Positions 1 to 64,000 of a stretch of 64,000 nucleotides of DNA are shown in pieces. The notes under the pieces are model-generated. The model searched no databases and had not been told where the DNA came from. It saw only the letters and a program-made list of their open reading frames with translations. The stretch is taken from contig NC_037590.1 in assembly GCF_003073045.1 (NCBI RefSeq), positions 36,262,751-36,326,750 of the forward strand. Direction: 5' to 3'. The position numbers were made by a program, and so were the translations under genes. The number at the start of each line of letters is the position of its first letter. The first letter of the stretch is position 1. The DNA comes from Pomacea canaliculata. Taxonomy: Eukaryota; Mollusca; Gastropoda; Architaenioglossa; Ampullariidae.

Positions 1-3000
1 CTTGTGTTGAGTAATTTTCTCTTGTTACTCATCAAGTTTTTTTGCATAGAAAAGTGATTTGGAGAGCCAAACTAAGTAATAAGAGACCAAGCTTCAGTAC
101 AAAAATTCATGAAATTTTTGAAATAGCTGTTCAAATCATGATGGAAGGTTTTTCAACATGCAAGATATAAAAGGAGATATAGAGCTAGCCACATTTAATT
201 TTTCAGATAGTAGTAACTTTTATTGCTTGAGTAAATTATTTTTATCAGACATGTGTCTTGATTATTTCTTCAAGGCTTTGTTGAATTTCTTTAGAAAAGC
301 TTAGATGATAATCTTAGTACAAGATTAGATATGTCATCTTTTAGGTTTATCTTTAACGTTTAATGGTAATAATTCTACACTATAGTTTTAGCATTCAGTA
401 CTGATGTTTCCATAAGTGTTTCGCTTGCTATGTTACAGCAAAGCCGTTTTGTCATCATGATCAGGAATCAGTAGTAATCAGAGTGGTGGGCATGTGTGCT
501 TAAACGCATGCTTGTGTCGGTGCATGTGTTAGCTAATGGTTGGGCCTAATCATTGGTGCTTTCTTTTTTCTTTAATCATAACTGATTGTTCTATTACTAG
601 GTGACGTGGATCATAGAAGCCATTGATTATGTGTTTCAATAGGGCACTTGTATTTATACTTACTGAAAAATTATGAAATGATCTTTTCATTTACCTCTGT
701 CATCATCATGGTCATGTTGATCACTGTCTGGAGGTATGTGTGATAATAGAATTAAAACTGAATACATCATGAATGATATCAGCAGATTAGAGAGATATTC
801 CGCCTTGTCATGACAAAGCTTACACTTCTGTTATTTGCTGAAAACAGGTCAGCCTGTAATGAGGGCTGCAGTTTGAAACAATAATTTCACACCTGCTGTA
901 TCCTGTAGTGCTTGCTTGGTTTTTGTTTGCATGTGTATGTTTTTAGGTGAGAGACTGTGTTACGTTTAATGTAGAATGAATTGCTACATTATTGTTTTTT
1001 CTGGCCATTTTTTGTGTTTCCCTGTTCAAACTTTTCATTTTTCCTTGCAAGTAGATGTGGGTTGCTGCTGAGTCACTGCACCCCTGCATCTTGCATCCTT
1101 GTGGGTCCATGAGCCATGTTCATAGCCGCCCTTTCCTTCTCTTTCTTTCATCCCACCGCTTTGGCCTTCCCTTGCTCTTGCTGTGATTATTTTGGTCTGT
1201 AGGACTTCAGGAACAAAACTGCTGATATGTGTGATTTGAAGGACGTTATTTGATACTGTTTTTGTCTTTGTGTGGAAAACCACAGAATTTACTTCATGCA
1301 GTAAAATTCCAGTAGAACTGTAAACTCATCCCTTCATTTCTCATTTACCAACAATGTGCAGGCAAACTTTCAGTTAGAATAGCCAACTGGTTGATACTGT
1401 GCTGAGTGTTTTTGTTGGTTTTGAGTATGATAGAGTCTAGTCATCCACATCACTGAGATCATTCATATGGGTTACCATCGGCACATCTTGAGCACTTTGT
1501 CTGCCTGTTCCAGAAGAGTTACCACTCAGCAGGAAAAATGTAATAATCTTTGTTTCCAGATATAGTTGGAGCACTTAAGAGTATTTCAAGGGAGACTGAT
1601 GGATGACTTCATAGATACCTCTCAGTTTTAAAAAATGTGTTTTCTTCTGCACTGGTAAGCTATTAAAGAAGGTTCTACTGGCAATTGTGGAGTTGATACA
1701 GAACTGCAAGTTAGTTTGTAATTATTTATTCTAAGCCCAAACCCACTTTGATGCTTTCAGTTATTATATATGTCCTGTCCATTGTGTGAAACAAAACAGC
1801 TGTATCATCATGAGGTGCAGATAAAATGTTAGAAGGTTGATTGTCTAGCTCTCTCTTTTTAGTGGATATGTGTGTGTGTGTGCATGCGTGCGCATAATCT
1901 GCACTTGTTTGTGTGTATGCATGTGTCGGAACTCATTCAGTAACCTGTAAGTGCACACACTTGGTATCACATTAAAATGTATATTGGCTGCGTTTTTGAC
2001 CAGAAAAGTGGTCTCTGCACTTGTCAGACAGCAGATTTACCTGATGTTTCATGAGCTATGCTTGTCAGAACAAAGAGTTAATCTTTGCTTATGTGTGGCT
2101 AACCTGTCATGTTTTTCAACAGTCTGCTTCATTTCAGAGTATTTTTATGCAGTCTTGCTTGTAGAGTGCCAACCATTTTCATTTGGTAAGCAGAAGTAGA
2201 GAAAAGGTGATGAGTTCTCAGGGTCTTCTTCTTTTTTTTTTTTTAAATCCTTGATTTCTGTGGTTATGTTTATTTTGCATACATTTGATCTCCAAACATC
2301 CTCTGTGTTTCAGTAAACATATTTTTAAAAATGTATCAATGTGCAGTTTTCAGACTTGTACATATTTTATGTGCATTGTAGCATAAAGGAAGCGCTCTTA
2401 ACATTACAGTGAACAGTTATTACTGAGAAGTTACTTGCTTAAAAGCAATTTCATAGAAGATGAATTATTGGTTTGGATCTTGCCAATGAAAGCTTTTCTT
2501 CTGGTATCTTTGTATATTTTCCAACCTTAAATGAATTGTAGTCAGTAAAGAGAGTCTTTTTTTAAAACTTCCCTTACCATTTTTATAATTGCATTAGGAA
2601 ACATCATTGTGCTCTAGATGTGTCTCGGGTGTTGCATTTTATGGTGTGCCTAAGAGGTAGTATCATACACAGAGGAGAAGAAAGTGCAAGTTATTTATGA
2701 CTCATTTTGGAGAAAGTTCACAATTAAATATTTGTGACTGTTGCTGAAAAGGTTATTTATAATTAAGAAATAATGCGTAAATCAAATTCATTTAAAAGAA
2801 CAAATGAAAGGCATTTTTGTCGTTGAGATTTGTGGTATAAAAACTTGTGAAGAAAAAGGTCAAGTACAAAAAACAACCCACAAGTAAATTAGAATTTTCA
2901 AGTTTACAGATAAGAAGAAAACGGCTTCTGATAGGTTGATATAGTAATATGTGTATTATTTTATACTAACAAGGTAAATGTAGACAAAGATTTTTAGCTT

Positions 3001-4179
3001 GTGAATATATGAAAGTTGTGTGAACATTTTCTAAGAAATGCTTATTACCTGGATCTTTTAATTTTCAGACTGCAGTTTGATATGTGTGACATTTATATGA
3101 TGATGTGACATAGTTGTGGAGATGTTTGATGTGAAGAACTGCCTAACCATCGATCATTATGTTGCCCTCTTTATTTAGATGGCTTGCATTTCTACAGCCA
3201 TTTGTTTGCTCTTTGTATCCATACTTACATATGATTAGATCAGTGACAAGTCTGAGAGTAAAAAGGGCATGCTTGTTTACATGTTAATATCAAATTATTT
3301 CGTCATCTGGTGTATAATTCATTGTGCTGTGCGCTTGTTATACACATTTCACTCATGAGATATTGTGTTGAAATTGATGGACCGAGGCGTTTGCGAGGGA
3401 ATCACAATGGTATGATGAACATTTGCAAGGCGACACCTGTGTTATGTACGATCTTGAGTATGTTCATGTTTTGTTATTTTTTTTGTGTGTGGTGTTAATG
3501 TGTTTTTCCCAGATCTTACAGAGCTAGAGCCCTGACATGAATGATCATGTGTGAGTGCGAATAAATCATTGTTGTATGCTTGAGAAGATATTTGACTTTG
3601 TTTTTTCTTTTGTTAAGACCATTCTTAACTGGGCACTGTGTCGAAGCGTCAAACCTCACATTGGCAGATGTATTGGCACATCATGTTGACTGAAGTTCCA
3701 AGGTACAGAACATTCATCTCCGAAACCATTGGTTTCCTGTGACTCTCAAACACAACTTTGCCATGCTTGGACAAACGTTCGACGACATTTGCCCGATTAA
3801 AAAGCGCCTAAACCTTGGAACCGGCTATATCTCGTAGATATTGCTTAAATTCATTATAAAACTGAAGCTGTCAACACGTTGAGAACTAAGTGTGTAAAGA
3901 TCGACAAGCGGCTTTTTTTTTTTAAATAGCCGGAATGAATAAATGATGGATATTTCCTTGCTCTGGATGGGTTTCACACACAGCAAGATGTAGGAAAGAA
4001 CTATTGAAGCTTTCGTTGACTAAGGACAAGTGATCCCGTGAGAACAGTCTTTTAACAACAGATGATTGTTGGCATTGATATCGGAGGCCGCCAGCTAGGT
4101 GAATTAGGCAAACCACATATGCCTCTATTTATATTATTAGTATTATTATTGCCAACACACATTTCAAGTGACGTTTTCG

Positions 4180-4470
4180 AAAGTTTTCAAACGCTTTGCA
4201 AACACGTTTGTGATTTCACTTTTCGGGCAAGCAGTAGCGACGAGCGAATGTCACGTGCTCACCCGCGAGTTTCGGTTTCCCGCCAGCTGTTTCGTGTTGA
4301 GAGATGATTAACCTGTGCTATTCCCTGCCCAGACCCCGCCGGGTGTCAAAGAATGAAGATTCTGTCATTGCCGTTTTAGTCTCGACGATTTTCTGCTTGA
4401 CGAGGCGACAAGCGGCGCTGTTGGAAACTGCAGGGGGGCGGGATCACTCCTTGCCCATCCACGCAATGTC
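4180..4470. promoter_or_regulatory. CpG-richer segment, possible promoter or enhancer
   Basis: This segment is richer in C, G and CpG than its AT-rich surroundings. It contains an E-box (CACGTG near 4255) and a TTTCGGTTTCCCGCC stretch near 4270 that resembles an E2F-type site. It lies about 2 kb upstream of the first Wnt8 coding exon. No transcript evidence is available, so the regulatory role is a guess from composition. Confidence 0.25.
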
Positions 4471-5203
4471 TTTTCAAAACTACACATTCCTGTTTCCTAA
4501 ATGGAAAATGTTACTATCATTTAGTTTCCAGACTCTAAGTTGTTTCTTGTTGTTTTTTTCATCTGTTTTCCGCATGTTTTCTTATATTTGTTTGCTACAT
4601 AGTCCCTCATAAGTCTGTCATGTAGAATTATACAAATATCAATAGAAAATGTCTAAATGTAAACTTAGATACAGGATTCCGTATTTCAAAATTCATATTC
4701 AACTGAATTTGAAATTTTACAATCGTTCTTAAATTATTCTACTAGTTGTGCTTACTTCTTACTTTATACATCAGTTCTTTCAGGAACACTATTTTACTCT
4801 TTGTGCTTTTGATGGAGGTAGGATGGGGTGGGTGGAGGATATCGTTTTATTGTGGTTTTTTTTTTCCCTGGTGCCATGGTATTTGTCCCATGCGGCGTTG
4901 TATTTTTTCTTCTTTTTATGGGCAGGACTAAGTAATACACATGAATGCTCTGAAAACTGGGTTTGAATTTTGTTGGGAAAGTATCCTCGTACCAGACGCC
5001 CAGGTTTTTTTCCTAGTCCTAATATTTCACGCCGGCTGACCAAGACGACTAAATTACACGAAATACGCCTCGGGCTACGCATGCTCCATCTCTCGCTTTT
5101 ATTCAGTGAGTACACTCCCCCATCTCCTATTCTTTTGCCAGTACCGCAGTTTATACACACCCCCTCTTTAATCTGTACCCGCCTTCACGATAAGGAGCCT
5201 ACT

Positions 5204-5230
5204 CTGTGTGTGTGCGCGCGCGCTCGCGCG
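5204..5230. repeat. Alternating purine-pyrimidine tract (GT/GC)
   Basis: A run of TG dinucleotides passes directly into CG dinucleotides over about 27 bases. Such tracts can adopt Z-DNA and are prone to length change. It lies in non-coding sequence. Confidence 0.7.
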
Positions 5231-6557
5231 TAATGGAAACGTTGGTACTTGGATGGATTTCGATCATTCGGGAGAGTTTTATGTGTTACTATGTTCTGTT
5301 TTGTGCATTGGATAAAATCAGAATACTGTCGTCGTTCTCAGTCATAGCCCATTCGTTGCTGTAGCTCCGGGTGGACAGAACATACTGTAGTTCTCACGGC
5401 AGGACGTGCAAGCTACCCGTATTACTGTCACCTGGCTGCACCTGAATGATCCTAGCAGCTACCCGATCATCAGCGGAGGTGATGGGCGAAGACGGGTACT
5501 GAACCTGTGATTGGTGACCTGGACTGGCCTTTGGTTGCGCTCTGTATCCCCACTTTTACCTTCATCACCGCTTGGTGACCTGCGTGGCTCTCAGTCTGTG
5601 GTCGTCTGCTCGCTGCGTGATTATTTTCCATGGCGATCCACATATGCTAGACCTCTTAAACTTTCTGAAGATTAATTCCTAGCAAAATGTTAAACTGAGG
5701 ATTGTTGGAAATGCATCATTCAAAAATGAATTTGTGGAAGTGGATAACGGAGTGACGAATTTCGAGAAAGCAGTAAGTTTTATCAGCTATAAAATAATAT
5801 TAGGTATAAATTATTTCTATCCGACAGTCCAAGTCTATCGACGAAAGTCCTAAGAACAGAACAACTCTCCTTCTCTTCCCCTTCTTGATCATTGCTGAGA
5901 TGGCCTCTCTGGCGTTTTTGTATTCAGATTGCCCAGTTTACAAATGATCAAACAGCCTGCATGAGGTGTTGAGCAAAAGACCAGGAGCCTGGGGCTGGTG
6001 TCTGAGACGTGGCAGGCTGCTAATGGAGTGAGACGCCCTCGACACACGCTCGTCGATCGTCCAGGAAAACTCCATGAAACATCGTTCCTGAGATGGACAT
6101 GGTGCTTGCCCTTCACTGAGGATTGCTGCATTGATAGACTTGGTCCTGACAGTGCTGGACATCTCTGTACCTTGCTTAAATACTGTTTAAGCAGACAAGT
6201 GTTTTTATTCACTGATGTATCTACCACGCTACCAAAAACCACACAAAAAAAATCTTGATGGTGTTACTACTTCATAAAATGTAAACGAAACCAAAGACAG
6301 CAAGACAACAAGATGAAAGTATCAAATCTGGTCTTCAAATCTGTTTTGGAAAAAATTAGTCCATCAAAACAAAAGAAAAACTTCAGTATTTGATGACTGA
6401 GGTTCAAATTGTATAATAGTAATTTGTGACTTTCATTTTGTGTCGGAAAAACGGTTACAGTTAGAGTTTTCAATCAGTGCTCAGACCTGTTAATGAGTTC
6501 CCCGTGATGGACGACATAATGTTGGAAGGTCTGACATACAACAGATAGGCCTGCAGC

Positions 6558-9500
6558 ATGGAATGGTTTGTAGCCTTCTTCGCTTTGGTGATTTCAAGAG
6601 TGGAATCAGCATGGTAAGACTGGACTCACTTGATGACTCTCATTATCTCCTTCTTTCCTCCCTGTTTCACGCTTCCTGTGAATAGTTCCTCCATTTTTTT
6701 TCCTTTTTTTATTCATTTTTTCTTACGTTTTTTTTATTATGCTTCTTTGTGATGCCACTCTCTTTCTGCCCATCAGTCTTACCATCTGTATATTTTTCTC
6801 TTACTTCTTTTATGTTTTTATTTATTTTTATTGTGCGTATTTCTGACTCTCCGGTGATTTTTTTTTATATCGTTAAAGCTGTTTTTAAAACATTTTTATC
6901 ATCTCTTTAAATAAACTATTCTAAACACAATATATTCCTTTAAAAAGTGGGGAAAGTGATTGCAGACTTTTCCTATGATATTCACAGAAATGAGAATGAC
7001 CACTTTTCAATTAAGTGTAAAATTATACAGAACACAAGCAGTTGATAAATGCTTTACCTTCTTTTATTCTTTTCTAGGTCTGTCAACAACATCATAGTGA
7101 GCAGATATTCAGCCGACAATTTAACTTTCGCCCACAGCCCAGAGTCTACTCTTCCGGTATAAATGACTAAAACCTTTTTTTTCTCCTGAACTTTATGCCT
7201 TTCACTTCTTTATTTCCCCCAGTGTGGTGAAAAGTTGCATCCTAGCTGTAGCCTCGATTTATTTCATCTTTTAATTAATGAAATCACAGTCGATGAAAAT
7301 ATATTTTAACGCCCTTCTGGTGAATGATCGAATATAGTTAAGATCTGTCGCCTCTTTTCTCATATTTCAAACAGGTAATTTCTTTTTATTTCTAACTTTG
7401 CACTTTGGTCTAAAAATTTTCTTTTGTATTTATTTATATTTATGTACTGTGCGAATAATTATTTGCTGTGTACATTGTAACTGTACACTGTACAGAAGCA
7501 TCTATTTATAATAGAATGTACAATGTTTTAGATGGTCATAGTACCTTTCAACATACAGCCAATGAATCATGGTTGATAGTCTGTTCAGAGTTAACTATCT
7601 CTATCTATATATATAAGATTATATTTAATTTCTTATTTTAACTTTCATTGCGTGTGAAGCTTAACATATGGCCCAGTGGCTGAGTGTCTTTTGTATCACA
7701 GCATGCTATTGTCAGTTATTGTTGGCCGGTGTTTTTATGTTATTTCTTTACAATTGTTGGTCTCGACAATCTTCTTTGGCTGTGTTGCTTCACAATAAAA
7801 ATGTAGTAATAATAATAATAATAACTGAAACTTGGATGAGTAAAATTCTGAAAACTCTTTAACAATAGAAGTCGAATAGACTGACAAAGTCTTTTATATA
7901 TAAATAGCCGAAAAAAAAAACATTCTTTCTTTTTCACACTTTTATATCTCCTTACATGCATACTCATATACAGGTATGCCCACCCACCCACTCATCCACG
8001 CGCGCGCACACACCAACATCAGTTTGTTGCAAAATACTGTTTGTATCAGACGAACACTGACTATAGTCCTATCTGTCGAGGACGATGGGAGCGACGAAGG
8101 GACAGAGTTTTTCGTCTGACCGCTTGGACGGTTCCTCCTAACGACCACCCACTCGGAGGACAATGGGAACGCAGAGTCTCGGTTACCGCCCCTTGCCGGA
8201 AGCAGTCCGTTAATGACGTTATTAGCTCGCTTGCCTGCCCGCTCCAGATGATACTCTTCCCTCCGCCGGCCGTCGATCGCGCAACAAAGAATCTCAGCAA
8301 GTTTCGTCGTTTTAAATCCTGGGGCGGGGTAGGACGACCACAGTTGGAGATTGAGCGAGTCAGTCTGGGTGGACTCAAGTCTCATGCTCGCGAAACACAT
8401 GTCAACTGAGAAAATTCCTATCCAAACTTTCGATGTGATTTACCCACAGAATAAAACTTAAGTATATCTGTGAAAATTTATTTTCAATAAAAATATTTCT
8501 GATAATGAAAAGCGCTTGTGAGTCTAGTTGGTCACAATATGCACTAACGTGTTTAAGTGTTGTCAACCGTCAAGCAGGTGACAATCAGGTATGTCAAATG
8601 TGTGTGTATTTAGTAACATCATCAAATTTTATTTTTTTTTTTTCGACTTATTTTGTACAGATTGTCTTCTCTTTATGCATGCAGAGTTACCTGCTCATGG
8701 CAGACAGCATCTCCAAAGGCATAGAGCAAGGACTCTCAGAATGCCAGCATCAGTTTCGCTGGGACCGCTGGGATTGCACTGACCGAAACATTATGCAGGT
8801 AGTGCACAGCAGCAGAACTGAAGGTGAGATTTAAACTGTCTTGATACCTGAGATCTTATAATACATTCCACTATTTTTATATCATGAGAGGAATTCGTGT
8901 ACGTCGACTTCAAGTCTGTTTCCATCTTAACTCTGTGACAGCCAATCGCGAGACAGCGGTGGTGCGAGCACTAGTCATATCGGGGGTCATGCACGTGGTC
9001 ACGCTAAACTGCAGCACCGGAGCTCTGGACACCTGTACCTGCGACACCGATCATGGGCAAACACAGACAGGTGAGTTGCGATAGCACCTGGCATTGACGT
9101 CATAGGAATCGTACAGGTAACTAATTTATAGGATTGATCGATTATTTAATCTTTCAAACAGAATATTGTTGTCTGCGTTGACGTGCAGGTCAGCAGTGGA
9201 ACTGGAAGGGCTGCAAGGACGCAGGAGCCACGCACGGTGAACACGTGACCAGAGTTCTCTTCGACGAGGCCGTTGAGGAGCAGACGCGCGCGCAGCGGTC
9301 AACTTGCACAACAACCAGGTCGGCAGGACAGTAAGTGAAAGCAGGCAGGAATTCATGTTGAATTAAATAAAACTTAGTACTTGATACCATTGCTCGAACT
9401 CCTAAAAGATGTTTCTCCTCTTCTCCATACCTACAAAAATCACCGAGCACAGAAAGGTGTAAAAAGCTGCCATCAGGAATGTTTACGTCGTCAAGGCAAC

Positions 9501-10183
9501 AGGTGGTATTTACGGGTATTGGTGATAAGGGTTGGGCTTTTTTCTGTGAATTGTATCTCGAGAACAGAGATGTCTGGGTGTGGAAGCTGTTGACGGAGAA
9601 AACATGTTAAACTCAACACTATGATTTGTAAACAAAATTTTGCACTCGAGTAAGCTGTCCTCTCCCTCTCTCCTCAGGCAATATGGCGCACGATGGAGAT
9701 ACGCTGCAAGTGTCATGGCGTCTCCGGCAGCTGCTCGCTGCGCACGTGCTGGCACCGCCTCCCGACTTCCGCAGCGTCGGCCACTTCCTGAAGCGCCGCT
9801 ACGACCGTGCTGTGCACGCAGACTTCCAGGACGGGCAGCTTCGCCATGGCAACGAGGCGCGACGTCACGGCCCGTCACTTATTTCCTCCAAGGACCTCGT
9901 CTACCTCCTGCCGTCCCCGGACTACTGTGCCCCCAGGGTAGGGTCAGGGCACGCGGCCAGCACGGAGGGGCGCGAGTGCTCGCGACCCCACAAGACGGCG
10001 CGGGTCAAAGCCAGTCGCGCGGAGAAGCGCAGCTGCAGGACGCTGTGCACGGAGTGTGGGCTGAAGGTGCGCAGGTACATGGTGGAGGTGATGGCCAGGT
10101 GCAACTGCAAGTTCTACTGGTGCTGTACTGTCAAGTGCAAAGAGTGCACGGAGGTGGTGGACAGGTATTACTGTCAGAGGTGA
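6558..10183 (+). CDS. Wnt8: Wnt8-like secreted signalling ligand, six exons
   Basis: Secreted, lipid-modified Wnt ligand that signals through Frizzled/LRP receptors. Exons: 6558-6613, 7078-7156, 8685-8823, 8942-9070, 9189-9330, 9678-10183. Exon 1 encodes a signal peptide ([18 protein letters not shown]). Exon 2 begins with WSVNN, and the absence of a separate conserved block between it and the SYLLMADSI segment is typical of the Wnt8 subfamily. Exon 3 carries [13 protein letters not shown]; exon 6 carries [16 protein letters not shown], whose Ser in the SGS motif is the conserved palmitoleoylation site, and ends in the Cys-rich tail ([13 protein letters not shown]). Two one-base deletions break the frame, one in exon 5 near 9285-9300 and one in exon 6 near 9759-9764. 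Adding one base to each exon gives consistent phases and about 350 residues, the normal Wnt length. All splice sites are GT-AG. Assembly error is more likely than a pseudogene. Subfamily assignment rests on WSVNN and overall similarity. Confidence 0.85.
8060..8370. promoter_or_regulatory. CpG-rich island inside Wnt8 intron 2
   Basis: About 300 bases of GC- and CpG-rich sequence sit in an otherwise AT-rich intron, including a CRE-like TGACGTTA near 8215. Open frames on both strands run through it but resemble no protein family I know. It may be an enhancer, an alternative promoter or an old repeat; the sequence alone does not decide. Confidence 0.3.
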
Positions 10184-10342
10184 TAGTTCGAGAAATACTT
10201 AATAAACTCGGTAATAAAGAAGAAAGACTGTTTCCAATTATATCAACAGAAGGCGTCCAGTATGGAGAAAAACTTGTGACTTCACTGGGTTTTTCTTTAA
10301 ACATTTTGTGTAGAGATTGATATAAATGACAATTAACTATCA

Positions 10343-10348
10343 AATAAA
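10343..10348 (+). terminator. Probable Wnt8 polyadenylation signal
   Basis: AATAAA lies 160 bases past the Wnt8 stop. Two earlier hexamers at 10201 and 10213 are only 18-30 bases from the stop and would give a very short 3' UTR, so this one is the better candidate. Confidence 0.4.
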
Positions 10349-10562
10349 TTCAGCAACTTCCCCACTAGGAAAATAGTTTATATTTTAATCAGTTCCCTAT
10401 TTACATATTACGCTGACATTTTCTCCTTTCATTATTCTTCAAAACGAAATATCAGTAGAAGGAAATGCGTGAAAGTGCCATCAAAATATATACAATCTTC
10501 CATGGAAACGTTTAAAGATTTTTAGACTGGAATCGCTCTTACTTTTGATTTTGTATTGTTAT

Positions 10563-10568
10563 TTTATT
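10563..10568 (-). terminator. Probable aminopeptidase polyadenylation signal
   Basis: The plus strand reads TTTATT, which is AATAAA on the gene strand, about 360 bases past the aminopeptidase stop. No better candidate is seen between it and the stop. Confidence 0.4.
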
Positions 10569-10729
10569 AAAGTTCATTTTCCTTTTAATGTTCACAGAGT
10601 ATTGCGTTAGTTTCTGAGACTGATTTTTCTTTTATAAAGTTTAATTGTTTTTAAAGAAACAGATTCACGTTTTTTACACAAGGTGAAAGAAAAAAAACCC
10701 AATTGTTCTCTGCTTTTTGAGTTGCCTGA

Positions 10730-10730
<1 letters not shown>

Positions 10731-10762
<32 letters not shown>
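10731..10762. repeat. AAT trinucleotide microsatellite
   Basis: About ten AAT units in the spacer between the converging Wnt8 and aminopeptidase genes. Confidence 0.9.
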
Positions 10763-10927
10763 TATTTTCAGACATATTGTCTCTTATCTCACAGCACTCA
10801 TAGGTTGCAGGAGTTCGTGTAAAATAGTTTCAGCCTGGTTACAAAATGCTTCAGCTACACTGCTCGCTGCCTTGTGCACATCCTCTCCTGCTTAGTTGGC
10901 TCCTATGTCTCCTATGTCTCCTGTCTC

Positions 10928-13900
10928 CTAACCCTTGTGTCGTAACCACTTAGTGACGACCGGTTTGAAGTTGGTCATCCAGTATATGTTTTGTTGTATG
11001 CGGTCCAAGGCTTGTTTACGTCCTCTTGCGCCTGCGCCGGCCTCCGGATACTTCCGGAAGAACTCTTCTACCTGTGAGATAAAATAAAAGTGAGACTGTC
11101 TAAACTTACCATAGCATGGAAAGAAAATACAATCTAAGGTGAAAAAATAAGCAGCATAAATACTTAAAGAATGTGGAGACAGCTGTTATCACTAACAAGA
11201 AAGTAATCAAGTTAATCAGAATTATCATAGCACGTGCACAAAGGAAAAAATATCAGTTCGCCTAGTGAACAAGGATGCATGCCCTATGTTATGTTAGCTG
11301 ACAATTACTCACCTGCCCCTTGTCGAAATCAGTGTTAAAATTAGAAGTAGTGTATGGTACCACTTGGCCAAAGTAGCGATCGAACAAGGTAAATCTGAAA
11401 AAAAAAATATGCAGCTCTTCAGTGGTGTATGATGTATAAACTGCGGTCTTAGCTCGCTAGCCTGTAGTGAGGGCGAGTTACCTCCGCACAAATAACGGGT
11501 AGCCTGAGTTAACTATCGACACACTGCGGTTATATATATACCTGAATAATAATAACAAAGCAGGTAACCTAAATACAATATTTCTCGCTTAAATATAAAC
11601 TATGCTTTGTCATCAGAGATAGAGTGCAAATGTTATTTGTTTTACTCTCTATTACAAACGGCATTTATTTAGGAAAATAACCTGTCAACAAATTGGGACC
11701 AGTTCCGCCTGACCCAGTTCCACAGAAGACCTCGAGCTGCGGGGTTGGCGGCTACAAGCTGTACAACGACGATGAAGTCTTGTCTCCGAATAAAGACGCC
11801 TTCCTGAGCATAATCCAGAAGCCTGGAGATAAGAAGATATCAAAAAATCCTATTATCCTGTCCATTCGTGTAATTTTTTTATTGCAATGCACAATGAATA
11901 ACTTTCTCTCTCCCTCACACACACACACAAACAAACGCACACTGTCTCTTCTGGGCAATAATTGTCAGGAAAAGGAAAACCAAAACACATGTATCTGGTG
12001 CTCACAACAATGTCCGAAGAGTAGCCTACCTCTCAAGGAGCCATGGAGTTCTGGTCATGGCCAAAGCACCGAGAAGACTTCTCCTTTCTTGTGGAACTAC
12101 TTCAACTTTGTAGCGTTCCCACAAGGATTCCCAGTCATCGGCGCTGCTCCCAGCCCATATACCGTACTTGTACACAAGGCTCTTTAGGTTTACAGCAGGT
12201 CTGTATAGGAACATAAACATAAACATTTGCTTGCTTGGATGGTTTTAGGTAGTCCTGTTCATTGTCTGTCTCTGCCTCCTCAATGATCTTGCTAATATAA
12301 AAATTAATCTTTTAATGATTTTGATTCGAAAAGGCAAAAATGTTTGGATATAATTCATGGGTGTTACATTTGGGAATACTGTATGCATGCATATGTAAGT
12401 GTACTAAATCGGTAACATGTGCCAGTTCATCTGCCATCAACCGCTACATCCATCCGTTTCATCTCCAGTCTACGGACTAGCAAATGATATACACTGTTAC
12501 CAAACTTTTAGCATTTTTAAATCAAAACAAACAAATTCAAATGCCTTGTTTCTTGTCGTTATTTTGTGTAACACCTATAACACTACAACATACTCGATTC
12601 CGTGGTCCAGCCAGTTCCGGAACTGAGCAGTAGTGTTAGCAAAGCAGGCCTGGTCTTCATGTCTACACGCCAGGTCTATCAGCACTCCACGAAGCGACCT
12701 GCAATAACAAAGGTCAAGGGCTTCATACCTCCCGATTAATTAGACAGGAAGATGTTTAATCCATCTATTCCACGACCAGGAAAGTGAATAGACAACATTT
12801 TAGTCAAAAATTTCCTAGCTGTAAAGGTTTTCGACATGGGCAGAGGACGGAAATAGTCCAGCACCCATCTAGACCCATACATTGAGGTGGTGACAACTTC
12901 GTATTCACCCAGACTACGGTTTGAAGCCCTGCCAGCCATCACAGCAGAAGATCCACTAATTAAAACAGCAAAACAATGTGAAATACAGATCGCTAAACTG
13001 TGAAGAAAAGATCATCTTTCTTCAGTCGCAAATACGGTTTTGCTTGTGTTCGTTTTCTTCTGTCTTGATTGCCAGAGAAATACCTTGAAAGACAATACCT
13101 CAGACATTGCAGTTTAGAACATCAGATCTACCAATTGTTTGAATCGGTCTTACAGGGCAGCATTTAAAACAAATACAAAGAAAAATGTTATTGTTGACTT
13201 CCTTCCTTTGACCCCAAATAAATGACAGTTTCGCTACTTACCGTTGGTTATGACTGCCGACATCTGCCCACCCGAGACGGCGTAGTGAGGGAGTCACGAT
13301 GCCCAAAACAAATTTCTGAAAAGTTTAGCTTTCTTTAACAAATTCTGAATAAAAACTTTCTTAACCTCTATCATTAGGATACCTACAAGCCTGCACGATT
13401 TAAGTTATGGTAATAAAGAATATCATAATTAAAATAATGTCATGTAGCTACGCTGCTAAAAAATGCACATATACAAATCTTCAATACTTACATAAAAAAA
13501 AACTCGAATTATCAATTTTTCAAGTGGTGTCATCTTCGAAATATTATCAAAGCACTTTCTCTCACAACAATGAAAATGTTATTTGTTGATATTAAATGTT
13601 CTTACTGATATTATACTTAGTGAAGGAAAACTCTAATAATAATAATAATAAACTTAAAATACAATGTCCAGTTTCGTACTTACCCTCCAAAGAGCGAAAT
13701 TTGTGTCGAGGCTCAACATAGAGGAGATGTAGGTCAAGGAGGTGAACGTGCTGCGCCAAGGTATGTAACTGTCCTCTTTGGAAAGGTAAGAGGTCATTTC
13801 CAAGGCGACGTCGTAGTCAAGGAGACCCGCTCGTGCGAGGCTCATGGCGTCATCGAGAAGACCTGAACGGTCCGCTGCACTCAGCTGCGACAAATGTTTA

Positions 13901-16900
13901 CCAAATGTTAAATAACATAAAACATAACACAGAACGACATTCATAATGCAACACAGGTTTGTGTCATGGACGGTCTTGTGCAAAACTGATAAGATGAACC
14001 TTGAACCTTGAACCTGCTCAGTTATGGAGTTCCTGTCAGTTAATGTGCGCGTGAAAGTTGTTCAGATAAAGTATTTAACAGATATCCTTGAAGAAAGTAT
14101 TCCTTGACGATTTAGTTGATCCTGGTGTTATTTTTTTTTTAATGAGTCTTCCTGAGGTGATAAGGGTTTGGTTTTATGTGTCCACGTCAAGACTAACGTG
14201 CTGACTGAAAGTTTGTTTTATTCAGTTTGCTCTGGTTTCTTCCCATTAAGTTTGTTTGTTTTTTTATTTTTCTACCAAGACTTCGACGAAACCATGGCCT
14301 GCTGGTTGCATACACTTTAAAATCCTCGGATCCGCGGCAGATAAACTGAAAAAAATTGGGGAATCCTCAACAACAACGGTTATTTATACAGAAGATACTC
14401 TGCAAAAATTATGTCCCCTACCTTTCCGGGCGTGTCTCTGAGCATCACAGCCAAGTTCTTCCACATGAATGAGGGATAATTCACTCGGTAAAATCCCGTC
14501 TGATTCAGGTTACATTTCAGCCAGCTGCTGTTGTTATCCGATATATCTCCGTCCATTAGAAAAGTAGCTGAAATAAATAAAATCAAAAAAGTATGTTCCA
14601 CAAGTAATTTCCTTTTATTATAACCATCATTGAACCTGTATAGTTCATTTTGCCGTGTGGAGGCGAACTCCGCGCTGCTCACCGAAAAACACACACGCAC
14701 GCACACACACTACAGTTAACCACACAACGAAGAAGCAGAAGCAGAAGCAAATGATGACATCACAGCAAGAATGAGCTGGCGACAACATTTTTTTTTCTTG
14801 CAAGAAACAGCTGGCGACAACACAGCATTATTTATATAACTTGACTAGTTTACATTTAGAGTGCTGGCCGAAAAAAAACATTACTTTTAAGCTACTGACT
14901 TACCGTTCCCTAACTCCATGATGCTGCCGTTTGTACCACCAGAAGATGCGAGACAGTCAAGGACAATATACCACATATATCTGAAATATATCATTTGTAT
15001 CAACAGTACGTCATTTGCATCATTTTGGTTAATGTGTTTCAATGAGCAATAAAAATTTTACTTCCGCCCTGATCTTTTCCGATTGATTTATCCAAATAAA
15101 GGAAGGTTACGAAGGTTTGTGGCTCCTTTGTGGGCATCATGTGCACAGTTTGGGGGAAACAGTATTTTATAATGATTAAAACACAATAGTTTTTAGAAGA
15201 TTAATACTCCAGTGGATCTTCAAGTGGACACAGACAGGTTGGTGCCCACTTACTTGAAAGGCGACTCGCCGTCGGTTGTCTGGTGTCCTGGGTCAGCCAG
15301 GAACCGAGTCTGGGTGGCAGTGATGATGGTGTTGTTGTTGGCGCTGGTGGAGAACGAGAGGCTGACATACGGGAAGCCCATCTGCAAAGTCCACGTGTCC
15401 ATGATGCGCTTCACGTTGTGGGCTCCGTCAACCTGTCGGCAAATTGTCAAAGCTTCTCAATAGTCCTACCTTTGAAGTCGGGTATTTTTCCCGTCCATAC
15501 ACCCATTACCTCTTGTACACACTTCCTTAAACTCAAACACTCCACTTATTTACTTTACTTATAAGTTTTAATTAAGTTTTACATTTTTGTGGTGCTGGAT
15601 GCATGCACTCGGCATAGAATAATACAAATACTAATTAATACCTCACTCAGGGCTTGCCATAGGTCGTCAGTTACCGCATTGCCCCACTCATGTTTCTTGA
15701 GATAATGCTGAACATAAGAACCCCGTTATGATTAATTAACTTTGATGATAATGACAATGTCCTAATTAAGAAAACCATCTGTTTATGACGGCTTCTTATT
15801 CTCATGGGAAAAGTTTCCAACAGAATGTATAAGAGATGAGAAGAAAAATAACATAAAGTCAAATATAAATTCTTAACATAAAATTGGGTTTAAAAAAGGT
15901 AAAGAGAAAAACATGTTTATCAAGTTCTATGTTTAGTTTCGATTGGTCTAATTTCAGGCTAGTGTTACGAAGATCAGTTAAACACTGACTCACTGATACG
16001 CCTTCGAAAAACTTGTCCTTCCCGATGATGGCTTCCAGCATCCTGATCACTGCAGCTCCCTTTGGATTGGAACGATGCGATGAACACATAAGCATAGAAT
16101 TATATTTAGCAATTTTCAATCTGACCTATCAGTAACTTTATTTATTAGCATATTTTCAATTACTGGACTGAAGCAAGGGTTGATTAAATGATGTAACACG
16201 TTTAGAAAGAAATTTGATAAACGAATATTGTGGACATATTTTCTTATCCTAAATGTATCCTCTTCGTGCAAAAGAGTTACAGCCACCGCTTGAAATAGCA
16301 TGATCACACATACGAACATACGCACACACTCGTATACGCAAGGAAAAAAGAATGGGAGACAAAGGTTCATACACAGAGGCATGTGCACAGATGATATAGT
16401 TTGAGCTTGTTATCATTATACTGGTAGCCCATACCTTGCTATATGAAATGGCATCAAACACTTCGTTAATTTCATCGGGTTTGTTGACGTTGACTATTAT
16501 GGGATGTGAGGAGACGCCAGCGTCAGTGACCATCACAGGCTGGGATTCCTCCGTGATGAACTGCTGCATCTTATAGCAACGAGGACCATTGCAACATGTA
16601 GGCTGCCATAGTCAAGTCTGTCTGTCTCACGAGCAGACTAAGTATTCTGACCAAAAGTATGCTCGCCAATAAAATACTTAACAAATTGTCTCCCTTTTAT
16701 CTACACTTTTTACTATAATAATGAAGATGATGATGATAATAATAGCAACAATAATAATAAATGAGGATTTATGTAGAAGTAAAAAAAAATGGGAAAACTT
16801 TGCTTATGCTGTTAACTTGCTGTTCCCTTCGTAAAGAAAGATTTCTCATTTATCATTTATCCCACTTTTATCATCACATCAAAGTCTGAAAACAAATTAA

Positions 16901-19900
16901 ATAAAAGATATACCATTTCCCAGTCCTTTTCAACAGATTCAGCACCAAGGTACTCCATAAAAGTGGCAAAGCCTTCGTTGAGCCAGAGGTCATTCCACCA
17001 TGCCATGGTCACCAAGTTACCAAACCACTGAAAAAGCACGAAGGAGGCTAGTTACTACCTTCCTCCCTGTAGCGCAGGTCACTATAAGTGGAACCAACCA
17101 CCGGGACGCGTATCTTTTTTTCTTGAACAGTGAAGCAACTTCGGAAGCCTTCGGAAGCGTGACGTCACACTTCCGAGACGACCATTTGAGTTACAATCCC
17201 CGCCAGGTGGGCTAATTTTTTAGTGTGATCTTAAGATGGCATCAACAGGAGTCAACGAGAATGATCATGCCTGCAGTGAGCAGCAACTTAAGTGTGTGCA
17301 AGTAAGTGTTAATTTTTATCCCAAGAAATGATGTAAAAATGCAAAGCGCGTGAAAATCGGCCACATGTACGTCGATCCCCTCACAAACTTCTTTTGAAAT
17401 CGGGTTCATACGAGAAAGAGTGAAGAAGATAATATATACTGGCAAAATTTTACACCGGGACACATGACACGTGACTAACAAACATCGGGACTGACCTGGT
17501 GTGACACTTCATGAGCCACTACAACCGCTACTCGCTGTTTGCCGGCCTCTGAAGTCTTTGCCGGATCGTAGAGCAGGTTGACCTCCCGGAATGTGATCAG
17601 CCCCCAGTGCTCCATGGCGCCGGACACAAAGTCTGGGATGGCGATCAGATCTGCAAGTTCACCAGCCAAAGATTTCACAACCCTATCCTAGCTGGTGAAG
17701 AAAAGTTCTGAAAAACTATTCTGTAATTCATTTCACTCGTCTAATCTTGTCATTTCGCTGAAGTCTAACCGTCTGATGCCAGCTTTAGTCTACGTGTGAG
17801 GCTGGCTTTAGTTAGACTGTGTAGCCAGCTTAGCACTTACCTAGCTTAGGTAGCGGGTAGGAAATGTTGAACAGTCGTTGGTACTCTTCTAACGTGCGTA
17901 CGGCCACACTCAGTGCGTAGACAGTCTGGTTCACCCTGTCTGGTGTAGCATATACACTCACCTGAAGTCAGTCAACACCTTTTCTTATTTCAGTTTCTGA
18001 GGCACAGGGAGGTAAGTACACAAACACTCATCCATACCTTGGCTCACATTTCAAATAATCTTAAAATAATTCTCATCTCTTACTCTTCATCCACCTCTGC
18101 TCAATGAATTTTACTGGTTAAGTAATGTTTTCTCGGCTACCTCACTCGAGACTACAGCTCGCATACCTCAGTGCCATTGTTAGTGGTATTCTTGGTGTAC
18201 TGGAAATCGCAGACGATGAAGCAGACGAGGTAGGTACTCATTTTCACTGATTTCTGAAAACTTGTAGCTACCAACCCTGGGTAGCCCACGGCAGGGGCAG
18301 GCTGCGGCAGTTAAATAAAGACAGTGTAAGAGAGCTTTGTAACTACTGAACGCCAAGAACACCAATTCTAAAAAGATGACACAAATAAAATCACGAGAAG
18401 ACAAAGAAAAAAATAAAATTAAACATGATAAAAGTCTAATAAAATGCATAGCTAAAAGACCAAATGAAAATGTAGAACCCTATTTCATGGTCTACCTAAA
18501 GATGCATTACTCTTTTGCTGGGGAGTGGATTTTTATAGTTTTAAAAACTAACCCCTTGCTTTTAGCTCAGTCCAAGAATTACTTTTACAGATGCAAACCT
18601 AAAGCATCACCTTGTAGAGAAATGGTCACGAGTATCACGGACATACGCCTCATTAACATAAAATCTGAGCCCTCATAACACAAATATATCCATGCTTGTT
18701 GCTTGTCTCTTCAATCACATTTTAAAACCTCGTTCTAGGGACACATGGGGCAGTACTCACAGATCCCCGGGGTGGCATGTTGGACAAGGCGATGTATCCG
18801 GTCGGTGTATTAACTTGACACTGAACTGAGCCTTGAGAGCAGGCTCGTCCATGCACGGGAAGGCTCGCCTGGCGCTCACAGGCTCAAATTTGGAAGTTGC
18901 CAAGTGCCTGCACATACATAGGGAGTTCAAAGTTCAAAAGCTCAAAGAATTTCTAATTCAGAATTGATATGCTGACTTGGTATTTCGATATGATAAACCT
19001 ATATACCAAATAAAAAAAACTCCTTGCATTTCATCCACAAGAACAAAAACAAGAAAGTCAAAAGTATGTTTGTGAAGGAGTATTTTTAATGGCACGAAAA
19101 TATACGACCAGCTTGCAGGAGGCCTCTGGCATTAAACATTAGTGAAGCTGTAACTTATTTTCTCCAGCATGGTGCCTTGTGTCTTTAGATTTTTTTTTAT
19201 ACAAAATCAAGCAATCACTTCCAGGTCTAACGGGGTCAGGGAGGGTGTGTATACCCTGGCCTGAGGCTATGGACGGGTCCAGCCCTTGATCAGTAATATT
19301 TTTTCATTTTCTTTTTTCTTATAAAAAATGCATGGAAAACAAATACCAAAGAATTACGCGAGAAAAATATAAAATTTGAACTTTGCGATGTAATATTCTC
19401 AGGCCTAATGGAGTAATGATGTGGGTCTTCGGGTTTGAGGGACTGGGGATAGAGGTGGGGGTCATTAGTCAGCAAAATCCACACAAAAGTTCGATGAACT
19501 TTCGGTCCTTTTTAAATGCATTAGATACATGAACCCTTGTATTGAATTGAATAAAATGATACAATTACGGGCATTGGTTTATGGCCACGAGTTTATCTAC
19601 GTCTCTCTTTCTTGAAGAAGGGTAACTTATTTGGGAATTAGCTAGACACCAAAAGTAAAATATTATCGGGAACAGACCACAAGTCTTGTCTGTCATTTCG
19701 TTTGTGGTAGAAGAGGGTCAGGGTGTAGACAGACAGCCCACATGAAAACTGGTTCACGAGGTAGCAAAAGATTTATGTATTAAGGTCACAAAATCTCTCA
19801 GTTAAAAAACATCACTGAAGGTAATCAAGAAGATTATTTCAGGAAAAAGATAAAGGTTTAGACGAAGATATTGAGGATGGTGCTCTCAGAGATAGTGGAC

Positions 19901-21530
19901 TCTACACAAAAGCTCTGAACTTTATGAAGCTCTTCATAAGATGCGAACTATCAGCGGTTGTTAACTCAGTTCATCGCTGACTCAGTCTACCTGTCGGTCT
20001 GTCTGATTATGTCAGCGATATACTCTACACACCTGTAGCCATGAAGAGAACCTGAGTTTATATGAGCTCATTAGCAAAGTTCAAAGTGTTATCTCTATTT
20101 TCTTTGAAAGTTTTTTTTTTTTTTCTTTCTCTCGAAACAAGGAAAAGTTACTTTACTGATCTTTTAACCTATCTTTCTGACTTATTCGCATCCTCTTTCT
20201 AGTGCTAAGGTCTAGTGGATGCAAGTTTGCTTCTAGTGGCTGGATAAAGCCCTGTTCGAGATACTATTTTATCGGTAGTCTGCGTGAAGACCACTTTCCG
20301 TTCTCGAGATACACGACTCAAAGCATCGACGTGCAAAGACAACAACATAGAAAAAGATATTGTGTCCTTGTATTGCACTGTTTGGAAAGAGGAGGAAGAT
20401 AAAGGGGTGAATATTCAGACACACACACCAAAAAAATCCTTAAAAACACTGTTGTTTTCTTTTATTATACAAAGGTAAAGAATGTGTAAATAAGAAAGCA
20501 AGGATCATCTGTTAATTAGGCGTGTCTGTGTCACGAGTTTCATTATAGTCTATTCATGGATTACTGTAGGCGACTACCTCAAAAACGGAAGGCGGTGTGT
20601 TTTAGTATGTCTTTTACATAGTATTAAAAAAGCATTACACTATCTTTAATGGCACGTTACGGTTCAGTGAAGATTTGTGTGTTCATGCGAATGTTTGTCT
20701 CTCACAGGAGTAGAATCCATGTGATTACCAGTCTTTGCTGACTCAAGATTTAGTTGCATTTTCAAATATAGTTGTTTCCCTTCCTTTCTTTTGTGTCCAT
20801 TTGTTTACTGCTCATAAAGTCTGTGCCATAATTTCGTGTATTTAATGTATAGAGGTTATGACCTCAAAAAAGCTCTCATTCCTTCTCTCTTTCTCTCACT
20901 TTCTTTCTCACTGACCTTGTTTCGTTTGTCAATGAGTTGACATAACTGCTTTTGTAAAATCCAACGATGGACTCGTTGAGCAGCCCTCGGAACTGCAGGT
21001 ACAGTTGCACCACGCTTCCCGCCGCCACCGTCTCCTTGGTTTCAACGACCAGGAACTCGTTGTCCCGGAAGTAGAAGAATCTCTCCAAGTCCAGGGTGGC
21101 ATTGGTGTTGGCATCACGGAGACTCACGGTCTCCACGTGCAGTTGTTCGAAGACGTGGATCAGGACGTAGCGCGTGTCACGTGCGATTTCTACGTCCACA
21201 GTTTCGTTGCCGTAAAACGTGCTGTGGTTCGTCGTAAAAATCTGGGTAGAGAACGATGTCGTAATGTAAAGGGGTCTGCGAGGTGGGCAGGCGCAGTCCC
21301 AGCCACGGTTTGCTGGCCACCTCTTCCGGTGTCGGGGTTGTGGAAGCGGGTGAAGATGTGCTGGACGCATCTGTGGGTGTCGTGACGTTTCCGCCGAGGG
21401 TGTTCTCAAACGAGGACTGCTGGTCTGTCTTAGTGAAATGCCACACCAGGACTCCAACAACAACGGGAATTGCCACGAAGAGAAATCCTACCAGCCATAA
21501 CACGCGCTTGTTCACTTGCACGCTGGCCAT
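10928..21530 (-). CDS. M1-family aminopeptidase N-like type II membrane ectopeptidase, 19 exons
   Basis: Zinc metallopeptidase that removes N-terminal residues from peptides at the cell surface. Exons in order of translation: 20916-21530, 18761-18907, 18167-18301, 17841-17961, 17496-17650, 16914-17027, 16435-16569, 15994-16059, 15642-15707, 15254-15432, 14904-14980, 14422-14567, 13684-13884, 13242-13315, 12594-12698, 12030-12200, 11682-11822, 11313-11394, 10928-11071. A short cytosolic tail (MASVQVNKR), one membrane anchor and a Ser/Thr/Pro stalk are followed by the M1 domain. The exopeptidase motif reads GAMEH instead of GAMEN. The zinc site is HEVSH, then 18 residues, then the third ligand Glu in LWLNEGF. 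The catalytic Tyr lies in ISYSKGAAV. The C-terminal ERAP1-like helical domain is complete, ending WLRHKG. Exon lengths sum to 957 residues, normal for the family. A +1 break lies at an A5 run (21236-21240, exon 1) and a -1 break near 18799-18804 (exon 2); they cancel overall. All introns are GT-AG. Confidence 0.88.
17093..17180. repeat. Dispersed repeat B, copy 1, in an aminopeptidase intron
   Basis: A CAGTGAAG segment is followed by the doubled nonamer CTTCGGAAG (17139-17147 and 17149-17157). The same arrangement recurs at 56303-56321, 39 kb away, so this is a dispersed element. A perfect cAMP-response palindrome TGACGTCA follows at 17160-17167. The family is not identified. Confidence 0.55.
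18908..20915. other. Large intron 1 of the aminopeptidase gene
   Basis: About 2 kb of AT-rich sequence between the first two coding exons. I see no domain, no repeat copy and no exon on either strand. Confidence 0.6.
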
Positions 21531-23905
21531 CTCAGACTATCTGTCAATTAATCTTCTGTGGATCTCGGAGGTAATTGGAAGAAAACGAGAACTTATGATA
21601 ATCTAAGTAACAGACATTTTGCGTCGTTTAATAAAATTAAATTATCAGATCAGTAAGTTCTGTGGCTGGATAAAGTCTAGTTACCACTCATGAAGAACTC
21701 CTCGGAGGTACAAATGTTTTCGGTAAAGCTATTTTCTTTTTTATCATTCCTGAGCCCGGGAGCAGTGAAGTTTTTCCATCAACACTGAAGGAAGGAAGGC
21801 AACATGTAACACCACATGGCCCAGTTAACTTGGCGAGTAAATGCACGTAAACATTTCTCAGCACTTCGTGCACGTGACGTGCGGCACATCTTATTGGAGC
21901 GTTGAGCTTTCCATCAATCTCTCCTTTCCCCCCAACTAAACATTCCCCATCCTCTCCACCCCCATCTCGTTGTTCTCTCTGCGTCATAACGGGAAACAAC
22001 AGATACTCCCATTGCCTGCGTGAACTAAAGAAAGAGAAGGGAAAGGGTGTTTTGGTGAGGGGGTTGTTTTTATCGTCGAGTTTACTTTTGCTGTAAAGCG
22101 AGTAGGCACAGGTAGGGGTATCAGGTAAAGGAGGGGGCTGCGGGAAGGGTATGTTGTTATGCTCCGAGTGTCGGTCGTGTCCCCTTCCATTGGTTGCTTT
22201 GTACCCGGGGTCAAGGAGGCTGTCAAGTCCGCGGTGTTGGCTTTGAAAACTCGTCGTCAGATCCTGGTGCTGTGTTCGTCCTATTTTCTCAACTGAATTT
22301 TTTTTTTTTTTTTAGGAGTTGGGAGGGGGTATCGCTCGTTTTATCTGTATTACTGATGATGTAGATGTCATTCCTCATGTGTTTCTAGATTTTATTAATT
22401 TAATACAAGAGTTAATCCTTGTCAATAATTGTGTTAATGGGTTTTGACAGAAGCCCCATTGTATAAATATCTACACTATAAATATATATATCTACTAGTT
22501 TTGGAGACCAATGGTTAAGCTAACTAATCTCGAGGTATCTTTATTTCGTTTACAGGAAGGCATTAATATTTTTTTAGGGTTTAAAAAAAAAAGTTCTTTT
22601 GGTGAGCCGAAGCAGGTATTAATATTTAATGTCGGTTGATATTGTGTAAGACCTTCCCGAGCTCTTGCTTTCTGTTTGTTTTCATTACAGTGCAGCAGCT
22701 GGGGAGCTGTCAGGTAACACAAACATACACATTCTACCTTTGCACGCACACCTTTACACAAGATAAACAAGTTGTGAGTCCATGAACAAGGTACAGTTTT
22801 TACACGAAAATCAACAAAAGGTTGTGAATGTAGTTACAAATTCTCTGGCAGAAAATGTAACAGTATCTTACTGGATCGTGTTATTTCTTACTGATATTTT
22901 AATGGTTCACAATTCGTCTACCTTTTTTTTTTTTTTTTTTTTTTTTTTTTGAGATCAGTCATTTTTAAAACCACGTTCTGTGTTCGATACCTGTGCAAAC
23001 ACATCGACTTCACGGTAAAAAAAAATTAATTTTCATGAAACCAGAATGGAAATAAAAGCTTATGTATAAACCTCCTTATTCTGAAGCATCTGTGTCAACC
23101 ATTTAAAATAGAAAATTAGTCTTTAATGTACATGTGCTTAATTACTTATTAATTCAATTTTTAAAAACTAAGGCCAGTGAAATAAAACGTACCGGACACC
23201 GGGCAAATAATCACTGCTCATAGAATCCCGACATGATGAAGTAGTTGCCACACCTGGACTAGAAGTTCTGGAAAGAGAACGAAACGAGAGGGAAAAGTTC
23301 GGAGAGGAGCAGCATGCTGTGATATTATTTCTGACTCCATATCCGAAATAGCTTCTATTACGTTTTATTTGACTACCTCTAGTAATAAATCCCCAAAATT
23401 ATCTTTTGATAATTTTTTATAATTACAGCTGAAAGATGAGAGAAGAATTCTCTTAGCCTCATAAAAAAAGAGACAATCAGTTTTCTTGCAAATGCTGAAG
23501 AAGACCTCTTGCTTGAACATCTCATTGATGATAAATGGGGAGAGAACCTGATTCTTCGAGCACGAGGAGTGTTTTTCCATGAGAAAAAAAGGGTGTGGAC
23601 AGATATATTGGGATCCATACAGGCGTCTTACAGTATGGGAACAAGCTGGTGGGCTGGAGATAACACGACAGAATATCAGAGGAGCGTGTTCAGAAGACTA
23701 GCCAACCAAGAAGAGGTCAAGACCAAGCAGGTAAAACTCGACACAAACTGTAGGAGGACCAGGTGAGCCACTTCGGAGAGCACCAGTCCTTTAAATGCGC
23801 CACGGTCAAGGTTGGGTCTCTGGTTGTTATAGTCAGCCATCACCCCATGTGTCGTCCCTCGTGCAAGACCTGATTTTGAGAGGTTGACATCGTAACAGCC
23901 TCAGC
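21531..23905. promoter_or_regulatory. Divergent spacer: shared upstream region of aminopeptidase and saposin gene
   Basis: About 2.4 kb separate the start codons of two genes transcribed away from each other, so both promoters should lie here. A 28-base poly-T run occupies 22923-22950. No coding sequence is recognised. I could not pick out a convincing TATA box for either gene. Confidence 0.5.
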
Positions 23906-26900
23906 ATGGCTCGGTTGATGACACTTTGGTGCTTGGCAATTGCGGTGACCTTTGGTAAGTGAGTTGTTTTTAAATAAATATCCAAATAACTTTGGTTACA
24001 ATGTTGTTACAATATAAAAAGGCACCCAGACGGAATATCATTTGGTGCCGACTTTATTATTAAAAAATAAAGTAGTGGAGGTTACAGCATGCTGTGGTGT
24101 TTGCTGAAGTGAAAATAGTAGGGGGATATATTGCAGATGTCCATAAAATGCAGAAAATCATTCTTTGGTGGAACTTTTCACGGTTTAAGTCGATTCCAGC
24201 AGGGGCGGCTCTAGTCTCATGGCGGCCCTGGGCAGAGAAAGAATTGGCGGCCCGCTAGTGTCAAACCAAGTGGCGGCCCCCGATATTCTCGTGAACATCG
24301 CCGTCAGCGTGTTGTTATTTTCTCTTTCACTTTATTTTTCTTATATTCAATATATATTGGCGTGGCGGCCCCTGGGATTTGGCGGCCCTGTGCAGGTGCA
24401 CAGTTTGCACATGCCGAAGGCGGCTCGTGATTCTAGATAAACGGTGGATCCAAGGGCATTGTGTCAAGAGAGGATAAAGATAAAGATATTATTATGATTA
24501 TTATTTTTTTTACTACTTTTCCTCATATGTGACGACTCTTTGACGAAAACTTATTTGGTCAGTGATGCAAGTTATCTAGTAACCTCTACATGCTTGGTGT
24601 CGTGTAAGTCTAAAGCTTGTTTCGCCGAGAGTTGCTATAGTTAGTCCCCTCCACACGAGTGTACTGTCATTCTGATAAGACCTCGTGAAGATGTAGTTGT
24701 TTCAAAAATTTGTTTTGTATGTCACCGTGTGCAGGGAGCTCTGTGGCCACCCCTAGTGACCTGGTGTGTCAGGTGTGTCTCTCCACGACACAGGACATCC
24801 GCGCGGCAGTCACTGACCTCAATGTCCACGTGAGTAGACCATCACCATCTCATCTAGATGACGGTCATATCAAATATGTTAAACATAAGTATATACACTA
24901 GTAAAAAAAGTCTTTTTCTACTCATCTCAAACATACAGTTCAAGTCCTTGTCATAAAGAATTTAGCTGTAAAGGGTTTGGGAGTTTGGGTGGGTATCTGT
25001 TGAGTCTGGCTTATCTTTCCTTTGATTATCAGGTCAGAGTGCTCAGTCATCTGGAGACGGTGTGCGAGTTGGTGTCCTCAGAGCGCAGAGATGTGTGCAA
25101 GGCTGTGGTGGATGGTCTTACCCAGAAGTCTTGTACCACCTGCTGGCCAGTATGGTCAGTAATGCAAGCTCATTAGACGTTTTATCTTGTCTTTGTGAAT
25201 TAACTCCTGGTTACTCTGCAAAAGTTTATTTAAATATCTTTCAATTTTGTTGAAAACAAAAGTTTTTTAAAATAGAGTAAGAACCCGAAATGCGAAAAAA
25301 AAAAATCTGTTTTTCAAAACCAGGTTTGCAAAACACAATGCTTGGCAGATGGCAAACTGAGAAAAAGACTTTTCAGAAACACAAAACATGTTTGCCAAAC
25401 TGAAACCTTTTTAAATGCAGAATCAAAGCAAGAGGAGATTACTGTAAGAAGAATTTTATTTTAATACTGCTACCAAGAACTAAATTATTCTTACCCTTGC
25501 AAAATCAAATCAAAACTAGAAATGTGCTGAATAAAAAATAGGCTATCTACCACCAGTTTTCTCTTACCTTTCAAGGACCCATCTGAGCTTTGTGTGGCCA
25601 TGACCGCTTGCTCTCCTCGCACAGAGGTTAGGAACCAGGTTGAACCTAGAGGTGAGTTATGATAAAGTATTCCTTTCGCTTCTTGTGTTTGTCTTACATT
25701 TAATTCGTGATTTAGCACATTAAATAGAAAGATGTTCCCACAGCCAGCACTGTTTCACAGCTAAGTAGCCAAAGCAACTGAGTGCAAAGACACGTAAGTC
25801 TCCATTGTCGTTCACAGCCATCCGCCACACTCCGTGTCAGCAGCGACACCTGTGAGCTGTGCCAGGTGGTCGTGCGGATGGTGGACACGTGGTTGCAGAA
25901 CCGCACGACCCCCAGCGCCGCCAACGCCACTGTCGCCAAGCTGTGCGACCTGTTGTCGGAGCCCACCCGAGATCTCGTGAGTTCCACCCTCTGCGCATGC
26001 GCGCTATGCTCTTAGCTTACGAAGGACAGGAGGTTGGGGGCTTGTTTCTGACTTTAGACACACATAGAACAGGACTTATTTTTTAGTTACATTAAACAAT
26101 GATACATAAAGGCACAGACTCCCCGATACTGATTCCAAAAATATGTTTGACATGATGTGATGTGATGTGATATATGTAAAGATGTTTCAAAAGACAGGTA
26201 AAAAAATAAAAACAAGATTCATTTCCTACAGTGCACCACTTTTGCACCTCTTATTGTGGATGCCATAATGAAAGGAGTTGACCCAGTCGGTGCCTGCACC
26301 AACATTGGATTGTGCCTCTCGGGTAAACAAACCAGAGATAAAAAAATACTCTTAAAATCTTTTATTCCTTTTTTTTTTTTTTTGTCAAATTGAGGTAAGA
26401 ATTGTCTTTGGTTGTAAAAAGATTTGTACATACTGAATGATATTTGTATCATTACTATCATATTCCGTCGAAACTTATTTATCAAATATATTTTGCGTTT
26501 CGGTATATTTTAAGAATCAGTAATCAGATGCAAATGTGCAAGTTTATGTGAAGTCTGTTCAGTTAAAGTCCCTTTGCATTGAAACCTCGTTTCCAGAAAA
26601 GGACAAGAGCAAGGCCATTCCCAAAAAGAAGGCCGTGGTCGAAATCCAGGTACTTCTATGCAAAATTATTTTCTCTTCTTTAATGTCAGGTCCTTAAGAG
26701 GACAAGAAAATGAATAATCTTCTTTCAACTTTCCAAATGTTTTGCAAATCTTCGACAAATACTTCAAAATACTACAGACACATAAATATCTGTCCAACCA
26801 CGGACGTGTATAACGTTGATGGTATAATTGGTAAATGAACGGATGAATGGTTTACTATATCTCTATATCGATGTATGATTATTTTACGGGTGGATGCTAT

Positions 26901-29900
26901 TTTTAGGCCGGTCCGGCGTGTGAGTTGTGTGAGCTGCTAGTACAAACAATCGACACTTACCTGAAAGACAACAAGACCGAGGCAGCCGTCAACGCCACTG
27001 TCTACAAAGTCTGCAACAGTCTTCCAGAGCCCATCAAGTCCACGGTGAGGATGCGATCATATATTTTAAAGAATAAAAAATAATAATTCCTAACTAGTAA
27101 AAGTATTATCAAAATTCTTAAAGTATTAAATGCTTTTAAACAGTTGTAAACTATTTAATAGTATTCACGATAAAGGCAATCCCGTTGTCTTGTTCAGTGC
27201 CTTGGATTCGCCCCAGAACTCGTGTCCGTGGTCTCTCAAGGTATGGATCCACAAAAAGCTTGCACCTATCTGAAATTGTGTACATCAGGTGAGAAGTGAT
27301 ATTTGTTACGTTACTTTATTTAATGGCATTTTAATGGTAATATATTTCATACTTCAAGCATGAACATTCCATAAATTTTCTCTAAAGATCAGTGGTCATA
27401 GGAAGTTTCTTTTGTAACCGTGTTCTTGATGAATAATTTCTATTAGCCCGTTCGAAAAATGTTCCATTAATGTTATCAAATCCTGAATCTTTTCCATTGA
27501 TTGTTTCTAGGAATCTTCGTGCTTTTATTTCATAAGATGCTTTCTTTTTACGCGTATACTTTGTCATGTTTTCTTGTTGAAATTTCCAGTCGCATGCAGG
27601 TTTGAGTTCTTGTAATTCTGTTCGCGATTTTTTTTAAAGCGTTTGATGAATTATGTTTATTTGGAAATTGTGTGTGTCCCATGTTTGGGGTTAGGCTTCA
27701 AGGTAGTTTACTGCAAGCACTATGAATTTATTCTTCAACCCACCTTTTCGTCTCGTATACTAGACCTTATACATGTATATATTTGTCATTGTTTTTACAA
27801 GCTAATCTAAATTTTTTTCCCCGTGTCTTCAGCAGGTGGTATAGATAACACGTTGACATTGCGGTCTCTGCAGGTAAACATCTATTTTTTCTTTGTTTTT
27901 GTTTCCTTGAGAGAAAACTCTGTAGGTTAAACAGTAACCGCATGTTATCACAGGTCACAATTTTTTCAATTGCTTTACGGATTTTACTGGTATTTATCTT
28001 GTCTTTTTCCTTCCAGTCCTTTGCTAATAGTTCCATTCCATCCCACGTGATTCTGAATGATAACAAGTGTTCTAAGATATGTTTTTAAAACCAAAAACCT
28101 TTCACCCTGACCGATCGGTCGGTTGGTTGGTCTAAAAGATTTTCTATTTTCCTCTCTCTCTCTTTCAGGATGGTCCAGAGTGTCAGTTGTGTGAGCTGCT
28201 GATAAATATCATAGACATTTATATCAAAGACAACAAGTCGGAAGCAGTCATCAACGCCACTATCTACAAAGTCTGCGACAGTCTTTCTGGCACCTACAAA
28301 ATCTTGGTTAGCAACTGGATTTGATCGGAAATTAAATTTACTTGTTTTCTCCAATGATTCATTTTTGACAATTTCATCATTCTTTCTATCTAATAAGGTT
28401 GAATAAAATTCTTTTAAAGGAGTTGTATGCACAAACTTCTATCACGTGCTGAAATTTATGTATTTTTTGTTGTCTTCTAACGAAGTGTCTGGGACTTGCA
28501 CCACAGTTAATAACTGTAATCGCTAAGGGATTGGATCCATTGCAAGCCTGCACCTCCATTAAGATCTGTTCTGAAGGTTAGTTTGCGACTTTGGTTCAGT
28601 TTAGTTTTAAGTTTTAAGTAAAAGTTTAATTAAGTAAATCAGTCAGAAAGTATTTCGTAGAAACTTTTTATTTTCACTATTATTTGATGTCAAAACATTC
28701 CGTCCTCTTTCCCTTCCCTTTCCTTCTTCTCCTCTCCACTCTCATCATCATTAACAACAGCAGCTGTTAACTCCAGTTAACTACTAACACGAAGCCTGGT
28801 GTGTACAAAGCTTCCGGTTTAGTCACATTCATTGTTTGAGGCTAGCCGAGACTAACAGCGGAGAACTTTCGCAAGAGACTAAGCGTTGGTCTCGGCAGAC
28901 AGACAGCAGTCCACCTATACACATCCATGATAGATCTTTATTATCTACTTTTGTTTTCAACAGAGACTGAGATTTTCTTCTTGGCAGACACAATAATTTC
29001 CTCAAAAGGATTGATAACAATGTTTCGTATTTGTATTGTATTTGAATTACTACTCTTTTTTTTTGTGTGTTCTTTGTTCGTGCATATTCATTTACATCGT
29101 TAACATTTCGTTCTTCAGAACCTGCTGCTGTTGATGTCACTCTGCCTAGCGATCCACAGGTAATGTACAGAGTTAAAACTATTTAATATGCGCACTTTTT
29201 AATTTGTTAAGATGACTGTTTCCAGCATCAATACTTTACAGAATCATGAACAGAATTCATAAACATTGCCGACATTGATGGCAATAAAAGTAATAACAAA
29301 ATTTCTTTAGCAAATTTCAAGATATATCTAATGATAGAACAAGTATATTTTAACTAATCATACTAACATTTTGCAAGTGCAAAGCAAAGTATACAAGTTT
29401 TACATGAATCATTTCTTTGTTATCTTTTTTTTAAGAATAGTTGGATTTTGATGGTGGGTCTTGTGTAGTTCATCATCATCATTTACCTGCTAAGTGGTAC
29501 AAGGGTAAAATGCTTGTCTATAAGATTGTTTCTATGTTTTATAAGTAACAGTGTCAATTCTTTTATTAGGACGGTCCACTGTGCGAAATGTGTGAGCTTC
29601 TAGTACAGACAATCGACACTTACCTGAAAGACAACAAGACCGAGGCAGCCATCAACGCCACTGTCTACAAAGTCTGCAACAGTCTTCCAGACGCCATCAA
29701 GTCCATGGTTAGGAGCTTGTTACACGGGATTTATCTGTTCTTGTTTGTCATAACGTTTTAATATAGACAAATACATAGTCACAATTGTTATGAATATGAC
29801 AAATATATATTCACAATTGTTATGAATATACTTTGTTAAAGAAAAATGTAATCATGTGCTGTTGAAAACAGGTACATGATTGATGGGTCTACTTTCTTCT

Positions 29901-32553
29901 GTTTCCTTGTTTCTGTAGTGCCTGAGTCTTGCTCCTCAACTGATAACTGCAATTTCACAAGGTTTGGATCCGAAACAGGCCTGCACGTATCTGAAAGTGT
30001 GTACCTCAGGTGAGGTGTATCCCTCTGTCACAAAATAAGAGAAGGGCAGAGAATAGATTGGTATCGCGTTTGTGCGGGGCGGAAGTTGGGGTCCACGTAA
30101 GCTCGTAATTGAACAAATACAACCCTCCATTAAAACAAATAAAAGGGTAGGAATGAAACGTGCGGTGGGTATTTCTGTGTCAAAGTGGCGTATGAATGTG
30201 TTTTAGTTAAGAGTTGGCTCGCTTGTTATTTAGAATTGTAGCATAATAAATATCAACTGAACGCCTTGAACAAATAATAGCCAAATTAGCCAGGGTGTGT
30301 GTGTGCATCCTTCCTTAAATTCTTCTTGTACATGATTTGGGAGAAACTATATAATGTCTTGACCTTATTAACAATTAACCCGTTTATACTAGACTACGTT
30401 GTACTGTGATTGGAGAAGTACCCTGGGGTATTCACAGTCTAGTGTAATTGTATTGCATACACATACCTGTCGGCGTGGAGAAGTCGAGAGAGTAGTTTGC
30501 AACAACAGGTGGACGACTACCATCCTTCATTCAATGGTTTATGGAATACCTTGTGGATCATTTCTTGTTTGTTTTTAAATCAAGTATCCTACCAAAAATT
30601 TTTTTCAGTTTGAACAGCGTCTAATCTTCTAATATGTTTGTTTGTATTCTCTCTCAATCTTTTGTTTTGCTTCCTTCTTTTTCAGTTACCACCATCAACT
30701 ACCAACTACTACTGAAAGAAATAGAGGTAGAATATTTAATGGATGGATGTTTGGGTGATATAGTAAATATTTCATAGGTGGGTGTAAGCACTGTGCATCA
30801 GGAATGTGAGTTTAGTGTTATGAATGCAGATCCACTGTGTGAGACAAAGTAGAGATGGGGTTGATGGGAGTACAAACTAATGTCTTTATAGAGAGATGTG
30901 CGTCTGTAGACTGGCGACTTTCATATATACATCCATACGAAACTAACTAAATGTTTGAATCGATCTATTTATTATTGTATTCTTTTTACAGGCAGGTCCG
31001 TTGTGTGATTTGTGTGAACTCGTAATACAAACTGTCGACACTTACCTGAAAGACAACAAGACTGAGGCAGCCATCAACGCCACTGTCTACAAAGTCTGCA
31101 ACAGTCTTCCAGACCCCATCAAGTCCACGGTTAGCAATATATTGTGCAAAATATATAGACATCAAAACATATAGACATCAAAACATATGGACATCAATCT
31201 ATCAGCAAAATCGTAAATTAACATTTTGTTAATGTACTTAGTGCAGCACTTTATCTTTTATTCGCTTTATACTGGCAAGCATCTTTTTCATCTCGCAAAA
31301 TTGTTTACTGGATTTAGGCATCTCTTCTTACTTTTTTGCTTAGTGTTTGGGATTTGCCCCAGAGGTAGTGGCTGCTCTCGCTCAAGGTTTGGATCCACAA
31401 CAAGCCTGCACCTATTTGAAACTGTGTACCTCAGGTAATAACTCTCTAGCACAACGTCTGATAAATAAAGACAGGAAATTCGAAATGTAAATAAATTAGA
31501 TTATATCTAAATTACATTTTAATTAATTTAAAATAAATTAATATCAATGTGATAATATCTTATAAGACACATTAACCCTGATTTGAAACCTTTTCCCCTA
31601 TTTTTGTCTGTCCAGTTGCAACAAGAAGTATTGCTAGATGCTGTGTGCTTTTTTTTTTTATTTCGTTAGTTTTCAATGTTTGTCTCACTTTGTGTGGTGT
31701 CTCAACCCAGGGCGAGAGCTGCTGTTGAAGGCCCCGTATATTCGACGATCTGAGGCAGGTCTACAAGACGTGAAGTGTGACGTGTGCAAAAACGCTCTGG
31801 GCATCGTGGACAACGACCTCTACCAAGACGAAGTAAGAGAAAAGTGTTGTTTCTGCTTAAGTTTGTGCTTGGATGATTGGCAGACTAAAACATCTGACTG
31901 AAATAATTCCAGACGTTTATTTGTTTGTTTGTTCGTAAGTACATGATGTGATCTCTCTCTCTTTCAGGGGAAAATTCAGACGATGTTGGAGGACATCTGT
32001 CATCGTCTTCCTCCCCCTACTGATCAGGCAGTGAGTGACCCGTAGACATCTCATTGTTTGATTCTTTCTTACTTTCTTTCCGCATCTATGGTCCTTTCCA
32101 AACCCTGTCCTAAACTTTGTTTTCTCCCCTACTTCTTCTTTACATATTTATCTTCCTCATTACTTTTCCTTCTCTTCTCCTCATTTTTCTTGTAGAAAAG
32201 TCATTTTATCTCTTCCACTTGGTTTTTCTTTCGCTTCGTCTGCTGTTTGTTATTGTCAGGGTTCACCTTAATGTCATTCGAAGTTGTCATAAATAAATTT
32301 TGCAAGTCTCTTTTGCTTCAGACTATGACAGCTCATTCTGCATCTTGCAAGCTGATGTTTTTACTTGTTTGAGATTTATTGTTTTATTTTAACAGCGCTT
32401 TTTTGTCCTTGTCAAATTTTATTGGGTAATATTCTGTTGTTTTAGTGCCTGAATGCTGTGGACGAATATTTCCCCCAGATTTGGGAGAATATTCTGTCCA
32501 AGGGAGCATCTCCTGAGTCCATTTGCAAGCTCCTGGGGCTGTGCAGCTCTTGA
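23906..32553 (+). CDS. PSAP: Prosaposin-like precursor with seven saposin-B domains, 21 exons
   Basis: Secreted or lysosomal precursor cleaved into small disulphide-bonded lipid-binding proteins. Exons: 23906-23954 (signal peptide MARLMTLWCLAIAVTFG), 24735-24829, 25033-25154, 25576-25626, 25818-25976, 26232-26322, 26597-26649, 26907-27044, 27198-27288, 27833-27873, 28169-28306, 28486-28576, 29119-29159, 29570-29707, 29919-30009, 30686-30726, 30992-31129, 31344-31434, 31711-31832, 31968-32030, 32446-32553. Each domain keeps the six-Cys saposin-B pattern (CxxC, two central Cys, two C-terminal Cys), and most have an N-glycosylation site (NAT). Vertebrate prosaposin has four saposin-B domains flanked by saposin-A domains; no saposin-A domain is seen here. 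Domains 3-6 use equal-length exons. Exon 3 is 122 bases where 123 is needed, so one base is missing near 25111-25123; with it the protein is 650 residues. ATTAAA at 32599 may be the poly(A) signal. Confidence 0.88.
24200..24432. repeat. GC-rich interspersed repeat in saposin intron 1
   Basis: The motif GGCGGCC or GGCGGCT occurs about seven times in 230 bases, starting with GGGGCGGCTCTAG and ending with GGCGGCTCGTG. Composition differs sharply from the AT-rich intron. It looks like a dispersed repeat rather than a host exon; the class is not identified. Confidence 0.45.
28808..28911 (+). repeat. Dispersed repeat A, copy 1, with internal hairpin
   Basis: This stretch starts AAGCTTCCGGTTTAGTCACA and ends CAGACAGACAGCAGTC. 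It is homologous in inverse orientation to 42777-42865. It contains an imperfect inverted repeat, CCGAGACTAAC and GTTGGTCTCGG, that could fold. Short, non-coding and found twice in 64 kb, it fits a SINE or MITE; the class is undetermined. Confidence 0.6.
29780..29829. repeat. Two-copy tandem repeat in a saposin intron
   Basis: The 18-mer CACAATTGTTATGAATAT occurs at 29780-29797 and 29812-29829, a period of 32 bases. Confidence 0.8.
31153..31200. repeat. Three-copy 16-base tandem repeat in a saposin intron
   Basis: The unit ATATAGACATCAAAAC is present twice without change and once with a few differences, 24 bases after the exon ending at 31129. It is non-coding. Confidence 0.85.
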
Positions 32554-33172
32554 ATTGCACGGACTGTCTATCAACTTGCTTCTTACATTTTTTCGGTTAT
32601 TAAATGATGAACTATGATGCCGCAAGACCACACCACTGACAATGTATGACTATGCCTGCATTAATCACTTATACGAACAGCAAGCCTACTTAGATATATA
32701 CATACATAAAAATACATACTACAAAGTCCAGATACATGAAGAAATTTAATATAACCAGATCTCAAAAAGTTAGAGACAAAGATAAGCAACATGTATACAT
32801 TTAGAAATTTCAGATCTTGGCCACAGTAAACTAATAAAGTAAGATCTTACGCCTTATTGTTTCACTGCTAATTAATACCATAGAAATTATATAAGGAATG
32901 TAGAAAAATATTTTTTCTTTCTTACTTTCTTAAACTGTAAAAATACTTGGCATGCTCTCTCTCTCATTTTTTTTTTTGTCCGAATCTCTCTCATGCTCAC
33001 ATCCATAACCTCTTTTGTAGTGTGACAAAGTCGTCCTACAGATAGACATCGCAAATCATCGTCACAGTTGTGTTTATCAGAATATTTATATTGGTAATAA
33101 GCTACATTAAAAATAAAAGCTTTCTCAGTTTAAACAAGATTGAAGAGCGCAGCTCGTGAAATCCTGTTCAGT
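32554..33172. other. Convergent 3' spacer between saposin gene and TLR copy 1
   Basis: This stretch separates the stop codons of a plus-strand and a minus-strand gene. It holds ATTAAA at 32599 and AATAAA at 32834 for the saposin gene. No coding sequence is recognised. Confidence 0.6.
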
Positions 33173-36147
33173 CTAAAAGCTATTTCTGTCTCTAATGGCA
33201 TCATTCAGTGCGAGCCCTAAACGATTCCAAAAGGAGTTACAAGCGTCGTCACCGTTGGCCCACTCAATGTAGGTCGTCGTCTGGAGTACAGCAAACATGG
33301 CGCTGGTCATATCACGTGACTCCATCTCGTGCAGCAACACCAGCACCAACACCTCGTCACGGTCCATGACCGAACACTGACAGTACTTCAGCTCGAACTG
33401 ACACCACTCGCTGCGAGCATAATCAGGAGAGAAAACCATCAGAATCTTGCGACTGTCCTGCACGCAGTCAGCGATGTTGTCCACGATGTGCTTGCCGGGA
33501 ACGAAGTCGCGCTCGTGCACGCATGCGCGAAGGTTCCACTGGCCCTCCACGACGGGCAGTAACTCCTGCATCACCCATTTCTTGTCTTCAGCAGCGTAGC
33601 CTACGAAGATGTCGTATGTGAAGTCCCGGAGTTGTCTTCCCTGACTGCTTCGATGGTGGAACCACTCGTACATGTACAGACGCAAATGCCACCGGAAGCG
33701 GAAAAAAACAGCGATGAGGGTTAGCACAAAAAAGACAATGATGATTGTGGCCATGGTGAAGGCTGCAGCATCGTGACCTATTAAACAGGCCTGAAATAAA
33801 CACACACACTCAAAGTCAGATTTATCTGCTCAATATTGCTTAAAGAAAACATGAACTAAACATTGTTTCTTACACATATATACTTAAATAAAATCCAAAC
33901 AGCATAATTATACCGACAAATTGAAAATGGGGCAGTACTTTTTTCCCCATTTTTCCCCCCTTTTTATTTGGGGGTAATGGGGCAGTTGAAACTGCCTATA
34001 AATCTAAAGGGAAGCAATTAACTTTGTTTGACGCATCATACCTCCCCGAGTTGCCCCCCTTTCGAGCGGGTACCTGACCTATAAAGCTACAAGAGAAAGG
34101 GCACTGCGCTCTTTATAAAAGGCTAGTCTCACGATAAGAGCAATCTTTAACATCTTAAACCCCAACAACCAAAATTGTTTGTCTGTGACTTTAGTACATG
34201 GGTTTTCCAGACTCCACTGTTTCATAGCAATAAGAGCAGCCGAGAGACTTTGGGTTCTCAGTTACCGATGAACTAGAAAATGTCGGATCCTCCTATGCAA
34301 ATCAGATGTTCAGAACATGATTGACTGCTAGTTTCTTTATCCCTCCAGTGTGAAATTAGTATGCATAGAAGACGAAAAAACTATTTAAAAAACAACAGAA
34401 AGCATCGCGATTTTTCAAAGACTTTGGCTCTTTGGTAATAATACTTCTTGACATATCTCTTCATTGATGTAGAATACCTCATGACTTACCTGTTCATTGA
34501 TGTAGAAAGTATACAAGCTAGTGTTGACCATATTCGAGCACTGATAACCAGCATGATTGTAATCCCCAAACTGCTTCGGGTTCGAGATAAACCACTGCTG
34601 GAACCAGGCAAGCTCGCAGGAGCAAATGTATGGGTTGTCACTGAGGTCGATGGTTTTTAATCTGTCGAGAACATTAAATTTGTAAAATAATTGTTCTGTT
34701 TGTACTAAGATATATAGAAATCTGTTTAACAATGTTTTGTAATCATAGCAATAGTCTTTCCTTTTAAAAAAAAATAGAAAATATTTTTACTTACCGACTT
34801 CGCGTTTTGTTTCCGAAAGCGTTTTGCGAGACCACAGACAATCTGTTTTTATTCATGCTGAGAACTTGGAGATACTTTATCTGATCAAATGTTCCATCTC
34901 GAATAAAAGTAAAGTCGTTTCCGTACAAGTACAGCTTAGTCAAGTGTTTCAGTCTGGCGAAGGTATTCGGGGTGATCGACTTAATCTGGTTGTATCCAAG
35001 AAAAAGTGTTTTCATAGACTTTTCCAACGGTTCAAACAGCGCGTGATATCTAGCATCGCCGGCCAGGCCAAAGTTGTTGTAGTCCCAGTACAAGAGACGA
35101 ACTTGGCTGCACCCTCCGAATGCCTTCTCGTGCACGGACGGTGATGACATGTCTACCCCATTCCGACTAAACCAGATGTGTGTCACAACAGAATTGTTGA
35201 AGGCGAACTCCCTAATCTCCTTCACCTTTATTTCCATCTGTGTGAGTTGCAGGTCATCCAGGGAAGGGAACCGTTGCGTACTAAACATGTTGGTCTCAAA
35301 AATCGAGATGCGATTGAACTGAATGGATAGATGTTTCAGTTTCGGAAGACAAATCGGGCCGCTAATAACTTCGATCATATTAAAGTCCAAGCCGAGTGAA
35401 TCCAGACTAGGAAAGAGCGATTGGTTGCCTGATTCACTGCCACAGGTCTTGGGAAAATCGAACAGTCGATTTTGTCTGAAGTCCAAGTGTTTTAAATACG
35501 GAAGACTGGCGGTGGTGAGGTTGTAGAGTTTGCTGGACCAGAGGGTGAAGTTTTTCAGATGACGGAGCGGCTGGATCTCGTGGAGGTCCAGAGCGTTAAT
35601 ATCGCTGAAACCAAATTTAAGATATCTAAGGCCTTTCATACTGACGTTTCTGAAAACACCTTCCGGTACAGGCCCGAGGTTATCGCAAAGCATTTCCAGA
35701 TTCTCCAAGGTTGGGACACCGAAAACTGGTGCCAGGTCTTTGTAACCAAAATTGTTTCCTCCTATCAACAACGTTCGCAAAGATTTCAAACCTTCAAAAG
35801 CTTGAGGATGTATGTACTCCAGTCCGTTGTTGTACAAGTCTATTAACCAGGCATTCTGAAACGTTTTTGAAGAAACCACCACGAGAAATACTCGTCAGCC
35901 TGTTGTTGGAGAAATTTAAAACTTTTACTTGGAATTCAGTAACCTTTGGGACATATGTCACATTGCCAAAGTTGGACGAGCAGTCGAGGGTGAAGTTGAA
36001 GTCGCAGCGACACAGAGGTGCGCTGGAAGAGCAGTTGTACAAGATTAAGTACGGACGCACAGCATAGCTCCAGCAAAACTCTGTCGATGAAAGTGTCATC
36101 ATCAGATGTAGCAAGAAGAAAACTGCAAAAGCACGAGAGAGAAACAT
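33173..36147 (-). CDS. TLR: Toll-like receptor, copy 1 (divergent ectodomain), three exons
   Basis: Innate immune receptor: LRR ectodomain for ligand, one membrane span, cytosolic TIR domain for adaptor binding. Exons: 34795-36147, 34490-34661, 33173-33790. The signal peptide starts MFLSRAFAVFFLLHLMM. A cysteine-rich LRRNT (CRCDFNFTLDC) and a series of LRRs follow, then LRRCT (NPYICSCELAWFQQW). Exon 3 starts ACLIGHD, with a span at about residues 517-540 and TIR from about 565: box 1 YDIFVGYA, box 2 CVHERDFVPG, box 3 FW. The ectodomain differs strongly from the other copies whereas the TIR exon is nearly the same. Exon 1 has one extra base near 35853-35858, between KNVSE and AWLIDLYNN; without it the phases fit and the protein has 713 residues. 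Only one LRRCT is present, so it is of the single-cysteine-cluster type. Confidence 0.88.
33925..34130. repeat. Possible interspersed repeat in TLR copy 1 intron
   Basis: GC-richer sequence with C and G runs, the word ATGGGGCAGT twice, and a segment on the minus strand reading AGGTACCCGCTCGAAAGG. It stands out from the intron but no second copy is in the window, so the call is weak. Confidence 0.25.
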
Positions 36148-37469
36148 TGTCGTGTCCTTCTGGTCTGCTGTGCACCGAGACAGCCAGACAGTAAGAATGA
36201 CCGACTCTCGAGGGAGTTACAGAAGTAAACAAGGATATTCCGGGGGTTTCCTGTGTGTCGAAACCGATAGAAGGAGGGTTCATTCTAAAAATACAGTGGT
36301 ATAGTCACGGTTGAAATGGATCTGTCTAGGCGCGGGCATGTGCATGTATGTTTGTATGTACATATATGTATCTGCTTTGATTGATATGGTAACTAGGCAT
36401 ATGAAGTGTAGTCAGCCGTGGCGTGAGGCCCCGCACATGCCTTTGCCTCGGGCCCCGCGGGGCTGCCTGTCGTTTGCGTGCATAATCAGCGTGCTTGTGC
36501 GTACTGTTCATAAATGTTTTCTCGATCTTGTGTTTTTGTTTGGAATAACCCAAGAAATATTAAGAGCTGCAGCAAAAGCGTCAACTAATTGCAGTCTGTC
36601 ACGCTAACAAAGTTATCGAAACGAAGGATGTTTGAATGACTCTTCGACTGTGAGTCGGAGCTCCGCGAAGCGTCCCTCACAATGCATCTGAGTTGTACCT
36701 CTTTGCCTCGAGTTCTTTAAATGCTTTCCTTGTCATTTTTATTGAACAAGGAAAAATAACTTACTGCAAAACAGATCATAAGGAAAAAAAGGTATCTGCT
36801 AAAACCCTCTGCAAACAAGTACCTGCAATCCGTCCCGGTTTGTTCTACTTTCAAAAAGCTCTCCTTCCCGGAAACTCGCTCTAAACTGAAAGTACATCCA
36901 GTTCCTTGAAACTTCTAGTTTACCTCTCACTTAAGTGCCTATCTTCCTAATTGCAGTGTGTCTACTTTAATTATATGTCACCAACATGTAGTGTCATGTG
37001 TAGCGTCTCATAGTGACATGTTGTCTCAAAGTGACAGGAAAAGTAGGAGAATGTAGTAGTGGGGATGCTGGTCTGGGGCTCGTTGTTGTTGACATCTATA
37101 CATGATTCTTTTAACCGGTAGTGTAGTAGGTTTCCAGCAAATAAATTTCCCTTGTCACAAACATGGCATATTCAGTTTCAACATTTTCCGCTGCACATAC
37201 CCGCCTATCAACGTGTACTTTCGTTTTGGGCTTGGAGAGTTAAACAAGAGAAAGGACGCATAAAAGTTATCTCTGGGTTTTCCCCCCCTGGCGTCGTCAG
37301 TGTTTTCTTCTGCCCCAACCTCCTTTCCTATGCATGCAGCTGAAATGTCATCAGTTATGCATTTTTTTTTTTTTTTTTTTTTGGCATCCAGCAGCACCTA
37401 CATTAGCATTTTACGATAAAACTTTTCGAATTCATAATGAAAAGCCTGGGAGTTGAATTAACAGTTTTT

Positions 37470-37515
37470 TGTTGTTGTTGTTTTTGTTGTTGTTGTTGTT
37501 GTTGTCGTTGTTGTT
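37470..37515. repeat. GTT-rich low-complexity tract
   Basis: Mostly GTT triplets, followed by further T-rich sequence to about 37568. Confidence 0.85.
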
Positions 37516-38669
37516 TTTTTTTTTTTAGTTTTTTTTTGTTTGTTTGTTTTTGTTTTTTGTTTTTGTTTAAAGAATGGAGAAACCAAGTACCATCTTCTGT
37601 GTTTTGATTTCTGAAGAGAAATGATAATCAACGCTGATTTATTTTTCTCTGCTTGACTCTGCAAACAATGTATCCTCACTTTACCTCAGCAAGTTAAAAG
37701 GCGAACTAGGAAGTATTTTATGAACTATTTACTGCACTTGAAAGGGAGTGAGTGGTGTTTGCTAAATTTTTTTTAATTTACTAATGTCAGGACACACGAC
37801 ACGGGCCGAACAAAGACTGGGATTGTATTGGGTTCTGTTACACTTGTACTGTCTGGCTGCTGTACTTGCTTTGTGTAGGAGTAAACCTAAACACGTGTAC
37901 GCTACGTGACGTTTTGCCAGTTGGCGCTCACGTAGACGTAACGCGTTGGCGTTTGAAGATTGCGCATGTCAGCCAAACCTGTTTCAGGCCGAGCGTTCGT
38001 GTTACAAAATTACCATAGCTCCCATGGCCTTTGTCCCTGTTTTTGACACTCAGTCATTGGAATAGTGACCTTTAGCCAGGTCTTTTTGTGTACCAAGTGG
38101 GACACTTGAACAGTTTCGTCCGTTATCTTTCTCGGACCCCAGCATTTGGAATTTCCTGTCCCAGTGCATGCGTAATGTGGCAACTTTGCAAAGCTTGGAT
38201 TTAGGCCAGAAAAGTAATTAATCTTCAGTGAATATTTACACGTACTAAGCAACTTTTCTTTCCCTTTTTTCTCCTGTGGTATTTTTCCCTCCCCTTCTCT
38301 ATCTCTTCGTGCACAGACGCGTGTTGTGTTGCTTTGTACATATGCCCTGTGACATCTGTTCATAGGTGTGTTCAACGTTGCATTGCTGATTCCTGCTTTC
38401 TTTTTCTTACCCTATCAAACTAGTAATATATAGAGAACTGGTTTATGATGTGGTTTCATTGTATTGGGGGCCCATATGTTACAGACCTTCTGTCATAGAA
38501 ATCATCACTCCTGCTGAACTTATTTTACTTTGCTGGTTTAGATTGAATTGGACTGGACTGCACTGGGTTTAGGTTGTATAAAAATGAACTGTCAGCTAAC
38601 GATAATCAGGCTTTTGGTCGCTTATTAGCATAATTGTAGATGAAACTTTATATTTCAGGATGAAATGTT

Positions 38670-38800
38670 AACAGGGCTTCTGCTAAGGCTAAATTCTTTG
38701 GGGTCCCAGGGACCCCTTCTTCAGATTTTTAAGGGGTCCCTGTTCTTTGTCCAAATTTGAAGGGACCCCATTGACGAAAATTGAAGGGGTCCTCCGATGG
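38670..38800. repeat. GGGACCCC palindromic repeat element
   Basis: The words GGGGTCCC and GGGACCCC recur four times in about 80 bases. Positions 38700-38716 form a perfect inverted repeat (GGGGTCCC, A, GGGACCCC). The flank CAGGGCTTCTGCTAAGGCTA has the look of an interspersed repeat, but there is no second copy in the window. Confidence 0.5.
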
Positions 38801-39422
38801 ATGAAGGTATGAAGGGATGTAGATACTATCAACAGTGTAAGATGGAATTGTTACATGATGGTTAGCATGACAGACAGTTTTACCAGAGAGTTAAGAATAG
38901 TAATTCAGGGATAGAACTTTGTGAACAAATCTGTTTTCAGAGAGCGTTTGAATGTAGCCTTGTAGTCCCAGTTGTGAATGGAAGACAGTTCTACTGCTTA
39001 GCACCACAGAGGCAGGGCATCCGTTGTCCGTGTCGACTGTCTTTGTGGGAAGGAGGATAGAATGTGGGAGTCTGATGAGGAGCAAAGGTTACGAGCAGGA
39101 GTGTGAACGGACAAGATTTTAGTAAAGTACTGGAGGGGAGGAGCCTTCAAAGAATCCATAGCACAGAGTATAGCTTGCGAAAATCTGGAATGGAAAAGAC
39201 AACTACAGAGTCGGTGTTTCTTTTATTGTTTATTTTATTTGTGTTTTGTTTTTGTTTTGTTTTTTTGACCAGCAAAATTTGAATAAATAATTCACATCAT
39301 TTTGAGTTTTTTTCTAAATCTATACTGTACAAATAGAAAAAAGTATTTTAAATATGATTAACAACCATCATACTGTATCACTGAATGACTGTAATGAGTA
39401 GTTAGTTCTTTAGCGGGAAAAA

Positions 39423-42293
39423 CTAACCCTCAGAAGATAAAGTTTTGTTCAGTGCAAGAGCCATACGACTCCAAAAGGAGTCACGAGCGTCAACAGTGTT
39501 CGCCCACTCAATGTACGTCGTCGTCTTCATCACTACAAACATGGCGCTGGTCATGTCACGTGACTCCGTCTCGTGCAGTAACACCAGCACCAACACCTCG
39601 TCACGGTCCATCACACAGCACTGACAGTACTTCAGCTCGAACTGACACCACTCGCTGCGAGCATAATCAGGAGAGAAAACCATCAGAATCTTGCGACTGT
39701 CGTGCACGCAGTCAGCGATGTTGTCCACGATGTGCTTGCCGGGAACAAAATCGCGCTCGTGCACGCATGCGCGAAAGTTCCATCGACCCTCCACCACGGG
39801 CAGTAACTCCTGCATAACCCACTTCCTGTCCTCCACAGCGTAGCTCACGAAGACGTCGTAAGTGTAGTGACGGAATTGTTTTTCTTGTGGACTTCTATGA
39901 TGGAACCACTCGTACATCACCAAGCGGAGATGCCATCGAAATCGGAAGAAGATGATGAAAATGATAAACACGACGAGCACGATGATGATGACAGCAATGG
40001 TGAACGTTGCTGCTCCTTGACCCAAGAGACATGCCTACAACAGCCAGTTCACACACATACATACACATGTACACACGCATTCACATACGCATACGCATAC
40101 ACACACATAGCCCCCATACATACAACAAAATATGACATTAAAGTACGTGACTTTTAGAAACATGTTTTCATACACACTTTGTATACGACACTTACAGAGG
40201 ATCCCTACTGAATCCCTAATCACCAACTCAGTTCATAACCTCTTCCACAGAGTTAACTTTACCCCTGAACGTCCTCCCCATTGTCCTTCCTGTTCGGAGC
40301 TTAAGATATAATGTTGTTTACCTGTTCGTTCATGCGGAACGCCTGTACGCTGGTGTTTACAAGGTTGTCGCACATGTATCCCTCGCGAGCATGAAGTACC
40401 AGCTGGTCAGGTCGCGAGCTCAGCCACTCCTGGAGCCAACGAATATCGCAGGAACAGTAGAACGGGTTACCGCTGAAGTCGATTTGTTGTAACCTGAAAG
40501 CCAAACACACAAGATTGTGAGATGAATTTTAAAATAGAACAGGAAAGTGTATGTAAAACACTCGGTAAGTCTCAGGACTCTGAACTTAAGCGAACAGTTT
40601 TTATGTCAAATATAACTGCTCAAAACTGTTTATGGCAAACGGTTTTCCATGTAAAGTACGGTCGCTGAGACAGCAACACATGCAAACAGAATCACACACA
40701 CTCTCTCTCTTGTACACAGATTCGCTAAGTGATGACTGATGAGCTTTGTTTTCTAGACACTGACATTGTGCACACAGGTCATGTTCTGTTGACATAATCA
40801 CTTTGTACCGGACTTAATGGAGACGGTAGGTGTAACAGCTGCATAACACAAGTACGTGCATATACATGTGTACACAAACGCTTGAGTTTCGTCAAAATTA
40901 TTTTTTTTAAATTACTTAATTCAAACCTTTTTCGTGTGTCCTCATCAAAAGCTTCAGGGGAGACGAAGCTGATCTGATTGGAGTCAAAGCCAAGCCCTTT
41001 CAGTTGAACCAACGGTGAGAAACAGCCATCTGGTATGACCTTCAGCAGGTTGTCGTATAAATACAAGTACTCCAGACTCTTAAAAGGCGCAAAGGTGTCG
41101 GGACTGATGCTCTCAATTCCGCAGTCTCCAAGATACAAACTTTTTATCGATCTGAACGGTTCGAAAAGTCTGTGAAACCTTTCGATCGACACTGTTTTGA
41201 ACACGCAATGATCGAAATAGAATTTCAGAACGTTGGTACATCCACCAAAAGCGTCTTCATGAAGAACTTTTGGAGACGAGAGATCGAGGTAATTCAAGGC
41301 GAGTCCCAGATACAGCAGCTGTGAGTTATTAAAGGTGAACTTGTCGATTCGTAATATTTTGTCTTCCATTTGAGTCAGTTCAAGTTTTTCTAGACTTGGA
41401 AATCGTGCGATTCCAAAAGTGTTACTTTCAAAATTTTGGAATCTGTTGAACTCGAGGGTCAAAACATACAACTTTGGGAGACAGACAGGATCCGTTATCG
41501 AAGAAATCATGTTGAAATCCAGTAGAAGTTGCTCGAGGTTGGGGAAAAGGGATTCTCCAGTGTCCGGATCGCATGACTTCGGGAAGTCAAAGAGACGATT
41601 GTACTGCAGGTCTAGAAACCTCAGGTTCTCCAGTCGTGAGGTAGTGAGGTTGTACAGTTGGTTTGCCTGAGCAATGAACATGTGCAGACTGTTCAAAGGC
41701 TGCAGATGTCCCATATAAAAGGAACCAATATTGTTTAGACTAACGTTCAACACGTCCAGCTCCCTCAGAGTGCTCCTAGAAAAGATGTTTAAGTCTGCCT
41801 GACTTAAGCCACTGCACAGTATTTCCAGCCTCGACAAGGACTGAATTCGGAAAACATGGCCCAGTGCTTCACGACTTAAATGGTTACCGTTTAGAAGGAG
41901 AGTAGTCAAATGATGTAGTCCCTGAAAAGCTCTAGACGATACAGATATTAAGCCGTTGTTGGAGAGATCCAGCAACCACACTTGGGACACGTTGAAAAAA
42001 AAATCGTTAGATATATAAGACAGGTTGTTGCTGGAGAAGTTGAGGACCTGGACTTCGATAGGAAGACGAGGCACGTAGGTCAGGAGGCCATGATGCGATG
42101 AACAGTCGGCCGTAGTGTTGCTGCAAAAGCAAAAGCCCTCGCCAAAGCAAGGGTGAGTTATGGAACCTGCGTCGTGCCTCTCTGTCCAGCAGTGATTGGG
42201 ATCTTGCGCGAGACAGATGAGGGCAGACTGCAGGGCGAATATCAGTAACAGGATTCTTGGTCTCTGTGTTTTGTGCGTCCCCCTTCTGGCCAT
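39423..42293 (-). CDS. TLR: Toll-like receptor, copy 2, intact, three exons
   Basis: Exons: 40927-42293 (1367 bases), 40322-40493 (172), 39423-40034 (612), together 716 residues with no break. The signal peptide ends near ALICLAQ. LRRNT (CFCSNTTADCSSHHG) is followed by LRRs built on LxxLxLxxN, with several NxS/T glycosylation sites. Exon 2 is the LRRCT (NPFYCSCDIRWLQEW, then YMCDN). Exon 3 begins ACLLGQG, with the span at about residues 521-543 and the TIR from about 570: box 1 YDVFVSYA, box 2 CVHERDFVPG. The exon 1 donor lies after the CGA-AAA-AG codons, and all three introns and phases match the other copies. Exon 1 is nearly identical to that of copy 3 except for the last LRRs, and about 200 bases of 5' flank are shared. 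Confidence 0.93.
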
Positions 42294-42495
42294 CGCTGCA
42301 GCCCTTCAGACGAGCTGATAGTTTCCCCTGGGAATCTTCCACACTCATCTGCACAGCTCGGTGACTTTCGAATCTCAGCTCCATTCCTCGTCTGAACCTT
42401 TGTCAAATAAAGAAATTCCCCGAACGGAAAAGTCCCAGGAACTTCGACACCAGCAACGGTATTATTTAAATTGAGGACACGGTCGTGAACACAAC
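42294..42495 (-). promoter_or_regulatory. 5' flank of TLR copy 2, shared with copy 3
   Basis: This sequence aligns along its length with 48003-48205 upstream of copy 3, with only small differences. It should contain the 5' UTR and core promoter. An AATTTAAATAAT motif about 170 bases upstream of the start codon is kept in both copies and might serve as a TATA-like element. Confidence 0.45.
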
Positions 42496-42776
42496 GCTTG
42501 CTAGGTGGCGCTATTTCTGTCCTTTGCCAGCTGCTAGAGTGCGACGGCTGCAGTTCAAAGGCAACGGCTTATGAGAAGAAAAAAAACAACTAAAAATAAG
42601 TTGTCGCGGGATCGTTTGTATCGGGTTTGTATAGCCTACATCGCACCTATAGCGACCTTTCTTGCCAGTATTTATAGCAGCAACAGTATGTCATGCACAG
42701 GTAACTCTGCGCAGTGTAGCGGGTCAAGGTCAGCAAGGGGCAGGGGCCTGATGGGATATGTGGGCGTGTCTTGCAG

Positions 42777-42865
42777 GACTGCTGTCTGTCTGCCAAGACC
42801 AACGCTTAGCCTCCGTTGTTAGTCTCGGCGAGCCTAAACAAATAATGTGACTAAACCGGAAGCTT
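42777..42865 (-). repeat. Dispersed repeat A, copy 2
   Basis: Read on the minus strand this matches 28808-28911: it starts AAGCTTCCGGTTTAGTCACA and ends at GACAGACAGCAGTC. It is about 15 bases shorter in the middle. It lies just before a LINE fragment but is not obviously part of it. Confidence 0.6.
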
Positions 42866-42954
42866 AATTTGTAGTCTCATGCCTCGAAAAAAAAAATCGT
42901 CTGCCAGCAGTCCAGTAATACAAGTTCTTGGTAGGGTCACGGACGTACATAGGG

Positions 42955-43385
42955 TACATGGGTGGAGTGTTTCAACATCTCTTTCAACTCCCATTCCACA
43001 AACTTTTCAACATCGTCCCACTCCCCAAAAAACCTAATCCTAGTCAACTTAATGATTTTTGGCCAGTAGCACTAACCTCCCTCGTGATGAAATCTGGAGA
43101 AAATTGTCAGAGTTAGACACCCTGCAATTTGCTTATGGGAAGCGGAGGGGTGTTGACGATGCCCTGTTTTTCATTGTGAACACACTGTACAAACATTTGA
43201 TAAGCCCAAGACGCATGCTAGACTACTCTTCGCTGATTTTAGTTCTGCATTCAATACAGTATACAGTCCAACTAGACCTTCTGACTTTGAGACTGATTTC
43301 TGATGTTGATCTTCCACATCAACTAATTTTGTGAATAGTGGATTTTCTTACTTGCAGACAGAGGAGGGTTCGATCTCTGTTGTCC
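42955..43385 (+). mobile_element. LINE (non-LTR retrotransposon) reverse-transcriptase fragment
   Basis: Three stretches in different frames match the reverse transcriptase of jockey/CR1/L2-type LINEs: VPLPKKPNPSQLNDF followed by PVALTSLVMKS (about 43015-43095), LDTLQFAYGKRRGVDDALF with LYKHL (43113-43200), and IVDFLTCRQRRVR (43335-43375). In intact elements these are consecutive parts of the fingers and palm. Frame changes and a stop inside the third stretch show it is dead. No endonuclease, 5' end or tail is seen, so it is a short internal fragment. The clade is not resolved. Confidence 0.75.
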
Positions 43386-43729
43386 TTCACCTAATAGAAA
43401 TGAAAGGTGCATATCAGCGCTGCTGTTATTCCTTCTGTTTGCCACCGATGATGTCGTCGACGACGGCGATGATGAGAAGTTATGTGCGATGTGACAACAA
43501 CGTGAAGACACGCTTTTAACTTTGTTGCTTCACCAAGGTTACGCTGTCCTAACCTAAAAATAGCAACTGTGGTGGATTTTACTGTCAAGGGAGGGAATAG
43601 CTATCTGAACACTAGTTTTGTGCTGGACAAAGTTGCTTCCCCTCGCCGCAATAAAATTCTTTTTTATGACACACCTGGCTTTCAAAATCATTTGGCAAAG
43701 AAATACAGTTTAATCTATAGTTTTATTCC

Positions 43730-44100
43730 ACACGTTTCAGTGGCAAAAGATTATGGACTGATCAAATCCCTTTTTATGGCAATAACAATGTTTTTATTTT
43801 ATGTTATTGTTCTTTCAGTCAAGTAATGCAATCAACGTTAGTCTTACCTGCACAAGATTTTCGGTTTGCAGCTTAATTAGCACAATCTTGTAGCCTTAAA
43901 CAACATTATACCCAGCACAAAAATCACGTTTTCATACAATTTTCTCTTCAGTTTATTTTTCTCATATTCTTCAAATCAATATTTTTGTAATGTAATTAAA
44001 AGTAAGATCAAACGTGTTGTAAATTTTTAAAAGATAAAAGCTTTGCATTGCAATAGTTGTTGTGCAATTTTTTGTTGTTTTGTGTTAATAATAAGAACAG
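43730..44100 (-). pseudogene. Orphan TLR 3'-flank, no TIR exon attached
   Basis: 43815-43900 aligns clearly with 58361-58450, the 3' flank of copy 6, around TTGCAGCTTAATTAG. The word AATAATAAGAACAG near 44085 corresponds to 58824-58838, directly at the copy 6 stop. The match ends exactly where the TIR exon would begin. It is best read as the remains of a lost or rearranged TLR copy. Confidence 0.55.
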
Positions 44101-44354
44101 CTTTAAAGACCTACCTGATTGGTAAGAAATATCCCGCTCAAAAGACTCATTTCAAGTCACTTATTAATGAAATCGTAAGGAGAAACACGAACCTCGAGAA
44201 ATTAAATAAAAACGATTTCCTCGCCTATTCAAATCTCCATTTAGGCCTCGAAGCCGTGTGTGACGTCAGTACAGGTAAAAATCATAGTGACCACAGAATG
44301 GCTGATACAAGTTATCCACAAAATACCGAATCTCGAAAGCCCAAGCACAGACAT

Positions 44355-44540
44355 AGATATTATTGTGTCGTTGTCGAACGCACAATCAAACATATTGACG
44401 GAATAAGTGTACAAACGTTTCAAAAGGAGTCATCGTTCAGAAGACAATGGACCAACTTTATTCGTGTGTGTAGAACTGACTTCAGTCCACTCGCACAGTA
44501 TACGAATGTCACTTTGCTCCTGATGTTACCCAGTAAGGTG
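44355..44540 (+). pseudogene. Decayed THAP-like zinc-finger segment
   Basis: Inside an open frame at 44043-44669, residues 105-160 resemble a THAP DNA-binding domain: YYCVVVER, then GISVQTFQKESSFRRQWTNF, then RTDFSP. The second zinc Cys of the CxxC pair is lost, and an ECHF match to the Cys/His end of the domain is in another frame. THAP domains occur in P-element-type transposases and host transcription factors; which source this is cannot be told. The rest of the frame resembles nothing I know, and it starts inside a TLR 3'-flank relic, so an active gene is unlikely. Confidence 0.4.
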
Positions 44541-45059
44541 TACACTGAAGAAGAACGAGCGTTTATAAGTACCGCAAAAGCTTCTTTTTACAGGGTCCGT
44601 CCCTTTTATATACAAAAGCACGGTTTGTTGTTGTTTTTTGTGTCCAGCAACAAAGAGCAGCTGTACTAACACCTCTATCATATATACTTCAAATTCAACG
44701 TTTTAAGTGACAGTATTATAGATGTAACTGGTGGTACAGTATGTTGGTAGTAACGTGCACATGATAAATGATAAGGAATGTCTTCACTAGCGTTCCCGAA
44801 AATGTATCTTCACCTTTCCATATATTTATTTGTGCGAGTGTCCCTCCTTTTGTCCCTCCTTTTAACAACCGTATGAGCAGCTATGCTCATATAAACGGGC
44901 AAATCAGTCATAGTGGTCAATTTTCCCACTAAAGACTTTTGTAAGCAAAAGAATAAACCTCCATGGATAAACATAAATTGGGATAATTTATTGACCTTTT
45001 TCAGAGAAATGAGTCCGCCTTTGGCTAAGATTTTGTGCTTTATAAATTCTCACTTTATT

Positions 45060-45060
<1 letters not shown>

Positions 45061-45098
<38 letters not shown>
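45061..45098. repeat. TCA trinucleotide microsatellite
   Basis: About twelve TCA units ending 20 bases before the stop codon of TLR copy 3, so within its 3' UTR. Confidence 0.9.
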
Positions 45099-45117
45099 TG
45101 TTTATAACTCGGACCAA

Positions 45118-48002
45118 TCAGATAGAACTGATAGATCTCTGAGAGCTGATGACGCAGTTCAATGCCCGAGACAGTCGACCCCAAAAGGAGTCACGAGCGT
45201 CAACGGTGTCCGCCCACTCAATGTACGTCGTCGTCTTCATCACTGCAAACATGGCACTGGTCATGTCACGTGACTCCGTCTCGTGCAGTAACACCAGCAC
45301 CAACACCTCGTCACGGTCCATCACACAGCACTGACAGTACTTCAGCTCGAACTGACACCATTCGCTGCGAGCATAGTCAGGAGAGAAAACCATCAGAATC
45401 TTGCGACTGTCGTGCACGCAGTCAGCGATGTTGTCCACGATGTGCTTGCCGGGAATGAAGTCGCGCTCGTGCACGCATGCGCGAAGGCTCCATTGACCCT
45501 CCAGGACGGGCAGTAACTCCTGCATCACCCACTTCCTGTCCTCCTCAGCGTAGCCTACGAAGACGTCGTTAGTGAAGTGACGGAGTTGTCCCTCCTGTGG
45601 ACCTCTATGATGAAACCACTCGTACATCACCAAGCGGAGATGCCATCGGAAACGGAAGAAGACTATGGAGATGATGAACACGACGAGCACGATGATGATG
45701 ACAGCAACGGTGAAAGTTGCTGCTGCTTGACCTAAGAGACAGGCCTACAACACACATACTTCAAGCTGTAAGATTTCAATTTTCTTCTGACAATTTCTGT
45801 CTCCTGGTGTATTCTAAGTAATGAAGTATGTAATAGTTATTCCTTTTTCTTAGTCTGTCTAAAAGAGGCATGGCTACTTTACATTCTTCACTGTGTTCAA
45901 AAGGCAAATTATTTCTTAAATCTGATGTCTCTTTGGTTCATCGTTCTCACATTTGACCTGTTTGTTCTTATGTGATATTTTAGTTCTCTTATACTTCTAA
46001 CTTTCCTATTTAGAGTATATCCTTTTAAATTTTGCGGTTTTACCTGATCGTTTATCTGGAAAACCCGTACAGGAGTATTTAGGATGTTGTCACACATATA
46101 TCCATCTTGCTTATAGTTGCAAAACTGGTTAGGATGCGAACTCATCCACTCTTGAAACCAACGGATATCACAGGAACAATAGAACGGGTTTCCACCGAGG
46201 TATATTTTCTGTAGCCTGCAAGTCAGACAACAATAGGATCACAGTTTAAGGCAAATACCGAATCTGCCGCCTTTGTGTTGTAAAAGGAAGAGATTGTATT
46301 GCCTAATTTCTCTTCTAAAATCTGAAACAAGGAACTTCCTAGAGACGAGCTCACACTTGTAAGATTGCATAAAGGTTATTTGAAAATACGTTGAAAATAA
46401 AATTTGAAATGCTCATTCGAAAAATTTTTAAAACAATTTTTATCACTAATGTCTCAATGATAAGTCCAGAACTCTGATAGTTCTCTCTTCTTTTGTTGCT
46501 CCAGTGAAAGACAACTTGACGACTCATACTTTCAATTTTACACAATACGTTACGCACACAAACCGATACACACACACTTTTCTCTTGTCCGCTCAGCTCT
46601 ATCTTAATTAAGTCAAATAGCAAAAAGATTCAAACCTGCCAAGAGTCTCCTGTGTAAAAGTGTCCTTTGAGATAACACTGATGAGATTGTTGTTGAGAAC
46701 CAGAACTTTCAGCTTTGTCAAGGCCGAAAAACATCCATCTGGTAAGAATCTGATCAGGTTGCCGTATAAATACAAGAACTCCAGACTCTTAAAAGGCGCA
46801 AAGGTGTCGGGACTGATGCTCTCAATTCCGCAGTCTCCAAGATACAAACTTTTTATCGATCTGAACGGTTCGAAAAGTCTGTGGAACCTTTCGATCGACA
46901 CTGTTTTGAATACGCAATGATCGAAATAGAATATTGTGATGCCGGTACTTCCACCAAAAGCGTCTTCATGAAGAACTCTTGGAGACGAGAGATCGATGTA
47001 ATTCAAGGCGAGTCCCAGATACAGCAGCTGTGAATTATTAAAGGTGAACTTGTCGATTCGTAATATTTTGTCTTCCATTTGAGTCAGTTCAAGTTTTTCT
47101 AAACTTGGAAATCGTAAGATTCCAAATGTGTTACTTTCAAACATTTGGAATCTGTTAAACTCGAGGGTCAAAACATACAACTTAGGGAAACAAACAGGAT
47201 CCGTGATCGAAGAAATCATGTTGAAATCCAGCAGAAGTTGCTCGAGGTTGGGGAAAAGGGATTCTCCAGTGTCCGGATCGCATGACTTCGGGAAGTCAAA
47301 GAGACGATTGTACTGCAGGTCTAGAAACCTCAGGTTCTCCAGTCGTGAGGTAGTGAGGTTGTACAGTTGGTTTGCCTGAGCAATGAACATGTGCAGACTG
47401 TTCAAAGGCTGCAGATTTCCCATATAAAAGGAACCAATATTGTTTAGACTAACGTTCAACACGTCCAGCTCCCTCAGAGTGCTCCTAGAAAAGATGTTTA
47501 AGTCTGCCTGACTTAAGCCACTGCACAGTATTTCCAGCCTCGACAAGGACTGAATTCGGAAAACATGGCCCAGTGCTTGACGATTTAAATGGTTACCGTT
47601 TAGAAAGAGAGTAGTCAAATGATGTAGTCCCCGAAAAGCTCTAGACGATACAGAAATTAAGCCGTTGTTGGAGAGATCCAGCAACCTTACTTGCGACACG
47701 TTGAAAAAAAAATCGTTAGGTATAAAAGACAGGTTGTTGTTGGAGAAGTTGAGGACCTGGACTTCGATAGGAAGACGAGGCACGTAGGTCAGGAGGCCAT
47801 GATGCGATGAACAGTCGGCAGTGGTGTTGCTGCAAAAGCAAAAGCCCTCGCCAAAGCAGGAGTAAGTTATGGAACCTGCGTCGTGCTTCTCTGTCCAGCA
47901 GTGATTGCGATCTTGCGCGAGACAGATGAGGGCAGACTGCAGGGTGAATATCAGTAACAGGATTCTTGGTCTCTGTGTTTTGTGCGTCACCCTCCTGGCC
48001 AT
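45118..48002 (-). CDS. TLR: Toll-like receptor, copy 3, intact, apparent recombinant
   Basis: Exons: 46636-48002 (1367 bases), 46044-46215 (172), 45118-45744 (627), together 721 residues with no break. The plan is as in copy 2: signal peptide to about ALICLAQ, LRRNT, LRRs, LRRCT, membrane span, TIR (YAEEDRKWVMQEL, box 2 CVHERDFIPG). Over the first 85-90% of exon 1 it is almost the same as copy 2. From about 46760 onward (GNLIRFLPDGCFSALTKLK, then the LRRCT LQKIYLGGNPFYCSC and QINDQ) it instead follows copy 6 and the adjacent relic. The TIR exon has a longer C-terminus (RSISSI). Introns are GT-AG with the same phases as the other copies. Confidence 0.92.
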
Positions 48003-48205
48003 CGCTGCAGCCCTTCAGACGTGATGATAGTTTCCCCTGGGAATCTTCCACACTCATCTGCACAGCTCGGTGACTTTGAATCTCAGCTCCATTCCTCACC
48101 TGAACCTTTGTCAAATTAAAAAAATTCCCCAAACAGAAAAGTGCCAGGAACTTTGACACCAGCGACGGTATTATTTAAATTGAGGACACGCTCCTGAACA
48201 CAACA
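48003..48205 (-). promoter_or_regulatory. 5' flank of TLR copy 3, shared with copy 2
   Basis: Aligns with 42294-42495. The match stops at about 48205, where the sequence switches without spacer into a piece of LRRCT exon from another TLR copy, so this is a duplication breakpoint. The core promoter appears to be kept. Confidence 0.45.
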
Positions 48206-49160
48206 ATTGCGATATCACAGGAACAGTAGAACGGGTTTCCACTGAGGACTATTTTCTGTAGCCTACATGTCAATACCGAATCTGCAGCCTTTGTGTTGTG
48301 AAGGGAAGAGACTGTATTGTCCAATTTCTTTTCTTAAATCTGAAACAAGGAACTTCCTAGAGACGCACTCACATTTGAAAGATTGCATAAAAGTTATTTG
48401 AAAATAAGTTGAAAATAAAATTGCAAAATGCTCGTTTGAAAAATTTTTTAAACAATTTTTATCGCTAATGTCTCAATGATAAATCCAGGACTCTGATAGT
48501 TTTCTCTTATTTTGCTGTTCCACTGATAGACAATTTGACGACTAATACTTTCAATTTTACTTACACAATACTTTACGCACACAAACCGACACACACACTC
48601 GTCCGCTCAGCTCTCACTTCTTTACGCCAACTAGAAAATAAATACTCAAACCTATCACGAGTCTCCTGTGCAAAAGTATCCTTGGAGATGATACTGATAA
48701 GATTGTTGTTGAGAGCCAGAAATTGCAGCTTTGTCAAGGCAGAAAAACATCCATCTGGTAAGAACTTCATCAGGTTGCCGTATAAATACAAGAATTCCAA
48801 GCTCACAAAAGGCGAAAATGTATCATGGCTAATACGAGAAATTTGGCAAAATCCTAGAAATAAACTCTGTATCTTCTTGAACGGATGGAAAAGTATTTGA
48901 AATCTCTTTTTACTTACTGTCTTATGTCTTACTGAGCAAAACGCCAGTAAAGTTTCTTAATACTCGTTTCAGTGAGAATTTCTGCCAACATTTAACGTCT
49001 GTCACGACAAAACTGTATTTTCTTAGTGATAACCTCGACGTTTGGGCACAAGTGGACATAGTAGCCACCATAGATCGCATAATACGGCTTGTGAAACATG
49101 CGACATTATACAATTTCCGCGTGCGTTTTTAAGTGGGAAAGGAAGTATATGTTAAAGGTT
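48206..49160 (-). pseudogene. TLR relic (copy 4) with most of the gene deleted
   Basis: 48206-48262 is the first part of an LRRCT exon (GNPFYCSCDI). 48263-48655 matches the LRR-LRRCT intron of copy 3. 48656-48922 encodes the last LRRs (LEFLYLYGNLMKFLPDGCF, LALNNNLIS, then a DTF(A)QETRDRFE end as in copies 3 and 6). Beyond 48925 the rest of the LRR exon is gone, and 49085-49135 resembles the 5' flank of copy 5 (GACATTATACA and CCGCGTG). No TIR exon is attached on the other side. It cannot encode a receptor. Confidence 0.75.
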
Positions 49161-50799
49161 GACATGCAATTCCCTGGGAAAAAAGTCAAAGTTGATATTT
49201 TTTCTAAAAAAAAAGAAACTTTTTTATCCAAACAAAATCATTCGTCCATTATAAGTTTTGTTGTTTGCAAGTTTATTTATTAAAATATAATAACACATAT
49301 CTTACTAAAAGAATGATTACATTAATCATTTCATCACATTAATATATGTAGTTTCTGGGAGTAAAGTTATATTGAAGTCAGTAGTGATTGACTTTAGTAA
49401 CAATTAAGTAACGGCTTAGTAGCTATAATCAAACTTTATTGCCTTTTCAAACAGATTATATACACATCAAATTTGTAGTGATTATCATTCTGATTCGTCT
49501 ATCAGCTAATTAAGTTACATTGAATATTTATATAAAATGTTTGTAAACTTAAAAAATTAAGGATAAAGATAATAAATTCTGACATGATGATGATGATGAT
49601 GATGATGAAGAGGAGGAGGAGAAGGAGGAGGTGGTAATTTTTTAGAATACATGCCAGATTTACTTATAAGATTCAAAAGAAACAAAGAAAACCAAATAAT
49701 TTTGACTGGTAGCATTCGAGAACTTTTGTCTCATTCTCAGCACTTTTTTAAGCGAGGTAGGGTGAAAATTCTTAATTCCTGACAAACTTGCACGTACTTA
49801 TAAGTGGAGAAGCACACTCATTTCATTACAATGTAGCAAATTTGTAAACATTCATTCTGGTTGCTGAACTACAATGCGTGGCACCAAAAATAGATCCAGA
49901 AGAAACGATCATAGATCTAAATGTAAGCGGTTTTTTTATTTAGTCGTTTCATCAAGACATCCAAGCACAGATGTTGAAGCAGGACATCATTGAAACAAAT
50001 TTTTACAAAATGCTATCTGGATGTACAACAATTATACAAGTGAATGCTACAAATCATGAACCACGAAGGAAGCAGCGGGATGTGGAGACCGTTACTTGTG
50101 TTTCAACGAAAACTTCGATCTTACTTGTCAAAAATGATAAACTCAGAAAGCCACAGACCATCCAACACACAGAGAAAGTAAAGGAGAACAGATCCACAAG
50201 TTGATGATGATAAAACCAGAACAATGACACTCTTTATATCAGTAGCCTTGTGCCGATAACCGATACTGGAGGAAAGGAAGGGGGAAATTAATTATTGGTT
50301 CAAAATACAATGGTACATGAAAAATGATAGCCCAAGATATCAACTTAATTAAAATTACAAGGAACAATGAAAGCTATAAAGTAAATTTTGTTATTAAGAA
50401 AAGAAGCACAAGCACTTGCAAATTATTGACTCTCTCTAACTTCTAGTGATTTGTAAATAAAAAATCCAAAACAGATGGTAGACAGAACAATCCAACAAAG
50501 CTAACCCCTGTAGTCTGTAAGGCGAGGGGACATCACTCAATAATAATAATATTATTTTTTATTATTATTCCTTATGTCATATGAATGCTTTTTTTATAAT
50601 TGTTATCTTAATTACACGCATGTGTTTCTCTATCTTTATTTAATGTTGCATGAGCAGAGTGTTGCAGTCCAGTGCATATCGGAGCTCTTCGACAACACTA
50701 TTAATCTGTCCCTTAAATCTAATCTTTAATCTAACCTAATACCTGTCTATGAACTGTAGCAAGACTGTGGTGCACTTTTGATTAAAAAAAAGACCAGGT
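49161..50799. other. Spacer between the TLR relic and copy 5
   Basis: 49300-49460 still resembles the far 5' flank of copies 5 and 6 (GATTACATTAATCATTT, CTTAGTAGCTATAATCAAAC). An ATG/GAG microsatellite lies at 49585-49631. 50640-50720 matches the 3' flank of copy 6 at 58083-58150. No other gene is recognised. Confidence 0.55.
49585..49631. repeat. ATG microsatellite passing into a GAG tract
   Basis: About eight ATG units are followed by AGG/GAG triplets. Non-coding. Confidence 0.9.
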
Positions 50800-53738
<2,939 letters not shown>

Positions 53739-55193
53739 TCTGTCTGTACGTTGCGTTTTGTTGCTGTTGTTTTTGTTTATCGTCGTCGTCGTTAATGCTG
53801 CTGCTGCTGCTGCTTTGCTCTTTACCTTAACCTTTGCTCTGTCAAGCTTTTTCACCACACATGTGCAAACATCAGGAAGTTGCTGATTCCTGTTCTTGTG
53901 ATTTCTTCAAACGATCAGCATCTGCCAAGACAGGACTGTGCTTCCTTCTTCCGTGACGATTTGTCCTTCTGCGTGCATTATCTAAAGTCTTTCTGCCCTG
54001 ACCATAAGTCACGTGATCCACTGTGAAAACATGAGACATTATACATTGCGGCACTGACAACTCCCGCGTGAGTTAAGTTAGGGTTTCAATCAGAGGAAGT
54101 CTGTCGTCAGTCTTCATTCTCACAGCATCCTCAGACTATCTTAAAGGTTGGCAAGAGAATCACTCAAGACTTCGATGTTGATTAGTTATAAAGAGCATTG
54201 ATTAGTTAGCAATATGTTGTTTCCAAGGTCGTAAATTATAATTTAATATTATATAATATATAAGGTATAAGAATTTTAAGTACTCAAATACATAGGTGAC
54301 AACAAGATTGATTACGTAAATCATTTAGTCAAGTTAATATCTATAATATATGGAAGCAATGATTTATCTGTATGATTTACTCGGGAATAGCTTGGGTAGC
54401 AATCAATTTAGTAGCTGTAATTAAACGTTTTTCTAATTGAAACAGATTATCGTTAAACGCTTTTGCTTTTATGTAACGATGGAAGCTTCAGAAGCGGACT
54501 TTTTACGTTAGCTTTACGTATGGGGTACTATTATGTGTTAATAGTTTTAACGAAGCCTACTCCTATCATTGCTAATTTTCGTGTTATTTTAGATACCCAA
54601 ATAGCGTTATTGAAAGCAAAAGAAAAAAATACAGTGGTATTCCATATAACTTCGTATAGAAAATGAGCGTTTTAGTACAAAACGTCAGCGAATAATTTTG
54701 ATATGAAATGTTGTTATCAGAACTGATGATCCACTTACTATCTACATGTTACTCCTAAATAAAGAGATTCACCTTTCAAATAATTAACTCGTTACACATT
54801 CATGTAAATGTATAAATGTAAAATACACAAGAAGAAGAGTTCATAAAAGATAGATGGAGGAAATTACTTAGAAAAACAGCAACTCTATTAGTAAATATAC
54901 AAAAAAGAAAAACGACTTGAAGGAAGGACATCGGAATGACTTTGCCGTTATAAGACGTCTTACGTAAGACCAGACAATATTTCTCACACATTGCCTCTCA
55001 GCCAATCTCTAGTTCTATTGTTTTCCTCGTCAGCTTCAATAGACAAGGAAAACTAGCCTGTGTCTTGCAGAATCTGAGGGTCACATGATAAAACCTGCTT
55101 TATCTGACCACGTGGTCATTCTAAGCCTCCATTCTTCGTCCTTAATAAGAAGATGCCAAAGGGATCGACTTTTCTTTTTTAAGCCTAATTTCA
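53739..55193 (-). promoter_or_regulatory. 5' flank of TLR copy 5, shared over 1.4 kb with copy 6
   Basis: Aligns along its length with 61654-63068. Kept elements include an E-box TCACGTGA at 54009-54016, about 270 bases upstream of the start codon; the composite AAGACGTCTTACGTAAGAC at 54952-54970, containing the palindrome TTACGTAA; and GACCACGTGGTC at 55106-55117. The similarity ends at about 55193. Whether these sites are bound is not shown; kept palindromes in duplicated DNA may also reflect recent duplication. Confidence 0.45.
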
Positions 55194-55904
55194 TTACTGG
55201 TGAGAGAGCTTTTGATTTTTTCCTCTGCTTATCTTTGTGGTTTTTTTTTATGACTTGAAGTGGTCAGATATATGGTTGTCTACTAAGAAGAGTTGGTTAA
55301 GATGACATCCCAAAGTGGTGGTGGCGGTGGTGGTGGTTGGTGGTGCTGTTTTTTATGTTGATTTTTTCATTTTTTTTTGAAAGATATTCATGTTTATGAG
55401 TAATTTTGTTCTCGTTTATAACTGTTATAGGCGCAGTTTATTAGTATCCTGGAGCATTTAGCCCAGGAAAGTTGAGGTCGCTCGTCCCCAGAGACAGTTT
55501 CTGTCCTCGAGTGGAGGAGTCAGCGGTATTTTGTTTGTTTGACTGTTTCTATGGTTTGAGACACTTTGTGAGTGTATGTGGAAGTTATATATTTGGATTC
55601 TGGAACATTAGTCTCCAGTGACTGTTGGCACAGTGAAACAACAATATCTAATGACTGCAATTGATAGCATTATCCGATTAGTCATCAGTAAAAACAGTGT
55701 TGTACAGGACTCTAAACTTTATTATTTTTATGTTTGATCTTCAACCAGGAAAAGAAACTTTCTTTTAGGACTGTGTTTAAAATTAGATATCTTAGATAAT
55801 AGTAAGGATGGAATTATGTCTTTTATTGGTTATTTTCTGAAGACATAAAGCGCAAATGTCCAGGCGTCTACGTCCACGTGACATTCTATACAATCAGAGA
55901 TTTT
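55194..55904. other. Spacer between copy 5 flank and TLR relic 2
   Basis: About 700 AT-rich bases, with a GGT/GGTGG-rich stretch near 55316-55345. No gene or repeat copy is recognised. Confidence 0.6.
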
Positions 55905-56130
55905 ACAATAGAACGGGTTTCCACTGAGGTCTATTTCCTGTAGGCTTAAAGTCCGACAATAACAAATTTGTTTCAGTACGTTAATATGACCACAGTTTTA
56001 TACCAATACCGAATCTGCCACCTTTGTTTTGTAAAAGGAAGAGATTCTAATGGTAAGCGTCTCTTCTAAAATCTGAAACAGGGAACTTCCGAGAGGCAAA
56101 CTCTTGGTATTGCAAGATCGACAAAATAAT
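55905..56130 (-). pseudogene. TLR relic 2: LRRCT start plus adjoining intron
   Basis: 55905-55945 on the minus strand encodes the start of an LRRCT exon (LQEIDLSGNPFYC in other copies), cut off after about a dozen codons. 55946-56130 aligns with the LRR-LRRCT intron of copy 3 (AATACCGAATCTGCC, AGGAAGAGATT, TCTTCTAAAATCTGAAACA). Both ends are truncated and no LRR or TIR exon adjoins. It is a leftover of a further TLR copy. Confidence 0.7.
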
Positions 56131-56269
56131 TAAGCGATAAGCTATTCATATTCTGAAAACTGGGTTGTTTTTTATTCAAGAAAATTACAGCCTTCAGTGT
56201 TCTTTTGGTTGACTACTTGTGGTTTGAAGCATCGCTGACCCCCCCCCCCACCTCCTCCCGGCCGCTGAT

Positions 56270-56345
56270 TTGTTTTCCTCAACGTCCCAGTGAAGGGAAA
56301 AACTTCGGAAGCCTTCGGAAGTTCATGTTTTTCAGAGTGTCATCA
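56270..56345. repeat. Dispersed repeat B, copy 2
   Basis: CAGTGAAG followed by the doubled nonamer CTTCGGAAG (56303-56311 and 56313-56321), with the same one-base spacer as at 17139-17157. The similarity extends into a T-rich stretch to the left and fades to the right. Confidence 0.55.
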
Positions 56346-56689
56346 GTTTCTGAAGCTTCTGATTCAAGAATCTTTATTTTTTCACCCTTTTAAGGGTATT
56401 GAGATATTCAAAATATACATATATTCACATGCATGTCTGTATATCTTATATGCAATCTCCCTCATTCACACTCACACACGCACACAGTCATGTACTGGTC
56501 AGTTTGTAACAGTTAATACATTAAAAGGTAATTTCTTGCCTCACTCACTTGTACTTTCCTTCTTCTAGCCCTTTAATGCAAATTGGATCACTGCATATCT
56601 AATCAAATAATTCAAAGTATATAAACACATGTAAACAACTGAAAAGTTTTGGAGGCGATTTTTTTTTTGCCCCTCTCTTTCATTCTTAC

Positions 56690-57165
56690 CTAAACACAGA
56701 TATATGTATACATATATTCTTACTCATATCTGCCTATATATATAATTCTCCTTACATATTTACATATATAGCTATCTAATGCCCCCTGATGCACACAGCT
56801 ACTCATATTCACATATACATAATCCCCCTCACACACACACATCTGCTTATGTATACATGTGTGACCACCCCAGCCACACAGCCTTATATCTGCTTGTATA
56901 TATGTAACTCCCTACAAATACACTCATAGATCTTTGCTTTTATATGTATATATATACATGTAACCTCCCTTACATACATACTCATATATGTGCATATATG
57001 TACATAATCCCCCTACACACATTCTCATATCTGCTTATGTATATATAATATGTAAATCCCGCCACATACACACACACACATCCACTTACATATTATTTTC
57101 CTGATACCCCTGACACACACCTACTTATATTTGTATATATATATAATCCCCCCTTCCCCACACAA
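56690..57165. repeat. Degenerate minisatellite of CATATCTGCTTATATAT-type units
   Basis: At least eight units of roughly 45-65 bases alternate an ACTCATATCTGCTTAT-like half, a TATATA tract, and a C-run (AATCCCCC or ACCTCCC) followed by ACACAC. The units differ by many substitutions and lengths, so the array is old. It is non-coding. Confidence 0.75.
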
Positions 57166-58837
57166 ACTTTCTTGCGATGCATTAGTTTACACAGAAACAT
57201 TTGACTGAACAGCACGACAGTTGCAACTCGCACTAATTAACATTGTGCCATCTATACTACCTCTCCGTGGCAGTGCTTCTGATACCTTTGCGGAAAATAA
57301 ATCAGCTGACGGGTCACGTATGCATGTGAAATTGCGTTTAAAATATCTTCCTCATAAGCTACATATATGACAATATATGAAAATGTGAAAACAAGATCAA
57401 CAATTAAATAATAAAAAGGTTGAAAACAAAGAAGGAAGGATTTGGTTGAAGAAGTGTTGGTTTTGTGTTGTTTTTTTTTATTTTAAATCAATAAAACTAA
57501 TGTACATATTAACGCTGCACCTTGCAGAGAACTTGTTCTACTTTTATTTTTAACTTTACTGTAACTAGACCACCTTCCCATGTTTAAATTGTCCACTGGG
57601 ACAAATAAAGTTGATCATTGTCATTGTCAATAGCATTAATTAATACAATCTACGCACATAGACATTATCTATGACATTATCCACACAGAGAGAGAGAGAG
57701 TTGCCAATAAATAACTGCAAATTCTTTCTTTCTTCTGTCTGTAGAAATTTGTCTTTCACTTTCAAGAAGATTAAGATGGAAAGTATCGTCTCCAGACCAC
57801 AGCTCCACCACTAATTTCCGTTATCACAGCACATTCTATGAATTACACTTATTAGACCTACATGTAATCACACGTGCACACAGTTTAAAGGCCTAAATAC
57901 AAAACACTAATTACTATAACAAAATTGTAAAGCATATATTAAACCAAAAAATCACAAATTTAAACATACATACTTCATAAAACTCAATAGATTCATCAGT
58001 GTATGTGTTGGTAATGTGAATGTTTCTTAATCTTTATTATTTCCTTTAATTATTTACCCTGTATGCCTCGATCCTTGTTTAATAATGTATGAGCAGAATT
58101 TGGCAGTCCAGCACATATCTCATTGACAGGACTACTAATCTTTCCAAGTAAATTCCACTTGCAAAAGAATCAAAGTGATCAAACACCTGTCAAAAAAAGT
58201 ACAATGTTATACAAACTTTACTGGCATTAAAGATTTATACAATCCAGCAAAGAAAGAGCACTTGAACAATTGTTTTAAAATATATTTCGTAATTTTTCCC
58301 ACAATACCCCAGGGTGTACTTTTTATTCTTAAATACTTTCCGATTGTGTCCTCGATTTTAGTCAAGTAATAAAATCAATGTTAATCTTACCTGAACAAGA
58401 TTGTCAAGTTTGCAGCTTAATTAGGTCAGTCTTGTCGCCTTGTTGAATAAAATCAGTTTCATAAGCTGTTCTACTCGGTTTATTTTCTAAAACTTTTATT
58501 TAACTCACTACCCTTGTCCAGGAAATGTTGTAATCGTTTCTCACCCACTGCCCATCGTCCTAGAGGTCTGACATTTTCACCAGTTACTTATTTCCGGTGA
58601 CAATGCAATATTCAATATTTCCAGCATTCCACAAGTACTAAAATAATTTTAACAATTTTTTTTTATTTTGCATGAAAACATATAGACCAAAGTGGGGGAG
58701 ATATATAACTGATCCTCTAGGACTAGTAACTTGGCTAAATTGGCTTATAACACATTACAATTTTAAAGGACTAAAAAAGTTAAAATAAAATAAGTAAAAC
58801 AAATTTTTAACATTTGTTATCAATAATAAGAACAGTT
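57166..58837. other. Spacer and 3' flank of TLR copy 6
   Basis: AT-rich sequence without a recognised gene. 58083-58150 matches the 3' flank of copy 5, and 58361-58450 matches the orphan flank at 43815-43900, so the right part is the duplicated 3' end of the TLR unit. Confidence 0.55.
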
Positions 58838-61653
58838 TTAATAGCTGATCACGCAGTCCAATGCCCGAGACAGTCGACCCCAAAAGGAGTCACGAGCGTC
58901 AACAGTGTTCGCCCACTCAATGTACGTCGTCGTCTTCATCACTGCAAACATGGCGCTGGTCATGTCACGTGACTCCGTCTCGTGCAGTAACACCAGCACC
59001 AACACCTCGTCACGGTCCATCACACAGCACTGACAGTACTTCAGCTCGAACTGACACCACTCGCTGCGAGCATAATCAGGAGAGAAAACCATCAGAATCT
59101 TGCGACTGTCCTGCACGCAGTCAGCGATGTTGTCCACGATGTGCTTGCCGGGAATGAAGTCGCGCTCGTGCACGCATGCGCGAAGGTTCCACTGACCCTC
59201 CACGACGGGCAGTAACTCCTGCATCACCCACTTCCTGTCCTCCTCAGCGTAGCCTACGAAGACGTCGTAAGTGAAGTGACGGAGTTGTCCCTCCTGTAGA
59301 CCTCTATGATGAAACCACTCGTACATCACCAAGCGGAGATGCCAGCGATAGCGGAAACAGGTGACAGAGATGATGAACACGACGAGCACGATGATGATGA
59401 CAGCAATGGTAAAGGATGCTGCTGCTTGACCCAAGAGACAGGCCTACAACAGTCGTTTACATAATTCGAACTGTAATATTTCAGTCTTCTGGCGACGTTT
59501 GCTTTTATAGTTTCTAAATATTCGTAGCATTGCGTGTATAATATTTATTTATTTACTGTTTGCTAGACTTCGTCAAAAAGATATGCGATTATTGTACATA
59601 TTTCATCAAAGGCCAAATTAGTTCATAAATCTGATGTCTCTTGTATTTTAAAAGTACATTGAATGTTTGTTCTTATGTGATATTTTAACCTACTTCTTTA
59701 AAGCATTTCTTTTTAAATTTTGCGGCTGTTACCTGATCATTAATTTGGAAAATCGTAACATTAGTATTTAGGATGTTGTCACACATGTATCCTTCTTGCG
59801 CATAGTTGACAAGCGGGTTTTGTCTCGAACTCAGCCACTCTTGAAACCAACGGATATCACAGGAACAATAGAACGGGTTTCCACTGAGATATATTTTCTG
59901 TAGCCTGCAAGCCAGACAACGAATAAAAAGCTTTGTTTTAGTCTGTAAATTTATTAACAATTTATTAATATATGGCCAGTACCGAATCTTCAACTTTTTA
60001 TTCTCAAATGAAAGAGATTGTATTGTCTAATTTCTCATCTAAAATCTGAAACAAGGAACTTTCTAGAGAAGGACTCAAAAATAAATTTGTAAAGTACTGG
60101 TTTAAAAGTACTTTTAATTTTTTTTTTTTCATCGCTGCTGTCTCAATGATAAATCGAAAACTGACAGACTCATCATATTTTGCTGCTCCAGTGCCGCACA
60201 AATTTCCAACTATCCCTTTTAATTTAGTTGATTCACACATTACAATACACACCCACAAAATGTTCCCCCCTCCCAGAAAAAAAAAATAAACACACACAAG
60301 GAGGCAAAAATACTCAAACCTCTCACGTGTCTCCTCGTCAAAGGTATTCTTTGAGATGACACTGATGCGATTGTTGTTGAGAGCCAGAAATTTCAGTTTT
60401 GTCAAGGCAGAAAAACATCCATCTGGTAAGAACTTCATCAGGTTGCCGTGTAAATACAAGGATTCCAAGTTCACAAAAGGTGAAAATGTATCATGGCTAA
60501 TACTAGAAATTTGGCAATATCCTAGATACCAACTCTGTATCTTCTTGAATGGATGGAAAAGTATTTGAAATCTTTTTTTACTTACTGCCTTAAATACACA
60601 GTAATCGAAATAGAATGCTGTGATGCCGGTACATCCACCAAAAGCGTCGTCATGGAGAACTGTCTGAGAAGACAAGTTGATGTAGTTTAAGGCAAGACCC
60701 AGGAACTTCAGCTGAGAATTGTTAAAGGCGAATCTTTCGATGCCAACTATTTTATCTTCCATTTCAATCAGTGCAAGGTATTCAAGACGTGGAAAGCGTG
60801 CATTTCCAAACGTATTGCTTTCAAAAGTGAGGAATTTGTTAAATGAGAGAGAGAGGTTCGCCAAATTCGGAAGACAGACAGGATCCTTTATTGAAGAAAT
60901 CATGTTATTCTGCAGCAGCAGTAGTTTTAGGTTGGGGAAAAATGATTCGCCTGTAACCAGATCACATGTTTGCGGAAAGTCAAAAAGACGGTTCTTCTGT
61001 AAGTTTAAAAAAAAAAGGTTCTTCAGACGTGAGGTAGTCAGGTTATACAACTTGTTTTGCTGAGCGATGAAGTAACTGAGTCCCTTCAGTGGCTCCAAGC
61101 TCTTCATGTAAAGCGACCCGATATTGTTTAGACTGACATTTAGTAAAGTGAGCGCGCCAAGAGAATTATTAGAAAAAGTCTCCAAGTCCATTGGACTTAG
61201 GTTGCTGCACAATATCTGCAGATTCGTCAACGAACGAATATGAAAAACAGGAGTCAGTGCTTTATAAACTAAGGAGTTACCGTTCAGCAACAAAGTGGTC
61301 AGGTTTTGCAGTTCTTGAAAAGCCCTCGGAGATAGAGATGTTAAGCCGTTTTGACAGAGATCCAGCAGCCACACTTGCGACACGTTGGAGAAAAATTCGT
61401 CAGGAATGTGAGACAGGTTGTTGCTGGAGAAGTTGAAGACCTGGACGTCGATAGGAAGACGAGGCACGTAGGTCAGAGAGCCGTTATTCGAGGAACAGTC
61501 GGCTGTAATGTTGTTGCAGCGGCAACGGCCCTCGTCAAAGCATGGGGACATGAACTCTCCATCATACGTGTCTACCCAACAATAGTCTTCTAGAGAGGCG
61601 CAAAGGCAAATAAACAGCATGACAACAGTAATCACAGTCCTCCATTTCTGCAT
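58838..61653 (-). CDS. TLR: Toll-like receptor, copy 6, intact, three exons
   Basis: Exons: 60320-61653 (1334 bases), 59733-59904 (172), 58838-59443 (606), together 703 residues with no break. The signal peptide is MQKWRTVITVVMLFICLC. LRRNT (CRCNNITADCSSNNG) leads into LRRs with many NxS/T sites; LRRCT is NPFYCSCDIRWFQEW with YMCDN; exon 3 begins ACLLGQA with the span at about residues 510-532. TIR: box 1 YDVFVGYA, box 2 CVHERDFIPG, and SFWGRL as box 3. It is the reference partner of copy 5, sharing 1.4 kb of 5' flank. The frame stays open for 105 codons past the exon 1 donor, so a transcript keeping intron 1 would encode an ectodomain without a membrane span. Confidence 0.93.
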
Positions 61654-61679
61654 TCTGTCTGTACGTTGCGTTTTGTTGC

Positions 61680-61710
<31 letters not shown>

Positions 61711-63068
61711 CGTCGTCGTCGTTGTTGTTGTTGCTGCTGCTGCTGCTGCTTTACCTTAACCTTTGCTCTGTCAAGCTTTTTCACCACACATGTGCAAACA
61801 TCAGGAAGTTGCTGATTCCTTGTTCTTGTGATTTCTTCAAACTATCAACATCTGGCAAGACAGGACTGTGCTTTCTTCTTCCTGGACGACTTGTCATGTG
61901 CATGCATTATCTAAAAGCTTTCTGCCCCTGACCATAGGTCACGTGATCCACTGTGAAATCATGAGACATTATACGTTGCGGCACTGACAACTCCTGTGTG
62001 CGTTAAATAGGGTCTCAATCAGAGGAAGTCTGTCATCAGTCTTCATTCTTACAACATCCTCAGATTATCTTGAAGGATGGCAAGAGAATCACTCAAGACT
62101 TCGAGGTTGATTATTTCTAAACAACATTGATTAGTTAGCAATATGTTGTTTCCGAGGTCGTAAACTATAATTTAATATCATATAAATACAGGTGTAAGAA
62201 TTGAAAGCACTCAAATACATAAGTTACAAAAAGTTAATTTATTTATAATTTATGGAAGGAATTATTTATCTGTACTCGGGAATAGCTTAACAATCAATTT
62301 AGTAGCTGTAATGAACTTTTTCATTGAAAAAGATTATAGTTAAACGCTTTTGCTTTTATGTAACGGTGGAAGCTTCAGAAGCGGACTTTTCACGTTAGCT
62401 TTAGGGATGGGGTGCTATTATGTGTTAATAGTTTCAACGAAGCCTACTCCTGTCATTGCAAATTTTCGTGTTATTTTAGCTACCCAAATAGCATTATGAA
62501 AAGCAAAAAGAAAAAATACAGTGGTATCCAATATAACTTGAGCATTTTAGTACAAAAAGTCAGAGAATAATTATGTTGTTGTCAGAAATGATGATCCAGT
62601 TAATATCTACATGTTACCCCTAAATACAGAAATTTACTTTTCAAATAATTAACTCGTTGTAAATTCATGTAAATGTAGAATGCACAAGAAGAAAGTTGCG
62701 GTCTGAAGAGTTCATAAAAGGAAGATGGAGGAAATTAATTAGAAAAGCAGCAACTCTATGAGTAAATATACAAAAACGAAAAACGACCTGAAGGAAGGAC
62801 ATCGGAATGACTTTGCCGTTATATAAGACGTCTTACGTAAGACCAGACAATATTTCTCAGCACATTGCCTCTAGCCAATCTTAGTTCTTTGTTTTTCTCT
62901 CGTCAGCTTCATAGACAAGGAAAACTAGCTTGTCTTGCAGCATTTGAGGGTCACATGATAAACCTGCTTTATCTGACCACGTGGCCATTCTAAGCCTCCC
63001 ACATTCTCGTCGTCCTTAATGAGAAGATGTCAAAGGATCGACTTTCTTTTTTTTAAGGCCTAATTTCA
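61654..63068 (-). promoter_or_regulatory. 5' flank of TLR copy 6, shared with copy 5
   Basis: Aligns with 53739-55193. It has TCACGTGA at 61939-61946 (about 286 bases upstream of the start), TTACGTAA at 62833-62840 in the same composite setting, and GACCACGTGGCC at 62975-62986. GTT, GTC and GCT triplet runs at 61673-61750 fall in the likely 5' UTR and differ in length from copy 5. Confidence 0.45.
61673..61750. repeat. GTT/GTC/GCT triplet-repeat tract in the TLR copy 6 5' leader
   Basis: Successive short triplet runs. Copy 5 has a shorter, interrupted form at 53758-53815, so the tract is changing in length between copies. Confidence 0.85.
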
Positions 63069-63494
63069 ATTAAACTGTATGTGATGCTGGATCGATTAAA
63101 TAAAATTTTGTAGATTAAATAATTATTTAAAACCAGCTTAAAGTCTTACGCTACAAATAAATGTATCTAAACTTAAGTTCAAAATTCAGTAGAGAAGCTG
63201 ACATGCATTGCCAAGTGCGATAGAGTAGCAATAACGACTCCGAGAGGTTTTGATTCGGGCGATTATTGGGTTGCTAAAAGTGAATGGGTGTTAGCTCGAT
63301 GACCATAATGTTTCTTCCGCTTTCATAAGAATGAAGCCTCGACAATGTCACTTGCAAGGAAAGGTGTGAATTATTCCTGTGTGCTCAGGCACGAGTACAC
63401 GGAGAGAATGTAAATCAAGAAGGTTCTTGGCTCACTTGTATATCTCAGTTTCAATTTTTCTATCTGTAAAATAAATGTTCATCGGTAAGGACCT
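63069..63494. other. Unique spacer before the assembly gap
   Basis: No gene, repeat or TLR similarity is recognised in these 426 bases. Confidence 0.5.
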
Positions 63495-63594
63495 NNNNNN
63501 NNNNNNNNNNNNNNNNNNNNNNNNNNNNNNNNNNNNNNNNNNNNNNNNNNNNNNNNNNNNNNNNNNNNNNNNNNNNNNNNNNNNNNNNNNNNNN
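63495..63594. other. Assembly gap of exactly 100 Ns
   Basis: A round 100-N run is the usual placeholder for a gap of unknown size, so distances across it mean nothing. Confidence 0.98.
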
Positions 63595-64000
63595 AAGGCA
63601 ATGATCGAAAAGAATTTAGAACGTTGTACATCCACCCAAAAAAAAAGGAAAAAAGGTCACTTCATGAAAACCTTTTGAGACGAAGATGATGTAATCAGGC
63701 GAGTCCAGATACGAGTCTGTGAGTTATAAGGTGAACTTGTCGATTCGTAAAATTTTGTTTCTTTGATAGGTTCAGTTTCTAGACTTGGAAATGGGCGATT
63801 CCAATGTGGTCTTCAAAATTTGAATTGTTGAGACTCTAGGTCAAAAATACAAACCTTGTGGAGAGAGACTGTCCGCGAAGAAATCATGTTGTATTTCCAG
63901 AGAGTTGCTCGAGGTTGGGAAAAGGGATCTCGCAGTGTTCGGATGCATGATTGGGAAGTCGAAAGGACGATGTAGCAGTCTAGAAACTCAGTCTCCAGTC
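63595..64000 (-). pseudogene. TLR: Partial TLR LRR exon (copy 7) in low-quality sequence at the window edge
   Basis: Aligns with 41215-41630 of copy 2 (and the matching part of copy 3): AACGTTGTACATCCACC, GTGAACTTGTCGATTCGTAA, GTTGCTCGAGGTTGGG. It has small deletions and substitutions every 10-20 bases and an inserted A/G-rich stretch near 63636-63655, so no frame stays open. The error pattern, beginning right after a gap, looks like unpolished sequence rather than natural decay. It may be an intact gene, a true pseudogene or a misassembled duplicate of copy 2 or 3; the gene continues beyond the window. Confidence 0.6.

Follow-up and report, generated by a model that had tools for sequence, protein, structure and literature searches.

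Copy 3 of a tandem array of Toll-like receptor (TLR) genes in Pomacea canaliculata is almost certainly mosaic: it combines sequence from two TLR lineages, and there is one main switch between them. In the encoded protein one lineage, which we call Y, supplies the LRRNT and most of the LRRs, and the other, X2, supplies the last LRRs and the LRRCT. We regard it as a clear case of a TLR array having fused a recognition module from one lineage with the lower part of a second, and sequences related to both parents lie alongside. The initial annotation of this DNA had read copy 3 as a recombinant of two TLR lineages, and that reading is borne out by the switch in diagnostic sites, by a jump in synonymous divergence and by a change of tree topology.

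The TLR array and its lineages

The window, that is the whole 64-kb stretch analysed, corresponds to C1:36262751-36326750 of a 440-Mb genome in 24 contigs, in which a Pfam TIR search gave at least 75 matches; Y or X2 copies elsewhere in the genome are judged from the matches listed there. The TLR array lies on the minus strand and occupies the right half of the window. We denote the lineage of copy 2 as Y and that of copies 4 and 6 and the relic as X; X2 is the branch of X comprising the relic and c8, a gene on the next contig. The members of the array are as follows.

33173-36147, minus strand: copy 1, a divergent copy with a frameshift near 35850 and a homogenised TIR core
39423-42293, minus strand: copy 2, Y lineage, intact, 716 aa
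45118-48002, minus strand: copy 3, three exons, open frame, 721 aa
48211-48924, minus strand: relic, X2-type, consisting of the end of exon 1, intron 1 and the start of exon 2; truncated where the Y flank of copy 3 starts
50800-53738, minus strand: copy 4, X lineage, with a frameshift near 53110
55905-56095: small relic
58838-61653, minus strand: copy 6, X lineage, intact
63495-63594: gap of 100 N, beyond which the noisy copy 7 starts

The three-exon frames are open in copies 2, 3 and 6, and copies 1 and 4 contain one frameshift each, at the positions given above, reflecting either pseudogenes or assembly errors. The relic, taken together with 48939-49854, resembles an X2 gene that lacks the 5' part of exon 1, and the DNA upstream of it matches the upstream flank of c8 piecewise.

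The switch between lineages

Copy 3 is divided as follows.

48003-48210, minus strand: Y-type 5' flank common to copies 3 and 2 (42294-42501 in copy 2)
46763-48002, minus strand: Y part of exon 1 (N terminus, LRRNT, most LRRs; residues 1-413), 96.0% identical to copy 2 with dS 0.07 and about 70% identical to copies 4 and 6
46935-46943, minus strand: small X-like tract inside the Y half, with 7 consecutive diagnostic sites
46762-46778, minus strand: main switch from Y to X2, within a short tract similar in both lineages
46636-46762, minus strand: X2 end of exon 1 (last LRRs), 60.6% identical to copy 2, with 3/119 differences to c8 (46754-46636)
46044-46215, minus strand: exon 2 (predicted LRRCT), X2 lineage, with 10/172 differences to c8 and 25/172 to copy 6
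45118-45744, minus strand: exon 3 (putative transmembrane segment, TIR domain, stop), no lineage assignable, the TIR core being homogenised among copies
43045-45117, minus strand: 3' flank, homologous to the 3' flank of the X2 gene c8 on the next contig (75% over 2215 columns)

A BLAST search of 45118-48205 against the window aligned 46726-48204 to copy 2 (41017-42495) at 95.2% identity, copies 4 and 6 matching the same part at 74.5-74.7%; 46254-46802 matched the relic (48272-48818) at 85.8%, and the TIR part matched copies 1, 2, 4 and 6 at 85.6-92.3%. The near-identity to copy 2 that had been noted from 48205 to about 46760, flank included, is thus correct, and the flank in fact reaches 48210, 208 bp before the ATG, where it adjoins relic exon 2 at 48211. 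When identity is scored in successive stretches of 100 bases, copies 2 and 3 agree at 92-100% of positions between 48204 and about 46754, except for one stretch at 88%, and at only 40-72% from there down to the TIR exon. Immediately ahead of the switch copies 4 and 6 are about 70% identical to copy 3, and immediately past it 92 and 89%, respectively; they are 80-87% identical to it in exon 2 and mostly 53-76% (minimum 47%) in intron windows.

Copy 2 is distinguished from copies 4 and 6 at 689 diagnostic sites, and at these the ratio of Y to X states in copy 3 changes from 350:21 on the 5' side to 61:257 on the 3' side. The best split falls between 46766 and 46762, with a maximum chi-square of 402 that none of 10000 permutations equalled (largest 20). 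When c9 (a Y sequence of the next contig) and c8 serve as outside references, the switch is located between 46784 and 46754 (728 sites, 0/10000 permutations); 107 'Y' sites that this test places in the TIR exon arise from the noisy TIR of c8. Copy 2 and the relic have 14 identical bases at the switch, which implies that the exchange fell in a short stretch of identity with diverged sequence on either side. The sharp switch lies where the initial annotation had put the join, at about 46760, although it is better described as a zone, 46778-46762, than as a point.

A second, much smaller exchange is visible at 46943-46935, where seven X-like sites follow one another within the Y half; 0 of 10000 permutations gave such a run. 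By eye, copies 2, 7 and c9 keep the other state here, so that copy 3 is probably the converted one. The tract went unflagged in the test referenced to c9 and c8 because c9 is misaligned there.

Synonymous divergence changes at the switch in the same manner. Between copies 2 and 3, dS rises from 0.07 in the 5' part to 1.39 across the last LRRs and LRRCT; over the same two parts it falls from 1.33 to 0.21 between copies 3 and 4, and from 1.15 to 0.30 between copies 3 and 6. These values also bear on the reverse reading, in which copy 2 is the recombinant and took its 3' part from a third lineage. Polarity cannot indeed come from copies 2 and 3 alone, but the dS of copy 2 to copies 4 and 6 stays steady (1.17-1.27 and 1.50-1.66 in the two parts), and copy 2 being about equally distant from them in both parts identifies copy 3 as the mosaic. 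In addition c9, noisy as it is, matches copy 2 from the 5' flank to the TIR exon, and we consider a recombinant copy 2 extremely improbable.

The 3' part had been described as following copy 6 and the neighbouring relic. It does belong to the X lineage and the relic is near to it: intron 1 of copy 3 is 88.0% identical to the relic, compared with 64.8 and 68.0% for copies 4 and 6. Its nearest relative, however, is c8 and not copy 6, with 3/119, 54/376 and 10/172 differences to c8 in the exon 1 end, intron 1 and exon 2, as against 20/119, 97/332 and 25/172 to copy 6. Copies 4 and 6 were therefore rejected as direct 3' parents, a c8-like gene being closer. We also rejected a single template switch that would have made the relic and the 3' part of copy 3 as fresh duplicates, given that these two differ by 12% and the Y part differs from copy 2 by only 4-5%.

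Trees of the two parts

Separate phylogenies of the two parts, the check named in the initial annotation, move the sister of copy 3 from copy 2 to c8, the 3' result being weak when c9 is left out. With the window copies alone, rooted on copy 1, copies 2 and 3 group together in the 5' part (next tree AU 0.022), and the tree joining them is weakly disfavoured in the 3' part, with AU 0.068 for the last LRRs and LRRCT and 0.042 once the TIR exon is added; the TIR core alone weakly prefers copies 2 and 3 (bootstrap 49). Because the window-copy trees were weak for the 3' part, we ran a topology test with c8 added. With c9 included, copy 3 with copy 2 beats copy 3 with c8 by 608 log-likelihood units in the 5' part (AU of the losing tree 3.8e-47), and copy 3 with c8 beats copy 3 with copy 2 by 388 units in the 3' part (7.3e-6). 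Without the noisy c9, copy 3 with copy 2 is ahead by 663 units in the 5' part (AU 0.002), and the 3' part leans to copy 3 with c8 by 5.9 units (AU of the losing tree 0.112).

In constraint trees of the 5' part the 'with Y' and 'with X' topologies tied, a stem position of copy 3 satisfying both, and only copy 3 with c8 was rejected; for the 3' part 'with Y' had AU 0.055, and for the TIR exon the three trees were indistinguishable. The breakpoint and dS evidence is stronger than that of the trees.

The predicted hybrid receptor

The exons of copy 3 (48002-46636, 46215-46044 and 45744-45118) are separated by GT/AG introns and encode 721 residues without an internal stop, in agreement with the intact frame noted initially; exon 1 is 1367 bases long in both copy 2 and copy 3. 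The LRR ectodomain of exon 1 is recognised by LRR_8 (3e-34) and the TIR domain by PF01582 (5.8e-20, 72.2 bits against a cut-off of 21.3), with TLR1, TLR6 and TLR2 as its best solved-structure matches. For exon 2, LRRCT_2 gave E 4.6e-4 and 20.6 bits, below the cut-off of 23.8; by eye, the exon contains one cysteine cluster, as a TLR of the single-cysteine-cluster type would have. Also by eye, there are hydrophobic stretches at the N terminus and where exon 3 begins, candidates for a signal peptide and a transmembrane segment, and the switch, at about residue 413, coincides with the strand start of one of the final repeats that precede the C-terminal cap. The hybrid would couple Y-type ligand recognition to X2-type membrane-proximal parts. 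That recombination made a new receptor, as had been proposed, holds to the extent of an intact, predicted coding sequence.

About 19 synonymous and 31 nonsynonymous differences separate copies 2 and 3 in the 5' part. The nonsynonymous share is below neutral (binomial p 0.03 for an assumed neutral share of 0.76), a pattern that mildly favours a constrained gene. Copy 2 is preceded by a TATA-like box at 42676, 383 bases 5' of its ATG and hence outside the shared 208-base flank, and its pattern was not found between the ATG of copy 3 and 48960, so that copy 3 may need another promoter.

Homogenisation of the TIR core

The TIR exon (45744-45118) had also been said to follow copy 6. That comparison can be judged only as far as this exon, since the TIR cores are homogenised and the lineages are not distinguishable there; exon 3 of copy 3 accordingly gives no lineage signal. 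Within core limits chosen after viewing the alignment (45559-45200), copy 1 is 90-93% identical in nucleotides to the other copies, which are 95-98% identical to one another. Copies 1 and 6 differ at 63/83 fourfold sites in the ectodomain, near saturation, and at 6/44 in the TIR core (Fisher 8.8e-12), and copies 2 and 6 at 56/128 and 3/44, respectively (2.5e-6). The contrast is found in 8 of the 10 pairs among the five window copies (p <=1.4e-5) and is absent in the close pairs 2-3 (p 1) and 4-6 (p 0.26).

The same was observed in an unlinked cluster on C9, of whose nine TIR genes eight were compared using whole-TIR limits. Fourfold sites differ less often in the TIR than in the ectodomain in 24 of 28 pairs (p<0.05); for the 18 pairs that include at least one of the three most diverged genes, the figures are 49-61% in the ectodomain and 4-17% in the TIR. 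When the C9 genes are compared with one gene on C2, none of the 8 pairs shows this contrast. Pooled TIR fourfold differences amount to 55/710 within C1 (6 copies), 24/169 within C8 (4 sequences, one with a stop; TIR only) and 89/1307 within C9. The C9 cluster, at C9:4459786-4532422, holds TLR genes with single long open frames, homogenised TIRs and diverged ectodomains.

Constraint on synonymous sites might in principle produce such likeness without exchange between copies, and GC3, which is 0.74-0.77 in the TIR core and 0.49-0.56 in the 5' part of exon 1, is as high as codon constraint would have it; biased conversion would give the same. Against this, TIR fourfold differences reach 54-71% between clusters on different contigs and only 7-14% within them, and protein identity is 36-65% between clusters, compared with 93-94%. 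The TIR can thus change freely at synonymous sites and the likeness is a property of the cluster, which leaves constraint as a highly unlikely explanation; exchange among neighbours is the natural reading of these sequences. Homogenisation in two unlinked clusters and its absence between clusters suggest that TIR trees in arrays follow exchange and not gene history, and TLR family trees built from the TIR alone can mislead.

The neighbouring contig

We also examined the 50 kb to the right of the window, for which coordinates above 64000 continue the window numbering. After the gap, contig 2 (63595-109123; C1:36326345-36371873) repeats the gene order of the window, with the following members.

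Directly after the gap: copy 7, resembling copy 2, noisy
About 67250-70046: c8, an X2 gene whose TIR exon is noisy
76147-79359: c9, a full-length Y sequence with a relic before it, noisy
After c9: an equivalent of copy 4, noisy
After the copy-4 equivalent: c10, differing from copy 6 at 40/2801 bases

Two stretches of contig 2, at about 63.6-68.6 kb and 75.5-87.4 kb, are noisy: the ratio of indels to substitutions there is 0.5-1.5, the indels being mostly of single bases; the ratio is 0.9-1.3 where c9 lies and 0.02-0.29 in cleaner comparisons. The final 600 bases of contig 1 are likewise noisy and there re-meet contig 2 after 1.4 kb unique to the latter. About 22 kb of collinear sequence is present on the two contigs flanking the 100-N gap, and 55300-62430 differs from its partner on contig 2 by 1.8%. 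With overlapping, unpolished ends facing the gap, the two contigs resemble a pair of haplotypes assembled one after the other; the alternative is a genuine tandem duplication. Copies 6 and c10, and likewise 2 and 7, may then be alleles counted twice, in which case TLR gene counts of the array may be inflated.

The block from 46726 to 51162, which contains the Y half of copy 3, the relic and the DNA up to the TIR exon of copy 4, matches the c9 block in one alignment of 4871 columns, and the junction between relic and Y sequence is present in both contigs. Copies 2 and 3 differ at 61 sites, several of which fall in the small tract and are misaligned; of the 61, c9 has the state of copy 2 at 25, that of copy 3 at 28 and neither at 8. 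Such mixed states could mean that c9 is an early Y branch, or that its consensus was blended from reads of copies 2 and 3. The TIR exon of c9 (about 76.1-76.7 kb) begins copy-2-like and ends copy-4-like, and its 3' flank is copy-4-like, unlike that of copy 2; c9 perhaps changes lineage within this exon through another crossover, or else there is a misjoin in noisy sequence.

Origin of the hybrid

On the evidence above we hypothesize that copy 3 was probably formed by unequal crossover, or by a homology-based deletion, that fused a Y gene to an X2 gene. The starting state would have been a Y gene adjoining an X2 gene in the same orientation; recombination within exon 1 of the two would have fused them with loss of the roughly 9 kb between them, and small conversions, in the 46943-46935 tract and the TIR core, would have extended the mosaic. 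The switch sits at matching positions of both genes and keeps the frame, the 5' flank of copy 3 is of the Y lineage, and its introns and 3' flank are of the X2 lineage. A candidate for the parental arrangement, adjacent and in the same orientation, is seen on contig 2, partly in noisy sequence: the order there is relic, Y gene (c9), X2 gene (c8), where contig 1 has one hybrid, and a single deletion of about 9 kb would fuse the two.

The same hybrid could have come about by one-sided gene conversion, without loss of an adjoining Y gene, if the 5'-most 1.45 kb of copy 2 (flank and LRRs) had been copied into an X2 gene, with entry by homology at 46763 and an end at 48210/48211, where the join to the relic would be non-homologous. 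One join does lie at matching positions and the other lacks evident homology, and the putative donor, copy 2, is intact, 4 kb away and 95% identical. The junction of relic and Y sequence on contig 2, however, precedes a full Y gene and hence seems older than the hybrid, with the caveat that this stretch of contig 2 is noisy. We judge one-sided conversion the unlikely route of the two, if by no means a negligible one.

A false join of a Y gene to an X2 gene during assembly would also mimic a fusion, and the surroundings give some cause for concern, with a contig end at the 100-N gap 15 kb away and some 22 kb of collinear contigs side by side. The sequence in which copy 3 lies is itself clean, with few indels (indel/substitution ratio 0.03 in comparison with copy 2 and 0.06 with the relic), the 14 bases identical between copy 2 and the relic at the switch offer little for an overlap, and both halves of copy 3 differ from the other copies. 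We therefore regard an assembly artefact as very improbable.

We stress that, contig 2 being noisy, the mechanism and any allelism are less certain than the mosaic, and that the unfused order of c9 and c8 could be partly misjoined. Returning to the favoured route of crossover or deletion, the fusion may predate the divergence of the two contigs, since copy 3 differs from c8 in exon 2 and intron 1 by more than copy 6 does from c10 (3/119 in the exon 1 end, 10/331 in intron 1 and 3/172 in exon 2); part of the excess is noise in c8. A broader proposal, which we put forward tentatively and rank, as regards allelism, below the crossover or deletion itself, is that the hybrid is a segregating structural allele (one fused gene versus two unfused ones), that recurrent crossover makes new combinations of ectodomain and signalling parts while conversion keeps the TIR core common, and that TIR homogenisation operates in more than one TLR cluster. 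If the fusion were indeed allelic, individuals would differ in the number and specificity of their receptors, which could be tested against infection.

Comparison with other receptor families

Joining parts of receptors is a known route to new receptors, of which copy 3 is a well-resolved new case. In plant Cf/Hcr9 clusters, unequal intragenic recombination brings together N-terminal LRRs and a C-terminal part that come from different paralogues; these are receptor-like proteins without a TIR. In humans a deletion between the adjacent paralogous immune receptors SIGLEC14 and SIGLEC5 yields one fused gene that is present or absent by haplotype; this is a different receptor family, and for copy 3 the allelic state is only inferred.

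Also close in kind are the mammalian TLR1 and TLR6 genes, in which conversion in nine mammals homogenises the last four LRRs, the C-terminal cap, the transmembrane segment and most of the TIR (Kruithof 2007, PMC2077338). These too are tandem TLR paralogues with diverged N-terminal LRRs and a C-terminal block in common, and the boundary lies in the last LRRs, as in copy 3 at 46763. They differ in that conversion there keeps two genes alike, whereas in copy 3 two diverged lineages have been joined into one hybrid; the Pomacea hybrid moreover has lineage-specific introns and flanks, and the control used here is unlinked clusters, not orthologues. In avian TLR1A/B and TLR2A/B the C-terminal part is likewise homogenised between paralogues by conversion, with codon identity used as the test against convergence (Huang 2011, PMC3125219); those are vertebrate pairs, compared with a larger array with relics here.

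For molluscs, the terms 'gene conversion' and 'recombin' are absent from the main text of a TLR review (PMC12521104), and in a Biomphalaria genome paper, which counts 70 TLR-like genes, 'gene conversion' occurs once. Among the titles and abstract openings listed, mostly outside the subscription literature, we found no hybrid TLRs or TIR conversion in invertebrate arrays, which is weak evidence.

Other observations

Pfam was searched with 10 ORFs, of which 9 come from the 23 in 1-33000 that are 110 aa or longer and one lies at 44031-44669. Only two matched, both outside the TLR array: a Wnt-like exon at 8439-8834 (6.3e-8) and a Peptidase M1 (Peptidase_M1) fragment at 20876-21487 (3.5e-13). Elsewhere in the genome, at C14:3210794-3249244, some open frames seem to carry two TIR matches each; the matches at 3237491 and 3238085, for example, are both assigned to one frame of 1271 aa.
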